From Methanocellales archaeon (lineage in GTDB: Archaea > Halobacteriota > UBA148 > JAUWXC01), in contig JASEEY010000012.1 in assembly GCA_030018435.1 (NCBI GenBank), forward strand, positions 1-38,124: a stretch of 38,124 bases of DNA, in the 5' to 3' direction. Position numbers and translations under genes: made by a program. This document shows positions 1-38,124 of this stretch, in pieces. Each line of letters opens with the position of its first letter. Position 1 is the first letter of the stretch. The notes beneath the pieces were generated by a model that was not told the origin of the DNA, searched no databases, and was given only the letters and a program-made list of their open reading frames with translations.

Positions 1-1
1 T

Positions 2-67
2 AGAGCAGTCAGGGGAACATTTATGTTCGTCCAGATAGAGGTTTTCTACAAGGCCGAAAAAAGATGA
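2..67 (+). CDS. possible 3' end of an upstream gene (21 codons)
   Basis: The second reading frame is open from the window edge to a TGA at 65-67 and would encode a C-terminus ending FVQIEVFYKAEKR. It lies 31 bp before hdrA, so it could be the tail of a preceding gene. It is too short to identify, and an open frame of this size is expected by chance. Confidence 0.25.
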   Translation, partial: RAVRGTFMFVQIEVFYKAEKR

Positions 68-98
68 ACGACTAAAACCCAAAGGAGAGCATCGAGGA

Positions 99-3000
99 AT
101 GAAAAAGAAAGGGGCTGTGCTGGTCATTGGCGGCGGGATAGCAGGAATACAGGCCTCGCTGGACCTTGCCGACCAGAATTTCAAGGTCTATCTTGTCGAA
201 AGAACCCCCAGCATCGGGGGGCACATGGCTCAATTGGATAAGACTCTCCCCACCAACGACTGCTCCATATGCATAGAAGCCCCCAAGATGATTGAAGTGG
301 CAAGACACTCGAATATCGAACTGTTATCCTATTCAGAGGTCGTTAGTGTCAGGGGATCAGTGGGCAATTTCAAGGTAAGGGTATTGAAGAAGCCAAGATA
401 TGTAGATGAGGAAAAATGCAACGGCTGTGGTGAGTGCGTTGCGGCGTGCCCATACATCAAACATCTGCAGGAGTTTGAAGTGGGGCTCAAGCTGAGGGGG
501 AACATATATATTCCATTTCCACAAGCGTCCCCTTTAGTCTACACCATAGACAGAGAGCATTGTTTTGCCTGTGGAAACTGTAAAGTGATCTGCGAATCCG
601 GTGCAATCGATTTGTATCAGAAACCAGAGGAAATCGAGCTCGAGGTAGGAACTATCATAATAGCGACAGGATACAGTGAATTGGTGCCAGAGAAAGGCGT
701 GTATGGTTACGGTGTTTACAAAAACGTCATCACAGCTCTGCAGTACGAAAGGCTCATGAACGCAGCAGGACCTACTGGAGGACATATCGTTCGCCCCTCC
801 GATGGTAAGGAGCCCAAGAAGGTTGCATGGATACAATGTGTGGGCTCCAGGACGAAGGAGCGACCTTACTGTTCAAGGGTTTGTTGCATGTACGCGACAA
901 AAGAGGCGATAATAACAAAGGAGCACACGCCTGACATTGAAACGTACATCTTCTACATGGACATGAGAGCCTATGGGAAGGGGTTTGAGGAATATTACAG
1001 AAGGGCAGAAGAGCGAATCGGCGTAAAATACATCAGGGGCAGACCGAGTAAAGTATCTGAAAATCCAGAAACAGGCGATCTGACAATTAGGTACGAAAAT
1101 CTTGACACCGGAGAAGTCAGGGAATTAGAAGTGAATATGCTGGTCCTTGCCTCCGCGGGCGTGCCTACTGATACGAACAAGGAACTTGCAAAGATGCTGG
1201 GGGTTAAACTCGATAAAAATGGCTTTTTCCAGGAGAAGGAGCTGCTACTGGCACCAATAGAGACCGATGTGGAAGGAATATACATTGCCGGGTGCGCGCA
1301 GGGACCAAAAGACATTCCGGACTCTGTAACCCAAGCCTCTGGAGCTGCTGCAAAAGCCATAATACCCATCGTGGAGACCAGGGGCGAGGAGATCGAAGAG
1401 GTAGAACTGCCAGAGGAAAAAGAGGTTAAACCCACAGATGAACCTAGAATTGGTGTCTTCGTCTGCAGGTGTGGCGTCAATATCGGAAGGATCGTTGATG
1501 TCCCCACTGTTGCGGAATATGCGAAAACGCTCCCAAATGTCGTCTTTGTAAACGAGGATATATTCACGTGTTCTGATGACTGTCGGGGCAGAATCAAAGC
1601 AGCAATCGAAAAATATGACCTCAACAGGGTCGTAGTCGCTGCATGTACTCCCAGGACGCATGAAGGGTTATTCAGAGATACATGCAGAGAAGTTGGATTA
1701 AACCCATATTTGTTCGAGTTTGTGAATATCAGGGACCAATGCTCGTGGGTGCACATGAACGAGCCGGAAGAGGCAACGGAAAAAGCTAAGGATCTGCTCA
1801 GGATGGGAGTCGCAAGGGCACGGCTCCTTGAACCCGAAGAGGAGGGTGAGCTTTCCGTCGGACCCGATTGCCTGGTGATAGGCGGAGGAATTGCCGGAAT
1901 GACAGCTGCCCTTGAGCTGGCAAATATGGGATTTAAGATAAAACTGGTCGAACGTGAGCAGGAATTGGGAGGAATGCTGCGGAACCTATACAAACTTTTC
2001 CCGACCGATGCTCCTGCAGAGGAGGTCATCGCTCCAAAAATAAGGGCGGTGCATGAACATAAAAACATTGAAGTCTATACAGGAGTCGAAATCAAGGGTA
2101 TAAAGGGATATATCGGAAACTTCGAGGTGATAATCTCTAAGAAGGACTCGGAGGAGGTGTTTAATGTTTCGACAGTCATCGTAGCGACTGGTTCGCAGGA
2201 GATAGATGCCACTGGTTATTACGGCTACGGTGAATACGATAATGTGATCACTCAGCTCCAGCTCGAGCGCATGTTAAAAGAAGGCGCATTAAAGGAGCTG
2301 AAAAATGTCGTGATAATCAATTGCGTCGGTGCCAGAGAGGAGGGAGGAAGGACCTACTGCTGCAGATTCGGCTGCGGCGTGTCGATCAAGAATGCAAAAT
2401 ACATCAAGGAGAGGTATCCAGATGCAAACGTCTTCATTCTACACAGGGATGTCAGGACTGTTGGGAAAAGAGGAGAGGAATACTACAATGATGTCAGAGC
2501 TAAAGATGTTAAATTCATCAGGTTCTCCAAGGATAAGAAACCACTTGTTTTTGAGGAGGGTGGAAAACTGATTGTCAAGGTGTACGATAGCATGCTCAGA
2601 ACAGATATCGAAATCGAACCGGACCTCGTTGTACTGACGACGGCGACAGAGGGGGCAAAAGGCGCAGGAGCGCTAAAGAAAATGCTCAAAGTCCCGATTG
2701 AAGTGGGCAATTTCTTCCACGAAGCACACGTCAAACTGAGACCACTGGACTTCGCAACCGATGGCATATATCTCTGCGGCTGCGCTCATTCGCCAAAGGG
2801 AGTAGTGGACACGATAACCCAGGCCGTTGGCGCAGCGTCCAGGGCATCGATTCCAATGGGAGTGGGCATGGTCAAGAGCGAAGGTATCACTGCTGTCATC
2901 AACCCTGAAGCGTGTGTGAACTGCGGAATTTGTATGACCATGTGTCCGTATGGGGCCATCAGAACGGTGGATAGAGCCACAGAGGTGATAACAGCCGTAT

Positions 3001-3119
3001 GCAAGGGATGTGGTACCTGCGTAGCCGCTTGTCCGACCGGCGCTCTGGAGCAGAGACATTATCAGAACAAGCAGATCACATCCCAGATAAAGAACGTGTG
3101 CAGGCTGGTGGTGGAGTGA
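99..3119 (+). CDS. hdrA: double heterodisulfide reductase subunit A (two HdrA flavin modules fused)
   Basis: This is the FAD and iron-sulfur subunit of heterodisulfide reductase, the site of flavin-based electron bifurcation in HdrABC complexes. It has 1006 aa against about 650 for a normal HdrA. The first half (about 1-425) starts directly at the FAD fold (GGGIAG at 11-16), keeps the DCSIC motif (54-58) and the inserted ferredoxin ([12 protein letters not shown] at 107-118, [11 protein letters not shown] at 155-165), but has no HdrA N-terminal domain. The second half starts with that domain (CRCGVNIG at 456-463; Cys 491, 495, 516, 529, 548), has a second FAD fold (GGGIAG at 595-600), lacks DCSIC and the inserted ferredoxin, and ends with two [4Fe-4S] motifs (939-949, 968-978). 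Shine-Dalgarno-like GGAG (84-87) and GAGGA (94-98) precede the ATG. It heads a run of overlapping genes. The family call is firm; bifurcation is inferred. Confidence 0.96.
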
Positions 3120-3535
3120 AGGGATTTGTCCCAAAAATCGTGGCATTTTGCTGTAACTGGTGTTCCTACGCCGGAGCGGACATGGCTGGCGTTTCAAGAA
3201 TGCAGTATCCCCCAAATATACGGATCATCAAGGTCATGTGCTCTGGTCGTATAGACCCCATATTCGTACTAATGAGCTTTATGGAAGGTGCGGATGGTGT
3301 TCTGGTCACGGGTTGTCACATCGGAGACTGTCATTATATCAATGGAAATTACAAAACCCAGAACAGGTTCGAGGTTTTGAGCGAGATGATGAACGAACTT
3401 GGACTGGAGAAGGAGAGGCTTAGATTGGAATGGATCTCGGCTACAGAAGGTGAAAAGTTCGCCAACATGGTCAAAGAAACGGTTGAGCAAGTGAAGAAAC
3501 TCGGACCGAGTCCATTGAAGCCGGTGATAGAATGA
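3116..3535 (+). CDS. mvhD: MvhD-type [2Fe-2S] electron-transfer subunit
   Basis: This 139-aa protein matches MvhD/VhuD, the small [2Fe-2S] protein that carries electrons from a hydrogenase, formate dehydrogenase or F420 module into HdrA. Visible ligand candidates are Cys 12, 13 and 16 (FCCNWC), Cys 42, and Cys 67/72 (TGCHIGDCH). I chose the GTG at 3116, which overlaps the hdrA stop in a GTGA, because homology begins there; a longer frame open from 2999 would run inside hdrA and has no family similarity. No hydrogenase large or small subunit is nearby, so the partner is probably the F420-binding protein encoded next. Confidence 0.93.
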
Positions 3536-4704
3536 ATAAAAGCACTGGAAAATGCTACCTGGCGTGGGCAACCGATGAGAAAACAAGAGAAAGGGGTAGC
3601 TCAGGTGGATTCGTTTCCGCTGCATTGGCAGCTGCTCTTGATAAGGGGATTGTCGAGCGCGTGCTGGTGCTGAAAAAACATGGCGTTTTCAAAGGGACGC
3701 CCACGGTAACAAGTGATCCGAAGGAGGTCCTCGACTCTGCAGGAGCCCTTCATATGACGGCAATCAATCTGGCCAAATACGTCGACTCAGATGTGCGAAT
3801 CGCCCTTCCTGCAAAGCCATGCGATGCCAGGGGGGCCATAGAGCGGGCTAAAAGAAACCAGGTCAACCTGGATAATGTCTACATGGTAGGTCTAAACTGT
3901 GCCGGCACCATGCATCCTGTGAAGGCACGTAAGATGGTCAAAGAAATCTATAACCTGGATCCCGACGCTGTCTTGAGCGAAGAAGTCTCGAAAGGCAAAT
4001 TGATCATAAAAACCAGCGAGGGTGAAAAAAGCATCAAGATAGATGAGCTGGAGAGGCAGGGGTATGGCAGAAGGGATGCCTGCAAATACTGCAGTATAAA
4101 CATTCCAAAAATGACGGATTTGGCTTGCGGAAACTGGGGCGTCCCACATGACAGGAAGGCTACATTCGTGGAGGTGCTGACCGAGAAGGGAGAGGAGATA
4201 TTCAAAAACGCCGTTGACGCTGGCTACGTGGAGTGCGAACCCGCTTCTGACAAGAGCATAGAGACTAGGGAGAAAATAGATCAAGCCATGAAGAAGCTTG
4301 CTCATGAGTGGCACGAAAAGTTGTTTGAACCCATAAACAAACTGTCCGACTCGGAGAGACTGGAGTACTATATCAATGCCTTTGCCAGTTGCACCGGTTG
4401 CGGTGCATGCAAAAAGGTCTGCCCCCCCTGTCCATGTGGAGAGGATGCAAAGTGCACGATGACGGAATTTCAGAGCGAAGCGCACCGAATACATATGTTC
4501 AATATGGTAAGATTGCTCCATCTGATGGACTCCTGTATCGGGTGTGGTAGGTGCGAAGATGTGTGCCCCGCAAGCATTCCCCTGACCATGATTCATATGC
4601 GCTTTACAGAGAGAATACAGAAAAAACTGGACCATATTCCAGGAATCGATATGAAAAAGCCGCCCCTTTTCGAGACCGAACTGAGAGAGGTGCAAAATGA
4701 CTGA
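3532..4704 (+). CDS. FrhB/FdhB-like F420-binding iron-sulfur flavoprotein
   Basis: This 390-aa protein belongs to the FrhB/FdhB/FpoF family, which moves hydride between coenzyme F420 and FAD and passes electrons to iron-sulfur clusters. The N-terminal F420/FAD domain carries SSGG (23-26), PAKPCDARG (93-101), [10 protein letters not shown] (120-129) and a CGNWG stretch (199-203). The C-terminus has two ferredoxin motifs, [11 protein letters not shown] (287-297) with extra Cys at 300, 302 and 308, and [11 protein letters not shown] (335-345). This layout resembles FdhB, but no FdhA (formate-oxidising subunit) and no FrhA/FrhG (hydrogenase) is present. The start overlaps the mvhD stop (ATGA). 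Its place between mvhD and hdrC suggests it is the F420 input/output module of this Hdr complex. Confidence 0.93.
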
Positions 4705-5278
4705 AGCGATAAGGCTGACAGATACCGATCCCAGATTTGTGGATGAGATAAAAAAGGCGGGTGGCGAGAACATTCTCATGTGTTACCAGTGCGGAACATG
4801 CACATCGAGCTGCCCTGTGAGAGAGATTGACGAGCGGTATGATCCACTCAAGATCATACGAATGGCAGTCCTTGGTATGAAGAAAGAAGTACTATCCAGC
4901 GACATCATCTGGCTTTGTTCCAGGTGCTATGCATGTTATGAGCACTGTCCACAAAGCGTGGGGGTGACAGAAGTGCTACATGCCATAACAAATATAGCAG
5001 AGAAGGAGGGCAAAGAGGGCAATATAAGGATAAAAAGTCTGAAGCCGCGTCTTGACGGCGTCTTCAACGACCTGATAAGAAAATATGGCAGACTTTTTGA
5101 GATAAAATTTTTTGCACACCATGCGCTCCTGAGCAAAGGCGTAGTTGGATTGCTATCCAGCGCACCTGATGGATTTGTCATGTTTAGAAAGGGGAAACTC
5201 AGATTGTTACCGCACAAGATTAAGGGTATGAAACAGATAGAGCGAATATTCAAGATTGTCGGGGCGAATGAAAAATGA
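4697..5278 (+). CDS. hdrC: heterodisulfide reductase subunit C
   Basis: HdrC is the two-cluster ferredoxin subunit linking HdrA to the catalytic HdrB. The 193-aa protein has two classical [4Fe-4S] motifs, CYQCGTCTSSCP (29-40) and CSRCYACYEHCP (74-85), in the spacing usual for soluble HdrC. It overlaps the preceding gene by 8 bp and hdrB by 4 bp, so translation is probably coupled; GAGGTG lies just before the ATG. There is no membrane segment, so this is a cytoplasmic HdrABC-type enzyme rather than HdrDE. Confidence 0.96.
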   Translation: MTEAIRLTDTDPRFVDEIKKAGGENILMCYQCGTCTSSCPVREIDERYDPLKIIRMAVLGMKKEVLSSDIIWLCSRCYACYEHCPQSVGVTEVLHAITNIAEKEGKEGNIRIKSLKPRLDGVFNDLIRKYGRLFEIKFFAHHALLSKGVVGLLSSAPDGFVMFRKGKLRLLPHKIKGMKQIERIFKIVGANEK

Positions 5279-6135
5279 AGTTCGCATATTACCCTGGTTG
5301 CTATCTTCATGGAACCGCTCTGGAGTACGATATGTCCACGAGGGCGGTTTGCAGAAAATTAGGCATAGAGCTGATCGAGTTGGACGACTGGAATTGCTGC
5401 GGCGCTGTAGAAGCGAACAACTCTCTATCCATCCCATTATCGGCAAGGAATTTGGCGCTCGCTGAAAGGATGGGGCTTAATATAGTAGCCCCGTGCAGTG
5501 TTTGCTTCCACAAACTATCCAAAGCGAACAAAATGGTAAAAGGAGATGAGAAATTCAGAAAGAAGATAAACGAGATGATAGATGGACAATATCAAGGAGG
5601 AGTTGAGGTACGACATCTTTTGGATATTATCGTAAATGAGGTCGGTCTGGAGAGAGTATCGAAAGATGTGAAAGTCCCATTAGAAGGGGTGAAAGCGGTG
5701 CCATACTATGGATGTCTGATCGTCAGACCATCCGAGATCGCTAAATTCGATGATCCAGAGGATCCACAATCGCTGGACGATTTGATCAAGGCGACAGGTG
5801 CCGAGTGTCTGCCATATTCCCATAAAGTGAGCTGTTGCGGCGGTGGCCTGCTGGCAAACAAGGAGGATTTTGCGCTGGATATGGCGAAAAAAATCATAGA
5901 TAGCGCAAAAAGGGCGGGCTCAAACTGCATAGTCGTAACATGCCCGCTGTGCCATACCATGCTGGACTTTCAGCAGTCTAACATAGGGTCCAGATATGGT
6001 ATTACCATAGACCTGCCGGTCCTGTATTTTACCCAACTATTGGGTCTTGCGCTGGGATTGGGAGTAAAAGAACTTGGGTTGGACAAAAATATAGTGTCCC
6101 CGATGAAATTGTTAGAATCCATAGGTATAGGGTAA
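5275..6135 (+). CDS. hdrB: heterodisulfide reductase subunit B
   Basis: HdrB carries the non-cubane [4Fe-4S] clusters that reduce or form the CoM-S-S-CoB disulfide. The 286-aa sequence has both CCG domains: Cys 9, CCG 41-43 and CSVC 74-77 in the first, Cys 147, CCGGG 187-191 and CPLC 223-226 in the second. All expected cysteines are present, so the enzyme looks active. The start overlaps hdrC by 4 bp. In organisms without methyl-CoM chemistry, HdrB homologues may use other disulfides, so the substrate is not fixed by sequence alone. Confidence 0.96.
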   Translation: MKFAYYPGCYLHGTALEYDMSTRAVCRKLGIELIELDDWNCCGAVEANNSLSIPLSARNLALAERMGLNIVAPCSVCFHKLSKANKMVKGDEKFRKKINEMIDGQYQGGVEVRHLLDIIVNEVGLERVSKDVKVPLEGVKAVPYYGCLIVRPSEIAKFDDPEDPQSLDDLIKATGAECLPYSHKVSCCGGGLLANKEDFALDMAKKIIDSAKRAGSNCIVVTCPLCHTMLDFQQSNIGSRYGITIDLPVLYFTQLLGLALGLGVKELGLDKNIVSPMKLLESIGIG

Positions 6136-6144
6136 GGAATGTTC

Positions 6145-6525
6145 ATGAAAAAAATCGATGTAAAATTGATTACGGGAAGACTCGTCGAGCAGGGCATCCA
6201 TCTGGAAAATAAGATGTCAGACGAGTATCTCAAGGCAGCGGCAGTCTGCGAACTGAACGAGAGAGATATGGCAGGGCTGGGCATCAGAGATGGGGGTAAC
6301 GTTCGGGTGAAATCACGTTTTGGAGAAGTTGTCGTCCGTGCAAGGATTAACAATGATAATCCAGCGGGCATAGCGTTCATCCCGATGGGGGCATGGGCAA
6401 ATAGGGTGATAGATCCAGATACCGGCGGATGTGGGATGCCACACTACAAAGGAACAGATGCCGAGGTAAGCCTTTCATACGAATCCATACCAACGATAAA
6501 AGAATTGATGGAGGATGTTAAATGA
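6145..6525 (+). CDS. fwdD: formylmethanofuran dehydrogenase subunit D
   Basis: This 126-aa protein is the molybdopterin-dinucleotide-binding subunit D of formylmethanofuran dehydrogenase. Together with FwdB it forms the Mo/W site that reduces CO2 to formate. It shows the family's beta-barrel pattern and a conserved PMGAWANRVIDP stretch followed by a GCGMP motif. Two in-frame ATGs exist; I chose 6145 over 6139 because AAGGA at 6134-6138 sits 6 nt before 6145 but touches 6139. It starts 9 bp after hdrB and overlaps fwdB by 4 bp, tying the Hdr genes directly to the Fwd genes. Confidence 0.94.
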   Translation: MKKIDVKLITGRLVEQGIHLENKMSDEYLKAAAVCELNERDMAGLGIRDGGNVRVKSRFGEVVVRARINNDNPAGIAFIPMGAWANRVIDPDTGGCGMPHYKGTDAEVSLSYESIPTIKELMEDVK

Positions 6526-7811
6526 TCATCACAGATGTGCTGTGCCCATTCTGCGGTGCTTTATGTGACGATATCGTCGTCGAAGTGGAGAAGAATAAGA
6601 TCATCGAGGTGAGAGAGGCATGTGAGATAGGTGTGAGCAAGATGATGGGGCACGAGAGAATTGCCACACCCATGATTCGAGAAAATGGCGAGCTGAAGGA
6701 AACTACATATGAGAATGCGATCGACAAGACGGCGGAGATTCTTGTAAACTCGCTTCGCCCATTAATATATGGCTGGAGTTCTACAACCTGTGAAGCACAC
6801 AGAAAAGGAATCGAACTTGCAGAGGAGTTAGGTGCGGTCATCGATAACACCGCTTCCGTGTGCCATGGTCCGTCCATTTTAGCCATCCAAAACGTCGGGC
6901 TACCATCCTGCACTCTCGGCCAAATAAAGAACAGAGCAGACTTGATCATATACTGGGGCTCCAATCAGGCAGAAGCGCACCCCAGACACATGAGCAGATA
7001 CACGAGCTTCCCGAGAGGATTTTTCAGCGAGGAAGGTAGAAGAGGGAAAAAGGTAGTAGTGCTCGATGTCAGAAAAACGACGACAGTTGAAGTAGCAGAC
7101 GACTTTATCCAAGTCGCTCCTGGAGAGGATTACCCTGTGCTGTCTGCGCTTAGAGCGATCCTGGCTGGAGAAGAGAATGTCGTGCCCTCTTGCGTGGGGG
7201 GCGTTTCAAAGGAAAAATTAATCGAGCTCGTGGAGAAGATGAAGAGTGCCAGATTCGGTATCCTCTTTTTTGGCTTGGGCTTAACGCACTCCAGGGGGAG
7301 ATACAACAACGTCGTCAATGCAATATCCCTGGTGAGAGAGCTCAACGCACATACGAAATTCGTGATAATGCCCATGAGGGGTCACTACAACGTCACCGGC
7401 TTTAATCAGGTGTGCACATGGGAGACGGGATTCCCGTTTGCAGTTGACTTCTCGCGGGGTCAGCCCTGGTACAATCCTGGTGAAACGTCTGCAGTGGATA
7501 TTCTGAACAGAGAAGAGTGCGATGCGGTCCTTGTAATTGCATCAGACCCAGGTGCACACTTCCCCAAGAAATCCATAGAATTCATGGCCAAGATTCCGGT
7601 GATACAGATAGACCCCTATCCGAATCCTACTACAGAATTGGCAGATGTCGTCATTCCATCTGCCATAGCTGGAATCGAGGTTGAGGGCACTGCATATAGG
7701 ATGGACAAAGTTCCGATAAGACTGAGGAAAATCATAGAGCCAAACCACTTGTCAGATGAGGAGATTTTGAGCAGGGTGCTGAACAAGGTCAGAGAGCGTA
7801 GGGGTGAATAA
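6522..7811 (+). CDS. fwdB: formylmethanofuran dehydrogenase subunit B (Mo/W catalytic subunit)
   Basis: FwdB binds the molybdopterin and one [4Fe-4S] cluster and reduces CO2 to formate. The 429-aa protein begins with the cluster motif CPFCGALCDD (8-17, with Cys 34) and carries the metal ligand as Cys 114 in SVCHGPS; some homologues have selenocysteine there. Molybdenum and tungsten forms cannot be told apart from sequence. A GGAGGA lies upstream of the ATG, which overlaps fwdD. Length and motifs look intact. Confidence 0.96.
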   Translation: MIITDVLCPFCGALCDDIVVEVEKNKIIEVREACEIGVSKMMGHERIATPMIRENGELKETTYENAIDKTAEILVNSLRPLIYGWSSTTCEAHRKGIELAEELGAVIDNTASVCHGPSILAIQNVGLPSCTLGQIKNRADLIIYWGSNQAEAHPRHMSRYTSFPRGFFSEEGRRGKKVVVLDVRKTTTVEVADDFIQVAPGEDYPVLSALRAILAGEENVVPSCVGGVSKEKLIELVEKMKSARFGILFFGLGLTHSRGRYNNVVNAISLVRELNAHTKFVIMPMRGHYNVTGFNQVCTWETGFPFAVDFSRGQPWYNPGETSAVDILNREECDAVLVIASDPGAHFPKKSIEFMAKIPVIQIDPYPNPTTELADVVIPSAIAGIEVEGTAYRMDKVPIRLRKIIEPNHLSDEEILSRVLNKVRERRGE

Positions 7812-7812
7812 C

Positions 7813-9489
7813 ATGGAGCTGTTGATCAAAAATGGCGTCGTATACGATCCCATCAACGAGATCCGCGGGGAAAAAATGGATATCTGCGTCAAGGAGGATA
7901 AAATAGTATCAAAGGTAAAAAATCCGAAGGTGATCGATGCCAATGGTAAGTTGGTAATGCCCGGGGGCGTTGACATACATTCGCATATAGCAGGCGGCAA
8001 GATAAATGCCGGGAGACTTCTCAGACCCGAGGATGGCAGGAAAGGAGCTGAACCCAGAGGCAAACTCACCAGGGTGTGTACAGGATATTCTGTGCCAAAC
8101 ACCTATGCAACTGGCTATAGATATGCGAAGATGGGATATACCTTCGTCATGGAGCCTGCTACCCCACCTCTACTGGCACGTCATACGCATGAGGAGCTAA
8201 TTGATACACCCATTTTGGATAACGCAATCCTCGCTTTGCTTGATAACAACTGGATGACCATGGAGTATGTTAAGTCTGGTGAAACAAAAAAGCTGGCTGC
8301 ATACGTTGCTTGGATGATAAAAGCCGTAAAGGCCTATGGTGTGAAAATAGTGAACCCCGGGGGAGATGAGGCATGGGGATGGGGGAAGAATGTAAACATA
8401 GACGATTCAGTACCCAATTTTGATGTCACGCCAAGGGATATCATCGATGGTCTTGCAGAGGCGAATGAGATGCTAAACCTACCTCATTCCATCCACATAC
8501 ACTGCAATGACCTCGGACATCCAGGGAACTATGAAACTACGCTGAAATCATTTGATGTGGTAAAGGGCAGATCGAATGCGAATCGTCAAGTCATGCATGC
8601 CACGCATGTCCAGTTCCACTCCTATGGTGGATCCGGCTGGAAGGACTTTGAATCGAAAGTTGATGAGATTGCCAAGTATGTAAATGCGAAGAAGCACGTG
8701 ACGATAGACATGGGTCAGGTGATGCTTGGGGATACGACGACGATGACAGCCGATGGTCCCCTTGAGTATGGACTGCATATGATAACGGGGAGGAAATGGA
8801 CGAACCTGGACGTGGAACTCGAGACAGGAGGTGGCATCACTCCATTTTTATATTCATCAAAAGTGGCTGTCAACACGATTCAATGGGCGATCGGACTAGA
8901 GCTGGCATTGCTCATAAAGGATCCATGGAAGATAGCACTAACGACAGACCACCCCAACGGTGCCCCATTTATTACATATCCGATCGTCATTTCGCTGCTG
9001 ATGAACAAGCAGAAGAGGGGGGAGGTCATGGCGAACGTTCACAAAGCCATCAATAAGAGAGCAATTCTACCGTCGATAGGGAGAGAGTTAGACTGGAATG
9101 ATATTGCAATAATGACAAGGGCTGCACCTGCAAGGATTCTCGGACTCGACAGATATGGAAAAGGTCATCTCGGTGTAGGTGCAGACGCAGACGTTGCGAT
9201 ATATGATGTTTCACCAGAAGAGAGAGAGAGCAAGAAAATCCAGTCCGCCCTCTTACATGCAAAGTACACGATAAAAGGCGGAGAGGTCGTCGTAAGGGAC
9301 GGAGAGATCGTTGCAGTTCCAGAGGGAAGGACATATTGGGTTAACCCGGAATTTGATGGAGAATCTACGAAGGACATGCTCGGTGACCTGACAGGGAAGT
9401 TTGAGAAGTACTACTCGGTGAACCTGGCGAACTATCCCGTGCAAGATGCGTATGTTCCGCATCCAGTCGAAATCAAAACAAAGGTGTAA
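7813..9489 (+). CDS. fwdA: formylmethanofuran dehydrogenase subunit A (amidohydrolase)
   Basis: FwdA is the binuclear-zinc amidohydrolase that condenses formate, delivered through an internal tunnel, with methanofuran. In the 558-aa product HSH (56-58) gives two metal-binding histidines, Lys 178 sits in the KIVNPGG context of the carboxylated lysine known from this family, and Asp 379 (TTDHPN) corresponds to the catalytic aspartate. A GTG at 7804 is also open, but ATG 7813 is preferred: the AGGGGTGA at 7800-7807 is well placed for it, and family members begin MELLIKNG. It starts 1 bp after fwdB. Confidence 0.96.
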   Translation: MELLIKNGVVYDPINEIRGEKMDICVKEDKIVSKVKNPKVIDANGKLVMPGGVDIHSHIAGGKINAGRLLRPEDGRKGAEPRGKLTRVCTGYSVPNTYATGYRYAKMGYTFVMEPATPPLLARHTHEELIDTPILDNAILALLDNNWMTMEYVKSGETKKLAAYVAWMIKAVKAYGVKIVNPGGDEAWGWGKNVNIDDSVPNFDVTPRDIIDGLAEANEMLNLPHSIHIHCNDLGHPGNYETTLKSFDVVKGRSNANRQVMHATHVQFHSYGGSGWKDFESKVDEIAKYVNAKKHVTIDMGQVMLGDTTTMTADGPLEYGLHMITGRKWTNLDVELETGGGITPFLYSSKVAVNTIQWAIGLELALLIKDPWKIALTTDHPNGAPFITYPIVISLLMNKQKRGEVMANVHKAINKRAILPSIGRELDWNDIAIMTRAAPARILGLDRYGKGHLGVGADADVAIYDVSPEERESKKIQSALLHAKYTIKGGEVVVRDGEIVAVPEGRTYWVNPEFDGESTKDMLGDLTGKFEKYYSVNLANYPVQDAYVPHPVEIKTKV

Positions 9490-9491
9490 AG

Positions 9492-10259
9492 ATGCGAGTT
9501 ACGCTAACCCCTAAAAAAGATTTCAAGGTGCCTGTAGAGGCGGAGACAATCAAACCAGATAACTTTGCTGGAAAGAACAAAAGCGAAATAGAATCGATTG
9601 CCCTCTGGCATGGAAATAAAGAGGTTAAGTTGGGCTCTCTTTTCGATGTCAAGGTTGAAGGGGTCAACAAGGAAGAAACGAAGATCGTAATCGAAGGCGA
9701 CGCATCCAGGATAAAGAGGATAGGAGAAGGAATGACTTCGGGTGAGATAATGATAAACGGCAACGTTGACATGCATTGCGGTGCCATGATGTCAGGTGGG
9801 AAGATAATTGTTAAAGGTGATTCGGATGCTTGGGCAGGTAGAGAGATGATAGGCGGCGAGTTAGTCGTAGAAGGTAACGCCGGCAACTATCTAGGAGCCG
9901 GGTACTGGGGAGCAGAAAAAGGCATGGGGGGTGGGATGATTAGGGTGCATGGGGATGCGGGGGATTATGTAGGTGGACATATGGGTGACGGAGAAATAAT
10001 CGTCAAGGGCAGTGCAGGTTTATTGCCAGGTTTGGACATGTCTGGAGGAAAAATAACGATTGAAGGCAATACAACACTACCAGGCGGTGAAATGAAGAAT
10101 GGCATGATGGTGATAAAGGGGAAGGTCCTGGAGATGTTGCCATCGTTTAGGTTTGAAGGAGAGGAAATAGTAGATTCCCTCAAGCTGAAGAAATTTACCG
10201 GCGATCTGGTCAGAAGGGGATCTGGCACACTTTACGTTAATCTCATACCAGGGGAATAA
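9492..10259 (+). CDS. fwdC: formylmethanofuran dehydrogenase subunit C
   Basis: FwdC is the structural beta-helix subunit of the Fwd core, related to the C-terminal domain of glutamate synthase. The 255-aa sequence shows the expected repeated Gly-rich strands (GGKIIVKGD, GGELVVEGN, GGMIRVHGD, GDGEIIVKG, GGKITIEGN) through residues 90-210. It follows fwdA by 2 bp and precedes mer by 2 bp. The electron-supplying subunits FwdF and FwdG are not encoded in this run. Confidence 0.95.
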   Translation: MRVTLTPKKDFKVPVEAETIKPDNFAGKNKSEIESIALWHGNKEVKLGSLFDVKVEGVNKEETKIVIEGDASRIKRIGEGMTSGEIMINGNVDMHCGAMMSGGKIIVKGDSDAWAGREMIGGELVVEGNAGNYLGAGYWGAEKGMGGGMIRVHGDAGDYVGGHMGDGEIIVKGSAGLLPGLDMSGGKITIEGNTTLPGGEMKNGMMVIKGKVLEMLPSFRFEGEEIVDSLKLKKFTGDLVRRGSGTLYVNLIPGE

Positions 10260-10261
10260 CG

Positions 10262-11245
10262 ATGAGTAGAAATGGTGACGTTGTGTTCGGCATAGAATTC
10301 GTCCCAGATATCCCAGTAGATGCGCTCGTATCACATTGCGTTTTAGCTGAAAACAATGGGTTCGATGCGATATGGATTACAGATCACTATAACAATCGGA
10401 GCGTCTATGCGACACTGGCCCTAGTTGCCAAAAGAACCAAGCAAGTGAAACTTGGACCCGGCGTGACCAACACATATCATATCCATCCTGCTCTAACAGC
10501 CTCTGCCATTGCCACAATCGATGAGATATCGAACGGAAGGGCCATGCTCGGCATTGGGGCCGGCGATGGGTCCACGTTGAGCTCGCTAGGCGTCCAGATA
10601 AACAAGCCCGTGGCAAGGTTGAAGGAGGCGGTAGAGATCATACGACGCCTCCTAAATGGAGATAGAATAACCTTCAATGGAAAATTCTTCGTTGTCAAGG
10701 ATGCAAAGCTGACGTTCAAACGTCCCAACATCCCGATATATATTGGAGCACAGGGTCCTGTGATGCTCAAGACGGCGGGGGCAATAGGCGATGGGGTTTT
10801 AATCAACGCCTCGCATCCCGCTGATTTCAAATACGCCATTCCAAAGGTCAAGGAAAGCGCTCCCAAGGACTTTGACATCGCCGCTTATGCCAGCTTCTCC
10901 GTTGACAAAAACGCAGAAGAGGCAAGGAAAGCCGCAAGACCGGCGGTTGCCTTCATAGCAGCTGGATCGCCGCCAGAGGTCTTAGAACGGCATAACATAA
11001 GCCCTGCAGATGTGGCGCCGGTCAAAAACGCACTTGCCAGAGGCGATTTTAGGGCGGCGTTTTCATCTGTCACAGACCAGATGATAGATGCATTTTCTAT
11101 CCACGGCACGCCGGACCATTGTATCCAGAGGGTAAAGAAATTGTTTGATCTGGGGGTTACGCAAGTGGTGGTGGGCTCCCCTATTGGTCCAGACGTGCCA
11201 ACCTCGATCAAGATCATTGGCGAGGAGATTATAGGAGGTATTTGA
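10262..11245 (+). CDS. mer: F420-dependent methylene-H4MPT reductase
   Basis: Mer interconverts methylene-H4MPT and methyl-H4MPT using F420H2/F420. The 327-aa protein is a bacterial-luciferase-like TIM barrel of normal Mer length with typical stretches WITDHYNNR (near residue 40), LGPGVTNTYHIHP and IGAGD (near 100), and a C-terminal HGTPD motif. It is distinct from MetF-type reductases. It lies directly behind fwdC and 2 bp before mtd, so its expression should follow the Hdr and Fwd genes. Its presence is useful for placing the organism. Confidence 0.94.
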   Translation: MSRNGDVVFGIEFVPDIPVDALVSHCVLAENNGFDAIWITDHYNNRSVYATLALVAKRTKQVKLGPGVTNTYHIHPALTASAIATIDEISNGRAMLGIGAGDGSTLSSLGVQINKPVARLKEAVEIIRRLLNGDRITFNGKFFVVKDAKLTFKRPNIPIYIGAQGPVMLKTAGAIGDGVLINASHPADFKYAIPKVKESAPKDFDIAAYASFSVDKNAEEARKAARPAVAFIAAGSPPEVLERHNISPADVAPVKNALARGDFRAAFSSVTDQMIDAFSIHGTPDHCIQRVKKLFDLGVTQVVVGSPIGPDVPTSIKIIGEEIIGGI

Positions 11246-11247
11246 TC

Positions 11248-12057
11248 ATGGTCAAAATAGGATTTGTAAAACTTGGAAATTTGGGAATTTCTCAGGTGGT
11301 CGATCTATTATTGGATGAAAGAGCGGACAGAGACGTTAGTATTCGGACAGTAAGTGCAGGAGCGAAGATGGGGCTCGACGAGATGGGCTGTGTTGAATGG
11401 TTGAGGACATGGAAACCTGACCTCACCGTCATGATAAGCCCGAACGCCTCGCTTCCTGGGCCTGCGAAGGCAAGAGAAAGTGTTGATAGACCGTGCATCA
11501 TCATCTCCGATGCACCTGCAAAGAACGCAGTCAACACGCTAAAAAAAGATGGCTTTGGGTACATCATCCTGCTCGGCGATCCACTGATAGGTGCACGCAG
11601 GGAATTTCTCGACCCGACGGAGATGGCGCTCTTTAACTCAGACGTTCTGCGCGTATTGACGATATGCGGTGCGGTGCGATTGGTTCAAGAGGAGCTGGAT
11701 GCAGTCATAGGGCAGATGCAGCAAGGCAAGGTAAGGCTGCCACAGATCATCGCAGATGCCTCTGTGGTGGTGGAAAGGGCAGGATTTTCAAATCCGTATG
11801 CGAAGGCGAAGGCATTGGCAGCATATCAAATGGCTGAAAAGGTGGCTGAGATAAATGCGAGAGCGTGCTTCGTTTTAAAGGAGGCTCGCGAATATATCAC
11901 GACTGCCGCGTCCGCACATGAGATGATGAGAGCTGCTGCACTGCTGGCTGATGAGGCTAGGGAAATCGAGAAAGCCAATGACAAAGTCTCGCGCGGACCC
12001 CATGCCAGCTCGGGACAAATTTTGAATAAGAGAGGTTTACTGGAGAAGCCAAGATGA
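11248..12057 (+). CDS. mtd: F420-dependent methylene-H4MPT dehydrogenase
   Basis: Mtd interconverts methenyl- and methylene-H4MPT with F420. The 269-aa protein begins MVKIGFVKLGNLG and keeps the family stretches SPNASLPGPAKARE and GDPLIGARREFLDP. A TTG at 11242 is also open, but ATG 11248 has AGGAGG (11233-11238) at a good distance, whereas 11242 would be only 3 nt from it. It starts 2 bp after mer. Both F420 steps of the C1 branch therefore sit in the same run as an F420-linked Hdr module. Confidence 0.96.
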   Translation: MVKIGFVKLGNLGISQVVDLLLDERADRDVSIRTVSAGAKMGLDEMGCVEWLRTWKPDLTVMISPNASLPGPAKARESVDRPCIIISDAPAKNAVNTLKKDGFGYIILLGDPLIGARREFLDPTEMALFNSDVLRVLTICGAVRLVQEELDAVIGQMQQGKVRLPQIIADASVVVERAGFSNPYAKAKALAAYQMAEKVAEINARACFVLKEAREYITTAASAHEMMRAAALLADEAREIEKANDKVSRGPHASSGQILNKRGLLEKPR

Positions 12058-12074
12058 AGGGCGAGGTGTGAAAA

Positions 12075-12962
12075 ATGCAAATAAACGGAGTGGAGATCGA
12101 TGATACGTTCGCAGAAGCCTTTGAAATGTACGCTGCAAGGGTTTTGATTACCGCCAAAAACGAAAAATGGGCATTAATCGCTGCAACCTCAATGACCGGA
12201 TTTGGCACGTCCATAATCATGTGTGAGTGCGAGGCGGGTGTCGAAAACGTCGTTTCGGCCAAAGAAACACCAGACAGCAGGCCAGGTGTGAACGTCTTGG
12301 TGTTTGCAGCGTCAAAAAGATGCCTGGAGGAGCAATTGATGAAAAGGATAGGACAGTGTGTGTTGACCGCGCCCACAACAGCCTGCTTTAACAATTTGAG
12401 CGGTGAGGAAAAGATCGGCGTTGGAGGCAAACTGAGATACTTCGGTGACGGATACGAGGTGAGCAAATCGATCGGAAACAGAAGAATGTGGGCGATCCCG
12501 GTTATGGAGGGGGAGTTCTTCGTCGAAGACGAATTTGAGATTTTGAAGGGAGTGGGCGGCGGCAACTTCATCATTTTGGGAAGTGATGCTGATTCAGTCC
12601 TGAGCGCCGCTGAAAAAGCAGTCGATGTGATAAAAAAGGTGAGAAATGTCATCGCACCCTTCCCGGGCGGCATCGTGAGGTGCGGGAGCAAAATCGGCTC
12701 AAAATACAAATTCCTGGATGCATCGACGAATGCTGCCTATTGTCCAACGTTAAAAACGATGGTCAGGAGCGAATTGCCAAAAGATGTCGGCGCCGCACTG
12801 GAGATCGTCATAGACGGCCTGGACATGGGAAGCGTGGGCAAGGCCATGAAAGAGGGGATAAGCGCCGCATGCACCGTGGAAGGAGTCGTAAAGATAACCG
12901 CCGAGAGTTTTGGCGGAAAACTGGGGAAGTACCAGATACACCTGCATAAGCTATGGCGCTGA
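12075..12962 (+). CDS. ftr: formylmethanofuran:H4MPT formyltransferase
   Basis: Ftr moves the formyl group between formylmethanofuran and H4MPT. The 295-aa protein has the normal Ftr length and conserved stretches MQINGVEIDDTFAEAFE, SMTGFGTS, ETPDSRPGVNV, RIGQCVLTAPT, VEGEFFVEDEF, APFPGGIV, ASTNAAYCPT and SFGGKLGKYQIHLH. It is the last gene of the twelve-gene run, 17 bp after mtd. The cyclohydrolase Mch, which acts between Ftr and Mtd, is not in the window. Confidence 0.95.
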   Translation: MQINGVEIDDTFAEAFEMYAARVLITAKNEKWALIAATSMTGFGTSIIMCECEAGVENVVSAKETPDSRPGVNVLVFAASKRCLEEQLMKRIGQCVLTAPTTACFNNLSGEEKIGVGGKLRYFGDGYEVSKSIGNRRMWAIPVMEGEFFVEDEFEILKGVGGGNFIILGSDADSVLSAAEKAVDVIKKVRNVIAPFPGGIVRCGSKIGSKYKFLDASTNAAYCPTLKTMVRSELPKDVGAALEIVIDGLDMGSVGKAMKEGISAACTVEGVVKITAESFGGKLGKYQIHLHKLWR

Positions 12963-13070
12963 ACAATAAAAGTTTCAGCACAAAAAGCGTATCACACGGT
13001 ACGATCAGCAATTTCGCAAGGTGCTGGTACAATATCAGCATGCCTACACCCGCGTTGAACAACAGTAAAA

Positions 13071-13160
13071 ATTAATGATATGTTCCATGTTAGGGGTAAT
13101 AACGTTAATTTTCCGTAAATTTAATGATATATGCCCGAATATGGGTAATAACTTTAAATA
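13071..13160 (+). promoter_or_regulatory. direct-repeat operator and TATA box of the AbiEi-type gene
   Basis: Two copies of a bipartite element lie exactly 49 bp apart without a gap: TTAATGATAT at 13072-13081 and 13121-13130, and GGGTAATAAC followed by N-TTAA at 13094-13103 and 13143-13152. The second copy abuts a TATA-like TTTAAATA (13153-13160) placed 24-31 nt before the ATG at 13184, so the transcript may be nearly leaderless. Known AbiEi antitoxins repress their own operon by binding repeats in the promoter, so an autoregulatory operator is a reasonable inference. Confidence 0.6.
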
Positions 13161-13183
13161 TTTGAAAAATCTTATTATGGTGC

Positions 13184-13996
13184 ATGGTCAGTAAAACGGA
13201 GAAACTCTACCTGGAAGTCCTGCCTTTAAAGGTGGTGACCTTTGAGGAGATTGTAGATAAAGCCAGAAAGATTGCGGCTTTGAAGGACCCAGAGTATATC
13301 TACCGGAAGTATGTCAGAAAACTGGTGGAAGAAGGTAAGCTACAGCGGGTTAGAAGGGGCCTATACGCAGTGCTTTCTCCGCTTGAAGAACCAGGGAAAC
13401 ATATCCCGGACAGATTCTTAATCGGCTCGAAGATCAGAGACGGTTATTACTTGGGATATCATACCGCCCTAGAATTCTATGGGAGTGCCTACTCCACGTA
13501 TAGCGAGGTGTATGTCTGCGTTAAAAACAAGGACAGGTTTGATCCCTTCCAGTGCAGGGGTCTAAAGTTTAGACCAGTGTTTGTCAAGGATACTGATATG
13601 GGAGTGGAAAAGAAGAAATACCTAGGTCAGGGAATCAGGGTGAGCAGCAAAGAGCGCACATTCATCGACTCCCTGCACAGGGTGCAGTACGCCGGCGGAT
13701 GGGAGGAATGCCTTAAAAGCCTGCAGGGAATGGGAGGGTTAAATTTCAATAACACCTATGAATATCTCCTCAAATACGATAATGAACTCCTCTTCAGAAA
13801 AGTTGGGTTCGTACTCGAATTGCTTAGAAATACGTCGATCTTCTATGAACACATCGATGACAATATGTTAAGCAAACTCCAGGATAATATCGGGGAAAAT
13901 CCCCGCTACTTAACTGAGGGCGGGACCGTAACCTTCAATAAAAAATGGCTCCTTTACGTTCCAGAAAAATTCGAGGAGAAACTTCGAGGGGTATGA
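13184..13996 (+). CDS. AbiEi-type antitoxin / winged-helix transcriptional regulator
   Basis: This 270-aa protein resembles archaeal members of the AbiEi (type IV antitoxin) family. The N-terminal ~75 residues form a winged-helix-like region ending RRVRRGLYAVLSP, followed by the YYLGYHTALEFYGSAYS segment typical of the family and a C-terminal domain. AbiEi represses its own operon and counteracts the nucleotidyltransferase toxin AbiEii. Here the downstream toxin frame is only a stub (13998-14174), so this is probably an orphan antitoxin or now a plain regulator. The family call rests on pattern recognition and is fairly good. Confidence 0.72.
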   Translation: MVSKTEKLYLEVLPLKVVTFEEIVDKARKIAALKDPEYIYRKYVRKLVEEGKLQRVRRGLYAVLSPLEEPGKHIPDRFLIGSKIRDGYYLGYHTALEFYGSAYSTYSEVYVCVKNKDRFDPFQCRGLKFRPVFVKDTDMGVEKKKYLGQGIRVSSKERTFIDSLHRVQYAGGWEECLKSLQGMGGLNFNNTYEYLLKYDNELLFRKVGFVLELLRNTSIFYEHIDDNMLSKLQDNIGENPRYLTEGGTVTFNKKWLLYVPEKFEEKLRGV

Positions 13997-13997
13997 C

Positions 13998-14174
13998 ATG
14001 GAATACAATCTAGAGTATTTAGCAAGGACTCACGGGTTTAACACCAGGGAAATAGAGAAGGTCTGCAGAATTTTCGATATTTCACAAATGTCAAAGATTG
14101 AATGCGGGTTTCCCGATGAATTTGGCTGGGAGCTTTTTTACACTTTCTCTATAATCAACTTCCTATCGGAATAA
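13998..14174 (+). pseudogene. stub of an AbiEii-type nucleotidyltransferase toxin
   Basis: An ATG 1 bp after the antitoxin stop opens 58 codons. The first ~28 residues (LEYLARTHGFNTREIEKVCRIFDI) look like the start of archaeal AbiEii toxins. After that the sequence loses similarity and stops at 14172-14174, with no GG-S/T nucleotidyltransferase core. The end overlaps the convergent antitoxin gene at 14138. It is best read as a toxin deleted when the neighbouring toxin-antitoxin pair arrived or rearranged. Confidence 0.5.
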
Positions 14175-14386
14175 ACCGCCGTGAATTTGTTCTTCTTGCT
14201 CAACCTTAGTTTCTTTGTTACGCTCTCTGGCAGAGTCACGAGTATCTTGTTATCACGAACTTGAACGTCATCTTCTACATCTATAAAATCAATATCGAAA
14301 CCATCTGGAACTTCCACCCACTCATCGAATGGCAATGCTTTTATGTCCTCGACGCTCTTTATCTCAACCTTTCGCATAGTAATCAC
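14138..14386 (-). CDS. AbrB/MazE-like antitoxin
   Basis: This 82-aa protein has a C-terminal half (about 45-82) with the pattern of an AbrB/SpoVT swapped-hairpin DNA-binding domain: NKILVTLPESVTKKLRL, then KFTAVYSDRKLIIEKV. The N-terminal half (SVEDIKALPFDEWVEVPDG) is acidic and may wrap the toxin. GTG at 14386 overlaps the toxin stop (GTGA); ATG at 14377 is an alternative that would drop three residues. It lies second in a two-gene operon behind a BrnT-like toxin, so the likely role is neutralising the toxin and autoregulating. Confidence 0.62.
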   Translation of the reverse strand: MITMRKVEIKSVEDIKALPFDEWVEVPDGFDIDFIDVEDDVQVRDNKILVTLPESVTKKLRLSKKNKFTAVYSDRKLIIEKV

Positions 14387-14658
14387 TTTCCCCTCTTCTT
14401 ATATAATCTTTTTTCGCTCTCCTCAGCATCTCTTGCAGTAATGAGCCTTTGTCTGTCGTTCAGAGGTTTTAGCACGATGAATAACACACGACCTTCAGTC
14501 TCAGCAATTAACCTCCAATACTCCTCTCCACCAATCAGAGTCTTTCGGAAATAAACTCTTCCACTGAGGGCATGTATTACATCGTTTCTTGTTAGATTAT
14601 GCTTTGTGATGTGTTCTTCTGTTTTACGATTGATTTCAACGTCAAATTTGAACCTCAT
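14383..14658 (-). CDS. BrnT-like ribonuclease toxin
   Basis: This 91-aa protein resembles the BrnT family of RelE-fold toxins: an N-terminal FKFDVEINRKTEEHITKHN segment, a central strand region, GRVLFIVLKP, and a C-terminal RLITARDAEESEKRLYKK that matches the usual ending of BrnT proteins. I chose ATG 14658, with GGAG upstream; the frame is open further upstream to a TTG at 14733, but that would include the likely promoter. BrnT normally pairs with BrnA, whereas the partner here looks AbrB-like. Ribonuclease activity is inferred from the family only. Confidence 0.58.
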   Translation of the reverse strand: MRFKFDVEINRKTEEHITKHNLTRNDVIHALSGRVYFRKTLIGGEEYWRLIAETEGRVLFIVLKPLNDRQRLITARDAEESEKRLYKKRGK

Positions 14659-15073
14659 AGGATGCTCCGAGTATTTTGACGTGTCGAAACCCCATAAGGG
14701 GTGACAGTTTGAAAGATTATAAATCTGCTCCAAGTAAGCCTACACATCCTTTTTGTATCACACTTTTCCTTTTTGAACTTTATTTCTCTCAACGACAAGT
14801 CGAAAACGAGAGATCCACCTAGGTAGTTTATGAGTGACTCTCTACAACCTTTCAATCCTCATTTTATGAGTCTGCGCATTAAAATCCATGAGATACACAG
14901 GATTTATAGAATACGACATCAAGGAGATAGATGATGTTGGGGGGTGGCTGTTAAACCTCGGCTTCATCATCGGATCGGTCGTTTAGTCACATCGCAGATC
15001 TTTATGAGATCGATACGAAACCTTTGTGATAGGAGGAAAATATTAAATACTCTAAAGTATGATACTCTAAAGT
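14659..15073. other. 415-bp spacer between the BrnT-like toxin and the ATPase gene
   Basis: No gene is supported here. For the minus-strand toxin gene there is a TATA-like TTTATAAT at about 14713-14720 and, between it and the start, a short inverted repeat ACCCC-ATAA-GGGGT (14689-14702) that could be an operator. A CRISPR-repeat-like segment lies at 14849-14873 and the promoter of the ATPase gene at 15041-15076; both are listed separately. The rest is AT-rich sequence with short broken frames. Confidence 0.5.
14849..14873. repeat. solitary CRISPR-repeat-like segment, copy of 37776-37800
   Basis: The segment matches 37776-37800, next to the CRISPR array, at 23 of 25 positions; both contain TCATTTTATGAGTCT. 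Its first part, TTTCAATCC (14851-14859), is identical to the start of the repeats in the array at the right end of the window. It stands alone here, with no second copy at spacer distance. It may be a relic repeat or a shared short mobile sequence. Confidence 0.4.
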
Positions 15074-15076
15074 ATG
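15041..15076 (+). promoter_or_regulatory. TATA box and tandem palindromic repeat before the ATPase gene
   Basis: The 15-bp unit ATACTCTAAAGTATG occurs twice back to back (15047-15061 and 15062-15076). Each unit holds an inverted repeat ATACT-CTAA-AGTAT, and the ATG of the second unit is the gene start at 15074. A TATA-like TATTAAATA (15041-15049) is about 28 nt upstream, so the start would be leaderless and the repeats cover the transcription start. An AGGAGG at 15031-15036 is better placed for the first copy's ATG (15059), which opens only ATG-ATA-CTC before a stop. Confidence 0.55.
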
Positions 15077-16480
15077 AACCGAAAATTTGTGGATAGAGAA
15101 AGCGAATTGAGAACCTTAGAGGACGTGTTCACCTCTGAGAATGCAGAACTCATCATCATCTATGGGAGGAGAAGAGTTGGGAAGACAGAGTTGATAAAGA
15201 AATTTTTTGAAAATAAACGGCACCTGTATTTCTTAGCGGATTTGCAAAAAGAGGAGCAGTTGCTTAAGATGTTTTCAGAAATTGCCAGGTTAGCTGTGAA
15301 GAAGGAATACCTCGGGTTTGAGGATTGGGATGGTTTGTTCAGTTTTTTGACCGACGTTGCAAAGAAAGAGAGGGTTGTTGTTGCCTTTGATGAAGTCGGT
15401 TATATAAACGAGGCAAATCCAGCGTTTTACTCCATCCTGCAGAGGTTTTGGGATGAACGCCTGCAGCATGCAAAGGTTTTCTTGATACTGTGCGGGTCGA
15501 GCGTTTCGATGATGGAGAGGGACGTTCTGGGCTACAGAAGCCCTTTGTATGGTAGAAGGACTGGACAAATTGAGCTAAAACCTTTGACATATAAGGATTC
15601 CAGGCGATTTTTCCCTGGATTAGGTGAGGAGGAGATGATTGAATTTTACTCCGTCTTGGGCGGTGTACCAGCCTATCTCAAGCAATTTGATGAGGATAAA
15701 GACGTTTTTGAGAACATAGAAGAGGAGATACTTGATCCAGATAAATTCCTTTACAGGGAGCCGAGATTCATCCTTTTAGAGGAGCTTAGAGATCCCACCA
15801 CGTATCTCTCGATCCTGACTGCCATATCGCAGGGAGCACGCAAGTTCAATGAGATATCCCAGAGCAGTTATGTCGAGCCCACCAAGCTATCGAAATATCT
15901 TTCGGTTTTGTTGGACCTGCGGCTGATAAACAAGATAAGGCCGGTTACGGAAAGGAAGGGGTTCAGGAGAAACACCTTATACAGCATCGGCGATAATCTG
16001 TTTGATTTCTGGTTTAAGTTCGTTCACCCGCATCACTCTCTGATCGAGGGTGGTGAGATCGGGGTGGTGATGGACCTCATCAGATCTGATTTTGATCGGT
16101 TTGTTTCCTTTGCCTTTGAGGATGTTTGCAGGCAAACGCTCTGGGAGTTGAACACAGAGAGGAGGTTGCCCTTCACTTTCATGAAGATGGGTAAATGGTG
16201 GCATAAGGAGGATGAAATAGACATCGTAGCCCTAAACGACAGAACGAGAGAAATTTTGTTCGCAGAGTGCAAGTGGCAGGACAGGATGGTCGGAAAAGAC
16301 GTTGCGGAAGACCTGCTCAGGAAGAAGACGCTCGTGGACTGGAATAAGGACAGGAGGAAGGAACACTGCGCCATATTCTCCAAATCAGGCTTCCAGAAGT
16401 CCTGCATGGAGCGCTGCCAGGAGAATGGAATACTGATGTTCGACCTGAAGGACGTCGAGAGCGCATCTGCGGGTACCTAA
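15074..16480 (+). CDS. archaeal AAA ATPase with C-terminal DUF234 / nuclease-like domain
   Basis: This 468-aa protein belongs to the large archaeal ATPase family that starts FVDRESEL. Walker A is YGRRRVGKTEL (about 30-40) and Walker B is VVVAFDEVGYI (near 97-107). A helical/winged-helix region follows (FNEISQSSYVEPTKLSKYLSVLLDL, about 255-280). The C-terminus carries DEIDIVAL and FAECKWQ (about 375-400), the pattern of a PD-(D/E)XK-like nuclease domain found with DUF234. The family is common next to mobile or defence genes; its function is unknown and DNA cleavage is only inferred. The gene is intact and stands alone in the accessory island. Confidence 0.85.
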   Translation: MNRKFVDRESELRTLEDVFTSENAELIIIYGRRRVGKTELIKKFFENKRHLYFLADLQKEEQLLKMFSEIARLAVKKEYLGFEDWDGLFSFLTDVAKKERVVVAFDEVGYINEANPAFYSILQRFWDERLQHAKVFLILCGSSVSMMERDVLGYRSPLYGRRTGQIELKPLTYKDSRRFFPGLGEEEMIEFYSVLGGVPAYLKQFDEDKDVFENIEEEILDPDKFLYREPRFILLEELRDPTTYLSILTAISQGARKFNEISQSSYVEPTKLSKYLSVLLDLRLINKIRPVTERKGFRRNTLYSIGDNLFDFWFKFVHPHHSLIEGGEIGVVMDLIRSDFDRFVSFAFEDVCRQTLWELNTERRLPFTFMKMGKWWHKEDEIDIVALNDRTREILFAECKWQDRMVGKDVAEDLLRKKTLVDWNKDRRKEHCAIFSKSGFQKSCMERCQENGILMFDLKDVESASAGT

Positions 16481-16521
16481 TTGAACAAGTTTCACTTTCG
16501 CCCTCCACTTAGGCAAGATTC

Positions 16522-16560
16522 ATTATAAGTGCAATTATAAGAGTAATCGTTAAAAATAAG
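16522..16560 (+). promoter_or_regulatory. promoter region of the MazE/MazF-like pair
   Basis: Two direct copies of ATTATAAG (16522-16529 and 16534-16541) lie just before a TATA-like TTAAAAATA (16550-16558). The box is about 30 nt upstream of the ATG at 16587, so the mRNA would have a very short leader or none. The repeats sit where a regulator or BRE-binding factor would act; an antitoxin operator is possible. Confidence 0.4.
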
Positions 16561-16586
16561 TAGTTTAGATAGAAAATAACTAAGAG

Positions 16587-16790
16587 ATGAAAATGGCAGT
16601 AGCAAAGTTATCCATCAAGAAAGTGGAAAAGGCGATTAAAGAGATGAGTCTGGAAGAGCAGAGAAGATTGTTACTAGAACTTCCCGGTTTGCTCAAAATC
16701 CCAGTGGAGGATCTGGGCTTACTGAAATTAGCGGAATCCTCTTTTGATTTTTGGAACAATCCCGAGGATGCCATTTATGATTCCCTGTAG
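16587..16790 (+). CDS. small MazE-like antitoxin
   Basis: This 67-aa protein has a helical N-terminus with SLEEQRRLLLELPGLL and a C-terminal FDFWNNPEDAIYDSL tail. That tail is the kind found in small archaeal and bacterial antitoxins encoded directly before PemK/MazF toxins, and the next gene is indeed PemK-like and overlaps it by 14 bp. A second in-frame ATG at 16593 is an alternative start. No clear Shine-Dalgarno sequence is seen. Confidence 0.65.
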   Translation: MKMAVAKLSIKKVEKAIKEMSLEEQRRLLLELPGLLKIPVEDLGLLKLAESSFDFWNNPEDAIYDSL

Positions 16791-17013
16791 ACGGGGCGAG
16801 GTAGTCCTTATTCCTTTCCCTTTTACCAACCTTTCTACAACTAAGCAACGGCCAGCATTGGTTATTTCGGCCGACTGGTTTAATAAATCTCGTGACGATG
16901 TCATCCTTGCCGCCATCACTTCTCACATCCCATCAAGAATTTCTAAGGATGAATATCGGTTCTCACCAGCAGAGCAAAAATCCGCTGGTCTGCCCAGACC
17001 TTCTATGTGCTAA
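16777..17013 (+). pseudogene. MazF/PemK-like toxin lacking its C-terminus
   Basis: The 78-aa product has the N-terminal PemK/MazF signature (RRGEVVLIPFPF, STTKQRPALVIS) and reaches the conserved GLPRPS segment, but stops three codons later (TAA at 17011-17013). The last strand and helix of the fold (about 20-35 residues) are missing. Another frame running on from 16892 to 17104 reads CANRLDL just after this point, so a frameshift is possible, but the rest of that frame does not look like the family. ATG 16777 is preferred because GAGG (16764-16767) precedes it. The toxin is probably inactive. Confidence 0.6.
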
Positions 17014-17158
17014 TAGACTGGATTTGGGGGGAGTGCTGAAGGCACGAAGCCAGATACGCTCTGTTATACGCAGCCCATTTGGGCGTGTAAAGCGAAGGTC
17101 ATAATTTCGATTTGAAGAGGAGTTATTTATATTTCCAAGATTGATAGTATTCTATAAG

Positions 17159-17392
17159 CTATAAGTCAGCTTTTCTTTTTACTCGACTTATAAATTCTTC
17201 TACCTTGCTCTCTAGAAGTTCGATGTAGAAAATACGGCTGATTCGTGGGACGCTGTCCGCTCCCTTTTTCTTTTTTAGATAGATACGTATATACCCAACT
17301 CTCGTAAAAGGTGTTCTCCCGATTGTGTAATTTCCGGTTTTTAGCATTTTTACCCATTCATCTTCATCGGTTGGACCAAAATTAATTTTCAT
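17159..17392 (-). CDS. small hypothetical protein (77 aa)
   Basis: I do not recognise this protein. It is basic, rich in Lys, Arg and Ile, with a strand-like central part (RVGYIRIYLKKKK) and a helical C-terminus (IELLESKVEEFISRVKRK). Support for a real gene: a TATA-like AATATAAAC on the minus strand about 25 nt upstream, and an AGGGG about 10 nt before the ATG. It lies at the right edge of the toxin-antitoxin island with no obvious partner gene. Confidence 0.45.
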   Translation of the reverse strand: MKINFGPTDEDEWVKMLKTGNYTIGRTPFTRVGYIRIYLKKKKGADSVPRISRIFYIELLESKVEEFISRVKRKADL

Positions 17393-17626
17393 TCCAAATT
17401 ACCCCTAAGTGTTTATATTCTTCTTTGAATCCTCTATCTTTAAAACCTTCACTCTATGGCGTATAACTACTTATATGCGAACTCCCCATAAAAAGATTCT
17501 TACCCGATTTAAAGCCAAACTTGTCTTACTATCTGATCATCGACTTGGTTGCCGAGATTCGACCTTCGGAAGTACGTCTTAACTGAAATTCATGAAAATC
17601 TACTTGTCCAACTACTACTCGTCCAC

Positions 17627-18346
17627 CTACTGGCTGAGTGGGACGTCGGGAAGTAGGTCCTCTTTTGTGATTCTGCCCCGATGGATCGCGGTCGCCACCA
17701 GAACGCCGCTCACTCCGAGCGCTTGCATCCGCCTGATGTCTGATATATCGTTTATCCCTCCGCCTACCAGCAAAGGTATGGATGTCGCTTGCACCATCCT
17801 TTTTATCACCTCCTCTCTCATCCCACAGGACATTCCCACCCTCTCCAGGTCGAGGTATATGATTTCCGCGATGTCGTAGGATGAAAGGGTCTTGATCAGC
17901 TCTTCTATTTCAACGCCCCTCAGCTCTTCTATTTTTGTTAACAGCCCATCGCCCTTGAAATCCAGACTTAACACGGTTTCGCACACCCTGGTTATTTTCG
18001 CGAGTTCCTCCAGCGAGCTCAACGTCTCGGTTCCGATTACAGGCCTCCCTATGTCTAACAGCTTCTCGAGATCCTCCACACCGGATATTCCACAGTCAAA
18101 CAAGACATCAAAGCCCAGTTCCTTGATTCCCAGCACTGATCCTAGATTAGATCCGCTTCTTTCGATCGCATCCAGGTCGGCAACGTACAGTTCCCTCGCA
18201 TTGAGCTTTTTGAGCGCATTGGCAACTTGTATGGGATTTAGAGAAGTGGTCAGCACGCTTTCAACCGGCTTGTACTTCTCCCTATTTCCTGCCCTGGCCT
18301 GGACCGCCACACCGTTCTTGATGTCAACCACAGGAATGACCCTCAT
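17627..18346 (-). CDS. HisA-like TIM-barrel protein, probably linked to methanofuran/H4MPT metabolism
   Basis: This 239-aa product resembles HisA (ProFAR isomerase) but belongs to the divergent HisA-related group of methanogens and relatives. It shows IPVVDIKNGVAVQA (start), LYVADLDAI (near 50), SLDFKGDG (mid) and VGGGINDISDI with GVLVATAIHRG (C-terminal phosphate-binding loops). The frame is open up to 18445, but I chose ATG 18346 because homology starts there and a GGTGGTG precedes it. It is transcribed divergently from mfnD, 45 bp away. That context suggests a role in methanofuran or H4MPT synthesis rather than histidine synthesis; no other his gene is present. Confidence 0.8.
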   Translation of the reverse strand: MRVIPVVDIKNGVAVQARAGNREKYKPVESVLTTSLNPIQVANALKKLNARELYVADLDAIERSGSNLGSVLGIKELGFDVLFDCGISGVEDLEKLLDIGRPVIGTETLSSLEELAKITRVCETVLSLDFKGDGLLTKIEELRGVEIEELIKTLSSYDIAEIIYLDLERVGMSCGMREEVIKRMVQATSIPLLVGGGINDISDIRRMQALGVSGVLVATAIHRGRITKEDLLPDVPLSQ

Positions 18347-18391
18347 TTGCACCACCAACATGATATATGACATGTTTTTAATAGCACTTTC
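18347..18391. promoter_or_regulatory. overlapping divergent promoters (HisA-like gene / mfnD)
   Basis: Only 45 bp separate the two starts. For the plus strand, GATATATGA (18361-18369) lies about 27 nt before the mfnD GTG and suggests a leaderless transcript. For the minus strand, TATTAAAAA (18382-18374) lies about 30 nt before the HisA-like ATG. The two boxes overlap in reach, so the genes may be regulated together or compete. Confidence 0.45.
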
Positions 18392-19576
18392 GTGAAAATT
18401 TTTGTCTTCGAGTATGCCAGTGCGGGTGGAGCGGACAAAACACACCTATTGACCGAAGGTTACGGAATGCTGAGAAGCGTTTGTGATAGTTTAAGCTCTG
18501 CTGGGCATGAAGTACATACGTTGCTTGATCCCAGGATAAGTAAGCTTGGCATTAAGCCGCCCGCAGATAAGGTCGAAATATGTTCTTCTCCTTGGGAGAT
18601 GGAGCGGGTCTTATCACATGTGGATGCCTGCGTTCCAATCGCGCCCGACAGCGTATTGTACGACATAACCAAGATGATCGAAGCAGAGACTTCCTTGATA
18701 GGGTGCTCCCCCAAGAGCGTCTCGTCTTGTTCAAACAAAAATGAGACATATGAACTCGTTTCCAATATGGCAAAACATTTTGATGTGCCAGAGTACGAGA
18801 GTCTTCCGTTGGATGTCGATGCCGTCATGGGATATTGTGATAAAATCGGATTCCCGGTTGTGATTAAACCAATTGATGGGGCGGGGTGTGATGGTATCAG
18901 TATGATAGGCTCTAATGAGAAGATACCGGATGCCATAAAAAAGGTGTCTGAGGCTTCCAAAGCGAGCGAACTTATAGTACAAAAATTTTGTGAGGGCAGA
19001 CACATGAGCTGTAGCATCATTTGCTCTAAATCTCATGTGCTTCCCGTTTCCATAAATTCCCAGCGAATCGAGATCGCTGAGAAGATACGCTATCTAGGTG
19101 GTGTCTCTCCACATCCCTCAGCACATAAAGAAGAAATATTTGAGGAATCAAGGAGGATCGCAAAAAAACTGCGATTATTTGGGTTTGTTGGGATTGATTT
19201 GGTGGTCTCAAGGGATAAGATATTTTTTATGGAGATAAATCCCAGAATTACCACCCCTTTCATAGCGCTCTCCGGCATAACGCAGCTCGGAGAGCTGTTG
19301 ATCGACTGTCTCGATGATAGCCTTCCATCTACCATAAATTTACGTGGGTTTGGCGCAGTTGCCATCCTCCCTTTGAAAAAGGGTTGCGCCCATATAGAAT
19401 ATAAAAAATTACAGCAGATTCCAAGGCTTATATCCCCTCCCTTTCCCATGGGCAATCGTTTTATTCAAGACGCGAGCAAGGTTCTCATCTCCGTCCACGA
19501 TCAAAGCTTATCTGGCATCGCAAATGAGATCGATGGCGTGAAAAAGAAGTTGTTGAAGGCGGGGATAACATGCTGA
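18392..19576 (+). CDS. mfnD: tyramine-glutamate ligase (ATP-grasp), methanofuran biosynthesis
   Basis: MfnD joins tyramine and glutamate in methanofuran synthesis. The 394-aa protein is an ATP-grasp enzyme: N-terminal pre-domain MKIFVFEYASAGG, ATP-binding segment GFPVVIKPIDGAGCDGI (about 151-167), LIVQKFCEG, and the metal-binding FMEINPRITTPF near residue 283. It starts with GTG and shows no Shine-Dalgarno, consistent with leaderless translation. It overlaps mfnF by 7 bp. Confidence 0.9.
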   Translation: MKIFVFEYASAGGADKTHLLTEGYGMLRSVCDSLSSAGHEVHTLLDPRISKLGIKPPADKVEICSSPWEMERVLSHVDACVPIAPDSVLYDITKMIEAETSLIGCSPKSVSSCSNKNETYELVSNMAKHFDVPEYESLPLDVDAVMGYCDKIGFPVVIKPIDGAGCDGISMIGSNEKIPDAIKKVSEASKASELIVQKFCEGRHMSCSIICSKSHVLPVSINSQRIEIAEKIRYLGGVSPHPSAHKEEIFEESRRIAKKLRLFGFVGIDLVVSRDKIFFMEINPRITTPFIALSGITQLGELLIDCLDDSLPSTINLRGFGAVAILPLKKGCAHIEYKKLQQIPRLISPPFPMGNRFIQDASKVLISVHDQSLSGIANEIDGVKKKLLKAGITC

Positions 19577-20625
19577 TCGTCGGTCTTGACATAGGTGGTG
19601 CCTACACGAAAATCGCCGTTCTCAGGGTTGATGAAGGGAATACGGAAATACTCAACATCAACTCAGATTACTTCCCCTTCTGGAAGTGCAAAGATCAATT
19701 CTCCCGGTACATCAGAGCACGTCTACCAGAGGGGGAGAAATTGATAGGAGTCACCATGACGGCTGAGCTAGCGGATTGTTTTTCCTCAAAAAGTGAGGGT
19801 GTAAAATATATCTTGGAGTCCCTTGACTCTATCGCCAGAACATTGGTCCTGGACAGTTTCGCAAAATTCATCGATGTGGAAACGGCTCTTGCGCGTCCGC
19901 TAAGAGTTGCAGCCTCCAACTGGACTGCAGCACCGCTCCTCGTCTCGAAGTACATGCCCGATGCGCTCTTTATCGATGTCGGGAGCACGACGACGGACAT
20001 CGTTCCCGTACTAAGAGGAAGTATATCCGCCATGGGGAAAAACGATCTCGAAAGATTGATGCATGGGGAGTTGGTCTATACCGGTGCATTACGGACCAAT
20101 CTCGCCACCATAGCAGGATCCGTTCCAGTCAAAGGTAGACCGACATCCGTGTCATCAGAGTATTTTAGCATAGCCGCAGACACTCATCTAATCCTAAATC
20201 ACATCAGGCAGGAGGACTATTCTTGTGATACACCAGATGGGAAGGGGAAAACCAGAAAAGATGCATCAAGAAGGATGGCAAGGTTGGTCTGTGCAGACAT
20301 GAGCATGTTAGACGAGGGGGATATTCGATGCATCGCCAGCTATATACACAAAAAGCAGGTTGAACAGATACAAAGGGGTCTACTCGATGTGATCCAAAGG
20401 CAAAATATAGCAAGGAATACGCCCATTATACTCGCAGGCATAGGCGCGAGATTTTTGGGAAAAGACTCGGTGGAGCCGTTTTTCAATGACGTACGGTATT
20501 TTGAGGAGTTTGTTAAGGAGAGAACTGGTCTTTCTGCTGAGAAAATCTCGATGGCTGCTCCCGCTTTTAGCATAGCGTTAATCCTGGCACAGGAAGAAAT
20601 GGCGCTCGCAAGGGTGAAAAGATGA
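19570..20625 (+). CDS. mfnF: methanofuran biosynthesis condensing enzyme (ASKHA fold)
   Basis: MfnF joins the phosphorylated furan amine to gamma-glutamyl tyramine. The 351-aa protein has ASKHA phosphate-binding motifs GLDIGGAYTKIAVL (5-18) and FIDVGSTTTDIVPV (about 135-148), as in the H4MPT-linked C1 transfer pathway proteins also found in methylotrophic bacteria. It overlaps mfnD upstream (7 bp) and mfnB downstream (ATGA), indicating one operon. Confidence 0.9.
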   Translation: MLIVGLDIGGAYTKIAVLRVDEGNTEILNINSDYFPFWKCKDQFSRYIRARLPEGEKLIGVTMTAELADCFSSKSEGVKYILESLDSIARTLVLDSFAKFIDVETALARPLRVAASNWTAAPLLVSKYMPDALFIDVGSTTTDIVPVLRGSISAMGKNDLERLMHGELVYTGALRTNLATIAGSVPVKGRPTSVSSEYFSIAADTHLILNHIRQEDYSCDTPDGKGKTRKDASRRMARLVCADMSMLDEGDIRCIASYIHKKQVEQIQRGLLDVIQRQNIARNTPIILAGIGARFLGKDSVEPFFNDVRYFEEFVKERTGLSAEKISMAAPAFSIALILAQEEMALARVKR

Positions 20626-21341
20626 GATTGTTAATAAGCGTTGTCAGCCTGAGTGAGGCGATGGCAGCGCTGAAAGGCGGCGCGGACATAATCGATGTTA
20701 AGAACCCGAGAGAGGGGTCCCTGGGAGCAAACTTTCCGTGGGTGATAAGGGAGATCAGGCAAATCATTCCAGCGGGTGTTGAGCTGAGCTGCGCGCTGGG
20801 AGATGCCCCTCACCTGCCGGGCACGATCAGTTTAGCTGCCCTGGGCTGTGCCTCACTCGGCCCGGATTATATAAAGGTGGGGCTGCACGGGACCAGGAAC
20901 AAAGAAGAGGCGTTAGAGGTTATGGATGCCGTGATGAGAAGCGTTGAAGAAATAAACGACGAGATTAAAGTGATACCCTCTGGTTACTCCGATTTCAGAA
21001 GGATAGGTTGCCTTGACCCCATGTTGTTGCCGGAGGTGGCAGTAGAAACGGGATGTCATGGCGTGCTAGTGGATACGGGCATCAAGGATGGTAAAACGCT
21101 GTTTGATTTTATGAACACTGAAAAAATAAGGGATTTCACGGAAAGGGGACGTGAATTTGGGCTACTTGTGGCCCTGGCTGGGTCTCTTAAAGCCGGAGAC
21201 GTTGAGGTTCTGAGAAAGCTAAAACCCGACGTGATCGGAATTAGGGGAGCCGCTTGTGATAATTATGACAGAAAAACGGGCACGATCTCATCGAACAGGG
21301 TTATGGAATTAAAAGGTCGTATGTCTGAAAAGATTATATGA
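20622..21341 (+). CDS. mfnB: 4-(hydroxymethyl)-2-furancarboxaldehyde-phosphate synthase
   Basis: MfnB makes the furan ring precursor of methanofuran from glyceraldehyde 3-phosphate. The 239-aa TIM-barrel protein (DUF556) keeps the two key lysines of the studied methanogen enzyme at the same numbers, Lys 27 (ADIIDVKNP) and Lys 85 (DYIKVGLHG), plus Asp 25. It overlaps mfnF by 4 bp. Genes for the other steps (mfnA, mfnC, mfnE) are not in the window. Confidence 0.94.
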   Translation: MRLLISVVSLSEAMAALKGGADIIDVKNPREGSLGANFPWVIREIRQIIPAGVELSCALGDAPHLPGTISLAALGCASLGPDYIKVGLHGTRNKEEALEVMDAVMRSVEEINDEIKVIPSGYSDFRRIGCLDPMLLPEVAVETGCHGVLVDTGIKDGKTLFDFMNTEKIRDFTERGREFGLLVALAGSLKAGDVEVLRKLKPDVIGIRGAACDNYDRKTGTISSNRVMELKGRMSEKII

Positions 21342-21381
21342 CGTTCAAGTAAGATAGAGAATAGCATGGAGCAGGATAATA

Positions 21382-21873
21382 ATGGAGAGCCTAGAAAAAT
21401 ATGAAGGGAAGGCCGTTGGAATTCAAGTAGAAACGGTCGGGGAGAGCGGTCACAGGAAAACGGCTTATTTTGTTGGAATTCTCGTAAAGGATAAAAGACC
21501 TGGGTACTACATGTTAAAAGACAAGTTGGGCTCTGAGGGGGTCTTGCTCAAGAGGGATGATATCAAGAAAATCGCAACTCTGAAGTACGGAGCTGCCGGC
21601 GTCGCAAAGATTTCAGGATTAATAATTCATGAAGAGAAGTGCAATGGATGTGGGAATTGTGTGATCGCGTGCCCGGCGAATGTCTCCCTGAGCAGAAAGA
21701 TTGCAGGAGGGAAAGGCCCCGGTTCTGATAAAGCTCTCATGCAGGTGATAGATGGAAAATCTGAGGGTTTGAACCTGGATATGTGTAGGCGATTTGGAGA
21801 GCCCGGGGAGCCGTTGTTAAGTTGCACAGTCTGCGCTGAAGTTTGTCCAACTGATGCCATTGAGTTCGTTTAG
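21382..21873 (+). CDS. ferredoxin-like protein with an N-terminal barrel-like domain
   Basis: The 163-aa protein has an N-terminal ~75-residue strand-rich domain (KAVGIQVETV, KTAYFVGILVKDKRPGYYMLKDKLG) and a C-terminal two-cluster ferredoxin. The first motif is regular, CNGCGNCVIACP (87-98). The second is irregular: Cys 135, then twelve residues, then CTVCAEVCP (148-156), with a Gly-rich insertion between the clusters. I do not recognise a named family. It follows mfnB by 40 bp. Since FwdF and FwdG are absent from the fwd genes, it could serve formylmethanofuran dehydrogenase, but this is only an inference from context. Confidence 0.8.
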   Translation: MESLEKYEGKAVGIQVETVGESGHRKTAYFVGILVKDKRPGYYMLKDKLGSEGVLLKRDDIKKIATLKYGAAGVAKISGLIIHEEKCNGCGNCVIACPANVSLSRKIAGGKGPGSDKALMQVIDGKSEGLNLDMCRRFGEPGEPLLSCTVCAEVCPTDAIEFV

Positions 21874-21875
21874 AA

Positions 21876-21900
21876 GGAGTTCATGAACTCCATTTCTTTT
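21876..21900. terminator. palindrome between convergent ferredoxin and cdhE genes
   Basis: A perfect 16-bp palindrome, GGAGTTCATGAACTCC (21876-21891), is followed on the plus strand by ATTTCTTTT. It begins 3 bp after the ferredoxin stop and contains the cdhE stop codon. A third GAACTCC is repeated at about 21904. The position between converging operons suggests transcription termination for both strands. Confidence 0.45.
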
Positions 21901-23266
21901 CGATGAACTCCTTTATCCCAGAAGAGTCCATCGGACCTACTAGCGCTTTCCAGCCGCTCTGTAGCTCTAGGTCACCGCTGATGCGTGCAGAGTATCCGGG
22001 AATTACGATTTTTCTGTGTTTGACTTTTTCCCCCAGCCTGACCCTTTTAATGGCATCTTTCACCTTTGATGCATCTAATTGTCCCCCCGCAATCGATGCC
22101 TGAACGCCCAATCCATCTGTATCGATTACCAGCAGATAGCAGGCGATGCCGGCTGACTCGAGATCTGAGACGACAGTATAGTACGTCAAAGCAAAGTTCG
22201 TCGTCAGTAGAACGGGTGAACTCTTGGTTGGTTTGCCAATGCTCCTCAGACCTGGGTCAACCGCAACGGGCTTCCTTGGATCGGTGTAGAGGTTTTGCCT
22301 CAGGGTGATCAACGGAAGTAGAGCCCAAATCTCTTGCGTATGGAGGACCAGAAGGTCGGCATACTTGTCCATCATGGTCGCGGCGATCATGACTTCCTTG
22401 AGGGTTTTTTCCAGACCGTTTTCAGCCGATGTCGCAGCCGGTATTCCCAGCAAAGGAAACCCAAGGTCCTTGTCATCTTTCAGTATGGCCGCTCTTCTAG
22501 CTAATACGAATTTGCCCAAAACAGAGGAAAGGTTTTTCACATTCGATCCTGGATCGAGGACGATGTCCTCTATTCCCATGGATCTTAAAGCGCTTGCCAC
22601 TGACTTCAGCTCTGACATATCATCAGCAAAGGCCACCACAGGACACCTGTATTTCCTAGCGAGCTTGCCCACCTCTTTCCAGGTATCCTTGGTTGCAGCA
22701 TAGATTAGCGGTCTTTTACCCCCCACGACCTTTAGGGCTGCTTCCAACACTTTTGGATCGTATGAACATAGTACCAGCGGTTTTCCCGTTTCAGCTGATA
22801 CTTTTGATGCACATTGGGCAAATCTCTCTGGGTCCCCGGATACTGATCTGATGGCTATCAAATCCAGCGTTAGCTCTTCGCCGATCCGCTTGAATTTGAA
22901 ATCGTTGACGTATCTCACCCTCTTAAGCAACGCATCAGCCTCCAGCTCATCGTGAACGCCCAAGGCAAGAGCTGTTTGATTGAAATACTTCAGCTCATGT
23001 CGAAAGATGACTTCCTCCCCTCCTATCTTGACGATCGCGTCACCAGTGCCAATGGTGACTTCTTTGACCCCTGGGGCGAGCATCTCCTTCAGGTGATGGA
23101 ACTTCTCAGCAAAATCTGGCTTCATTAGCTGAGGACAATCCTCTAGCTTAACATCTCTTTCTATGAGTTGTGAGGCAAAAGCCATGCAGGTTTTTTCGCC
23201 GCACTCCCTACAGTTCGTTTTCGGTAGGTAACGATAGATGTCCAGAGGTCCAAGTTTCTTAGCCAT
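21881..23266 (-). CDS. cdhE: corrinoid iron-sulfur protein large subunit (CODH/ACS gamma)
   Basis: CdhE is the cobamide and [4Fe-4S] subunit that passes the methyl group between methyl-H4MPT and the acetyl-CoA synthase site. The 461-aa product starts with the cluster domain: Cys 19, 22, 27 and 44 (NCRECGEKTC ... DCP). The middle is a TIM barrel (LTLDLIAIRSVSGDP), and the C-terminal half is the cobalamin-binding fold. A TTG at 23287 is in frame, but ATG 23266 has GAGGTG just before it and begins 2 bp after the cdhD stop. It is the last gene of the cdh operon. Confidence 0.95.
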   Translation of the reverse strand: MAKKLGPLDIYRYLPKTNCRECGEKTCMAFASQLIERDVKLEDCPQLMKPDFAEKFHHLKEMLAPGVKEVTIGTGDAIVKIGGEEVIFRHELKYFNQTALALGVHDELEADALLKRVRYVNDFKFKRIGEELTLDLIAIRSVSGDPERFAQCASKVSAETGKPLVLCSYDPKVLEAALKVVGGKRPLIYAATKDTWKEVGKLARKYRCPVVAFADDMSELKSVASALRSMGIEDIVLDPGSNVKNLSSVLGKFVLARRAAILKDDKDLGFPLLGIPAATSAENGLEKTLKEVMIAATMMDKYADLLVLHTQEIWALLPLITLRQNLYTDPRKPVAVDPGLRSIGKPTKSSPVLLTTNFALTYYTVVSDLESAGIACYLLVIDTDGLGVQASIAGGQLDASKVKDAIKRVRLGEKVKHRKIVIPGYSARISGDLELQSGWKALVGPMDSSGIKEFIEKKWSS

Positions 23267-23268
23267 CC

Positions 23269-24408
23269 TCACCTCATGCTTATCCAATTCCCGATATCTA
23301 GGGGCTCCACCTCCCTGGGGCGGGATAATGACTCGACGGTATCTTTAAACAATCCTACAGCGGTGGGACTCATCATCATGAAGAGATCGGATCCTGCAAG
23401 GCATAGTGTCAATGCCGTAACAGCCTCCCACAAAGGTCCTCTCTTTTCCCGGTCGCCCCATTCGCGTGCATCCATCCATGCCTCTCTGGCGCCCCACGCA
23501 TTGGTCGTTCCAGAGGAGACGGGCATCTGCAGATCTCCGTCCCCTTTCAGGGCAGCCAGCCTGATTCTCTCCATGATGCTGAACGAATATTCCAGCCCAT
23601 AACCCAGGGCGGCGGTAGTAGGATCCATGATCAGGTCCTCCTTTTTCATGCCGAGCCCTAGCAGGTGTTTGTTCAGGGTTCTCTGGTCGTTGATGTCGAG
23701 CTGGGTCCAAGATAACACGACATGACCATGTTTCATGCAAGCCCTTGCAACCCTCTTATAATCCAGGTTCAGGCTTGCAGAGCTGATTACGCATCGTTCT
23801 CCTTCTGCAACTTCTGCTGCCTTCTCCAAGACCTCCGGATCTTTTTCCGGATTGCCGGAGCCACCAATTATGATTGGTACCTTCACGGCCTGCAAGACGT
23901 CCTCCACCGTTTTCGCCGCTTCCCTTGCAGAGGTATCTTTGAGGGTGGGATCGGTGCTTATCAGGTGTACCGTGACCAGGTCTGCGCCATACTTGACACA
24001 CAGCTTCGCCCATTCTGCTGGATCCTCCAATACCTCCTCGAAGTGTTTTCTTACGGGTCCTGCTAGATGGACCTTCATATCAAACACATCGTAGGCGATT
24101 ACTGGTCTGTATGGGTTTTGCGCCTCAAAATTATAGAATGGCAGCGTTTTTTCTCCGCCAACCCTTACGACGTTTTTTCTCGTACCCCCATTGGCTTTTG
24201 TGGCGCCTAGCTCCACCTCCGCAACCCTGCCCGGAAAGTCCATCAGCAGGGCCTCAAAACTCAGATCGCGATACTCTGCCCTTTTAGCAGCTGAAACCAT
24301 CGCGCTTAGCGCGAGTTCAAGTTCACCGACGCTCATATCCACGTTCTCGAGTTCCAGCTCCTCTGCTCCCTTTAATAGTTCGTCGAGTTTGGTTAGATCG
24401 AACTTCAT
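23269..24408 (-). CDS. cdhD: corrinoid iron-sulfur protein small subunit (CODH/ACS delta)
   Basis: CdhD is the TIM-barrel partner of CdhE that binds H4MPT/methyl-H4MPT and shields the corrinoid. The 379-aa product has an N-terminal segment (1-80) and the barrel with RPVIAYDVFD, LVTVHLISTDP, PIIIGGSGNPEKDPE and the C-terminal LFMMMSPTAVGLFK. It overlaps the upstream ATPase gene by 4 bp. Confidence 0.95.
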   Translation of the reverse strand: MKFDLTKLDELLKGAEELELENVDMSVGELELALSAMVSAAKRAEYRDLSFEALLMDFPGRVAEVELGATKANGGTRKNVVRVGGEKTLPFYNFEAQNPYRPVIAYDVFDMKVHLAGPVRKHFEEVLEDPAEWAKLCVKYGADLVTVHLISTDPTLKDTSAREAAKTVEDVLQAVKVPIIIGGSGNPEKDPEVLEKAAEVAEGERCVISSASLNLDYKRVARACMKHGHVVLSWTQLDINDQRTLNKHLLGLGMKKEDLIMDPTTAALGYGLEYSFSIMERIRLAALKGDGDLQMPVSSGTTNAWGAREAWMDAREWGDREKRGPLWEAVTALTLCLAGSDLFMMMSPTAVGLFKDTVESLSRPREVEPLDIGNWISMR

Positions 24409-25178
24409 TTTCCCCCCTGCATGCTTAGCTTTTCCATGATTTCATCCATGGCCTTTACCGCCGGAGAGTCATCCGGCAGCTCCAACAAGGACTTACCCAG
24501 AAGGTTGTACTCTGCCACATTTGCGTCCTCCGGTATCCCCCCCGCAAACTCCAGCCCGATTGACCCGACTCTTTTTAATATTAGCTTTTCATGTGAAGAA
24601 TTGGCCCTGTTCACCACCAAGTATAAATGTTTAAATTTTATTCTCAACTCATTGGCGAGATTCTTGATCCTTTCTGCGGTATTAAAGCCAGATAGCGATC
24701 CATTGGTAACCACGATCATGTCATCGACGTTCTGGGTCGTCCGCCTGCTGAGGTGCTCCAGACCGGCCTCAGCATCGATGATGGCGTAGTCATAACCCCC
24801 GGTCATCGAATCTATTATCTTCCTGAGGATGTGATTTACCGCGCAGTAGCATCCCGGCCCCTCAGGTCTTCCCATGACCAAGACATCGAAGCTGGGTGTC
24901 TCAACCATTATTTCAAATACCTTGGATTCCAACCATGCGTCCTTGGAGTACCCAGGCGGTAATCGGGATTGCTCTACCGAGAATTCCTCCCTGATGTCTC
25001 CGATGGTGCTCTCGACGAATACTCCGAGTGCATCCGGTAGATTGGAGTCTGGGTCGGCGTCTATCGCTAGGATGCTCTTATGGCCGGTTTTGACCAATTT
25101 TCTTACTAACAATGCAGCGAGCAGTGTTTTCCCTGCACCCCCCTTGCCGGAAACTGCAATGACCCTCCCCATGTCCAT
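24405..25178 (-). CDS. acsF: AcsF/CooC-type nickel-insertion ATPase, copy 2
   Basis: This 257-aa MinD-family ATPase has the deviant P-loop GKGGAGKT (about 11-18), IDADPDSNLPDALG, and a CYC motif (GPGCYCAVN) of the kind that binds metal at the CooC/AcsF dimer interface. It lies between cdhC (acetyl-CoA synthase) and cdhD, so maturation of the A-cluster is a likely role, as for AcsF. A second such ATPase begins the operon (29348-30124). Which copy serves which metal site is inferred from position only. Confidence 0.85.
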   Translation of the reverse strand: MDMGRVIAVSGKGGAGKTLLAALLVRKLVKTGHKSILAIDADPDSNLPDALGVFVESTIGDIREEFSVEQSRLPPGYSKDAWLESKVFEIMVETPSFDVLVMGRPEGPGCYCAVNHILRKIIDSMTGGYDYAIIDAEAGLEHLSRRTTQNVDDMIVVTNGSLSGFNTAERIKNLANELRIKFKHLYLVVNRANSSHEKLILKRVGSIGLEFAGGIPEDANVAEYNLLGKSLLELPDDSPAVKAMDEIMEKLSMQGGK

Positions 25179-26510
25179 TCACTTTATCTTTTTGATGATG
25201 ACCTTTTCGGCGTGTATCTTTGCGTTCTGCAGGATGATTTTTATCCCTCCGGGAGCACCTACTGGCATGACCTCCAGCTCTGGAACCTCTACTGCTTCGA
25301 CCTCGCGCCATCTTTCTACCACCGGATGCCCCCTTTCCTTTAAAAACCCTTTTAGAGCGGCGATGTCGGTGGCATCTTCCTCTGTAGCGATTTTATCGCG
25401 TAACTCAGCTGGAATGTCGTCTATTACCCTTTCTTTTACGCTCTTTGGCAACCATACCATTCGATTCCAACCGCCGTCTGCCTGCAAGAACTTTGGCGAG
25501 CGCATGTATTCTATGGCCATTCCCAAGAAGCCTTCTACCTGCTTACCGCCACCGGTTTGCGTCGCTAGGGTTGAGAAGGGCACACCCAGGACAGTCTCTC
25601 CGATATAGTCCCTGTGCACGACACCTACGCCATCTACTTCCGGTATATAGAAGGCGATTGACTCAAAGCACCCGCATGATGTGTGAGGAAAATTAAATAT
25701 GCTGTGCAAGTAGAACCTCTCAGTCTCACCCTGGGACCTTTCCTTCACCACCTTATTCACCCCGGAGTATTCGCCGTTCACCTCATCTATGAGTTCGCCC
25801 TTTGGAATCGCAAAGTTTGGTCCCTTTGGATCCACTCTTGCAGCAGCCCTGCCGTCAAACCAGTTTATCGAGCCACATAGGGAGATTCGATCCGGTGTTA
25901 TAACGCAGAAGTGCGTGGGAGCAAAACTCTGGCACAAGACACATCCGTAGAACGTATCCACTTCTTCCTCGCTCAGTGCTCTGGCCCTTGCATCCCTGGC
26001 TTCATAGATCTTCCTCGCATCATTCACAAACGCCTCTACCTTTTTCTCGTCCGTGATGAATGTGACCTGAATCTTCTCTATGATTGGAAGTTCAGCCTTG
26101 AACAAGGTGATCAGTGCCTGTCCGAGATATTTTAGGGTGTTAAATCCCCTCTCATAGCTCTTCTTGCTCAATCTGCACCAAATATCATATCGCTGATTCA
26201 GATGCATGAACCCTTCGACGTAGTTACAGTAATCGTGTATCCTCCTTTCGATGACCGCCTCCAAATCCTCTTCCACATTTTTCCCAGCCACCTCGACAAA
26301 GATTGCAAATGGATATCTACCACCCTCTTTGAGCTTGTCAAAATCTGGACCCTCTACTTCGACATTTCCATCCCTGATCTCGCCTGGCTTTCTGACCCTA
26401 ACGAGCTCTCCTTTTGAGCTTACCTTCGGTCCTCCCAACTCGACGTACATATCCTCTTTTCTAATTCTCTCTCCTTCGTGAACGACGCTCACATCTACGG
26501 GAATTTTCAT
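25179..26510 (-). CDS. cdhC: acetyl-CoA synthase, CODH/ACS beta subunit
   Basis: CdhC carries the A-cluster that builds acetyl-CoA from CO, a methyl group and CoA, or breaks it. In the 443-aa product the A-cluster cysteines are all present: Cys 190, 193, 202, 212, 279 and 281 (YGCVLC, HFCVI, SLCGS, SCGCF). The N-terminal CODH-contact domain of bacterial ACS is missing, as usual in archaea. It follows cdhB by 1 bp and abuts acsF. Confidence 0.96.
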   Translation of the reverse strand: MKIPVDVSVVHEGERIRKEDMYVELGGPKVSSKGELVRVRKPGEIRDGNVEVEGPDFDKLKEGGRYPFAIFVEVAGKNVEEDLEAVIERRIHDYCNYVEGFMHLNQRYDIWCRLSKKSYERGFNTLKYLGQALITLFKAELPIIEKIQVTFITDEKKVEAFVNDARKIYEARDARARALSEEEVDTFYGCVLCQSFAPTHFCVITPDRISLCGSINWFDGRAAARVDPKGPNFAIPKGELIDEVNGEYSGVNKVVKERSQGETERFYLHSIFNFPHTSCGCFESIAFYIPEVDGVGVVHRDYIGETVLGVPFSTLATQTGGGKQVEGFLGMAIEYMRSPKFLQADGGWNRMVWLPKSVKERVIDDIPAELRDKIATEEDATDIAALKGFLKERGHPVVERWREVEAVEVPELEVMPVGAPGGIKIILQNAKIHAEKVIIKKIK

Positions 26511-26511
26511 A

Positions 26512-27033
26512 TCATTTCCTCCTCAGCAGTGAAATCAGATTCTCGAAATTCTTTTCCCACTCCTTTTCCTTGAGATTATCGAACGAGTAATCGGCATTTG
26601 GCTGATAGAATCTTCCCAAGCTCATGGTCTTTATATCTGAGAAGTGCTTCAGCACGGACAGCATCTGCGATTCCAGGTAATATGGAAATCCCAGATACGC
26701 CACCATGTCGTAATTTCCTTTACCGTCAAAACCCCTCCACTCAGCGTCCCTCAGCAGATTGGTGACCTCCACAACGCCCTTTGCCACCGGCTCAGCTCCC
26801 ATTTCCAGGAAATCTTTTAGCACAGATGGAGCTACGACAACTGACATTTCTTTGGATAGGTCCAGGATGTACTTTTGTATTGGTTCCTTCCCTATCTTTT
26901 GACCTTTTATCCCAGAGCCGCATAGCATCATTTTCCTCCCCACTTTGCTCAAAATCTTCGCCGCAATCTCTGGCGTCACCACTCTGGCTTGCTTCGGTCC
27001 TGGTATGTTCGCAGAAAACCACGGTATTGTCAT
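26512..27033 (-). CDS. cdhB: CODH/ACS epsilon subunit
   Basis: CdhB is the small Rossmann-like subunit bound to CdhA in archaeal CODH. The 173-aa product begins MTIPWFSANIPGPKQARVVTPE and contains AYLGFPYYLESQMLSVLKHF, typical of the family. It overlaps cdhA by 4 bp. Confidence 0.94.
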   Translation of the reverse strand: MTIPWFSANIPGPKQARVVTPEIAAKILSKVGRKMMLCGSGIKGQKIGKEPIQKYILDLSKEMSVVVAPSVLKDFLEMGAEPVAKGVVEVTNLLRDAEWRGFDGKGNYDMVAYLGFPYYLESQMLSVLKHFSDIKTMSLGRFYQPNADYSFDNLKEKEWEKNFENLISLLRRK

Positions 27034-29351
27034 TTGACCTCCTTTTTCCTACAGAGCCTCTCCAACAAGGTGGGATCGGGCGTGATTCTGGGCTCCCATT
27101 TCTCGGCTTTAAGGATCTTCATGATCTCTGCTTTAAGCGTGATTGGAATGTCTGCCTCTGTCCTGATGTACATCGCAATATCTTCTGGCATTTTTCCAAA
27201 GTATCTTTTGTGCAAATCTATGTAGTGAGTCAATTTGATTTGCCTTCCCTTCGTCGTATCATTCGGTCTGATACAATTCTTTGCAATGGAGACGATGGCT
27301 TCCTCCTTGGATTCAGCAACGTACAGCAGATATTCAGGAGATGGAGAGATTTGAACCTTCTCACCAGTCCTGGCATTATACACCATCCAGTCCTCGCTTT
27401 TGTCCGGCCTTCCCAGGTAAGTTCTCCTGTATTTCGCGCCCCTTGGTCCCAGAATGACTGGAACGCCTAATCTGTTGAAACCCGTAGCGATCGATGCCGC
27501 CTTTTGAGACATGGCGCCCCATGCAACTCCCACTGCGCCAACCCTGTTCAGAATATAATCAGCTATTTCTTCATAGTTCCCTCTTAGGTTTCTGTGTGCA
27601 AAAATGCTGGCTATTTTTATGGCAGCGCCAGCTATGTGTGCGTTGGAAACACAAGACCCTACATTGGACAAACAGCCTGCGTCGAAGTTTCCAGGGTATT
27701 TCTCATAAAGGGTCTTTCCCTCTTCATCCTTATACATCGCAATGTCCATTGCCGCGCATCCTGAAGTGGTGACGATGTATCTCCTGCTTAGGAATATCTC
27801 AGCCATCTCAGCTATTTCCTTCGAGCTACCAGCATAATTGGGACAGCCAACAAAGGCAACTACTCCCGGAATCTCACCCAAGACGATGGGGCTACCAACA
27901 TTTCTGATCTCTGTATCCTGGATCGGTCCCCTGCCAGACCTAACTTTATACCTCTCTTTTCTGGTTATTTCTTTAGCCGCTCCGCCCAGCAAGCTGACAA
28001 TCGGTATTTCTTTGCTGCAAACATTTTCACATCTTCCACAACCGATGCACAACTCGTATATTTCTGAGAGCAATGAAAGATCGCCTTTTGCTGCCTTTTC
28101 CATTCCTCTGGGTATGTCCAAATTGTTATGGCATTCTCGGATGCATAATCCACACTGGATGCACTTTTTCGCCTCTTTAACTACGTTCAGAGCTCGCCTC
28201 TTTCTCGTCTCTGAAAGCTTGATAGCAGTGCGTACTGCAACTTCGCCAACCTTCTCGGCATCAAGGATCAGCGCGCCCGGTGCGCCGCCAAGCAAATTAT
28301 CTATCACATCCTTTGGCGAGTCTTTGGTCCTGTCCGGCAATCCCAAACAGATCTTGTCATTGGTGGCAATTACCGCTGCGCCGGTCTTGCGCGCCTCTTG
28401 AAGCACATCCGCCCTGACACACTGCTCGTCAACTATGATAACATCAGCTATGCCGGTTCTCACAAATTGGAGTTGTTTCGATAGAGGTCCAACAATTTTG
28501 GCTCCTTTGTCATACCTGGTCAGATCATGAGCAGTGCAACAGATGCCGGCCACTTCTACCTTATCGTACAGATCGTGATCCCGAAGATAATTGATCACCT
28601 CTGCTCCAGGGACGACGTTGTGCCCTATACAGAGAATCACCGGCTTTTTGGTATCGATGCTTCCAAAGCCAATGTCCACTAAAGGTGCGCCAGGATCGCC
28701 CTTTGGAAAACCTAATGCGGAGATCTGCGCGACATCGGCTATTTCCATCAACAACTGGTCAGTCATACTCACATGCAAGGCTTTGGATTCAAAGTCAGTG
28801 AAATACCCTTCTTGGCCGGTGTGAGTGGCAGAGAGTGAGTGCATTAACTCCCCTTCAGCATACTCTAGGGGCTCTAAAAGATCGCTTAACTTCTTTGGCA
28901 TGATCCCTGCAATCAGCCTAACCAAGGGAGCTTCTACCTCGACGTTTTTTCCCATGTCTATCGGCATATCACCATGTTCTTCGATCAAGTGCTCTACTAT
29001 ATGTCGCGCATGTCCGCCATGAGCGGCTGCACCAATGCAGCACGCCAATAAGACGATTCGTCCTTGCTGCGCCCCTATATCAATGCCACAGGCACCTTTC
29101 TTTCCGTCTGATAAATCACATTTTCCATAGGTGCACAAGCAACAGAGGTCGCAGAGAGGTGCATACATCGGCTTATACCTGTTCAACAGGGCGAAATCCC
29201 ATTTTCTTAGATCTGTAACAGATGGCATGGGCGTTGGTCCCAGGATCTCCTCCCACTCCTCTTCAACGATTCTCCCAACGGTGATCTCCAAACCCGTCGC
29301 CTTGATGAGATCGCTTTCAAACTCATCGATTTTGAATTTAGTTCCTTTCAT
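27030..29351 (-). CDS. cdhA: carbon monoxide dehydrogenase, CODH/ACS alpha subunit
   Basis: CdhA is the Ni-Fe-S CO dehydrogenase of the archaeal complex. The 773-aa product has the N-terminal cluster cysteines (CDLCCLCTYGKC at 67-78, Cys 88) and the C-cluster environment (GHN at 243-245, Cys 271/272, CVRAD at 311, GC at 531-532, Cys 567). Between them are the two extra ferredoxin motifs typical of archaeal CdhA, CIQCGLCIREC (397-407) and [11 protein letters not shown] (435-445), which link to ferredoxin. Length and motifs look complete. It overlaps both neighbours by 4 bp. Confidence 0.96.
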   Translation of the reverse strand: MKGTKFKIDEFESDLIKATGLEITVGRIVEEEWEEILGPTPMPSVTDLRKWDFALLNRYKPMYAPLCDLCCLCTYGKCDLSDGKKGACGIDIGAQQGRIVLLACCIGAAAHGGHARHIVEHLIEEHGDMPIDMGKNVEVEAPLVRLIAGIMPKKLSDLLEPLEYAEGELMHSLSATHTGQEGYFTDFESKALHVSMTDQLLMEIADVAQISALGFPKGDPGAPLVDIGFGSIDTKKPVILCIGHNVVPGAEVINYLRDHDLYDKVEVAGICCTAHDLTRYDKGAKIVGPLSKQLQFVRTGIADVIIVDEQCVRADVLQEARKTGAAVIATNDKICLGLPDRTKDSPKDVIDNLLGGAPGALILDAEKVGEVAVRTAIKLSETRKRRALNVVKEAKKCIQCGLCIRECHNNLDIPRGMEKAAKGDLSLLSEIYELCIGCGRCENVCSKEIPIVSLLGGAAKEITRKERYKVRSGRGPIQDTEIRNVGSPIVLGEIPGVVAFVGCPNYAGSSKEIAEMAEIFLSRRYIVTTSGCAAMDIAMYKDEEGKTLYEKYPGNFDAGCLSNVGSCVSNAHIAGAAIKIASIFAHRNLRGNYEEIADYILNRVGAVGVAWGAMSQKAASIATGFNRLGVPVILGPRGAKYRRTYLGRPDKSEDWMVYNARTGEKVQISPSPEYLLYVAESKEEAIVSIAKNCIRPNDTTKGRQIKLTHYIDLHKRYFGKMPEDIAMYIRTEADIPITLKAEIMKILKAEKWEPRITPDPTLLERLCRKKEVK

Positions 29352-30124
29352 GTTAGCATTTCCTCCTTGATCACATCCTTTATTTTGGAAATAGCCTTCA
29401 GAGCCCTGGACCCGGAGCAGTCGACCAAAGCCTTTCCATCCATCTCGGCTTCTCTTACCGTGTGATCGAAGGGTATAATTCCCAAAACATCGTCCAAATG
29501 TTTCTTTATAAACTGCCTTTCATCGTCGTTGGTAACCTTGTTTCCAACCACGTAAGTCTTTTCTAACCCGATATCCCGTGCCAGACTTTTTATTTTTCTA
29601 GCAGTTTCTATTGAATTGGGCGTTGGCTCAACTACAGTAATCAACCCTTCGGCATATTTGGCAGTGCCCCTCCCCAGATGTTCGATGCCGGCTTCCATGT
29701 CCACTATCACGTTACAATCCGAGGAGAGCACCTGTTTCAGAAAGGCTTTTAACAACACATTTGCCGGACATGCACATCCGGATCCTCCTTTTTTCACCGC
29801 TCCCATCAAAATGAACTTTACGTTATCAGGTGCCTCTACCCACAACTTCTGGGGCAGGTCAGAAACCCTCGGATTTAATTTGAATACCGACCCGTAAACA
29901 TCTGGATCTGCTCCCGTCCTTTCCTTGATCAGGTCGTTCATTTCTGCTAGAGGGGCCAAATCCCTAATTTTTTCCTCCTCTATTCCCAATATCGAGTGAA
30001 GGTTATAATCTGGGTCTGCATCTATTGCTATCATATCAAAGCCATCTCTGGCGAGTAACCTAGCTAGAGTTCCAGCAAAAGTTGTCTTTCCAGCTCCTCC
30101 CTTCCCGCTGATGCAAATCTTCAT
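29348..30124 (-). CDS. cooC: CooC-type CODH nickel-insertion ATPase, copy 1
   Basis: This 258-aa MinD-family ATPase has ISGKGGAGKTTFAG (5-18), IDADPDYNLHSILG, and the metal-binding CAC motif (GGSGCACP). CooC proteins help load nickel into the C-cluster of CODH. It is the first gene of the cdh operon, overlaps cdhA by 4 bp, and has GGTGA before the ATG. On the minus strand a TTTTAAT box about 25 nt upstream marks the likely operon promoter. Confidence 0.92.
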   Translation of the reverse strand: MKICISGKGGAGKTTFAGTLARLLARDGFDMIAIDADPDYNLHSILGIEEEKIRDLAPLAEMNDLIKERTGADPDVYGSVFKLNPRVSDLPQKLWVEAPDNVKFILMGAVKKGGSGCACPANVLLKAFLKQVLSSDCNVIVDMEAGIEHLGRGTAKYAEGLITVVEPTPNSIETARKIKSLARDIGLEKTYVVGNKVTNDDERQFIKKHLDDVLGIIPFDHTVREAEMDGKALVDCSGSRALKAISKIKDVIKEEMLT

Positions 30125-30208
30125 GTCACCATCTTTTTATCATGATTAAAAGGTATAGTTAAGGAAACATCGTTATAACTCTTTTGGCATTTATAGCTTT
30201 TTGACACC
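30125..30208 (-). promoter_or_regulatory. cdh operon promoter region, downstream of acs
   Basis: This 84-bp gap is the only sizeable break in the minus-strand run from polB to cdhE. Read on the minus strand it holds CCTTTTAATC at about 30152-30143, a TATA-like box 20-28 nt before the cooC start, and GGTGA as ribosome site. It could drive cdh separately from the upstream polB-acs genes. Confidence 0.45.
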
Positions 30209-31930
30209 TCATTTTCCCAAGGTTGACGTATCGCCAGCGGGGAGCCCTAGTTCCCGTGCCTTGAGCAAACGACGCACGATCTTACCGCTCTGTGTTTTTG
30301 GAAGACTCTTCACAAATTCGATCTCCTTGGGATATGCATGTCCTGCAAGGTGCTCCTTAACGAATTTTTTTATATCCTCCTCAAGCTCTCCTGATGGCTC
30401 GTACCCTTTTTTAAGGACGATAAATGCTTTTATAATTTCGCCCCTTATGGGGTCCGGTTTTCCTATCACCCCTGCTTCTACCACAGCAGGATGCCTCACT
30501 AATGCGGATTCAACCTCAAAGGGACCTACCCTCTCGCCAGAGGTTTTGATGACGTCGTCCGCCCTTCCCACGAACCAAAAGTAATCATCCTCATCCATGC
30601 GTGCTAGGTCTCCGGTAACATACCAATCCCCCTTGAAGTAGCTCTTATATTTTTCAGGATTGCGCCATATCTCCCTCATCATCGATGGCCAAGGGGTTTT
30701 TATGGCCAAATTGCCCTCCTTTCCCACTGGCAATTCATTGCCTTCATCATCCACGATGCCGGCTTTAATGCCTGGAAATGGCTTACCCATGGAACCTGGC
30801 TTGATGGGCACAGACGGGTAGTTGGCAATTAAAATGCCTCCCGTTTCGGTCTGCCACCAATTATCGTGGAATGGCAATCCAAACGCCTTAAGACCCCAAT
30901 AAACCATCTCTGGATTCAAGGGCTCTCCTACTGAGCACAAATATCTCAAGCTGGACAAATCGTACTTTTGGGGGAGCGCTTCTCCTGCACCTGCTAACAT
31001 CCTAATGGCAGTAGGAGCGGTGTACCACACTGTTACATGATATTTCTCTATTATCGAATACCACTTTTCCGGAGAGAACCTACCCTCATAGACGACCAAT
31101 GAGATTCCATTGGACAATGAGCCAAGAATGCCGTATGCTATTCCCGTAACCCATCCCGGATCGGCGGTGCACCAGAACACGTCATCCTCATGCAAATCCA
31201 GGACCCACTTCGCAGTAAGATGCTCTTGTAGTATTGCATAGTGCGCATGGACTACGCCCTTTGGTTTCCCCGTCGTTCCAGATGTATAGAGCACGAATAA
31301 GGGATCCTCCGGATGCATTCTTTCTACATCAAAGTCTCGTGATGCCTCTTCCATCTCCTTCTCGTAGCTCACCTCTCCCTCAGCGACTTCACCCACTATA
31401 ATCATACGCTCCAGCTCGGGAAGCTCATCCCTGATTTCATACACCCTGTGCTTCAGCTCTGAATTTGTAACGAGGATTTTTGCGCCGCTGTCCAGTAACC
31501 TATCCTTGAGAGCTTCTGGACCAAACGCTGCGAACAAGGCGCCAGCGATGGCCCCGACCTTTATGGCGCCGAGGAAACTCAGATAGAGCTCTGGAATTCT
31601 CGGCAAGAAAATAAACACCCTGTCCCCTTTTCCAACCCCGTATCTCCTCAGCACATTGGCGAACTTGTTGGAGAGGTCTCTTAGACCTGAAAAGCTATAC
31701 TCCTCGCTTGCTCCATTTTTTCCTTCCCAGTATAATGCGACCTTGTTCTTCCTCCGAGTCCTAGCATGTCTATCCACAGCATTGTAAGCGGCGTTCAGCT
31801 TTCCGTCTTCAAACCATTCTATTTCGTCGTGAAAATCTTCCCACCTAAATCCCTTACACGTCTCTTCATAGCTCTCCAGATTGGGTTTTTTCCTATGCAT
31901 TTCCTTTGGTTTTTCGATCATTTTGCTCAT
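30209..31930 (-). CDS. acs: AMP-forming acetyl-CoA synthetase
   Basis: This 573-aa adenylate-forming enzyme interconverts acetate, ATP and CoA with acetyl-CoA, AMP and PPi. Motifs: YTSGTTGKPKG (215-225), NWWQTETGG (the Trp that limits the acyl pocket to about acetate size in Acs), YVTGDLARMDEDDYFWFVGR, and the C-terminal PKTQSGKIVRR with catalytic Lys 550. It is shorter than bacterial Acs (about 650 aa), but the cores match. The start overlaps the DUF1922 gene by 4 bp; the cdh operon follows 84 bp downstream, which favours acetate as substrate. Propionate cannot be excluded. Confidence 0.88.
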   Translation of the reverse strand: MSKMIEKPKEMHRKKPNLESYEETCKGFRWEDFHDEIEWFEDGKLNAAYNAVDRHARTRRKNKVALYWEGKNGASEEYSFSGLRDLSNKFANVLRRYGVGKGDRVFIFLPRIPELYLSFLGAIKVGAIAGALFAAFGPEALKDRLLDSGAKILVTNSELKHRVYEIRDELPELERMIIVGEVAEGEVSYEKEMEEASRDFDVERMHPEDPLFVLYTSGTTGKPKGVVHAHYAILQEHLTAKWVLDLHEDDVFWCTADPGWVTGIAYGILGSLSNGISLVVYEGRFSPEKWYSIIEKYHVTVWYTAPTAIRMLAGAGEALPQKYDLSSLRYLCSVGEPLNPEMVYWGLKAFGLPFHDNWWQTETGGILIANYPSVPIKPGSMGKPFPGIKAGIVDDEGNELPVGKEGNLAIKTPWPSMMREIWRNPEKYKSYFKGDWYVTGDLARMDEDDYFWFVGRADDVIKTSGERVGPFEVESALVRHPAVVEAGVIGKPDPIRGEIIKAFIVLKKGYEPSGELEEDIKKFVKEHLAGHAYPKEIEFVKSLPKTQSGKIVRRLLKARELGLPAGDTSTLGK

Positions 31931-32136
31931 TTATATCGCCGGAGCTCTGGCTCCCCAAACTCCTTCTCTTGCAAAATTCGTACTACTTCGCCCGCATTGC
32001 GTTCATCGTCCGCGTGTGCGTACACCCTCATCCTGCGTACCTTTATTCTATGACCGCAAGGACAGCCCCGGATCTTCTGATTTTTCTCGGCGTAGAGAAA
32101 ACGTGAGCAGTTAGGACACCTAATCACCAGATACAT
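31927..32136 (-). CDS. DUF1922-type zinc-ribbon protein
   Basis: This 69-aa protein has a rubredoxin-like zinc ribbon, CPNC (8-11) and CPCG (25-28), then a basic segment and a short helix. It matches the small DUF1922 family of archaea, whose function is unknown. It overlaps the HD-domain gene by 17 bp and acs by 4 bp, so all three are probably translated from one mRNA. Confidence 0.8.
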   Translation of the reverse strand: MYLVIRCPNCSRFLYAEKNQKIRGCPCGHRIKVRRMRVYAHADDERNAGEVVRILQEKEFGEPELRRYK

Positions 32137-32839
32137 CCAGCGCCTCTTTGATCAATCTGCGTACGGCATCTCGTCCATCTTTCTGTCTGGTTATCACGAT
32201 TTTGTACGGCGAAACTTTATCAAACAGTTTCTTGAGCGTTTCTTGGCCCATATTGCAGCCCAATTCCTTCAGGCGCACGTTGGAGATTCTTTTTGCTCCT
32301 TCTATGATGTTATTGTTCAATTCGGCATCAAGCGTGTCCGCTAAATGCACTGCTAATGCCTCCAAGGTAAGCGGTCTGATTGTGCTGCCCTTGCCATGAT
32401 GTGCTGCTACGACGTGTACTACGCTGATCGGGAAATCCCTCCTGTACAATTCCACGGTTGCAAGAAGGATATGGTCTAAAATTTTAGCGCCATCAGAGGC
32501 ATTGTACCCTCTCTCGCCCTCCTCATACGTTATTGGCTTCATGATGTCGTGCAGGAGCGCACCTGCCAGCACGGCATCCCTGTTTATATCTGCGTTGTGC
32601 ACCGATGCCAGCACATCCGCTATCGCAGAGCTAATTTTAACCACAGAAATCGTGTGCTCTATTAATCCTCCAGAATAGCAGTGATGCATGTTGGTGCTCG
32701 CGGGTGACCTCCTGAACTCAATGCCAGGATGCCTCCAGTCAGGATTTGTCGGAAAGGGATTCTGAATCATCTTGATGGTCTTTTCCCTCAGCTCTGGATC
32801 GGTTATTTCATTGGCCAGCTCAATAAATCGTTCCATCAT
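32120..32839 (-). CDS. HD-domain phosphohydrolase
   Basis: The 239-aa product carries HD-superfamily metal-binding motifs: HHCYSGGLIEHT (near 50-60), GALLHDIMKP (HD pair near 92), VAAHHGKG (near 145) and HLADTLDAE (near 163). Such proteins hydrolyse nucleotides or phosphodiesters; the substrate is unknown. Adjacent ATGs at 32839 and 32836 follow AGGGGG (32848-32843); the second has the better spacing. A longer frame from 32860 would run into polB. It starts 7 bp after the polB stop. Confidence 0.85.
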   Translation of the reverse strand: MMERFIELANEITDPELREKTIKMIQNPFPTNPDWRHPGIEFRRSPASTNMHHCYSGGLIEHTISVVKISSAIADVLASVHNADINRDAVLAGALLHDIMKPITYEEGERGYNASDGAKILDHILLATVELYRRDFPISVVHVVAAHHGKGSTIRPLTLEALAVHLADTLDAELNNNIIEGAKRISNVRLKELGCNMGQETLKKLFDKVSPYKIVITRQKDGRDAVRRLIKEALDVSGD

Positions 32840-32846
32840 TTTCCCC

Positions 32847-35216
32847 CTAATAGAGATCAAACGTTGCCTGTTTTGGTTTTCCCTTCAACTCGGCATCAGA
32901 ATACCCGAAGTAATGGAGTATCCGCGATGTAGCTGGAACTATTTGATTGTTGATGTAATAGTCTGCGTCAATCTCATACCTCTTATCATCTCCAAATAGA
33001 TATCCGTTTTCATATCTGCTGAACATATTAATTGGATACGCCCTGTCACCAATACTACCAAGTCCCTTGACGATCACATATGCAATTTTTGCTCCCACTT
33101 CTATTGGTACCTTGGCCCTTTTCGCTGCTCTGACATGGGCCTGCATGGACTCGTAGGAGGATATTTTCTTGGTAAGCGTCTTATGAATCACCAGCTTCTC
33201 CAGAGGGATTTTTCCCTCTCTCACCCTGGACACGGTATCCTGGACCAGTTGTACCGCCTTGCTAGGATTGCGCTCTTGTAGAATCGTCCTGACGACATCC
33301 GCCTGGATTTCTTTTGCCAAGGCACACCAGTCCCCCCTCCTGACCTCCAGACCTTTGATTATGAGTTCGCCATCAGACGTAAGCCCTGCATAGCGCTTCT
33401 TTTTCTCGGTGAAGAATATGACGTCATAGACGCGTTCGATATCGAGCTCCAGAGGGAGCTCTTTTGACATAACATCGGCAAGCTCCTTCGCTTTTTTCAT
33501 GAGCTGGTCATCTCCTGTCTTCACAAACAAACTGTCCGTGTCACCGTATATCACTTCCAGTCCCATTTCCTCCGCCCTCTTAATCGCCTGCTTGATGAAA
33601 TGCCTACCCCATGCCGCCGTAGCCTCTGCACATTCCCTTCTGTACCATCGCGCCGGAGTCCAGCCAGTATACCCGTAAAAAGCATTCGTCAGGATTTTGA
33701 TCGCCTGCTGTCTGATGTCGAGCAATTGATATTCATGCGTATTCTTGCGCAGCGTCTCTAGCTCGCGCTTCAGCGCACTTCGCTTGCTGACCAATTCCTG
33801 CAAAATTCGCTTGAAAAAACCATCCGGCTTTTTCCGGAATCTATATCCGACCTCTGGTGCTTCGTAGCCATCCTCGTCTGTTACCGTATCTGGCGAGATG
33901 TTGAAGGATATCATGATCGACGGGTACATCGACGAGAAGTCCAAACAGGCAACGTTCTCGTGTATTCCCTTCTTAGGCTCCAGAACAAAACCACCAACGT
34001 ACGTCTCACCTGCCTCCCTGCCCTTGGACGGTACCAGCTCCCCTATCTTGTGAGCTTCGGCGCACAGGAGCGATTCAACCTGCCGCCCTCTTCCCATCTT
34101 CGACACCTCGTCTAATGGCTGGCGGGTCATTCTGGCAAACTCGTATTGTAGCGGAAGCAATTTTTTAGCAATACCGAGAGTACTCATCACATCATCTTTT
34201 GCATATTCTAGGAGAGTTTTGCGCTTTTCTGGGTCATCCCAGTATTTGTATATCTCTGCTGCAGGTATGTTCGTTCGCTCTGATTTCTTCATCACGTCCA
34301 AAAACTCCGCAACGTCTTCCAGCGTCTTGATCTTGATGTCACCTAGGTCCCTGCCAACGACCCTGTACAAATCGACGTTGGGCCTACCGACAACTGAAAC
34401 CTTATTGAGGGCACCTTGCTGAAGGCGCGGCGCAGTTCCATCCCTTCCTATGTTGAGTCGTATATCATGCACTTTGGCCCTGTGGAGCAGATACGGCCAG
34501 TCAAAGTTATCCGAGTTGTAACCGCATATGACGTCCGGGTCAAAATCTTTTACAAATTTCACAAATTCCCCTAGCAGGGACGCGTCGTCTTTCTCCATCG
34601 TTAAAAGTTTAACATCGCCCTTACTAGGAGCAATTGATATGATTATGATGGGATCACGCTCTGGATTGGGCACACCCCTAGGGTTCATCATCTCGCAGTC
34701 AAATGCCATGAGGTGCAACTCTGGATTTTCATCCCTCTTCTGATATCTGATTTCGCGCGCTTCAAATCCCGCCTCCGCATAATCCACATCAATGGATTCG
34801 CCCTCTGCAACGATTCCATCCAGAGGAGATAGCTCCCTATCGATGATATAGCGCACAGCAAAAGGTATGTCCGCCTCCCTAACGTCTAAGCCAAGATTGC
34901 CAATCGCCTCTCTCAAACTTGGCACATGCTGGGGGTGCGCAACCGTTATCTTAAAAACCTCAATCTCGGTTCCAAAATCCTTCTTTTTTACTTTTTCAAC
35001 CTTCTTCGGCTGGATGGTTTCATCATACCGCGTTGCCCTAACATCCATTATGTCATCAGTGCTTCTTTTCCCAATTGCATAGAAATAAGGCTCGAAATTT
35101 GGATCAAGGATCACTACATCCCGTCCGGCGTCATCCTTGCACCAGAGCCTTACTACCGCCTTACCATTTTTGGTTACGTAATCTGCATCGATCAGCCAAC
35201 CACGCATCTGAGCCAT
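32847..35216 (-). CDS. polB: family B DNA polymerase (replicative type, with proofreading)
   Basis: This 789-aa DNA polymerase has the archaeal uracil-sensing N-terminal region (READIPFAVRYIIDREL, 113-129), exonuclease motif I FDCE (172-175), and polymerase motifs A (DFSSMYPSIM), B (KILTNAFYGYTGW) and C (YGDTDS). Overall similarity is strongest to Archaeoglobus-type PolB. The C-terminus, KQATFDLY, may be a weak PCNA-binding motif. A TATA-like AATATTTAA about 30 nt upstream suggests a leaderless mRNA. No intein is present. It leads a run with the HD gene, DUF1922 and acs. Confidence 0.96.
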   Translation of the reverse strand: MAQMRGWLIDADYVTKNGKAVVRLWCKDDAGRDVVILDPNFEPYFYAIGKRSTDDIMDVRATRYDETIQPKKVEKVKKKDFGTEIEVFKITVAHPQHVPSLREAIGNLGLDVREADIPFAVRYIIDRELSPLDGIVAEGESIDVDYAEAGFEAREIRYQKRDENPELHLMAFDCEMMNPRGVPNPERDPIIIISIAPSKGDVKLLTMEKDDASLLGEFVKFVKDFDPDVICGYNSDNFDWPYLLHRAKVHDIRLNIGRDGTAPRLQQGALNKVSVVGRPNVDLYRVVGRDLGDIKIKTLEDVAEFLDVMKKSERTNIPAAEIYKYWDDPEKRKTLLEYAKDDVMSTLGIAKKLLPLQYEFARMTRQPLDEVSKMGRGRQVESLLCAEAHKIGELVPSKGREAGETYVGGFVLEPKKGIHENVACLDFSSMYPSIMISFNISPDTVTDEDGYEAPEVGYRFRKKPDGFFKRILQELVSKRSALKRELETLRKNTHEYQLLDIRQQAIKILTNAFYGYTGWTPARWYRRECAEATAAWGRHFIKQAIKRAEEMGLEVIYGDTDSLFVKTGDDQLMKKAKELADVMSKELPLELDIERVYDVIFFTEKKKRYAGLTSDGELIIKGLEVRRGDWCALAKEIQADVVRTILQERNPSKAVQLVQDTVSRVREGKIPLEKLVIHKTLTKKISSYESMQAHVRAAKRAKVPIEVGAKIAYVIVKGLGSIGDRAYPINMFSRYENGYLFGDDKRYEIDADYYINNQIVPATSRILHYFGYSDAELKGKPKQATFDLY

Positions 35217-35301
35217 CTATACAAAATAGGGAAGGATGCATTAAATATTTGTGGGATGAAAAGCTACACATTTATGTACGCAGGTTGCGTTTTCTAGTAC
35301 G
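35217..35301. promoter_or_regulatory. divergent promoters for polB and the XPD-like helicase
   Basis: In this 85-bp gap, ATTAAATATT (35244-35253) serves the minus strand at about 30 nt from the polB ATG, and ACATTTATG (35268-35276) serves the plus strand at about 28 nt from the helicase ATG. No clear Shine-Dalgarno precedes either start, so both may be leaderless. Confidence 0.45.
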
Positions 35302-37362
35302 ATGAGTGACTGCCTAAGATACTTCCCAAAAAAGTCATTTTATCCCAATCAAAAAGAGGCGATGGGCGAAATATATGATGCACTCTCAGAGCAAAAAATC
35401 GTCTTATTCGAAGGTGCATGTGGCGCGGGAAAAACCCTGAGCGCGCTCGTCCCTGCGTTGCACGTCGCAAAACAGAACGACAAAACCGTCATAATAACCA
35501 CGAACGTTCACCAGCAAATGCTGCAGTTCATAGATGAGGCGAGAGAGATCAAAAGCGTAGCAGATGTCGACGTAATCGTGCTAAAAGGCAAACTGCACAT
35601 GTGTCCTGCCAAAAGAAGCTATGAGGAGTGTGACGTGCTCAGGGAGAACACATACGAATCGATCAAATTAGAGCAAAATGTGAATTCCAAGGCGGATGAT
35701 GCACGCATAAGGGTTCTTAAAGAGCGGACATGCGGGCACCTGCTTCAGACGCTCAAGAGCAATAACACGGGGTTCTACAAATGGCTTTTTTCAGGAGTTA
35801 GAACGCCAGAAGAAGTTGCGGATGAGGTATCTGAAGACGGAGCATGTGGATATGAGCTATTAAAGAGGGGAATGACAGATGCTGATCTGGTCATCTGCAA
35901 CTATCACCATATGTTGAATCCAGAAATCCTGATGATGTTTCTGTCGTGGTTGGGCCGTGGGCTGGAAGACATCATAGTGATATTTGATGAAGCGCACAAC
36001 CTGGAATCGGCCGCCAGAGCACATTCATCGCTAACGCTGACCGAGCGCACCATAGAAAGGGCGCTGAACGAACTGACGGACATGGGCGATCATGACACCA
36101 AAGATGTCAAAAATCTTCTTCTTGAATTGAAAAACGCACTGAGGGAAACGTATGAATCTCGGTTTGCCTTTGGTGAAAAGGAGAGGATTGGTACCGAGTG
36201 GCATGATATACGAATACGAGACCCTGCCGGTGCGGAAGATGGTTTGACCGCAGACCTGCGTAATCGACTGCCCAACGTTGCCGACTTAGTCGAGGATGCA
36301 TGCGCCCTCGGTGCGAAATTTGACACGATATATCGCAGCCAGTACAAAGATGGATTATCGGAGACTAGAAGAGTTTCTCACCTGCTGAATGTGGCAACCT
36401 TTCTCAAGAGATATTTAGAGTTGGCAGTCGACCCCGGATATTATCCGCTGATAAATGTCAGGCGTGAAGATGGTGAGGTATTCGGAAGAATCGAGCTTTT
36501 TACCTGCATCCCAAAGAACGTGACTAAACCGTTGTTTGACTCATTATACGCTGCAGCTCTAATGTCCGCTACCTTACGACCTTTTGACGTCATCAAGACG
36601 ACGCTGGGCATTGACAGAGAGACAAAGGAGATCGTGCATCCCTCGCCATTTCCCAAGGAAAGAAGGCGCACCATTGCAGTAACAATTCCTCCACTGTTCC
36701 TGCGAAACAGGGATGACCCAGAGATAATAGGCATTGTCTCAAGCGTATTGGAAGACATCATAGAGCAATCGAATGGAAACGTCTTGGTTTTCTTCCCGAG
36801 TTTCAGCGAAGCGGCTCGGTATAAGGAGTTATTAGATGTCAATGTCCCAGTGTTCTTAGATGAGATGGGCATCTCAGCCGCTGATGTCAAAGAGGAGTTT
36901 TTCGGAATTGGCGAGTCCGGCGGCAAGGCGGTACTGCTCTCTTACCTATGGGGAACGCTGACCGAGGGGGTGAACTATAGGGATGATAGAGCGAGAGTTG
37001 TGGTCATCGTCGGAGTAGGGTATCCCGCCCTGAGTGATAGGATCAGGGCAATTCAGTATTCGTATGACCATGAATTCGGCGCTGGGAGGGGGTGGCGTTA
37101 TGCGGTTGAGACCCCTATGATCAGAAGAGTTAGACAGGCCGTTGGGAGGGTGATCAGGTCGCCAGAAGATTACGGCGCAAGGGTGTTATTAGACGTGCGA
37201 TATACCAGCGAATCTCCGAAAACGATGGGGAAATATTCCGTATATCCGAGTCTTCCGCCAGAAGAAAGGGAAGAAATAATAAACGTGGCGCCGGAGAAGG
37301 TCAAGTATGCGCTGATGAATTTCTTTGATGACATTAAGGCAGGCAAGCTAAGCAGGTTCTAG
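35302..37362 (+). CDS. XPD/Rad3-like iron-sulfur DNA helicase
   Basis: This 686-aa superfamily 2 helicase of the XPD/DinG type has Walker A EGACGAGKT (37-45), the DEAH box (229-232), and late helicase motifs (VIVGVGYPALSDRIRAIQ; RQAVGRVIRSPEDYGARVLLD). The inserted iron-sulfur domain lies between motifs Ia and II, with candidate ligands among Cys 101, 110, 144 and 182. XPD homologues unwind DNA 5' to 3' in repair or transcription. The gene is divergent from polB and its 3' end overlaps the convergent cupin gene by 15 bp. Confidence 0.92.
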   Translation: MSDCLRYFPKKSFYPNQKEAMGEIYDALSEQKIVLFEGACGAGKTLSALVPALHVAKQNDKTVIITTNVHQQMLQFIDEAREIKSVADVDVIVLKGKLHMCPAKRSYEECDVLRENTYESIKLEQNVNSKADDARIRVLKERTCGHLLQTLKSNNTGFYKWLFSGVRTPEEVADEVSEDGACGYELLKRGMTDADLVICNYHHMLNPEILMMFLSWLGRGLEDIIVIFDEAHNLESAARAHSSLTLTERTIERALNELTDMGDHDTKDVKNLLLELKNALRETYESRFAFGEKERIGTEWHDIRIRDPAGAEDGLTADLRNRLPNVADLVEDACALGAKFDTIYRSQYKDGLSETRRVSHLLNVATFLKRYLELAVDPGYYPLINVRREDGEVFGRIELFTCIPKNVTKPLFDSLYAAALMSATLRPFDVIKTTLGIDRETKEIVHPSPFPKERRRTIAVTIPPLFLRNRDDPEIIGIVSSVLEDIIEQSNGNVLVFFPSFSEAARYKELLDVNVPVFLDEMGISAADVKEEFFGIGESGGKAVLLSYLWGTLTEGVNYRDDRARVVVIVGVGYPALSDRIRAIQYSYDHEFGAGRGWRYAVETPMIRRVRQAVGRVIRSPEDYGARVLLDVRYTSESPKTMGKYSVYPSLPPEEREEIINVAPEKVKYALMNFFDDIKAGKLSRF

Positions 37363-37719
37363 GAATTTAAATTCGGGGATTGGAGCTTGGATCACGATGG
37401 CCTCCAAGTCCTCTTCCGTCCTATTGACTGCTGAGTGAGGAACATTTTCGGGTATCACGAGGATTTCTCCCGCTGAAACCTCCACCTTTTCTTCACCCAA
37501 CGAAAAGATCGCCCTGCCTCTTAGCACGTATATCACATCCTCTGAGCTAGGGTGAAGATGCCTTGGAAATCTTTCGCCAGGCGAGATTCTGAGAAGAGAA
37601 ACTTGACAGTACTTGTTTCCGGTCGTTTCAGGATGGACCAAAAGTTTCTTGTAGTTCCCCTTTGGTCCTTCTACCTCTTCGATCTCACCAATAACGACTT
37701 TTGCCAAACAAATCACCAT
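37348..37719 (-). CDS. cupin-domain protein
   Basis: This 123-aa single-domain cupin has the first motif in SPGERFPRHLHPSSEDVIYVLRGRAIF (about 47-73) and the second in GEILVIPENVPHSAVNR (about 84-100), with histidines placed to bind a metal. Its substrate is unknown. The 3' end overlaps the helicase gene by 15 bp. ATG 37719 is used; a TTG at 37707 would give a more usual family start. Confidence 0.82.
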   Translation of the reverse strand: MVICLAKVVIGEIEEVEGPKGNYKKLLVHPETTGNKYCQVSLLRISPGERFPRHLHPSSEDVIYVLRGRAIFSLGEEKVEVSAGEILVIPENVPHSAVNRTEEDLEAIVIQAPIPEFKFLEPA

Positions 37720-37775
37720 CGAGATGTATGTCGAGATAAAGAAAAAGGTTTGTGAAGGGGGCGGGGGATATCGAT

Positions 37776-37812
37776 CTTTTAATCATCATTTTATGAGTCT
37801 ATCTATTGAAAC
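37776..37812. repeat. degenerate terminal CRISPR-repeat-like element
   Basis: This segment opens CTTTTAATC, shares scattered positions with the array repeat (ATG, GTCT) and ends ATTGAAACC. The stretch from here to the first true repeat (37813-37855, 43 bp) has the length of a spacer. Its first 25 bases match 14849-14873 at 23 positions. It lies at the presumed trailer end, where repeats often decay. The alternative is a chance match just outside the array. Confidence 0.35.
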
Positions 37813-37855
37813 CAGCAAGGATGCCATCGATGCCATAAAGGCGTACTTGAAAGAT

Positions 37856-38124
37856 ATTTCAATCCCACTATGGTCTGATTTTAGCGCGCGAACACTCTTG
37901 GAGAAGACTATCATTACATTTGACTTCATGATTTCAATCCCACTATGGTCTGATTTTAGCAGCTGGCATCCGCAGGCGAGGCTAGGCAGAAGATCGATTA
38001 TTTCAATCCCACTATGGTCTGATTTTAGCGATTAATAGGCGTTTTGCTATGCATATATGCGTTAACGATTTCAATCCCACTATGGTCTGATTTTAGCCTA
38101 CATCTGGACAGGAAAAGGAAAAGC
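37856..38124 (-). CRISPR. CRISPR array, trailer end (four repeats, continues past the window)
   Basis: Four identical 30-bp repeats lie at 37856-37885, 37931-37960, 38000-38029 and 38068-38097; each begins ATTTCAATCC and ends TGATTTTAGC. The spacers between them are 45, 39 and 38 bp and unrelated, and 27 bp of a fourth follow. Read on the minus strand the repeat ends GGATTGAAAT, the usual form of the crRNA handle, so transcription is probably leftward with the leader beyond the right edge. There are no cas genes in the window, and I see no spacer match within it. Confidence 0.95.

Follow-up and report, generated by a model that had tools for sequence, protein, structure and literature searches.

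What would an Hdr module that runs directly into the genes for Fwd do in an archaeon that has lost methane metabolism? The question is raised by 12 genes on the forward strand (positions 99-12962) of a contig of 38,124 nt, here called the window, in which an hdrA-mvhD-fdhB/frhB-type-hdrC-hdrB module continues into fwdDBAC, mer, mtd and ftr (Table 1). The organism is a member of the Ca. Serpentinarchaeum (Met12) order and is Mcr-less; Met12 itself has been reported to have no Hdr. From hdrA to ftr the computed spacings are -4, -4, -8, -4, +3, -4, -8, +2, +2, -4, and +17 bp, in exact agreement with the original prediction of gaps of at most 17 bp and many overlapping starts (range -8 to +17 bp). 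The contig begins at base 1, only 98 bp 5' of hdrA, so that the DNA upstream of hdrA is unseen. The start of mvhD is most likely the GTG at 3116, the ATG at 2999 being merely the first start in frame, and mtd starts with the TTG at 11242.

Table 1. Features of the window, with the matches and other evidence for each.
Feature	Position	Strand	Evidence
hdrA, type II (tandem), 1006 aa	99..3119	+	NF040770, 1114 bits above cut-off; aligned to 5odc_A in three stretches; motif positions
mvhD / elpC-like [2Fe-2S] connector	3116..3535	+	PF02662 FlpD, E 2.5e-57; start context
F420 oxidoreductase, FdhB/ElpB type (frhB-like), 390 aa	3532..4704	+	7bkb_E, 8rvu_E; PF04422/PF04432
hdrC, two [4Fe-4S] motifs	4697..5278	+	TIGR03290, E 2e-25, under its cut-off
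hdrB, both CCG motifs intact, non-canonical NCCGA-loop class	5275..6135	+	
fwdD	6139..6525	+	NF042908, E 1.5e-34; PF01568
fwdB, catalytic	6522..7811	+	TIGR03129, 635 bits above cut-off; 8rja_B alignment
fwdA, metallohydrolase subunit	7804..9489	+	TIGR03121, 826 bits above cut-off
fwdC	9492..10259	+	TIGR03122, 280 bits above cut-off
mer, F420-dependent methylene-H4MPT reductase	10262..11245	+	TIGR03555, 444 bits above cut-off
mtd, F420-dependent methylene-H4MPT dehydrogenase	11242..12057	+	NF002162, 393 bits above cut-off
ftr	12075..12962	+	TIGR03119, 430 bits above cut-off
Methanofuran biosynthesis: MfnD-like ATP-grasp, MfnF-like, MfnB-like	18392..21341	+	
CODH/ACS block: cdhE, cdhD, CooC-like, cdhC, cdhB, cdhA, CooC-like	21881..30124	-	
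AMP-forming acetate--CoA ligase	30209..31930	-	NF003313, 893 bits above cut-off

Coupling to F420 is well supported by sequence comparison. The FdhB-type protein is the one FrhB_FdhB_C protein in the whole genome and matches 7bkb_E (E 3.7e-91) and 8rvu_E (E 1.4e-85) over nearly its full length. The same two chains are the top Foldseek hits for its single-chain model (pLDDT 66, with the ferredoxin part poor and values below 50 from residue 284 on, toward the C-terminus). It is a reductase of the FdhB type, with a C-terminal di-cluster ferredoxin region, and is nearest to the FdhB and ElpB of the Fdh-Hdr-Fmd and Elp-Hdr structures, where these subunits are the entry point for F420H2 (PMC12350162); the earlier view of F420 as the only evident external partner is borne out to that extent. 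The tandem HdrA compares with an ordinary length of ~650 aa. Copy 1 (residues ~5-430) has an inserted 2x[4Fe-4S] ferredoxin, and the second half consists of an N-terminal-type domain (447-585), copy 2, and a C-terminal 2x[4Fe-4S] ferredoxin (939-978). Both bifurcation residues (equivalents of E356 and K409, from the 5odc_A alignment and motif positions) are kept in each copy; copy 2 has G for C403 and no equivalent of Cys197. The clusters and the Cys197 equivalent are divided between the copies, as predicted by the covalent pseudo-dimer model for tandem HdrA (PMC9012536).

On the Fwd side, FwdA, B, C, and D are all present, the first three exceeding their TIGR cut-offs and FwdD scoring 119 bits against the 175-bit cut-off of a tungsten-type model. 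FwdB keeps the active-site Cys114 and the N-terminal CPFCGALC cluster motif in alignment with 8rja_B. In M. hungatei the connector to HdrA is FwdF, and in M. marburgensis it is of MvhB type; the run contains no candidate for either. No polyferredoxin with eight ferredoxin motifs was found in the genome, where a Met12 FwdF query gave only partial ferredoxin matches. With these connectors missing, contact between Hdr and Fwd would have no known structural basis. One protein of 697 aa with an HdrA N-domain and ferredoxin domains (C24:1660-3753) was considered as a substitute for FwdF or MvhB, and rejected because a homologous stretch is also found in G003, a genome without Hdr or Fwd (read except for its last 187 kb), and because it adjoins a TorD-like chaperone and the genome's Tat oxidoreductase. 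FdhA and its dead, FdhA-like counterpart ElpA (Molybdop) are absent from the run, and a Molybdop tblastn search of the stitched genome at 1e-5 returned nothing. The MAG is ~95% complete and missing genes could sit in its gaps, yet the absences recur across 11 genomes. Within the window, it is true, as first proposed, that there is no catalytic hydrogenase or FdhA subunit. Elsewhere the genome encodes a Tat-exported group 1 NiFe hydrogenase, a NuoD/FpoD-like group 4 NiFe complex, and a Tat-exported molybdopterin oxidoreductase, none adjoining hdr; being Tat-exported or of the group 4 type, and unlinked to hdr, these were rejected as Hdr partners.

The gene order exceeds chance. A congener (G002, L128) has the identical order, with 89-96% amino acid identity for full-length genes, and four genomes of a second family (f3; G005, G007, G008, and G010, whose contig begins inside frhB) have the interleaved order hdrA-mvhD-frhB-fwdDBAC-hdrCB-ftr; conservation in relatives, the check proposed originally, is thus found in the same form in one genome and rearranged in four. 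The six Hdr-bearing genomes have FwdBs that group in a single clade (support 99/98), and within the order the HdrB class of the window occurs only where a 78-100% identical FwdB occurs. Each of the nine FwdB-bearing genomes of the order has exactly one FrhB_FdhB_C protein; the two genomes that lack Fwd lack this protein as well. The 30 nearest HdrB loci, together with FwdB loci read in 394 genomes of the phylum, show hdr/frhB joined to fwd nowhere but in the six genomes of this order, and a set of 80 named FrhB-type loci agrees with this. Recent horizontal transfer between the families was considered and set aside: island identities to the second family (53-80%) overlap with core-gene medians (48-68%, from small samples), and vertical inheritance with loss would do equally well.

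Coupling to the heterodisulfide, also part of the original prediction, is not supported by the gene content. In a genomic test in which methanogen controls were positive, none of the order's 11 genomes showed McrA, ComA, or sulfopyruvate decarboxylase (TIGR03845), and Met12 has been reported to have no ComA-E, AksA-F, or CfbA-E. MtrH was rejected as a mark of CoM metabolism, since MtrA/MtrH are found beside a core-MetE methionine synthase and methionine synthesis fits better. HdrB is the only CCG-domain protein in the genome. Both its CCG motifs have all cluster Cys, and those of HdrC are likewise retained, but it shows NCCGAVEA and CCGGG, not the CCPAPGVFxSF and CCGAGGGxR loops of 5odc-type HdrB, and scores 232 against the TIGR03288 cut-off of 345; judged by these features, it is outside the canonical heterodisulfide-cleaving class. 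It is 57-60% identical to the HdrB of Methanoperedens, an ANME that uses CoM and CoB. This identity and the intact cluster ligands would suit a classical Hdr by which CoM-S-S-CoB is still reduced or formed, with cofactors obtained from methanogens or made by unrecognised synthesis genes. Set against the missing genes and the missing motifs of solved heterodisulfide-cleaving HdrB, that seems very unlikely. Of the three-part coupling first envisaged, then, F420 stands, as does a linkage of Hdr to Fwd (conserved in two families, in one of them by interleaved genes), and the heterodisulfide is left without support.

An F420H2-Hdr-Fwd supercomplex has already been described in M. marburgensis (PMC12350162; PDB 8rvu, 8rvv, 8rvy). 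There F420H2 feeds an FdhB homologue (ElpB), an MvhD homologue (ElpC), and HdrABC, associated with Fwd/Fmd and without hydrogenase or active FdhA. By analogy, the system of the window, with its full-length FdhB/ElpB homologue, MvhD/ElpC connector, and HdrABC, would work in the same way, yet it falls outside the Elp/Fdh-Hdr-Fwd group: it has no FdhA/ElpA, no FwdF/FmdF or MvhB bridge, and, by the genomic test, no CoM-S-S-CoB acceptor. Its HdrA is a tandem fusion and its HdrB is of another sequence class, all of its genes are in one run with mer-mtd-ftr, and genes for Mcr and CoM are missing from the host. The tandem HdrA, the missing FwdF and FdhA-like scaffold, and the earlier description of this supercomplex were all overlooked in the original prediction.

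Two other systems have Fwd wired to F420 or an F420 reductase in the Fwd operon. The F420-reducing Fwd of Ca. Ethanoperedens (FwdI; 8rja, PMC11493965), whose 8rja_B is the nearest PDB entry to the window FwdB, likewise has no FwdF, but its F420 reductase is of another subtype, with an N-terminal ferredoxin domain, and it has no Hdr; the window reductase is not FwdI-type. In Met12 (G004, L235), from the same order, the operon is fpoF-type frhB-fwdF-fwdDBAC-ftr-mch-mtd. As in the window, the single FrhB-family protein is inside the Fwd operon, but Met12 has FwdF and no Hdr, and the FwdBs are 51% identical.

The reading we prefer, at a probability of about 0.55, is an F420-linked Hdr-Fwd complex through which F420 and CO2/formylmethanofuran exchange electrons and in which HdrBC works with a non-CoM acceptor. 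The FdhB-type oxidoreductase, MvhD, tandem HdrA, and HdrCB, associated with FwdDBAC, would form one C1-redox machine, in a run that would also supply two F420-using enzymes (Mtd and Mer) and Ftr. F420/F420H2 would exchange hydride with the FAD of the FdhB-type subunit, whose FeS clusters would pass electrons to MvhD and thence to the HdrA flavins. HdrA would join three ports: F420 at mid potential, CO2/formylmethanofuran at low potential, by way of Fwd or ferredoxin, and HdrBC at high potential. Because the lineage is Mcr-less and CoM-less, the HdrBC port would be served by another disulfide/dithiol or redox partner, not by Mcr-made CoM-S-S-CoB. Since the cell has a sole FrhB-family protein, the complex probably provides Mtd and Mer with reduced F420 during CO2 fixation or, if the cell oxidises acetate, turns F420H2 back into F420.

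Tight operons may also hold enzymes that share a pathway but form no complex, and, against a complex, mer, mtd, and ftr in the same run encode soluble enzymes. HdrA-MvhD-FdhB could be a plain ferredoxin:F420 oxidoreductase feeding Mtd and Mer, with Fwd merely co-transcribed and using soluble ferredoxin, and HdrBC idle or separate. This role has been proposed for the hdrA-mvhD-frhB of Wood-Ljungdahl Korarchaeia, Mcr-less archaea of another phylum that kept an F420-Hdr module, with no fwd linkage described in the part of that paper drawn on here (PMC10667645). It would suit a run without connector polyferredoxin and a genome whose group 4 NiFe complex could provide reduced ferredoxin, and Met12 carries an FpoF-type F420 reductase instead. 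However, idle HdrBC would be hard to explain, as HdrC and HdrB keep their cluster Cys and remain linked to fwd whichever of the two gene orders is present; each HdrA copy, moreover, still has both bifurcation residues. Overall, this alternative appears unlikely.

Type II HdrA-MvhD-FdhB-Molybdop clusters, known from ANME, alkane oxidisers, and Methanolobus, share with the window a tandem HdrA and, next to it in matching order, MvhD and FdhB; their FdhBs are close homologues of the window subunit (~50-60% outside the order). The published survey of these clusters picked genomes by mcrA, which this genome does not have (PMC12054007, PMC9012536). The window differs in having fwd genes and no adjoining non-catalytic Molybdop. 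Outside the order, Molybdop follows frhB in almost every type II locus with enough downstream DNA. In the second family, fwdD-fwdB occupies this position and Molybdop was not found there. FwdB can be aligned to the Molybdop profile (prob 95.6, E 1.1e-8), whose C-terminal end also has a weak match to FwdD (prob 54). In a tentative version of the complex, FwdB-FwdD would have replaced the dead FdhA-like subunit (Molybdop/ElpA) on the FdhB-type subunit, linking formylmethanofuran/CO2 directly to F420 and leaving HdrA on a side branch. FwdF is missing here, and in Ethanoperedens an F420 reductase takes its place. However, a single synteny substitution is suggestive only, hdrCB separates frhB from fwdD in the window, and direct transfer from F420H2 to CO2 would be uphill unless formylmethanofuran is oxidised, and we hold this version to be improbable on balance. 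It is quite doubtful that a CoM/CoB-free Hdr and an active FwdB-FwdD in place of the dead subunit together make a three-way converter of F420, formylmethanofuran, and a non-CoM disulfide, bifurcating onto a new high-potential partner; if true, it would enable an Mcr-less archaeon of methanogen descent to fix CO2 or to oxidise acetate.

Ca. Serpentinarchaeum has been described as wholly without Hdr-type bifurcation. Its sister lineages kept an F420-type Hdr tied to Fwd, and the idea of an order living without bifurcation genes is now limited to part of its members. It seems that the electron-splitting machine of methanogens was retained in rewired form in the absence of its usual substrate. These genomes offer a natural test of the role of Hdr after loss of methane metabolism and CoM; they point to a non-CoM partner of HdrB and suggest that Hdr and Fwd are linked in a minimal way that dispenses with FwdF, MvhB, and FdhA.

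The remainder of the Wood-Ljungdahl pathway is in the same window, as the CODH/ACS block, along with the methanofuran biosynthesis genes and the acetate--CoA ligase (Table 1). The archaeon's genome is tiny. The mtd of the run is a second copy, the native-type mtd being split across contigs C23 and C10.

All twelve genes of the original prediction (hdrA-mvhD-frhB-hdrC-hdrB-fwdD-fwdB-fwdA-fwdC-mer-mtd-ftr) were found as stated and are as tightly spaced as it had claimed, with successive gaps from hdrA to ftr of -4, -4, -8, -4, +3, -4, -8, +2, +2, -4, and +17 bp. The window is the whole contig, and hdrA begins 98 bp from its start; downstream of ftr there is a gap of 221 bp, then an AbiEi-like gene. 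The remainder of the archaeal Wood-Ljungdahl pathway lies within the same 32 kb as the operon, except for mch, which is on contig C23 of the same genome (29 contigs, 1.02 Mb, 95% complete).

Positions of the operon and other features of the window
Feature	Position	Strand
hdrA to ftr	99-12962	+
AbiEi-like antitoxin gene, DUF234/ATPase_2 gene, PemK/MazF-like toxin	13184-17013	
Segment also present in congener G003	17020-17575	
Methanofuran synthesis genes	18392-21341	
CODH/ACS	21881-30124	-
Acetate--CoA ligase	30209-31930	-

Conservation of the gene order, proposed as a check, was borne out by a 10.9 kb contig of congener G002, where the order is identical (89-96% amino acid identity for genes held in full). 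In four genomes of a second family the order is hdrA-mvhD-frhB-fwdDBAC-hdrC-hdrB-ftr (one contig, from G010, is cut inside frhB), so that the fwd genes sit within the Hdr block. Two of these (G005, locus L131; G008, L130 3504-8070) have an extra hdrA-mvhD-HdrD-like module upstream, resembling Methanoperedens, where two hdrA-mvhD pairs stand in tandem. The FwdBs of these six Hdr-bearing genomes form one clade (support 99/98, in a tree with long branches elsewhere). Loci closest in HdrB and FwdB were drawn from 394 genomes across the phylum, and a link between fwd and hdr or frhB was seen in these six alone; genomes were sampled and best-matching loci read, so there may be cases elsewhere, and an mvhD-hdrABC-fwd cluster is known from Methanocella conradii (PMC12054007). 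No HdrB was found in Met12, G006, or G009, whose FwdBs are only 51-53% identical, and no FwdB, CCG protein, or FrhB in congeners G001 and G003. The first 800 kb of G003 lack fwd, ftr, mer, and cdh. Window positions 31955-37331 are collinear with its contig C1 (84.9% nucleotide identity), so the Wood-Ljungdahl block breaks off abruptly right upstream of acs; the absence of the entire block (window positions 1-31950) from those 800 kb could reflect either loss of the block or an island. The operon mtd is of a distinct lineage, since it is just 68.6% identical to that of G003, while a second, native-type copy, split across two contig ends (C23:98580-98948 and C10:2-427), is 77-80% identical.

HdrA is a type II tandem, and the alignment with the solved HdrA of 5odc falls into three segments. 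The inserted ferredoxin, the flavin-near cluster motif (QCVGSR...C...CC), and equivalents of E356, K409, and Cys197 (DCSIC) are all in copy 1; copy 2 carries the N-terminal-type domain and the C-terminal ferredoxin and keeps the E and K, but C403 is replaced by G and the Cys197 equivalent is absent. With features split in this way, a single chain holds one full set of the parts shared in a homodimer, as would be expected from the heterodimer model of HdrA in ANME (PMC9012536). The genome encodes a single PF04432 protein, the FrhB-like one. In near-full-length alignments it matches FdhB from the Fdh-Hdr-Fmd complex of M. hungatei (7bkb_E, E 3.7e-91) and the FdhB homologue of Elp-Hdr (8rvu_E); its predicted fold matches them too, although the ferredoxin region of the model is poor. 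HdrB keeps every cluster cysteine and groups with those of Methanoperedens and Ethanoperedens (NCCGAxEA-like and CCGGxL-like loops), whereas in the HdrB of 5odc and in those of Methanosarcina, Methanolobus, and ANME-2 these loops read CCPAPGVFxSF and CCGAGGGxR.

FwdA, FwdB, and FwdC score above curated cut-offs and FwdD below that of the tungsten-type model; the FwdB catalytic Cys is kept. There is no FwdF in the run, and no eight-cluster polyferredoxin was found in the genome; FwdG could be present, since small ferredoxins are. In type II loci elsewhere, frhB is followed by a gene for a non-catalytic, FdhA-like Molybdop subunit, for which neither this order's loci nor the genome of the window gave a match. 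In the second family, fwdD-fwdB occupies exactly its position, and the Molybdop profile aligns with FwdB (probability 95.6) and, weakly by its tail, with FwdD. The Met12 Fwd operon is different (FpoF-type frhB-fwdF-fwdDBAC-ftr-mch-mtd), so in this order two different routes tie Fwd to one F420 oxidoreductase. In Ca. Ethanoperedens, an F420 reductase, FwdI, replaces FwdF (PMC11493965).

McrA, ComA, and sulfopyruvate decarboxylase were found in none of the 11 genomes sampled from the order; among the methanogen controls, M. jannaschii was positive for all three and M. acetivorans for all except ComA. In nickel-starved M. marburgensis, ElpB (FdhB) accepts hydride from F420H2 and ElpC (MvhD) relays the electrons onward to HdrA; Elp-Hdr associates with Fwd/Fmd to reduce CO2 by bifurcation (PMC12350162). 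The window holds every electron-carrying part of that Elp-Hdr arm, though ElpA is missing from it, as are the two bridging polyferredoxins, MvhB and FwdF. Given this precedent, an F420-linked Hdr-Fwd complex, with HdrBC acting on a partner other than CoM, seems somewhat better than an even bet (roughly 55%). Fwd would dock at the inserted ferredoxin of HdrA, or at FrhB where Molybdop would sit. A reductive direction would agree with the acetogenesis proposed for Met12, an oxidative one with the placement of the acetate--CoA ligase next to CODH/ACS and with the abundance of multihaem cytochromes.

F420-Hdr-Fwd supercomplexes, type II HdrA-FdhB clusters, and F420-wired Fwd are already known, as is Hdr without Mcr in Korarchaeia (PMC10667645). 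The literature searched held no description of these parts brought together in an order that is Mcr-less and CoM-less, where fwd takes the position of the scaffold subunit and a connector is lacking; a large HdrA survey was limited to mcrA-bearing genomes (PMC12054007).

Named relatives include 'Methanocellales archaeon' MAGs CSMAG_2674 and STD1_76 and 'Methanocellaceae archaeon' UBA148. G004, another of the order's 11 genomes (one contig, 1,067,436 bp), is taken to be Ca. Serpentinarchaeum Met12, whose published circular genome is described as without Mcr, CoM/CoB/F430 synthesis, or any Hdr, and which is proposed to be an electron-fuelled, CO2-reducing acetogen without bifurcation (PMC11176372). 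MtrABCDEGH is reported absent from Met12; an MtrH homologue is present in G004 (C1:348810-349682). The window's genome has MtrH and a short, soluble MtrA (C23:55450-57042), neighbored by mch, a core-MetE methionine synthase, and methanogenesis marker 14, a context that fits methyl transfer to methionine. It also encodes multihaem cytochromes carrying as many as 34 CxxCH motifs (C25:66094-69987, C25:62597-63976, C26:15630-18982, C2:38163-41736), including a tandem pair of 16-haem proteins on C26 (370 aa each), seemingly near-identical over the portion compared. A 697 aa protein (C24:1660-3753) combines the N-terminal domain of HdrA with several ferredoxin motifs; its neighbors are a TorD-like chaperone and a molybdopterin oxidoreductase, Tat-exported and truncated where the contig ends.
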